From: a virus
Reading direction: 5' to 3' (one strand)
Length of the DNA: 20,540 bases
Virus record (IMG/VR): IMGVR_UViG_3300034106_001120
Span: 1-20,540 of that record
The notes under the pieces were generated by a model. That model made no database searches. It saw only the letters and a program-made list of their open reading frames with translations, and had not been told where the DNA came from. Of the stretch, positions 1 to 20,540 are shown piece by piece. The translations under genes and the position numbers were made by a program. How positions within the stretch are numbered: the first letter of the stretch is position 1; each line of letters opens with the position of its first letter.

Positions 1-1297
1 ACATATCGTTTAGCGTGACTGTGTTCTCTGGCCCCACCATCAGCGGCTTGACCTCTGGCGCTGGGGGCTTGTCAGCGACTTCAGACCATGATACCGCAAC
101 CATACGGAAAGCGTCACTAGGGTGTGATGTCCAATCGTGGCGCGGTGACTGACGATAGGCTTTCTTGTCCTCGTCGTATTCGCGTTGATACTGGCGTAGC
201 GCCTCAATGCCATCGCTGCACTTGGTTGCGTCAAACCACACACGCGGCAGCATCATGCGAACGGCTTGTATGCCCGACTGCACACCGATGTCGGGGACAA
301 CAGCAAGTTTGGCGATGTCCAGTTGCGCCGCCAGTTGCTCAATGATGCTCTTGCCGGTTTGTAGGCTCTTGGCCCGAGCGTCGTGCGGTAGGTAGTGCTT
401 GGCATAACGGTACGGCTTGTTGCGTACTACATCGGCAATCGTGTGGATGTCCTCGCCCGAGACGGCGTAGAAGTCTATGACGCGCAGTTCCCCACGGGCG
501 ACCTGATAGAACCAGATGGCGGTGTCGTCGCGGTAGCCCAAGTCCCATGCGGTGTACGTCGGCAGATTCGGGTCGTACGGCACGTTGGTGATACGGCCTT
601 GGTCTTGCGCCTCTCGCATTTCCTTGCCGAAAAAAGCACCGAGAATCGCAGCCTCAAAGCTGCACTCGTACTCCTGTAGGTACTGATCCTCGGCCAACTG
701 CGCTCTGGCGGCGGCTAGCTCGGTCGCCGGGAGAATCCCGCTGGTTGAGGCGGGCAGGCGCAACAGGAACCACTCGCTAGGGATACGAGTGGCGGTTTCG
801 TAAATGTCCCAAAACTGATTACGCCCCTTCGGAGTGCCCCCGAAAACGCACCATCCGGTTTTGTCGCTCAAACTCGGCCTCAAGACGTTCCCAAATACGC
901 TAGGCCGAAAGTCGCCGTATTCGTCTAAATACAGGCCGTCAAAGCCTAGGCCGCGCATCGCGTCAGCGTTGTCAGCGCCGAACAATCTAATCTGACTGCC
1001 GTTGAACAACGTGATCGTCAATTCTTGTTCATTCTTGCTTTCGGTGACGGGAGCGGCGAATTCCAGAAAATATTGCCATGCAACGGCCTTGGCCTGCGAT
1101 CTGTACGGCGCTACATAACCGAACAAACCACGCTGCCCTTGATATGTTACGGCTGCCCGAATGATGTCGTTGACGGCAGCGACTGTTTTACCTGCGCGAC
1201 GATGAGCGACAAGGCAAGCCCACCGTTGCGTTCGGTTATGGAACGGCATGAACGCCTTGCGAGGGCGATAGGGGATAACTACTCGGGAGCCATCCAT
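1..1297 (-). CDS. terL: Terminase large subunit (TerL), 3' end cut by window edge
   Basis: This is the ATPase-nuclease motor that packages phage DNA into the procapsid. An open frame of 432 codons runs from ATG at 1297 to the left edge without a stop. The N-terminal ATPase shows a Walker A motif, VAHRRAGKT, near residue 35, and a Walker B motif, GLYLDEYGD, near residue 120. The C-terminal RNase H-like nuclease starts with WDLGYRDDTA, whose first Asp is a catalytic candidate, and ends with HPSDAFRM, typical of the last metal-binding Asp. That motif lies about 30 codons before the edge, so the gene is probably nearly complete. The start overlaps the end of terS by 19 bases, which suggests coupled translation. 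Confidence 0.95.
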   Translation of the reverse strand, partial: MDGSRVVIPYRPRKAFMPFHNRTQRWACLVAHRRAGKTVAAVNDIIRAAVTYQGQRGLFGYVAPYRSQAKAVAWQYFLEFAAPVTESKNEQELTITLFNGSQIRLFGADNADAMRGLGFDGLYLDEYGDFRPSVFGNVLRPSLSDKTGWCVFGGTPKGRNQFWDIYETATRIPSEWFLLRLPASTSGILPATELAAARAQLAEDQYLQEYECSFEAAILGAFFGKEMREAQDQGRITNVPYDPNLPTYTAWDLGYRDDTAIWFYQVARGELRVIDFYAVSGEDIHTIADVVRNKPYRYAKHYLPHDARAKSLQTGKSIIEQLAAQLDIAKLAVVPDIGVQSGIQAVRMMLPRVWFDATKCSDGIEALRQYQREYDEDKKAYRQSPRHDWTSHPSDAFRMVAVSWSEVADKPPAPEVKPLMVGPENTVTLNDM

Positions 1298-1533
1298 GTC
1301 ACTTCTACCTTGATCTTGTCGCCGTTGTTGCCCGTGTGTTCGTGTCGGGCGAGCTTCGGCACATGGTATTCAATGACATCCATCATGCAGCGCCATGCGG
1401 CTTCTGCGCCTTTCGTCTCGTAGATTTCATCAAGCCAGATGTTAAGACGATGAGCATTGCCGTCTACGAGACGGGCTATTGCTTCCCGAGCCTCTGCGGT
1501 TGCCTTGTTGGGCGATCCTTTAGGTCTTGGCAT
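1279..1533 (-). CDS. Terminase small subunit (TerS-like)
   Basis: This 84-aa protein lies directly upstream of terL and overlaps its start, the usual place for the DNA-recognition subunit of the packaging motor. The N-terminus MPRPKGSPNKATAEARE is a basic opening common in small phage terminase subunits. It is followed by helices and the segment YHVPKLARHEHTG, also common in this group. The start is ATG at 1533, with only a weak ribosome binding site. The 39 bases between this start and the preceding stop (1534-1572) are AT-rich and show no convincing terminator. The role rests on position and general resemblance, since these subunits diverge strongly. Confidence 0.75.
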   Translation of the reverse strand: MPRPKGSPNKATAEAREAIARLVDGNAHRLNIWLDEIYETKGAEAAWRCMMDVIEYHVPKLARHEHTGNNGDKIKVEVTWMAPE

Positions 1534-1572
1534 AGGGCTTATTTATGCACAAATGAAACAATAGTTAAAGAG

Positions 1573-3300
1573 TCAGCGTCGGTATATGAATTCTTGCTCG
1601 GGAACATCAAACGATTGCCACGGCGGGGTTTGTCGGCGTTCTACTGGGGTCATGTTCATGCGTTGCTGGACAGCCCTTGACTCTGCCTCCCCTGCAAGGC
1701 GTTGATACAAATCAAAATCTGATTTTGCGCCCAATTCTCGGTATTTTTCCTGCACTTTCGCTGCTTTTACTGCGGCGTCCTGCGTTTCATTAAACACTTT
1801 GTTTGTTTTTCGCATTAACGACTTGGCTTTTTTCGGATCAACGGCGCCCTCAATGCCGCGCATTGCTGGTTCCTTGTTGTTGATCATTTCTTGCATGACC
1901 TTAACCGCTTGTTGCAGCCAACGATCTCGCTCTGGGCCTTTCTTTTTTGGCATCTGCCACCCAATCCCACGATGACCCAATTCTTCTGCCACTTTTGTGC
2001 CGTACTGATACCAATCCGACATATTGAAAACATCACGCGGGCGAATGTTTGGTTTCGTTTGCAACTCTTTCAGTTTTTGCGCGTATTGAGCGCGGGAAGC
2101 CATGCTTGATTGCGCTGCTGCCTGTGAACGCTTTACAAGTGCATTCTGGAACGGTTGCATTTCTTCACTGAATTGCTCATCCAGAATTTTTCTTGCCATT
2201 GCGGTGTTGCCGCCTCTAGCAAATCCCTCTTGTTCTTGCACGGCGTGTTGCAACTCATGTAGTAAAACGTCTTTGCCGCGTTCTAATTGATAACCAATAT
2301 CGTCCCTGATCTTTATTGTTCCTTCTGGAGTGTACGATCCCTCCACCCCGAGCCCAAGCTCTGCTGGGCCTGCCATTCTCACCTGTTTTTGAACAATGCC
2401 GGGATATGCTTTTTTCAGTTCTTCATGCGATAAAACCGATCCAACATTCGTGGAGAAAGATTCTCGGCGCGGCGCAAATTTTTCAACTGCGCTCAATCTA
2501 GATTGAATTTCGTCTGTTGTCTGGTTCTTGGCTATGTCAACAGCGCCAGCTTTAGGATTTCTTCCAAAAGTATCAGCAAACCATTTTTCCGCGCTTTGCG
2601 TTATTTTTTCTAATTCTTGCCGGGTGTTAGCTTCGCCAATGCCTAGCGAGGTTAAGCGATTTCTGATGTAAAACGCGTCATCAAATTGATCTGCTTGGTT
2701 TTTTGCTTTTTCTGCTGCTTGAGCAAATGCGGAACCGGGCCGATACTCTGCGCTCAAATCACTAATTTCTTGCTTCCAATCGCCACCAATACGACCTGTG
2801 CCGGTTTCGCGCCAAATAGTGTCGCGGTCAACGCCCGCCTTCTCCATTTCTATTGCGCGTTGTTCGGCAGTTGGGTCATAGGTTTTGGCTGATTTGCCGA
2901 TAAATATGTCGCGTTTACCAACACCGCCAGCGCCACGGGTCGGGCTAACCATTTCGCCAATGACCTCGCCTGCGCCCAACGGGCCGCTGGTGGCTTTCTG
3001 GGCGGTATAGCGCAGAGCGTCAGCGACGACCGAGGGATCGCGGATAACGGCTTTACCTGTTTCGTAGACGCCTTTAGCGGTGCCTACGGGGTCGGTGATG
3101 ATGCCCTTAACGCCCTCTAATCCAGTCGTCACCCCTCTGCCTAACCCGATAGAGAGGTTTTCTAGGTTGGTGCGAAAGTCTGCCCGAGGGGCGGGTTGGG
3201 CGGGGGTCGTGACTAACCCCGGCACCGATTCCATCATTCTGCGGCGGCGTTCTTCCTCGTAGGCGAGTGCGGCAGCAAGGCGGCTGCGGTCGGCGGCCAT
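1573..3300 (-). CDS. Large polyvalent-type protein with zincin-like HExxH motif
   Basis: This 575-aa protein may be carried in the virion and ejected into the host. Residues 1-128 form a low-complexity, Gly/Ala-rich, partly amphipathic region. From about residue 129 (KRDIFIGKSAKTYDPTAE) a different module begins, of a type I associate with large polyvalent protein (LPD) domains. HELQH at residues 348-352 is a textbook HExxH metallopeptidase motif, followed by a Glu/Gly-rich stretch (EGFARGGN) that could supply a third ligand. The C-terminal half is helical and charged. Its DNA is clearly richer in A+T over 1600-2900 than over 2930-3300, as if two parts were joined. It lies next to terS in the late block. 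Proteolytic activity is inferred from the motif only. Confidence 0.7.
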   Translation of the reverse strand: MAADRSRLAAALAYEEERRRRMMESVPGLVTTPAQPAPRADFRTNLENLSIGLGRGVTTGLEGVKGIITDPVGTAKGVYETGKAVIRDPSVVADALRYTAQKATSGPLGAGEVIGEMVSPTRGAGGVGKRDIFIGKSAKTYDPTAEQRAIEMEKAGVDRDTIWRETGTGRIGGDWKQEISDLSAEYRPGSAFAQAAEKAKNQADQFDDAFYIRNRLTSLGIGEANTRQELEKITQSAEKWFADTFGRNPKAGAVDIAKNQTTDEIQSRLSAVEKFAPRRESFSTNVGSVLSHEELKKAYPGIVQKQVRMAGPAELGLGVEGSYTPEGTIKIRDDIGYQLERGKDVLLHELQHAVQEQEGFARGGNTAMARKILDEQFSEEMQPFQNALVKRSQAAAQSSMASRAQYAQKLKELQTKPNIRPRDVFNMSDWYQYGTKVAEELGHRGIGWQMPKKKGPERDRWLQQAVKVMQEMINNKEPAMRGIEGAVDPKKAKSLMRKTNKVFNETQDAAVKAAKVQEKYRELGAKSDFDLYQRLAGEAESRAVQQRMNMTPVERRQTPPWQSFDVPEQEFIYRR

Positions 3301-3669
3301 TTACTTGAAACGCTCCAGCTTGTACGAAAGGGAGGCGATCTCGCCCACAATTTCGTCAATGATGTTCTGCAAGTCGGTGTCTTTGGGCAGGTCGGTGCGG
3401 ATGCCCTTTACGAACGTCAGCAGGCTGTCGGCGTAGGCAGCAGCGTCTTTCTGTACCTTAAACCCGTCCGGGTAGTCATCCAGCGGGATGATGCCGTGAT
3501 GCCCCTGATACGCCTCGGCGTACTTGTCAGCCAAGTCCACGATGTTCTCGTAGTAGTGACCGAGTGCTTTATGAGCGGCGTAGCTCGCGGTGTTGAGGTG
3601 CAGATAATGAGCCGCTGTGCTGCTATGGAGCAGTACACCTACGAACTCGGCGGCGTCTTTATGGCTCAT
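3301..3669 (-). CDS. Dps/ferritin-like protein (DUF5856-like)
   Basis: This 122-aa all-helical protein has a ferritin/Dps-type metal-site signature: His21, His24, His33, Glu41, Asp45, Asp48 and Glu52 in HYLHLNTASYAAHKALG and ENIVDLADKYAEAYQG. The spacing resembles the H-x2-H ... H ... D-x2-D-x3-E pattern of Dps, which binds iron and protects DNA from oxidants. It is shorter than bacterial Dps (about 160 aa), and similar short versions occur in phages. The start ATG overlaps the upstream methyltransferase stop (ATGA at 3666-3669), so translation is probably coupled. Its stop abuts the next start. The function (iron or oxidant protection, or a virion part) is inferred from the fold. Confidence 0.6.
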   Translation of the reverse strand: MSHKDAAEFVGVLLHSSTAAHYLHLNTASYAAHKALGHYYENIVDLADKYAEAYQGHHGIIPLDDYPDGFKVQKDAAAYADSLLTFVKGIRTDLPKDTDLQNIIDEIVGEIASLSYKLERFK

Positions 3670-4277
3670 TGCGGCGTTAGCCTCAAGTTGGGCAGGATGA
3701 TTGCAGTCGTAGCATCTCCCATCGCAAAACGCTCTGTCAACTGTCGTTCTGGCGGGTATACGAGGATGCGATTTGACAGGTTTATCTGCATCGCATTCCA
3801 GACGCCTTTCTCTATGCCCTCAAAGTCATCAAGGGTAATGATCGTGTCGGCGTGGAACAGGCGCTCAAGGTGTGTTTTATCGTCAGGCTGTAGCCGACCG
3901 TCTATGTGTAGGTGGTCTATTTGCCCATCCAGTTTGGCAAGCATTTCGGTGCTGCTGCTGTGGTACTGCGTGACGTTGGCGTAGATCGGGAGCTTGAAGT
4001 TGTGTGTCATATCGCACGTATGCACCTCGGTATCGCCCCGAGCCAGCACGAACGTGGACTTGCCAATGTAAGTGCCGATTTCCACCACGCGTTTCGGTTT
4101 GAAGTAGCGTTTAACTGCCCACAGGGCAATTAGGCTGGCGTTATTGGTGGAACCTGTCTGTTTAGCGGGGTCTAGCGCCTCAAGGTCGTCAAGGCGTTGC
4201 CACGGCAGGTCATCCAATCCGTCAAAAAGCGTATCCCAGATCGCTCTAGACAGTCGCTTACGATTTAAGTTCAGCAT
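3666..4277 (-). CDS. Class I SAM-dependent methyltransferase
   Basis: This 203-aa enzyme has a Rossmann-type SAM-binding motif, VVEIGTYIGKST, at residues 64-75. It also has HLHIDGRL (about 122-129), resembling the acidic strand 4-5 region of sugar or small-molecule O-methyltransferases, and TIITLDDFEG (145-154). The substrate is unknown. I chose ATG at 4277, which has GGGAG five bases upstream. A TTG at 4289 would add four residues but would use that ribosome binding site as coding sequence. Its 5' end faces the glycosyltransferase-like gene starting at 4289, only 11 bases away. A methyltransferase beside a glycosyltransferase suggests modification of a glycan on the virion or host surface, or of a modified base. 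That pairing is inference. Confidence 0.8.
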   Translation of the reverse strand: MLNLNRKRLSRAIWDTLFDGLDDLPWQRLDDLEALDPAKQTGSTNNASLIALWAVKRYFKPKRVVEIGTYIGKSTFVLARGDTEVHTCDMTHNFKLPIYANVTQYHSSSTEMLAKLDGQIDHLHIDGRLQPDDKTHLERLFHADTIITLDDFEGIEKGVWNAMQINLSNRILVYPPERQLTERFAMGDATTAIILPNLRLTPQ

Positions 4278-4282
4278 ATATT
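4277..4282 (+). promoter_or_regulatory. Possible -10 element (TATATT) giving a leaderless mRNA
   Basis: TATATT ends six bases before the ATG of the rightward glycosyltransferase gene at 4289. That gene has no visible Shine-Dalgarno sequence. If this hexamer is a -10 element, the transcript would start at or beside the ATG. The -35 region at the right distance (TCGCTT) is poor, so this is a weak call. Confidence 0.25.
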
Positions 4283-4288
4283 CTCCCA

Positions 4289-4945
4289 ATGCGCTTTGTA
4301 TTTTTCCACGTTGGCGACGATCTCGCCCTGCCGACCAAGATGGTTGCCAGTATTCATGCCCATAACCCCGGTGCCGAGGTGATCCAAGTCACCGACGGCA
4401 TGACGCCTACCGTCCCCGGTGTCACTTGGTCGCATATCACCGAAATTGACCGCCAGTACCTCATGCTCGGTCGCACAGGGGCGTGGGCAGATTTGGGGCT
4501 AGATAGCCCTGCCCTATACCTTGACACCGACATGATCGTAAACGCCCCCATAGACGTTGTGGGAGCGTTAGGCGAGGGGTCTGTGGCGATGTGTCGGCGG
4601 TCATACAACCGGGATGCCATCTTTAACATCAAACAGCGTGGCTTGGACTTTTCGGAGTACGCAGGCAAGACGCTGGATGAGCTTTATCCGTGGGTAGGGT
4701 GCTGCACCATTACCCGTGACGCCTCGGTGTGGGCTGACCTGACCGAGTTGTACTACGCCCTTCCCGAAAAATTCTGGCGTTGGTATGGCGATCAGGAAGT
4801 GCTGCGCGAATACGCCAAGCGTCACGCGGTCGTAGAACTTCCAGAGGCGATTTGGGCGGGGCTGCCCGAATTTGGTGGTCGCCCGCTGATTACCCACTAC
4901 AAGGGTCAACGCAAAGCCCTCATCTTGAATGCTCCGGGCGTATAG
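4289..4945 (+). CDS. Glycosyltransferase-like protein with DxD motif
   Basis: This 218-aa protein resembles small GT-A fold glycosyltransferases (GT8-like). A hydrophobic first strand with an early turn (MRFVFFHVGDDLALPTKM) is followed by ALYLDTDMIVNAP, with the metal- and nucleotide-sugar-binding DxD at Asp79-Asp81. LITHYKGQRK near the C-terminus fits the late His-containing motif of GT8-like enzymes. It is the only rightward gene in this leftward block. Its start lies 11 bases from that of the leftward methyltransferase, and its 3' end overlaps the convergent nuclease gene by 24 bases. No Shine-Dalgarno sequence is seen. Donor and acceptor are unknown. A related-looking enzyme sits at 10475-11143. 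Confidence 0.75.
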   Translation: MRFVFFHVGDDLALPTKMVASIHAHNPGAEVIQVTDGMTPTVPGVTWSHITEIDRQYLMLGRTGAWADLGLDSPALYLDTDMIVNAPIDVVGALGEGSVAMCRRSYNRDAIFNIKQRGLDFSEYAGKTLDELYPWVGCCTITRDASVWADLTELYYALPEKFWRWYGDQEVLREYAKRHAVVELPEAIWAGLPEFGGRPLITHYKGQRKALILNAPGV

Positions 4946-5243
4946 CCTCGGCGTAACGCTCGTATAGGTCTTTTACGGCTTGTTCGGGGTCACGGGCAAC
5001 GTAATACTCGCCCCTCGGCTCAAACGTCTGTCGGAACGCCTCCTGCGCCTCCCGCAGCTTGCCCTTGGGCATCTTGATTTCCACCCAGCATACCCATGAA
5101 GTGCCATCAGGTAGGTCACGCAGCACCAGTTTGTCGGGAATGCCTTGCCCTGCATTGCCGTAATCTACGACCGTAAACCCGGCTTTGCGTAGCGCCTCGG
5201 TGATGATGGCGTCATTCCCGTCACGGCGGGCGGCGTGTCTCAT
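4920..5243 (-). CDS. VRR-NUC-like PD-(D/E)XK nuclease
   Basis: This 107-aa protein shows the compact VRR-NUC layout: an N-terminal helix (RRDGNDAIITEALRKAGF), then GIPDKLV with Asp37, then WVEIKMPKG with Glu55 and Lys57, then Gln67 in LREAQEAF. This is the metal-dependent PD-(D/E)XK nuclease core, found in phages as Holliday-junction or flap-type nucleases. I chose ATG at 5243, whose ATGA overlaps the upstream stop. A longer frame from 5288 would overlap the previous gene by 49 bases. The 3' end runs convergently into the glycosyltransferase-like gene. The family is well supported, but the exact DNA substrate is not. Confidence 0.8.
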   Translation of the reverse strand: MRHAARRDGNDAIITEALRKAGFTVVDYGNAGQGIPDKLVLRDLPDGTSWVCWVEIKMPKGKLREAQEAFRQTFEPRGEYYVARDPEQAVKDLYERYAEAIRPEHSR

Positions 5244-5959
5244 CGGACTTTTAGCACCAGCATTTGTGGGAAATAATTCATTTCGCAAAAAATCCCATTT
5301 TTGCTGTCAATCACCCGCGTGATTTCGTCAAACAAGCCCGTTATCAGCCTACGGTCGTTTGGCAGGGTGCTGTTGAAGTTCCTGCGGAACCGAGCCGCGT
5401 AGCCCTCGTCATAGGTGCAGGCCAAGTCCTCAATGACGTAATAACCGCCCGAGCGCACCCATGTCTGGCAATGCACCAGCGTTTCTACGATGTCCTCGGC
5501 CATGTGGCTGCCGTCGTCCACAAACAGGTCTAGGGACTTGGCAGGCATTTCGTACTGGCGCGGGTCGGTGATCTGAATACGCACGTTGTCCAAGTCTTTG
5601 CAGAGGTTCGCGCACTCGGGGCGTATGTCAAAACCCCATATCACCGACGTAGGGCAGTAATTAGCCCACATCCGCAACGAGGCACCACACGCCACGCCTA
5701 CCTCGGCAATCTGCAACGGAAAGCGTTTGTGCGGGGCTAGTTCAGCAATCAGCTTTTCGTAGACTTTGGTGTAGCCGTGTTTGATGTTGCCTTTGTCGCT
5801 GCCGTACAAGTCGGCAAGGCCAGTAAGCGATAACTCTGCAAGGTCAACTTCACCCGTTTGCGGCGTGTATTCCTCCGGCGTGACCGTATCAAGGTAACGG
5901 CGTACCCCTCCTCGTTCCTTGCCTCGTTGATCGCTCTGCCCAACCATATTTGCCACCAT
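5240..5959 (-). CDS. Class I SAM methyltransferase, sugar-O-methyltransferase-like
   Basis: This 239-aa protein contains GSDKG ... HGYTKVYEKLI (about residues 53-71). It then has a glycine-rich SAM loop, IAEVGVACGASLRMW (84-98), FDIRPE (110-115), LFVDDGSHMAED (145-156) and GGYYVIEDL (171-179). This order is characteristic of metal-dependent macrolide-sugar or rhamnose O-methyltransferase-like proteins (MycE/TylF-type), where the aspartates around DDGSH bind metal. The substrate is unknown. The start is ATG at 5959 with AAGGG upstream, and an in-frame ATG at 5947 is an alternative. It is coupled by ATGA to the nuclease and lies six bases after the preceding gene. It is the second such enzyme in the block. 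Confidence 0.8.
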   Translation of the reverse strand: MVANMVGQSDQRGKERGGVRRYLDTVTPEEYTPQTGEVDLAELSLTGLADLYGSDKGNIKHGYTKVYEKLIAELAPHKRFPLQIAEVGVACGASLRMWANYCPTSVIWGFDIRPECANLCKDLDNVRIQITDPRQYEMPAKSLDLFVDDGSHMAEDIVETLVHCQTWVRSGGYYVIEDLACTYDEGYAARFRRNFNSTLPNDRRLITGLFDEITRVIDSKNGIFCEMNYFPQMLVLKVR

Positions 5960-5965
5960 ATTTGA

Positions 5966-6295
5966 TTACCCTTGACTCGGTTTAACGGGGGAATTTGCAC
6001 GTTTTAACTTCTCCACAGCCTTCTCGCCCCAAAGCTGACGTATCAGGCCAATAACATCCCTATCCGACAGCACAGCAGCAGGGCCAGCCTCGCGCACTAA
6101 TTCAGCCACCCTGTCACGGTTTACCTCTATGCCTCTGGCTAACTGTGCGTCGTAGAAGCGTAGTCGGTTCAGCGGAGATTGTCGTACCAAGTCATTCCAC
6201 GTTGCTGCGTTGGAGTGCAACTGGTGTTCTAGGTTGTGACTGGGTTTGGCCTTTTCAGTATTTACAGTCGGAGAGTAAATGTATTCATCACCCAT
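5966..6295 (-). CDS. Hypothetical phage protein
   Basis: This 109-aa soluble protein matches no family I can name. It has a disordered N-terminus (about residues 1-22) and then a helical, charged body with SPLNRLRFYDAQLARGIEV and LSDRDVIGLIRQLWGEKA. It ends in a Pro/Lys-rich tail. The start is ATG at 6295 with TAGG upstream. It is the first gene downstream of the repeat-bearing spacer at 6296-6418, so it may be the first gene of the leftward late block. That position suggests a regulatory or DNA-transaction role, but no motif supports this. Confidence 0.6.
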   Translation of the reverse strand: MGDEYIYSPTVNTEKAKPSHNLEHQLHSNAATWNDLVRQSPLNRLRFYDAQLARGIEVNRDRVAELVREAGPAAVLSDRDVIGLIRQLWGEKAVEKLKRANSPVKPSQG

Positions 6296-6418
6296 GTTAT
6301 TACCTATCTATGGTTTAAGACTATATGACTGATGGTGAACTCTGCACGGTTAAGACGGATTACGCCTAACGTGGATCGTGCAGAGATTAGATGACTGACG
6401 GAGCCACCCTGCTGTCGG
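6296..6418. promoter_or_regulatory. Non-coding control spacer with direct repeats and a dyad
   Basis: This is the only sizeable gene-free stretch in the left block. An 18-bp element occurs twice in direct orientation, at 6318-6335 and 6384-6401, with 15 of 18 positions identical (core ATGACTGAYGG). Between the copies lies a perfect 9-bp inverted repeat, CTCTGCACG at 6340-6348 and CGTGCAGAG at 6377-6385. On the minus strand, TATAGT (plus 6325-6320) is a reasonable -10 for the gene starting at 6295, but no good -35 is present. That fits a promoter dependent on an activator. The repeats could also be operator, packaging or replication sites. Confidence 0.5.
6318..6401. repeat. Pair of 18-bp direct repeats flanking a 9-bp inverted repeat
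   Basis: Copy 1 is at 6318-6335 and copy 2 at 6384-6401, with a start-to-start distance of 66 bp. They differ at three positions. The inverted repeat arms at 6340-6348 and 6377-6385 are perfect, with a 28-bp spacer. The arrangement is nested and compact, which suggests a protein-binding array rather than chance. Confidence 0.6.
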
Positions 6419-6820
6419 CTACTTTTCACCGGATTGCTCCGGTTGCCATTTGCGCTTCCCGACGATACGCCGCGCACCTACAGGCTGGCTGCCCCGGTGT
6501 AGGTTTAAGGTCACTCTGCGCGTGGTTTCCCCGACCAGAGTTCCCGAGTAGTTCGGCGTGGTGGGGTGGTTGACAGAACTAGAACAGCCCGTCAGACTTC
6601 CTTCCACGCTTAACCTGCAACCCGAGCGTATAGGTAGCCAGCCTACCGCGTCAACCCCCTTAATCGGGGGTTTGTCGTTTCTGGCTTCTGTAACGGCGTC
6701 AGAGACAATCCTAATAACCGCTTGCCATTCCCTCGCCTTACGTCTTGCGGCTCTTGCAGAGGCTCTACGGCGTTCTAAGTTGGCGTAGTAGTACGCACGG
6801 TGGTAGGCGGTACGGCTCAT
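6419..6820 (-). CDS. Hypothetical protein, distal half doubtful
   Basis: This 133-codon frame starts at ATG 6820 and overlaps the methyltransferase stop (ATGA), so its start looks real and translationally coupled. The first 50 or so residues (MSRTAYHRAYYYANLERRR and on) are basic and helical, resembling the Tyr/Arg-rich openings of small DNA-binding phage proteins. From about residue 55 the translation loses protein-like character and the DNA becomes rich in hairpins. It also includes a candidate promoter at 6627-6654. Either the C-terminal half carries overlapping control signals, or the functional protein was once shorter. No function is assigned. Confidence 0.45.
   Translation of the reverse strand: MSRTAYHRAYYYANLERRRASARAARRKAREWQAVIRIVSDAVTEARNDKPPIKGVDAVGWLPIRSGCRLSVEGSLTGCSSSVNHPTTPNYSGTLVGETTRRVTLNLHRGSQPVGARRIVGKRKWQPEQSGEK
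6428..6672. other. Cluster of four short hairpins inside a doubtful ORF
   Basis: Perfect inverted repeats occur at 6428-6443 (ACCGGA, 4-base loop, TCCGGT), 6476-6504 (ACCTACA, 15-base loop, TGTAGGT), 6633-6647 (GGTAG/CTACC) and 6653-6672 (AACCCCC/GGGGGTT, 6-base loop). None is followed by a T-run, so none looks like a classical terminator. Together they suggest structured RNA or protein-binding DNA. Confidence 0.4.
6627..6654 (-). promoter_or_regulatory. Candidate leftward sigma70 promoter with palindromic spacer
   Basis: On the minus strand, TTGACG (plus 6654-6649) and TATACG (plus 6632-6627) are separated by 16 bases. That spacer contains a perfect inverted repeat, GGTAG-N5-CTACC (plus 6633-6647). 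A stem-loop, AACCCCC-N6-GGGGGTT (6653-6672), overlaps the upstream edge of the -35. Transcription would start near 6620 and run toward the 6295 gene. The palindrome in the spacer could be an operator. Confidence 0.4.
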
Positions 6821-8172
6821 AGTTTGCTGACCTGTTTGATGCGTTTACCGATCCACGCCATGACAGGCACAGCCATGCTATTGCCCAACGCCTTGTACCG
6901 TGGGCCGTCTGGACTTTCGGGTGATTTACGCCATGGGATATTGGTATAGCCATCGGGGAAGCCTTGCAGCCGCTCGCACTCTACAGGCGTGAGGCGGCGC
7001 ACTTGCATAGCGGTTTGTGCAACATACGTTGTGCTTTCGTGTTTATCTGCTTTAGACGCGCCAGAACGCAAGCAATGTGCAACTGAATCAGATTCCGCTA
7101 CGCCAAACGCCACGGGTTGGGCGACCACATTTTGCCCACGATCTGCACAAGGACTGCTGTCGTGTCGTGCGGTCAAACTTCCAGCAATGCTGCCGAATTG
7201 GGTAATCGGCTGTGCAACAGCGTGGATGTCAGTCTTTGTTAGCGTAAACATTGCGCCCGTTGCATCAGCACCTAAACCGTTTGGGCCTGAATGTTCGTCT
7301 CTGCCGATCACCGTTGCTTGAATAGCAAATGTGTCCGATTCAAAGTCATACCGCTGCCCTGCTCCTGCCGTCAGCGTTTTGGCGATCAGCGTTTCGCTGC
7401 CGCCGCCAAGGTCGCCGCCATTGGCTCGCAATGTACCTACGCCCTCTCGGTACTCGGCAAGGCTTGAGGTGGTGAAAGCGCGTGATACAGGCACCATCTT
7501 GGCAGAGTTATGGTTCATTCCGTCTGTGCCGGGGTCTTTGTAGTCTCTTGCGTTAAGTGGGCCACAGAGTTCAACGCCTCCGCGAGTGCTAGAGGCAGTT
7601 CCTTGCCGCGCTTCTCGGCTCGGCGCAGGATGCCCCTGCAAGCTGTGGGACTCAAAAAGAACCGCTGCGGCACGTTGCCAACTTCTAGCGTTTGCGACAA
7701 CGAACACACGGCGGCGTCGCTGGGCCACTCCGAAATATTGAGCGTCCAGAACCCGGTAGGCGAACCCATACCCGAGTTCTGCCAACATTCCGAGGAAGGT
7801 TCCAAAATCCCGTCCTCCGTTAGACGACAAGACACCGGGGACGTTCTCCCATACCAACCACTCGGGCCTATATCTGCGAGCAATTGCGCCGTAGGTGAGC
7901 ATGAGATTGCCACGCGGGTCAGCCAATCCTTTTCGCAATCCTGCGACGCTGAAAGACTGGCAGGGGGTTCCTCCCACAAGAAGGTTGATTGGTTCATCAG
8001 GCCATTCCTCGTATTTGGTCATGTCGCCGTAGTTCGGCACGGCGGGGTAATGATGTTTCAGCACGGCGCACGGGAACGGCTCTATTTCGCTATACCAAGC
8101 CGCCTCCCACCCTAGGGGATGCCATGCCACCGTAGCCGCTTCAATGCCGCTACAGACGCTGCCATACCTCAC
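6817..8172 (-). CDS. dcm: DNA cytosine-C5 methyltransferase, phage type
   Basis: This 451-aa enzyme transfers a methyl group from SAM to cytosine in DNA. The motifs are in canonical order: I (GSVCSGIEAATVAW, 4-17), IV with catalytic Cys71 (GGTPCQSF), VI (WENV, 108-111), VIII (QRRRRVFVVA, 151-160), RLTPVECERLQGFPDGYT before motif X, and KALGNSMAVPV (427-437). The long region at 190-385 is an expanded target-recognition section with internally repeated modules. I chose GTG at 8172 because it overlaps the repressor stop (GTGA) and gives the usual MRYGSVCSG opening. A TTG at 8205 would lie inside the repressor gene. A phage enzyme like this probably protects its DNA from host restriction. Confidence 0.95.
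   Translation of the reverse strand: MRYGSVCSGIEAATVAWHPLGWEAAWYSEIEPFPCAVLKHHYPAVPNYGDMTKYEEWPDEPINLLVGGTPCQSFSVAGLRKGLADPRGNLMLTYGAIARRYRPEWLVWENVPGVLSSNGGRDFGTFLGMLAELGYGFAYRVLDAQYFGVAQRRRRVFVVANARSWQRAAAVLFESHSLQGHPAPSREARQGTASSTRGGVELCGPLNARDYKDPGTDGMNHNSAKMVPVSRAFTTSSLAEYREGVGTLRANGGDLGGGSETLIAKTLTAGAGQRYDFESDTFAIQATVIGRDEHSGPNGLGADATGAMFTLTKTDIHAVAQPITQFGSIAGSLTARHDSSPCADRGQNVVAQPVAFGVAESDSVAHCLRSGASKADKHESTTYVAQTAMQVRRLTPVECERLQGFPDGYTNIPWRKSPESPDGPRYKALGNSMAVPVMAWIGKRIKQVSKL
7515..7997 (-). CDS. Nested 160-codon ORF inside dcm, candidate overprinted gene
   Basis: This ORF lies entirely within the methyltransferase gene, on the same strand but in another frame. It has its own ATG at 7997 and a good ribosome binding site, GAGGA eight bases upstream. 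The translation has protein-like stretches, such as LWEEPPASLSASQDCEKDW and a basic amphipathic C-terminal helix, GILRRAEKRGKELPLALAEA. From memory, very similar stretches recur in annotated phage hypothetical proteins beside or overlapping phage methyltransferases. They could be a real overprinted family or a conserved shadow of methyltransferase motifs IV-VIII. Function is unknown. Codon-level conservation across homologues would decide. Confidence 0.4.
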   Translation of the reverse strand: MNQSTFLWEEPPASLSASQDCEKDWLTRVAISCSPTAQLLADIGPSGWYGRTSPVSCRLTEDGILEPSSECWQNSGMGSPTGFWTLNISEWPSDAAVCSLSQTLEVGNVPQRFFLSPTACRGILRRAEKRGKELPLALAEALNSVAHLTQETTKTPAQTE

Positions 8173-8327
8173 GGCTTGGCAACCTTGCCAGCTTGTAACT
8201 GCCAAAGACGAGCATCTGGCACTTTGCCCGCCTTAACCCATTGCTGTACCGCCGCCCGAGTAACCCCAAAAGCCTTGGCAACAGCGTACTGGGAGCCGTA
8301 TTTCTTGATGAGTTGCTGTGGTTTCAT
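8169..8327 (-). CDS. Cro/YdaS-like helix-turn-helix repressor
   Basis: This 52-aa protein starts MKPQQLIKKYGSQYAVAKAF and continues GVTRAAVQQWVKAGKVP. The helix-turn-helix spans about residues 12-32: SQYAVAKAFGV then TRAAVQQW as the recognition helix, followed by the KVPDARLWQLQ helix typical of Cro/YdaS-type proteins. It faces the early operon across an 86-bp control region whose dyad is its likely operator. Its stop overlaps the dcm start (GTGA), so both are made from one message. The leftward -10 ends eight bases before its ATG and no Shine-Dalgarno sequence is present, so its mRNA is predicted to be leaderless. It would repress the rightward promoter and its own. Confidence 0.85.
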   Translation of the reverse strand: MKPQQLIKKYGSQYAVAKAFGVTRAAVQQWVKAGKVPDARLWQLQAGKVAKP

Positions 8328-8333
8328 AATTTG

Positions 8334-8377
8334 TAGGATAGGGGGCTTGACATTGCCGTGTCAAGGAAACTATCCTA
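8334..8377. promoter_or_regulatory. Interlocked divergent promoters in one dyad, likely operator
   Basis: A dyad centred between 8355 and 8356 has arms TAGGATA (8334-8340)/TATCCTA (8371-8377) and CTTGACA (8346-8352)/TGTCAAG (8359-8365). Read rightward it is a promoter: TTGACA (8347-8352), 18-bp spacer, TATCCT (8371-8376). Read leftward it gives exactly the same elements: TTGACA (8364-8359), 18-bp spacer, TATCCT (8340-8335). Each -35 lies inside the other's spacer, so two polymerases cannot bind together. The inner 20 bp (8346-8365) is a plausible repressor site. A third TTGACA lies at 8385-8390 in the rightward leader. Confidence 0.75.
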
Positions 8378-8413
8378 TCAACCGTTGACAAACACAACAC
8401 AGGAGCAACAGAA

Positions 8414-8680
8414 ATGTTCAAGGATAAGTATTCAGCCCTCGGCACCTTCTACGCCCTTGGCAACAAGTTTGAAGTTGACGTTGAGTATTCGCAGGACATG
8501 GACAACAGCGTGTTCGTAGAAAGCGCCACCCTTGTCGGCATCTACTTGGACAACGACAAACACGCTTCCTCGCTCAACCACAACATCAAGTTAGACCTAA
8601 CCGACCTGTCAGCCGACGACGAGTTTGAGTTGACCGAGATTGCCACCCTTGATGCGCTCCGCAACGGGGGTTTGGAATGA
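8414..8680 (+). CDS. Hypothetical early protein
   Basis: This 88-aa acidic protein is the first gene of the rightward early operon. The ribosome binding site AGGAG (8401-8405) lies eight bases before ATG. The protein has a mixed beta-type N-terminus, YSALGTFYALGNKFEVDVEY, and an Asp/Glu-rich C-terminal half, DLTDLSADDEFELTEIATL. First-position early phage genes often encode host-takeover or anti-defence proteins, and an acidic surface would suit a DNA mimic or a protein binder. That is speculation. I recognise no family. The stop overlaps the next start (ATGA). Confidence 0.65.
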   Translation: MFKDKYSALGTFYALGNKFEVDVEYSQDMDNSVFVESATLVGIYLDNDKHASSLNHNIKLDLTDLSADDEFELTEIATLDALRNGGLE

Positions 8681-8799
8681 AAAGTCCTTGGCCGCAATTT
8701 ATAGCCATTGTCATTTTGTTCCTGATTGCTGCCGCCTGCGATCCCTGCGGGGACGGCGGTTGCACCGCAGCCGAGGAGCGAGCTTCCCATGCACGATGA
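8677..8799 (+). CDS. Small membrane protein or possible lipoprotein
   Basis: This 40-aa protein starts at ATG 8677, overlapping the preceding stop (ATGA). A hydrophobic segment, FIAIVILFLIAAAC (residues 8-21), follows a short N-terminus containing Lys2. It ends at a Cys that could be a lipobox cysteine, although Ala at -3 is not ideal. After it comes a Cys/Gly-rich stretch, DPCGDGGC, and a short charged tail. Small phage lipoproteins can block superinfection, but nothing here proves that role. Its 3' end overlaps the next gene's start by 11 bases. Confidence 0.5.
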   Translation: MKSPWPQFIAIVILFLIAAACDPCGDGGCTAAEERASHAR

Positions 8800-8917
8800 C
8801 GACATGACTTGGTGGCATCACCAAGACGAATTGATGCAGCAGTTGGAAGAACAAGAACGCATTGAAGCCTGTAACCGGGCATTGGATGAACTGAAAGGAG
8901 AAGAAGATGCAGAGTGA
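8789..8917 (+). CDS. Small acidic hypothetical protein
   Basis: This 42-aa protein starts at ATG 8789, with GAGGAG ten bases upstream. It opens MHDDDMTWWHHQDELMQQLE and is a single predicted amphipathic, Glu-rich helix. It overlaps the small membrane protein upstream and the ERF gene downstream (TGA at 8915-8917, ERF ATG at 8907). Its tight packing within the operon supports it as a gene. No function is recognised. The longer frame from a TTG at 8726 has no ribosome binding site and is not preferred. Confidence 0.5.
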   Translation: MHDDDMTWWHHQDELMQQLEEQERIEACNRALDELKGEEDAE

Positions 8918-9554
8918 AACCATCGGCGCATTGGCCGCCGCGTTATCCAAGGCGCAAGCCGACATTACGGGGGCGCTGAAAGACAGCAGCAACCCGTTCT
9001 TTAAGTCCAAGTACGCCGATCTAGCGTCGTGTTGGGATGCTTGCCGCAAACAGTTAGCCGCTAACAACCTTGCGGTAATCCAAACTATTTATGTGCATTG
9101 GGAAAGCGGCCAAACCATGTTGGCAACCACGTTGGTTCATAGCAGCGGCGAATGGATACGCAGCGATCTGCCGGTGCTTGCAAAAGACTTAAGCCCACAA
9201 GCGCAGGGATCAGGCATTACTTACGCCCGTCGCTACGCCCTCGCAGCGATTGTGGGGCTTGCCCAGATTGACGATGACGCGGAAGCTGCACAGGGGCGGT
9301 TCACTAACGACCCGCGTGGCGATCTGGGTAAGAAGTTTGACCAGAGCAAGCGTGACTCGTTCGTGCAGCAGTTCCGTAACGCGTTTGACCTAGACGCCGA
9401 GGAAAAAGATATAGCCCTTGCCGTTTTGGCGGTACATGAGGCGCTGAACCCAGACCATGACCTCTACATTGCCGTTGCAGATGTGTTGACGGCAAAGGAG
9501 CGGTCAGCAATCAAGAAGTACATCCAAATGGCAAAGGAGCAGAACCGTGCCTGA
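8907..9554 (+). CDS. erf: ERF-family single-strand annealing recombinase
   Basis: This 215-aa protein belongs to the ERF superfamily, which anneals complementary single strands during phage recombination and genome circularisation. Diagnostic features are IGALAAALSKAQADI at the N-terminus, NPFFKSKYADLASCWDA (about residues 29-45), and the central block GSGITYARRYALAAIVGLA, ending in the acidic IDDDAEAA (about residues 101-128). The C-terminal 80 residues are more variable and helical. AGGAG at 8897-8901 precedes ATG. SSB-like and nuclease genes follow directly, as expected for a recombination cassette. Confidence 0.9.
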   Translation: MQSETIGALAAALSKAQADITGALKDSSNPFFKSKYADLASCWDACRKQLAANNLAVIQTIYVHWESGQTMLATTLVHSSGEWIRSDLPVLAKDLSPQAQGSGITYARRYALAAIVGLAQIDDDAEAAQGRFTNDPRGDLGKKFDQSKRDSFVQQFRNAFDLDAEEKDIALAVLAVHEALNPDHDLYIAVADVLTAKERSAIKKYIQMAKEQNRA

Positions 9555-9747
9555 TGAAAAAGAAATGCCAATTTTGTTAACAATTAAAGATTTAGAAGCA
9601 ACTTTCCCGTTTAAAAAAAGTTGGGTTTACGACTCTATTGCAAAGGGAAATTTTCCTGAACCAATAAAGTTGAGCTACAACAAAAGCGTATGGCACCGAA
9701 AAGACATTCTTAATTGGCTTGAAAGAAAGAGGAAAAACCGTGGATAA
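9547..9747 (+). CDS. AlpA-family winged-helix DNA-binding protein
   Basis: This 66-aa protein has the AlpA/excisionase-like layout: LLTIKDLEATFPFKKSWVYD (helix-turn-helix, about residues 10-29), GNFPEPIKL and VWHRKDILNWLERKR. It probably acts as a transcription factor or DNA-architecture protein. The start is GTG at 9547 with AAGGAG seven bases upstream, inside the end of erf. An ATG at 9565 is possible but lacks a ribosome binding site. The gene is strikingly A+T-rich compared with both neighbours, which suggests recent acquisition into the recombination cassette. Confidence 0.8.
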   Translation: MPDEKEMPILLTIKDLEATFPFKKSWVYDSIAKGNFPEPIKLSYNKSVWHRKDILNWLERKRKNRG

Positions 9748-10024
9748 GTTTGACCCGAATATGCGTGGCGTCCTGTTCAAGAACGACAAGGGCGAGAACG
9801 CCAAACGTCCTGACTTTCGTGGGTCTTGCGTGATCAACAACGTGGATTTCAACGTGTCGGGCTGGAAGAAAACGAGCCAGAAAACGGGTGATACCTACTT
9901 GTCGCTCAAGTTTGAGGCGAAGGGCGAAGGCAAGCTGTCGCGTTCTGGCGAACCGCAGCGCCAGCCGACCAAGCAGCCGCAGATAACCGAAAAGAACTGG
10001 GACGACCTTGATACACCCTTCTGA
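9740..10024 (+). CDS. SSB-like protein with acidic C-terminal tip
   Basis: This 94-aa protein starts at GTG 9740 (AGAGG upstream) inside the end of the AlpA-like gene. The N-terminal core, MRGVLFKNDKGENAKRPDFR followed by VSGWKKTSQKTGDTYLSLKF, resembles a small single OB-type domain of the DUF736 kind. A Gln/Pro-rich linker then leads to WDDLDTPF at the very end. That ending matches the acidic, Phe-terminated tip bacterial SSBs use to recruit repair and replication proteins. Placed between ERF and a nuclease, it probably coats single-stranded DNA. The family call is an inference from pattern and context. Confidence 0.6.
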   Translation: MDKFDPNMRGVLFKNDKGENAKRPDFRGSCVINNVDFNVSGWKKTSQKTGDTYLSLKFEAKGEGKLSRSGEPQRQPTKQPQITEKNWDDLDTPF

Positions 10025-10478
10025 CTTTGAGGCACGGTTTAGGGCTAGTCGCCCGGCAGAGATTGTCGTGGCGACTTACCTATTGAACCTCGGGCATACG
10101 GTGACGTTGCCCAAACGTCGTATGGCGAAAGACTTTGCTGACCGCAAAGAGTTTGCCGATAAGGGCGACGTATATGCCTCGGGTAAACGGATAGAGGTGA
10201 AACACATTAAGCATGATTTCCAGTACGAGGCGTGGCCGTTTGAGACAGCCGCTATCTGTGCCAAGAAGTCGTTTGATGCTGCCGATCCTCGCCCCGATTA
10301 CTACTACATCGTCAACGCGAGCCTAACCGTGGCGGCGCTGGTGGATGTGCGAACCACGTTCCCTGATTGGTTGGTGCGGAAAATCACCGACAAGGAGCGT
10401 GGATACGACTACGACGTTTACGCCGTTGCGCCCGAATATCTAGCGTGGCGGTACATAGACTTTGAGGAACGATTATGA
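10008..10478 (+). CDS. PD-(D/E)XK nuclease-like protein
   Basis: This 156-aa protein has a nuclease core: GDVYASGKRIEVKHIK supplies Asp54 and the Glu63-x-Lys65 pair. An N-terminal helix carries SRPAEIVVATYLLNLGHTV, typical of the helix before the core strands. The C-terminal half, YYYIVNASLTVAALVDV, is beta-rich. I chose TTG at 10008 because it keeps this conserved-looking N-terminus. It overlaps the SSB-like stop, and no better start keeps the helix. In context it could be the exonuclease partner of ERF, or a restriction-like endonuclease. Activity is inferred from the motif only. Confidence 0.6.
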   Translation: MIHPSDFEARFRASRPAEIVVATYLLNLGHTVTLPKRRMAKDFADRKEFADKGDVYASGKRIEVKHIKHDFQYEAWPFETAAICAKKSFDAADPRPDYYYIVNASLTVAALVDVRTTFPDWLVRKITDKERGYDYDVYAVAPEYLAWRYIDFEERL

Positions 10479-11143
10479 CGGAACTCCCCATCTTCATCGG
10501 CTACGACAGCCGTGAGGACATTGCGTATCGGGTAGCGCGGCGATCCATTGAGCGCCATGCGCGAAACCCCATCTACATCCAGCCGATTGACCAAGCGTAT
10601 ATGCGCTCGGTCGGGCTGTATTGGCGGCCTGATGATCCGCTTTCGTCAACGCAGTTTAGTTTTACCCGGTTTCTTGTCCCCTACCTTTGTGAGTACAAGG
10701 GTTGGGCGGTGTTTCTGGATTGCGACTTCCTTGTGCGTCATGATTTGACGCAGATATGGCGCTATGTTGATAAAGCGAAAGCGGTCTTTTGCGTACACCA
10801 CGACTACAAGCCTACCGAAACGGTCAAAATGGATGGCAAGGCGCAGCATCCCTACGCTCGCAAGAACTGGTCGTCGTTTATGTTCATCAACTGCGAGCAT
10901 GAGGCAACGCAACGCCTCACGCCAGAGTTGGTGAACAGCGAGACGGGGATGTACCTGCATCAGTTTAAGTGGTGCGCTGACGATCAAATTGGCGAGCTAC
11001 CCATGACCTTTAACTACCTTGAAGGCTGGCACACCAAGGCTAACGAACCTGACCCGGTGTGCGTACACATGACCCGTGGCGGGCCGTGGTTTCCGGGGTA
11101 TCAAGATGTTGAGTACGCCGAGGAGTGGAAAGCGTATACATGA
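10475..11143 (+). CDS. Glycosyltransferase-like protein with DxD motif
   Basis: This 222-aa protein resembles GT-A/GT8-like enzymes: PIFIGYDSREDIAYRVARRS at the N-terminus, FSFTRFLVPYLCEYKGWAVF, then LDCDFL with Asp82-Asp84 as the metal-binding DxD. WSSFMFINCEH and VCVHMTRGGPWF supply further pieces of the fold, and His198 is a candidate metal ligand. It starts at ATG 10475, overlapping the nuclease stop, and ends overlapping the NinB-like start (ATGA). It sits in an early recombination operon, unlike the late-block enzyme at 4289, so an early target such as DNA or a host protein is possible. Donor and acceptor are unknown. Confidence 0.75.
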   Translation: MTELPIFIGYDSREDIAYRVARRSIERHARNPIYIQPIDQAYMRSVGLYWRPDDPLSSTQFSFTRFLVPYLCEYKGWAVFLDCDFLVRHDLTQIWRYVDKAKAVFCVHHDYKPTETVKMDGKAQHPYARKNWSSFMFINCEHEATQRLTPELVNSETGMYLHQFKWCADDQIGELPMTFNYLEGWHTKANEPDPVCVHMTRGGPWFPGYQDVEYAEEWKAYT

Positions 11144-11550
11144 AACGCATTTTCCCCAAAGGCACTACACCCGAGCAGATGGCGGCTGCCGTTATCCGCA
11201 TGACGCAAGGGCTAGACCCGAGCAAGGTGTGGGCGGTAGAGGTGGCCGAGTGGAAGAAGCCCAAAACCTCACAGCAGCTGGCCTACCTCTGGGGCGTGGT
11301 TTACCCAATGATCATGGAGGCGGGTGGAGAGGCGTTACAGGGCTGGACACGCGATGACCTGCATGAGTATTTCCTTGGTGAGATATTCGGCTGGGAAACG
11401 CTCACAGGGCTTGGCAAGAAGCGTCTGCGACCACTCAAGCGCACCTCACGCATGACTAAACAAGAATTCACCGAATACTTACACGGCATTGAGAACAGGC
11501 TGATAGAGCTTGGCATCGGGCCGTTACCGGAGCCGATCTATGCTGCGTAA
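11140..11550 (+). CDS. ninB: NinB-like recombination protein
   Basis: This 136-aa protein matches the NinB/Orf family, recombination mediators that work with SSB to load recombinases. Recognisable parts are WKKPKTSQQLAYLWGVVYP (about residues 44-62), GWTRDDLHEYFLGEIFGWE (about 74-92) and a C-terminal MTKQEFTEYLHGIENRLIEL helix. I chose ATG at 11140, which overlaps the glycosyltransferase stop (ATGA). A GTG at 11125 would add five residues. It overlaps the next gene by 11 bases. Confidence 0.85.
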   Translation: MKRIFPKGTTPEQMAAAVIRMTQGLDPSKVWAVEVAEWKKPKTSQQLAYLWGVVYPMIMEAGGEALQGWTRDDLHEYFLGEIFGWETLTGLGKKRLRPLKRTSRMTKQEFTEYLHGIENRLIELGIGPLPEPIYAA

Positions 11551-11824
11551 AGAAGCCCGAGGGCGTGGATGCACGGTGCGTATACCGGGCGTCTGTAACT
11601 TCAACTCCGAAACGGTCGTGCTTGCACATCTGCGCGTAGCAGGGGTGTCAGGCATGGGACTAAAGTCACCCGATCTGCTCGGTGCGTGGTGCTGTTCTAG
11701 CTGCCACGACGAGGTAGACGGCAGGACGCACAAAAGCGGACTGTCACGCGACGAGTTACGCCTAGCGCTATACGACGGCATGGCTCGCACCATCATGCAG
11801 TTGCACAAAGAGGGGTTGGTATGA
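11540..11824 (+). CDS. DUF1364-like Cys/His protein, possible HNH-type nuclease
   Basis: This 94-aa protein has a likely zinc-binding set: Cys11 and Cys19 in GCTVRIPGVCN, His30 in LAHLR, and Cys52, Cys55, His56 in CCSSCHDEVDGR. This pattern and length fit DUF1364, a lambdoid-phage family with an HNH-like fold usually found beside NinB. A role in DNA processing is likely, but catalysis cannot be shown here. The start is ATG at 11540, inside the end of the NinB-like gene. The 3' end overlaps the following gene by ATGA. Confidence 0.8.
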   Translation: MLRKEARGRGCTVRIPGVCNFNSETVVLAHLRVAGVSGMGLKSPDLLGAWCCSSCHDEVDGRTHKSGLSRDELRLALYDGMARTIMQLHKEGLV

Positions 11825-12372
11825 ACTTCTGGGCTGACACGCCTTATCTCACCGCGTACGTGCGTAACGAGTTCCTGCACGACCATGAGAAGGGCAAAGG
11901 TGAATTCACGCTATGTACGGTCTTTGGATTTCGTAGTGAAGTAATGCGCGCCCCCATGTTCCAAATCATGTTGGAGTCAGGCGCACAATGGGCGCGTATC
12001 CCGATTCACGCGCTGTGCAGTAAACCCTGCCCGGAAATGGCGTTACAACTGACTGTGTGGTGGGATAGCTTTAGCCGCAACTGTCAGGTCAAGGAGGTGC
12101 AGTTCCTACGTAACCACCGCGTCAAGGCGATAGGGCGTGACGGGGTGCAGCGCCCCGGCACATACTTGATGACCGTATTCTGGTGTGATGGCGGTTGGAG
12201 CGAGGTGCCTGACCAGAGCAAAGACCACCACATCATCGCTTTAGACTCGGGGCAATGGATTGCCTACCCTAACAATCGGTTGTTGTGGGTTGACCCGAGT
12301 TGGATCGGAGGGGAAGTGCCGAGGGATTGGCGCTCCCCCTCTGATAACTACAGCGTGGAGGCACTACCGTGA
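11821..12372 (+). CDS. Hypothetical early protein
   Basis: This 183-aa soluble protein shows no motif I can assign. It is rich in aromatic residues and appears beta-rich, with LCTVFGFRSEVMRAPMFQIM, WARIPIHALCSKP and a central LTVWWDSFSR. The C-terminal third contains YLMTVFWCDGGWSE and HHIIALDSGQWIAYPNNRLL, which read like paired beta-strands. Conserved-looking Cys and His residues are scattered rather than clustered. It is coupled to the DUF1364-like gene (ATGA) and to the next small gene (GTGA), so it belongs to the early operon. Confidence 0.65.
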   Translation: MNFWADTPYLTAYVRNEFLHDHEKGKGEFTLCTVFGFRSEVMRAPMFQIMLESGAQWARIPIHALCSKPCPEMALQLTVWWDSFSRNCQVKEVQFLRNHRVKAIGRDGVQRPGTYLMTVFWCDGGWSEVPDQSKDHHIIALDSGQWIAYPNNRLLWVDPSWIGGEVPRDWRSPSDNYSVEALP

Positions 12373-12494
12373 AACGGCTTATAAGGGCTTTATGGCGGTT
12401 CTGGCAGCAACGTAGCGCCGAGGCTAACCGAGAGTGGTCAAGCGTCCCTAATCCCGAGTGGCGGGCATCCAGAGGCGGAAGGGATTACTTTTGA
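12369..12494 (+). CDS. Small basic hypothetical protein
   Basis: This 41-aa protein starts at GTG 12369, overlapping the previous stop (GTGA). The sequence KRLIRALWRFWQQRSAEANR is a basic amphipathic helix with three Trp in the protein's first half and a fourth further on. The tail, PEWRASRGGRDYF, is also basic. It may bind DNA, RNA or membranes. It is too short to classify. Its stop overlaps the next start (TTGA). The coupling at both ends is the main evidence that it is a gene. Confidence 0.5.
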   Translation: MKRLIRALWRFWQQRSAEANREWSSVPNPEWRASRGGRDYF

Positions 12495-12697
12495 TAGATA
12501 ACGAATCCCCACCGGGGGCGTGGCGCGACGAGATGGCGCGAATGCCGTGGAAGTTTAGCCAGCAGGTCAAGGTTGAGCAGGCGCTGGCGGCGGTACGGCA
12601 GGCAGGGTTGGCCGTAGAGGCGACGATCTTGGCGCTGGAAATCAAGACAATCCAAGATGAGCTAAAAACATTGCGCGCTCGTCCTGACGGCGCTTAA
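12491..12697 (+). CDS. Small hypothetical protein, last gene of early operon
   Basis: This 68-aa helical protein is read from TTG at 12491, which overlaps the previous stop (TTGA) and has GGAAGGGA seven bases upstream. A GTG at 12458 is an alternative without such a site. It contains a coiled-coil-like C-terminal half, AVRQAGLAVEATILALEIKT and QDELKTLRARP. No family is recognised. Its last 56 bases overlap the end of the convergent lysozyme gene, so rightward and leftward transcription meet here. No terminator is visible between them. Confidence 0.5.
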   Translation: MIDNESPPGAWRDEMARMPWKFSQQVKVEQALAAVRQAGLAVEATILALEIKTIQDELKTLRARPDGA

Positions 12698-13136
12698 CCA
12701 GACCCGGCAATACGCGCCCTGCCGCCTTTGTCCACATCAGGAAGGCGTCAGCAGCGCCCTCTATGTCCCCTCGGTTGTAGCGCATCCGTATGCTGCTGCG
12801 CTGGAGGTTCCCAAGGCCGACGTTAAAGGCAAAACTCACCAGAGCATCAAATTGCCCTTGGCTATTAACAGCAGCAGGGCAAAGTCGGGCCACGCCGCGC
12901 TCAAACCGGCCAAGGTTTTGAGCAAGGATAGCGTCCACCTCTCCCATCGTGAGGCTGCGATCCCAGCCATCGGGTATCGGTAGGTTCTTCCGATCCTCAT
13001 ACTTCACCGCCGCGTGTGAGGGGTCAATAACGTGTCCGACTCCGACCGTCCATAGCAGAGCCGGACACCGATAAGGGCGCATCCTTACGCCCTCATGATG
13101 TTTTACGAGCTTTATTAGCTCGGGACTGACCTTCAT
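12642..13136 (-). CDS. Endolysin, GH24 lysozyme
   Basis: This 164-aa muramidase cleaves host peptidoglycan at lysis. The catalytic pattern Glu-x8-Asp/Cys-x5-Thr is present as Glu15 (KHHEGVRMRPYR), Cys24 and Thr30 (LLWTVGVGH). It carries the Cys variant instead of the Asp of T4 lysozyme. FDALVSFAFNVGLGNLQRSS (about residues 95-114) and the C-terminal GLVKRRQDERAMFL are standard GH24 motifs. No signal or SAR segment is present, so release needs a canonical holin. It is coupled by ATGA to the upstream membrane protein. Confidence 0.93.
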   Translation of the reverse strand: MKVSPELIKLVKHHEGVRMRPYRCPALLWTVGVGHVIDPSHAAVKYEDRKNLPIPDGWDRSLTMGEVDAILAQNLGRFERGVARLCPAAVNSQGQFDALVSFAFNVGLGNLQRSSIRMRYNRGDIEGAADAFLMWTKAAGRVLPGLVKRRQDERAMFLAHLGLS

Positions 13137-13618
13137 TTCTGGCTAAAGGCGCGACCACCAAAATGAAAGGCAATGATGCTGGCAAGAATTGCCATTTCAT
13201 CCTCGGAAAACACGTTTTCCAGCGCAATCGCAAACGGTACGCTTTGGTTCCATGCGTACCACATTCCAGCGATGTTGATGATGACTAGCTCTAGCACAAA
13301 GATGTAGGTAACCACCGGGCGCACCGAGGCGCGTAGGTTAATCATCCATTGGCTTGCACCTTTGCCAATCTCTACGTCGTGGCTATAGAGCGCCTGACGC
13401 TCCTCGGCAGCGGTCTGCGTCTGGATTTGCTCCAGCTTGATTTCCTCAACCCGTGCCTGCGCGATAAAGCCGCGTTCAGCGAGGGCAAGTTCACGCTCCT
13501 TCTGTGCGGCAACCAACGCAAGCTCATGCTTCTTGTCCTGCCGGTCTTGGAAGATTTGCAGAATCTTGGGCAAACCGCCCGCAAGGAACGACAGAAACGT
13601 GCTGATCATGGTCATCAT
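13133..13618 (-). CDS. Holin-like membrane protein with coiled coil
   Basis: This 161-aa protein has an amphipathic N-terminus, ISTFLSFLAGGLPKILQIFQ. A charged coiled coil (about residues 25-75) is followed by two hydrophobic segments: VVTYIFVLELVIINIAGMWY (about 102-121) and EMAILASIIAFHFGGRAF (141-158). The layout resembles the three-helix holin family linked to gene-transfer-agent and phage release. It lies immediately upstream of the endolysin and overlaps it by ATGA. Holin function is inferred from topology and place. A spanin role cannot be excluded. Confidence 0.7.
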   Translation of the reverse strand: MMTMISTFLSFLAGGLPKILQIFQDRQDKKHELALVAAQKERELALAERGFIAQARVEEIKLEQIQTQTAAEERQALYSHDVEIGKGASQWMINLRASVRPVVTYIFVLELVIINIAGMWYAWNQSVPFAIALENVFSEDEMAILASIIAFHFGGRAFSQK

Positions 13619-14028
13619 TTGGAAGCCCTCACTACATCGTCACCTTTGGTAACGGTCACATGGTCGCCCTCTACGTCCACGCGCATCGGCTGCTCTTTGC
13701 GGTCAAGTCGGTCTAGTTTGGCGATCAATTCCTTGATTACCTCAAACTCGGGCTTTTCTTCCTTCTCCACGGTGCCAGCAATGGACGCCAACATGGAGAT
13801 AAGGGCGGTCAGCGAGGCACCAAGCAGCCCCATCACGGCAGCGATCTTGTCCGAATCTAGCGCAAGGCTAGACAACACACCAATCACCACAATGGCTGTA
13901 ATGTATTTAAGGCCGTCTTTGCCGATAGCCTTGCCCGCGACATCCTTGGCGCTGCTGTGCGCCTCTAGGCGCTGCAATTCGGCTTGTATCTGAACCTTCA
14001 GCAGTTGGATGTCGGTAGGTTCGGTCAT
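13615..14028 (-). CDS. Small membrane protein of the lysis cassette
   Basis: This 137-aa protein has a helical N-terminus, QLLKVQIQAELQRLEAH. Two hydrophobic segments follow, YITAIVVIGVLSSLAL (42-57) and AVMGLLGASLTALISMLASI (64-83), then a charged C-terminus with ELIAKLDRLDRKEQ. It could be a second holin or an antiholin. It overlaps its upstream and downstream neighbours by ATGA, so the cassette is made from one message. No specific family is recognised. Confidence 0.6.
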   Translation of the reverse strand: MTEPTDIQLLKVQIQAELQRLEAHSSAKDVAGKAIGKDGLKYITAIVVIGVLSSLALDSDKIAAVMGLLGASLTALISMLASIAGTVEKEEKPEFEVIKELIAKLDRLDRKEQPMRVDVEGDHVTVTKGDDVVRASK

Positions 14029-14219
14029 TTTTGAACAGCCTCAAGGAGCAACATTCCCATGCTGCCAAGCGCGCCGAGCAATACGATGATGATGGCACCG
14101 CCAACTTTCAGAACCAGTTGCTCAAGGCGCTTCAGACGAGCGTTAATGGCTTCGTATCGCACCGCACAAACGTCAATGTGGCTCGTTACGGTCACTTCAA
14201 GTTCTTGCACAGTCGTCAT
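14025..14219 (-). CDS. XhlA-like single-pass membrane protein
   Basis: This 64-aa protein has a coiled-coil-like N-terminus ending in RLKRLEQLVLKVG and one C-terminal transmembrane segment, GAIIIVLLGALGSMGMLLLE (about residues 41-60). This is the layout of hemolysin XhlA-like proteins, which act with holins in several phages. A strong ribosome binding site, AAGGGG, lies seven bases before ATG 14219. It is the first of three membrane proteins leading into the lysozyme. Confidence 0.6.
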   Translation of the reverse strand: MTTVQELEVTVTSHIDVCAVRYEAINARLKRLEQLVLKVGGAIIIVLLGALGSMGMLLLEAVQK

Positions 14220-14229
14220 CGCTTACCCC

Positions 14230-14607
14230 TTACGGACGCTCGCCCGGCTGAACCGGGGCAGTCAAAATTTCATTGCCACGCTCTTGCGTCAGCAACGTCT
14301 TGCTTACCAAGTTGGCAACGCCATCTTTGGTGCGTTGATCGTCAAGGTTGATTTGCGTGACCATGTTGAACGTCTCAACCCATGCCGCAACTTCAACGTC
14401 AGTTTTAGCAGCGTTTAGGATGCCGACATATTCCGTGTCCGTAAAACGAAAACGGAAAGCAACTTTAGTAATGACGGGCGCTACATACTGGGTCGGCTCT
14501 GGGCCAACCAAGCGATAATGGCCGGAGTAGTTTGCTTCCACAAACGCTTCGTCAGCGATAATGCGGTTAATGACGTCGCCCGCGTCATCCAGTATTTCGT
14601 AAATCAT
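14230..14607 (-). CDS. Possible tail-fibre assembly or accessory protein
   Basis: This 125-aa protein lies directly downstream of the fibre genes, the usual place for a fibre chaperone or accessory protein. It begins MIYEILDDAGDVINRIIADE and continues with a Tyr/Gly-rich stretch (YSGHYRLVGPEPTQY), resembling small proteins often found after phage tail fibres. The C-terminal half is helical. AAGGAG seven bases before ATG 14607 is a strong ribosome binding site. The role is inferred mainly from position. Confidence 0.5.
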   Translation of the reverse strand: MIYEILDDAGDVINRIIADEAFVEANYSGHYRLVGPEPTQYVAPVITKVAFRFRFTDTEYVGILNAAKTDVEVAAWVETFNMVTQINLDDQRTKDGVANLVSKTLLTQERGNEILTAPVQPGERP

Positions 14608-14609
14608 GA

Positions 14610-15656
14610 TTAAACTCCTTGGAACAGAACCACGACCAACCCGCTACCGCCAGCACCGCCAGAGCGAGAAGTTGCGCCACCAATAACGGCAACACCACCA
14701 CCGCCTGCACCACGCCCGCCTGCGCCGCCTGATGTGGCGTTACCGCCGTCTCGCGCTCCGCCGCCACCGCCAGCAAAAAAACCACCAGCAGCGGATTCGC
14801 CTGACTCTGAACCGCCGCCGCCGCCGCCATTACCCCCTGCGGTAGCGTTGCCGCCTGTGTTTCCGCTGCCACCAGTTCCATTTCCTTGAAAAGTAAAGCC
14901 GGGAACAAGCGGCAATGTTGCCATTTGCAAGTTCACATCAAAAACACTCCAGCCAGCACCACCGCCGCCGCTTGTAGTTGTTGCGGAGCCTGCACCTAAT
15001 GCGCCACCGCCACCGCTTGCGCCGCCAGAAGCGTTTGACGTTGCGCCACCAGCGCCGCCAATGCCGCCACCGCCCGTGGCTTGTTTAATGTTATCCGAGT
15101 TTGTAGCGCCGCCAGCAAAACCAGTTCCACGCACCCCCACCGAACCGCCTCCAGTTGCGATTGGCCGGTTATTGCTGTTTGCTCCAATGGCGCCGCCAGC
15201 GCCACCAGTAAAATTAAAGTCACCGTTACTTGCTGAACCACCTGCGCCACCACCAACGCCAGCCGTTGAGTCTGTAGCACCTCCACCGCTGCCACCATTT
15301 GCGGTGATTGTTGTGATGCCAGTACCAGATACTGATGAATTGCCGCCAGCAGTTCCGTTTGACGACGATCCTGTTGAAGTGCCGCCAGCGCCACCAGCTC
15401 CAACTGTTACGGTGAAAGATGTTCCTGACGTAACGTAAGCTCTTTTGACCGCAAGCCCCCCTGCGCCACCGCCAGAGGCAAATGATCGCGTAGCCGCTGA
15501 TGATTGCGCCAAAGCAGCGCCGCCGCCACCGCCTCCAACAACTAAAAAGATTGCCCATCCAGACGCGGGAGCAACATAAGTTCCTGACGAACTAAAATAG
15601 CTTGTAAGAACCGGAAAATTGTCAGAGTTGGCAGTAAATTGCGTGAAGAAACTCAT
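14610..15656 (-). CDS. Glycine-rich tail protein, likely distal adhesin
   Basis: This 348-aa protein has a short N-terminal beta region (residues 1-40). A long glycine-rich body follows, with many GGGG and GGAGG runs separated by Ser/Thr/Asn patches. It ends in GGSGLVVVLFQGV, the strand that usually closes such domains. Glycine-rich phage adhesins (S16 gp38-type) pack polyglycine helices and bear receptor-binding loops at the fibre tip. I chose ATG at 15656 because it overlaps the fibre stop (ATGA). An ATG at 15668 is also possible. Its place after the fibre gene supports a receptor-binding role, which is inferred. Confidence 0.7.
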   Translation of the reverse strand: MSFFTQFTANSDNFPVLTSYFSSSGTYVAPASGWAIFLVVGGGGGGAALAQSSAATRSFASGGGAGGLAVKRAYVTSGTSFTVTVGAGGAGGTSTGSSSNGTAGGNSSVSGTGITTITANGGSGGGATDSTAGVGGGAGGSASNGDFNFTGGAGGAIGANSNNRPIATGGGSVGVRGTGFAGGATNSDNIKQATGGGGIGGAGGATSNASGGASGGGGALGAGSATTTSGGGGAGWSVFDVNLQMATLPLVPGFTFQGNGTGGSGNTGGNATAGGNGGGGGGSESGESAAGGFFAGGGGGARDGGNATSGGAGGRGAGGGGVAVIGGATSRSGGAGGSGLVVVLFQGV

Positions 15657-18013
15657 GCGAATACCCATCCTTCAGTTGCGTCTGAATAACGAAGCTGCAC
15701 AGAAGCATACGGGGTGTTGAGGGTTAAATCCTCTGCAAGCCCTTGTATGTTTTTGGTGTTGCGAGCCACGACGTTGGTTGTCAAGCCATTGGCGACGGTA
15801 ATGTAAATCGTGTCGCTGATAGTTGGCGATGCGGGGAGCGTCACGGTTGCTGCGGTTACTGCCGTCAAAACGTAGTGATTGTTTGCCGTAGCAGAAACCG
15901 ATGTGGACGACGTTACGGTAACAGGCGGCAAACTACCGCCGCTTGCGGATTGCCATGTCGGAGCCGCGCTAGAACCGTTGCTCGTCAACACTTGCCCAGA
16001 AGTGCCGTAGTTCGCACCGCTTAAACCAATAGCGCCGGTTGTATCTATCCTGACCCTCTCGCTGCCTCCGGTGTAGAAGGTCATCGGGAGGTAGGAGCCG
16101 GTGCCGGTGATGGCGTTTCTTAAACCTACTTCTGTAGAGGTAGCAATTAAGTTTATTAAAGATGTATTGGCTGGGTCTGACGTATTAAATGCGCCAAACG
16201 ATGCGGTTGTCCCCGTTCCATTTGGAATTGCGCCAAGCCCAGTTCCTCCATTTGTCGTACTGGTTTGAAACAGTAACCGATTAGCAATCGTCGCATTACT
16301 AAAGTCGCCCGTGATGCGCTGGGCGGTGCTGGAGAACGTGAGGTTGCCGGTGGTGATCGTGGCAGTACCCGCGTTCGCAGACGTAATGGACGCCGTTACC
16401 GCCGCAAGGGACGCAACACCTGTGATGCTGCCGCTGTCGTCTACGATGACGCTGCTGTTTTGAATCAGTTTGCCGGTGGTCAGGTCAAACCGAGCAATGG
16501 CGTTATCGGTAGCCGAGGCTGGGCCGACGACATCGCCCGTACCGCCACCGCCTGCCGACGTCCACGACAGGGTGCCGGTGCCGTTGGTGGACAGCACTTG
16601 CCCGCTCGTACCGTCAGCCGAGGGGAGCGTGTAAGTCGTGCTGCCTGCGTTCGTGGCGGCTTGTACGCCGACATAGCCTGACGTTGCGCCCAAGAAGCGA
16701 GCGGTCAGCAAGTTGGCAGAGCCGATGGAGGCTTGCACAGCCGTCAGCGTGGTCGTAGCCGCTACGCCGACATTGGCAGAGGCTACCGACGCCCCTGTGG
16801 CCGTCAGCGTCGTGATAACCGCCGTGCCAAGGTTAGCCGAGGCAATAGAGGCGGCGGTGCTGGTCAGGTTCGTGACCGTGCCTGTGGTGACAAGCGCCAC
16901 AGCAGCGTTGACCGACGCGACCGATGCCGAGGTGGCGGTCAGGGTTGTGACGGTGCCGTTGGTAATGACAGCCGTGCCAAGGTTGGCCGAGGTGACCGAC
17001 GCTCCCGTTGCCGTCAAATTGGTGACGGTGCCGGTTGTGATAACGGCTGTGCCGACGTTTGCCGAGGTGATGGATGCGCCATCCACGCGCAGATCGGTGA
17101 CGACCGCAACGCCAAAGTTGGCCGAGGCGACCGAGATGCCCGAAAGGGTCAGCGTTCCGATGTTGGCTGAAGCGATAGATGCGCCGGTCGCCGTTAAGTT
17201 TGTGACGGTGGCTGTGGTGAGTAGCGCCACATTGGCGTTGACCGAGGCGACAGATGCGCCCGTGGCCGTGAGATTGGTAACAATCGCCGTGCCGACGTTG
17301 GCCGACGAGATAGAAGCGCCCGATGCGCGCAAGTCCGTGATGATGCCAACCGCTGCCACCATCAACGCAGCAGAGACGTTGGGCAGGTCAGCCTTACCGC
17401 CTACCGCAAGCGCCGAGGCGATGGATACGTTGGCACCGAGGGTGGTGTTGCCCGTAACCGTCAAGGTGCCGTTGATCGTCGTGTTGCCGAACGAGTTGGC
17501 GGCATTGATCATCTGGAAGCGGGTGCCGTCGTAGATAACGACGACCATCTCGCCCGAGTTGATGTCGCCAGCAGCAAGCGCCGTGCTGCCGTCGCGGGTA
17601 ACGGCTCTTGACCCCAAGCCGTCCACGTTTAGCGTCACAGCGCCCGTGTTAGCGCCGCCCGCCACAAAGTAGAACAACTGACCTGCCGCGTAGGCGGTCA
17701 GGGTGGGCGACATCGTGCCGGTAATCGTGTCGGTGCCAGAAATGGAAATTAGTTTGGCGGCAGTAGACTGCACTTGCCCGAGGGTGGCGGCATCGTTCAC
17801 CAACGTGCCAATTGCCAAGCCCGTGACCTTGTTGTTGCCCATCGGGATGTTAGCCGTGGGCGTGGACTGACCGTCTTTTGTAATGCAGTTCGTCAAGCCC
17901 GAGGCAAGGTCTGCCGTCAGGGCGTTAAATACCGTGGCCGAGATGACGGTGTTGGCGACAACGGGCTGCCCCGTTGAGTTGATGAGAAATGTACCGCTGC
18001 CGTTAAAACTCAT
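15653..18013 (-). CDS. Tail fibre with pentapeptide-repeat shaft
   Basis: This 786-aa protein has an N-terminus, MSFNGSGTFLINSTGQPVVA with NIPMGNNKVTGLA at 55-67, typical of phage fibres that attach to the tail. Residues 226-440 are built of pentapeptides (separate entry). Then come SYGYVGVQ-type and SGQVLSTNGTGTLSW-type fibre-knob motifs. The C-terminal module SATANNHYVLTAVTAATVTL is common at phage fibre ends. AGGAG nine bases before ATG 18013 is a good ribosome binding site. It probably forms a trimeric fibre carrying or joining the glycine-rich protein. There is no sign of a chaperone domain. Confidence 0.85.
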   Translation of the reverse strand: MSFNGSGTFLINSTGQPVVANTVISATVFNALTADLASGLTNCITKDGQSTPTANIPMGNNKVTGLAIGTLVNDAATLGQVQSTAAKLISISGTDTITGTMSPTLTAYAAGQLFYFVAGGANTGAVTLNVDGLGSRAVTRDGSTALAAGDINSGEMVVVIYDGTRFQMINAANSFGNTTINGTLTVTGNTTLGANVSIASALAVGGKADLPNVSAALMVAAVGIITDLRASGASISSANVGTAIVTNLTATGASVASVNANVALLTTATVTNLTATGASIASANIGTLTLSGISVASANFGVAVVTDLRVDGASITSANVGTAVITTGTVTNLTATGASVTSANLGTAVITNGTVTTLTATSASVASVNAAVALVTTGTVTNLTSTAASIASANLGTAVITTLTATGASVASANVGVAATTTLTAVQASIGSANLLTARFLGATSGYVGVQAATNAGSTTYTLPSADGTSGQVLSTNGTGTLSWTSAGGGGTGDVVGPASATDNAIARFDLTTGKLIQNSSVIVDDSGSITGVASLAAVTASITSANAGTATITTGNLTFSSTAQRITGDFSNATIANRLLFQTSTTNGGTGLGAIPNGTGTTASFGAFNTSDPANTSLINLIATSTEVGLRNAITGTGSYLPMTFYTGGSERVRIDTTGAIGLSGANYGTSGQVLTSNGSSAAPTWQSASGGSLPPVTVTSSTSVSATANNHYVLTAVTAATVTLPASPTISDTIYITVANGLTTNVVARNTKNIQGLAEDLTLNTPYASVQLRYSDATEGWVFA
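16694..17338 (-). repeat. In-frame repeat array coding 43 pentapeptides
   Basis: Residues 226-440 of the tail fibre divide into ten units that each begin with T-x-L or a variant. Their lengths are 20, 25, 20, 15, 25, 25, 25, 20, 20 and 20 residues. All are multiples of five, so at DNA level the units differ by steps of 15 bp. The internal pattern (ASVTS, ANLGT, AVITT, GTVTN) is the A-x-[LVI]-x-x pentapeptide signature of right-handed quadrilateral beta-helices. Confidence 0.7.
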
Positions 18014-18025
18014 CTGTGCTTACTC

Positions 18026-19912
18026 CTATTCTTGGCCTGCGCCAAACGCGCCGATACGGCCTGACGTTTGCCGACCTAATGCCTGACCCATAGCGCGGCG
18101 GCGCATATATTCCTGCATATTTCGCAGTTCATCTTGCGCCGGTTGGTCGCGCAGCATTAGCAATTGCGCCAACTTGTTGCGTTGCTGTTCTGGCATCCCG
18201 TATTGCGTCGCTTTTTGCTGCAATCCTTGAACAAAACCAACAGGATTAGTTGCCGCTTGCGATGCTTGCACTAAATCAAATGTGTCTTTTTGATCTTGTG
18301 CTTGCGCTAAACGCTTAAACGTCTGGGAACCGCCGCCCACACGCTCCAATTTCTTTAGTTCTTCCTGCGACAAAATCATGCGCTGGAATTTACGGAAATC
18401 GTTGCCGAATATGGCTCGGAGCTTGCCTTTAAGCTCTGGCTCTTTGTACATATTTAGCAAACGAGTTTGCCCCGGTTGCGATCCCGCAACTTGTCGCAGC
18501 GAATCTACCGCGCCAACGCGAAACGCCTCCAATTCAGATGGCGTCATTTCTTTGGTTAATTTGGACAACGATTCTGCCGTTTCTGACAAAGAAGATTGTC
18601 CTAACTCAACCGCTGTTTCTAACTCTCCAAACCCTGCAAATGTTTCGCGGGCTTTTGCATAATCTGGCGACAACGAATCTAATTTCTTGACCAAATCCAA
18701 CCGCAATTGGTCAAGGTCAGCGGCTTCATTATTTGCGCCTTTACGACGAGCCGTTTTTGCTTTATCCCATAAACTGCGCTTAAGTTGATCGGCGGCAGCA
18801 AACGGCAATTGATCGCCCTGCTTTAACTGACGCAACGCCACTTGTGTCTCACCGCGCCGAGTCGCTGTGCGCTGTGCTGCACCAAGGTCAAGTCGTGCGC
18901 GACCAAGAATGCTTTGCAATTCCTCGTCAATCGGAAAAGTAACTGTTCGCAATTTGTCGTAGAGCGGCCCTGCCGCATCTGCTTGGCGTTTAGCAAGATT
19001 AACTAACTCGTCATCTGCGGATTGCATAACGCCTGTAGCAAGTTCCGCAGTTTTAGTAATAGCGCCGCCACGTTTTTCCGCTACGCGACGTTGTTGCATT
19101 TCCAATTTACGACCCGCTGACCCCGACAGATTGGCAAGCATATCTATCTCGGCAAGCGTGTTGCTGCCAGTAGATGCAATGGGCGCTTCTGGGCCAAGTT
19201 TACGCAATCGCCTCGCGCCCATCACAGCCTCTTGCCCCGGCTCCACGCTCGTCATAATTCGGGCCTGTGCGTCACGCTCAAGCAATTCTGCAAGGCGCTC
19301 ACGGGCGTAATCAGGACGCACGTTATAACCCGCAAAAGTTTCGGGCGTTTGAACTTCAGCGCCGCGCATGATTCCAAAGCCGCCTTCTGGCAAACGCGAC
19401 ATAGCAGGCGTAATAATGCCGCTACGAATTGCTCGGCCAGCGACGTTTGCGCCACCGCCTAAAACCGTGCCAATAGCCGCGCCTTCTATTGCGCCTTCTA
19501 AACGGTCGCCTTCATCGGCTGCGCCTGCGCCTGACAATGCGCTTTGTGCGGCAATGTCGCCTCCGGTGCGTAAAATTTTGCCCGTAGTGGTTATGCCGCG
19601 ACCCAATGAAAGCGGGCCGGTAAACGGAGCCGTTGCAAGACCGCCTGCTAATTCAAGGCCAGCAGCGCCCATTGGATTGCGTTGTGCAAACTCTTGCGTA
19701 GCGCCACGCACCACATCGCGGTATCGCGGATTAACAAGTCCCGCCAATTCGTCGGCAAAGTTAAACGTAGCGCCTTGCGCGGCGGTCAATGCGCCTTGAG
19801 CAACGGGCGATAGTTGAGTGCCTTGTTGAAACGCTTCTGAGCGTTGCGGGCCTCCCATTGAGGCCAATCGTGCGCGGGCGGCTTCTAATGCTTTTCGCTG
19901 TTCTTCGTTCAT
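18026..19912 (-). CDS. Large virion or ejection-type protein
   Basis: This 628-aa protein shows a helical N-terminus and a hydrophobic, Gly/Ala-rich stretch at about residues 30-165 (AAGLELAGGLATAPFTGPLS, AIEGAAIGTVLGGGANVAGR). A long helical body rich in Arg, Glu and Gln follows. This is the pattern of internal virion proteins that are ejected with DNA and may line the envelope channel. It has no visible enzymatic motif. The start overlaps the upstream stop (ATGA), with GGAAG eight bases before. It precedes the tail fibre by 12 bases, in the late leftward block. Confidence 0.6.
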   Translation of the reverse strand: MNEEQRKALEAARARLASMGGPQRSEAFQQGTQLSPVAQGALTAAQGATFNFADELAGLVNPRYRDVVRGATQEFAQRNPMGAAGLELAGGLATAPFTGPLSLGRGITTTGKILRTGGDIAAQSALSGAGAADEGDRLEGAIEGAAIGTVLGGGANVAGRAIRSGIITPAMSRLPEGGFGIMRGAEVQTPETFAGYNVRPDYARERLAELLERDAQARIMTSVEPGQEAVMGARRLRKLGPEAPIASTGSNTLAEIDMLANLSGSAGRKLEMQQRRVAEKRGGAITKTAELATGVMQSADDELVNLAKRQADAAGPLYDKLRTVTFPIDEELQSILGRARLDLGAAQRTATRRGETQVALRQLKQGDQLPFAAADQLKRSLWDKAKTARRKGANNEAADLDQLRLDLVKKLDSLSPDYAKARETFAGFGELETAVELGQSSLSETAESLSKLTKEMTPSELEAFRVGAVDSLRQVAGSQPGQTRLLNMYKEPELKGKLRAIFGNDFRKFQRMILSQEELKKLERVGGGSQTFKRLAQAQDQKDTFDLVQASQAATNPVGFVQGLQQKATQYGMPEQQRNKLAQLLMLRDQPAQDELRNMQEYMRRRAMGQALGRQTSGRIGAFGAGQE

Positions 19913-20540
19913 CGGGCAAACTTCCGACGTTCATCTAGCGTCATTACCGCCCATTCTTGCGGTGTAACGCCTTCTGGTGGATTAATGGGAGCTGGCTTGT
20001 AATTTGCTCCAGCAGCTGCGCCGATAGCGCGAATAGCCGTTTCGCGAGCTTGTCGTTTTTGCGCTTTTGTTTTTTCATCATCTCCCGGCTGAGGAATATA
20101 TTGTTTGCGAGCGCTGTCAAATTCTGAATCACTAATAACAGCGCCAGATTCTTTACGAAGCACGGCATTGATAAAGTTGCGCTCTGCTTGAAACCATTGT
20201 CGTGCTTCTGGCGTTAACATGACGTTGCCAATGTTGCCCGGCAAACTTTCTTTTGCGCGTGATCCATAACTTGGCGGCGCAAAACTTTCAAACACAGGCT
20301 CTGATTCTGCCATGCGCTCTGCATACAACGCAGCGTTTGCTTGCGATTCCGTTTGCGCTTTACCCTCTGGACGAACACCTTGGATGATTGATGGCGGGCC
20401 GCCAGTTGGGTTTGGCTGGAAGAACACGGGATTGCCGCTTGCATCCACGCCTGATACAGGAGCGCCGTATTTGACATCTACTGTTGTGCGAGCAATGCCA
20501 GAATTTCGGAAATCTTCAAACGTGCCTCTGTAGCCTTGGC
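19909..20540 (-). CDS. Virion or ejection-type protein, 5' end beyond window
   Basis: The frame is open from the right edge to the stop at 19909, 210 codons. The visible part starts within GYRGTFEDFRNSGIART and contains a Pro/Gly/Asn-rich stretch (FFQPNPTGGPPS). It then has WFQAERNFINAVLRKESGAV, ISDSEFDSARKQYIPQPGDD, and a basic helix. The latter pieces resemble segments seen in phage structural or DNA-ejection proteins. A GTG at 20448 could be read as a start, but the frame continues upstream with coherent protein, so the gene is cut. It overlaps the following gene by ATGA. Confidence 0.6.
   Translation of the reverse strand, partial: QGYRGTFEDFRNSGIARTTVDVKYGAPVSGVDASGNPVFFQPNPTGGPPSIIQGVRPEGKAQTESQANAALYAERMAESEPVFESFAPPSYGSRAKESLPGNIGNVMLTPEARQWFQAERNFINAVLRKESGAVISDSEFDSARKQYIPQPGDDEKTKAQKRQARETAIRAIGAAAGANYKPAPINPPEGVTPQEWAVMTLDERRKFAR

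Follow-up and report, generated by a model that had tools for sequence, protein, structure and literature searches.

In phage lambda the transcription starts of the divergent promoters PR and PRM lie about 82 bp apart. Divergent repressor and early genes, with a repressor of the Cro family, are likewise found in the immB region of the telomere phages N15 and PY54, and in PY54 the cro mRNA was shown by RACE to be leaderless (PMC4488713). PY54 Cro, which belongs to the N15 family, binds one 16-bp palindrome, seemingly without repressing its own promoter, and autoregulation is therefore not a given for this Cro family (PMC4488713). In plasmid pLS20 the overlapping divergent promoters Pc and Pr are flanked by a repressor gene, have an operator lying over them and admit one polymerase at a time; these promoters are of unequal strength, are controlled by tetrameric RcoLS20 with DNA looping, and together with this regulator form a switch (PMC4207663). 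The bidirectional promoters described by Warman et al. (PMC12825309) consist of symmetric DNA on which a single polymerase at a time can sit facing either way; the -10 element is shared, and the starts are commonly separated by 10, 18 or 23 bp. In the five E. coli promoters of this kind tested by these authors, competition was of no consequence at the low basal activity and appeared on activating one direction. The locus presented here looks like a known kind of layout, that of overlapping divergent promoters, in a compact form, and not like a self-sufficient genetic switch.

The window, the whole stretch of viral DNA analyzed, is 20,540 nucleotides long (IMG/VR record IMGVR_UViG_3300034106_001120). 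Two identical promoters of the sigma70 type, TTGACA-18-TATCCT, lie at 8334-8377, one on each strand; both score 10/12 in the promoter scan with an 18-nt spacer. Read along the plus strand, the elements are AGGATA (8335-8340), GGGGGC, TTGACA (8347-8352), TTGCCG, TGTCAA (8359-8364), GGAAAC and TATCCT (8371-8376). The rightward early promoter has its -35 at 8347-8352 and its -10 at 8371-8376, the leftward cro promoter has its -35 at 8359-8364 and its -10 at 8335-8340 on the minus strand, and each -35 sits in the spacer of the opposing promoter, with the center of symmetry at 8355.5. Sequence, scan, center and the shuffles presented below thus bore out the description in an earlier note on this DNA of two identical, interlocked promoters with a common symmetry center. 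Both -35 hexamers are perfect consensus, while TATCCT matches the -10 consensus at only four of six positions. Symmetry hardly extends beyond the hexamers and a few flanking bases, in the window as in its relatives, and the 6-nt stretches between -10 and -35 (GGGGGC versus GGAAAC in the window) are mostly without complementarity; the dyad is two back-to-front promoters and not one perfect 44-bp palindrome. RNA polymerase covers roughly -55 to +20. Since the predicted starts of the two promoters are only about 56-57 bp apart, simultaneous occupancy is sterically implausible, and the earlier claim that the promoters cannot be occupied together is supported to this extent. By their coordinates the core elements overlap, as in other overlapping divergent sigma70 promoters, with exclusion of a second polymerase expected from the same geometry. 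Unlike the promoters of Warman et al. (PMC12825309), the two do not share a -10: the -35s interlock, the -10s are separate and outermost, and the predicted starts are 57 bp apart. A run of five or six G residues between the leftward -10 and the rightward -35 (8340-8345 in the window) was kept in most variants, and neither promoter is known to need a G run. The outer arms TAGGATAG and CTATCCTA were considered as a separate repeat family and rejected, as no more exact copies were present in the window and near-matches were at chance level.

No other site scoring at least 10/12 was found by the consensus scan anywhere in the 20.5-kb window. Sites of at least 9/12 numbered 3 in 1-13200 against 8.5 expected, and 2 in 13000-20540 against 4.1 expected. 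Dinucleotide shuffling of the window (400 shuffles) produced one interlocked pair in total under rules looser than the real pair needs, and the expected number of exact interlocked pairs is about 2e-8 per window. When 2.9 million viral contigs of IMG/VR were scanned, the exact geometry with 18-nt spacers was recovered from 11 contigs, all of the window's phage family; 17-nt spacers were found in 67 contigs (43 of this family and 24 others), 16-nt spacers in one, and a non-promoter control spacing of 20 nt gave 0 matches. In the literature searched, which left most subscription journals outside, no description was found of -35 hexamers lying inside each other's spacers.

Relatives of the window's Cro protein were encoded by 61 IMG/VR contigs of what is a freshwater phage group. 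These were collapsed by distinct 75-nt regulatory sequence to 36, of which 32 had the interlocked form. The earlier note would have been contradicted had related phages kept only one of the two promoters; both were intact in all 32 distinct interlocked variants, with Cro identity down to 71%. The leftward -35 was invariant and the rightward -35 was exactly TTGACA in 31 of 32 (TAGACA in L033). Hexamer columns carried 1.55-2.0 bits versus 0.3-0.8 for the center, which drifts in sequence and is either 5 or 6 nt long; the change in center length leaves the two spacers both at 17 or both at 18 nt, always equal and as sigma70 requires. At the -10s, where relatives have TATCCT or TATCAT, 29 variants paired TATCCT with TATCCT, two paired TATCAT with TATCAT and one (L062) paired TATCAT with TATCCT. 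Co-variation of the halves, raised as a check by the earlier note, was therefore seen in the matched pairs, but its strict form is ruled out by the mixed pair, in which the halves differ. Between -10 and -35 the sequence was mostly G6 on the left and GGNAAC on the right, with complementarity largely absent. Symmetry limited to the promoter elements and a few adjacent bases is better explained by selection acting on two promoters than by selection acting on a single long palindrome bound by a protein. No DNA match to the window was found among named phages. The nearest Cro proteins there were those of Pseudoalteromonas phages PHS21 and AL (57-64% identity over part of the length), and in a quick look at the intergenic DNA of these two phages the dyad was not seen.

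The leftward gene (8169-8327, minus strand) encodes a 52-aa repressor of the P22 Cro family (P22_Cro, PF14549; E=3e-11, 43.3 bits against a curated cut-off of 30.2; PHROG transcriptional regulator), for which the nearest solved structures are P22 Cro (1rzs) and N15 Cro (2hin). Cro was the only regulator of the searched families to fit this gene. The leftward -10 and the ATG were separated by 8 nt in 24, 7 nt in six and 6 nt in two of the 32 interlocked variants, and by 6 nt in group B, L081, L082 and L083, as wherever a cro promoter of another Cro type could be scored. A distance of 6-8 nt would place the cro start on or beside the A of the AUG (8327, minus strand in the window), and the cro mRNA is thus predicted to be leaderless, as in PY54. 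Downstream lies an accessory gene for a C5-cytosine DNA methyltransferase (dcm; 6817-8172, minus strand; PF00145, E=1e-51), with a probable GTG start placed from the sequence and from L023. The earlier note had set a repressor/dcm transcript against the early operon. The small repressor gene and the early operon are indeed opposed, but dcm was found in only five of twelve relatives and is missing from the L046 genome, which has the interlocked form. The probable GTG start at 8172 overlaps the cro TGA stop (GTGA, 8169-8172), which suggests that translation of the methyltransferase is coupled to the leaderless cro mRNA.

On the rightward side, a G was conserved 7 or 8 bases past the early -10 in all 32 variants and marks the predicted start of the early mRNA (8384, plus strand). 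The leader GTTGACAAACACAACACAGGAGCAACAGAA (8384-8413, plus strand), with the ribosome-binding site AGGAG at 8401-8405, is retained when the upstream Cro module is swapped. The first early gene (8414-8680, plus strand) encodes a protein of 88 aa for which the Pfam search gave no known family. It is followed on the same strand by genes for an ERF-type single-strand annealing protein (8907-9554; PF04404, E=7e-23) and an AlpA-like helix-turn-helix protein (9547-9747; PF05930, E=3e-5), and further products of the operon are SSB, NinB and a YbcO-like nuclease. The AlpA-like protein is a possible second regulator. The element GTTGACAAACACAAC near the early start was considered as a Cro operator and rejected, since a change of Cro type leaves it in place beside the early gene.

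Other Cro types are also found next to this early leader and 88-aa gene. With type 2 Cro (recognition stretch TKGAVSQ), the early promoter has GTTTAG-N4-CTAAAC and the cro promoter has GTTTAG-N4-TTTAAC, and with type 3 Cro (SPPAVSR), both have GTTAAC-N4-GTTAAC or close variants. These palindromes adjoin both -10s, and one kind of Cro would contact both promoters. The promoters of types 2 and 3 lie side by side or at a greater distance from each other, with predicted start-to-start distances of 75 to about 117 bp (the cro promoter partly identified by eye). Nearly coincident -35s (TTGACA and TTGTCA, offset by one base) are seen in group B and L081, where the predicted starts are about 63 bp apart. 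Judged from these sequences, the locus forms a graded series of interlocked, coincident and side-by-side promoters in which interlocking is one stage and is not required; the non-interlocked promoters of the sister modules indicate that the control logic can do without interlocking. The phage group offers a natural series of variants of a single control region, with related Cro proteins and predicted starts about 56 bp (interlocked), 63 bp (coincident -35s) and 75-77 bp or more (side by side) apart, and the effect of promoter overlap on a repressor circuit becomes directly testable with small synthetic pieces. Upstream of position 3001 in L075-L078, L081-L083, L085 and L087, at least four Cro specificities precede the common early leader and 88-aa gene. 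A locus with several Cro specificities looks like one at which immunity-type modules are swapped. At some of these loci an extra early gene and a second copy of the operator-bearing promoter are inserted between.

The central inverted repeat of the window, CTTGACA-N6-TGTCAAG over both -35s (8346-8365), is probably the Cro operator, and we treat it as a candidate. Judging from PY54 Cro and from the palindromes of types 2 and 3, Cro is predicted to bind an inverted repeat at both promoters; between the divergent genes the window has this single dyad, while sister types 2 and 3 have a palindrome at each promoter. An unbiased search for a 16-bp palindrome common to all type-1 regions returned none except the -35 dyad with its variable center, and in group B the -35 dyad palindrome is weak. 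The candidate operator dyad spans 18 bp in the window and 16-18 bp in relatives. Its half-sites are spaced by 4, 5 or 6 bp although the Cro helix is almost invariant, and L012 has N5 where the window has N6, yet its Cro differs only at the C-terminal tail. Variable spacing with a near-constant Cro is the weak point of reading the dyad as a shared operator, as a rigid dimer operator should not allow it.

Lifestyle was addressed by profile searches of twelve relatives, with records of 24-37 kb which may be fragments. Each of the twelve contained exactly one P22_Cro gene. No tyrosine or serine integrase (PF00589, PF00239), no CI-type peptidase repressor (PF00717) and no HTH_3 match outside the Cro gene was found in these possibly incomplete records. 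Relatives of this Cro were also absent from prokaryote genomes (one per species, 84,980 species), giving no cellular prophage relatives. The large terminase was closest to that of Rhodoferax phage P26218, followed by those of phages that include several of Pelagibacter. On these data the phage group is likely lytic or at least non-integrating, although missing CI and integrase genes are no proof where records may be fragments. As with lambda PR/PRM and immB, the locus has divergent repressor and early genes and a Cro-family repressor. Unlike those systems it lacked a CI-type repressor among the searched families, and its predicted starts are 57 bp apart; a single dyad was seen in the window, where those systems have several operators. 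Neither the two opposing repressors nor the temperate lifestyle, with integrase or prophage, of a lambda-type immunity switch was found among the searched families in the twelve possibly fragmentary relatives and the 84,980 genomes.

The reading which we favor, and regard as reasonably probable, is that the dyad is a compact pair of overlapping divergent promoters in a lone-Cro phage that is probably lytic, with a shared promoter site and early shut-off autoregulated by Cro. Two near-identical promoters for host sigma70 would be folded together, the rightward one transcribing the early genes and the leftward one a leaderless cro mRNA, with dcm downstream of cro in some members. As one RNA polymerase at a time could bind, the promoters would share the site and competition would set the ratio of the transcripts. 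Rising Cro would then bind the inverted repeat over both -35s and turn down the early promoter and its own, and the outcome would be early shut-off under autoregulation rather than bistable switching. On this reading the locus would be a minimal control region with Cro alone, in phages that are probably lytic, and its repressor specificity can be swapped. The earlier note had gone further in proposing a very small genetic switch, in which early and repressor transcription become mutually exclusive through polymerase competition alone, ahead of any action by a repressor. Interlocking would exclude double occupancy, pLS20 shows that overlapping promoters of unequal strength can form a switch with a regulator (PMC4207663), and with two perfect-consensus -35s competition at the dyad may be stronger than at weak bidirectional promoters. 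Competition alone has no feedback and hence no memory, however, and so cannot hold a cell in one state but only sets a ratio. The promoters here are equal, whereas pLS20 needs unequal ones plus its regulator, competition was negligible at basal activity in the five E. coli cases (PMC12825309), and the sister Cro modules have non-interlocked promoters. With one Cro per record and neither integrase nor CI-type repressor in the twelve relatives, we found no support for a switch of this kind and regard it as very improbable.

An unlikely alternative is that the palindrome is conserved as the Cro operator, with the leftward -35 merely its second half and the leftward promoter weak or unimportant. 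This would fit with group B and L081, which retain the right half as TGTAAA though their leftward promoter is best read with TTGTCA-17-TATTCT/TATCCT, with the 6-N4-6 palindromes of Cro types 2 and 3, and with the 16-bp palindrome bound by PY54 Cro (PMC4488713); yet the leftward -10 lies at exactly 17/18 spacing in 32/32 variants, the center varies in length with nearly the same Cro, and cro, present in every relative searched, needs a promoter directly beside its AUG. It is improbable that the leftward promoter also drives the long leftward block (terminase and beyond), so that the dyad divides early from late and not repressor from early genes. Between cro and the terminase almost every predicted gene points leftward, and the window has no further promoter of at least 10/12, but late phage genes often use other promoters which a consensus scan misses, a rightward gene (4289-4945) lies inside the block, and terminator prediction was at chance level. 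Chance or simple crowding without joint function is barely credible: promoters often overlap in tight phage intergenic regions, and coincident and side-by-side versions do occur at this locus, but against this stand the single pair in 400 shuffles and retention across 32 variants with Cro identity down to 71%. The reading that interlocking is itself a selected device was judged unlikely. Equal, mutually occluding promoters would then hold repressor and early transcripts at a fixed ratio with little noise from the first minutes of infection onward, competition would time early shut-off before Cro acts, and the palindromic sigma70 module would have arisen independently in unrelated viruses and bacteria as a general ratio-setter. 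The dyad resembles pLS20 Pc/Pr in its overlapping promoters beside a repressor gene, with equal promoters, a -35 inverted repeat and a 52-aa Cro here in place of unequal promoters, a tetramer and looping (PMC4207663).

The interlocked architecture is rare, yet not confined to the window's phage group, and the palindromic promoter geometry recurs in unrelated genomes. In a phi29-like viral lineage (L208, L210, L211 and L218), TTGACA-17-TATAAT, with a consensus -10, occurs once per strand in the interval that separates divergent genes for a packaging ATPase and a holin, named by eye (L208:8472-8512, L210:1655-1695, L211:4310-4350), and no helix-turn-helix or repressor gene was seen beside the dyad. 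Two further viral lineages matched the pattern and were set aside, X, where the match precedes a T4-like gene for a single-strand DNA-binding protein, and Z, where it lies at a T4-like gene boundary before DNA polymerase (both by eye), as neighboring genes in each are co-directional and the reverse promoter may be incidental. In Firmicutes-type genomes the stricter interlocked pattern was found at seven loci, including L274 and L275; in L274 the dyad is flanked by an endonuclease-III-like gene and, divergent from it, a gene for a membrane protein, both named by eye from translations. Near-perfect symmetric promoter palindromes were observed in Firmicutes-type genomes at L270:3415-3455, L274:4848-4888 and L275:7839-7879, one beside a GntR-type regulator gene and two with the same membrane-protein neighbor.
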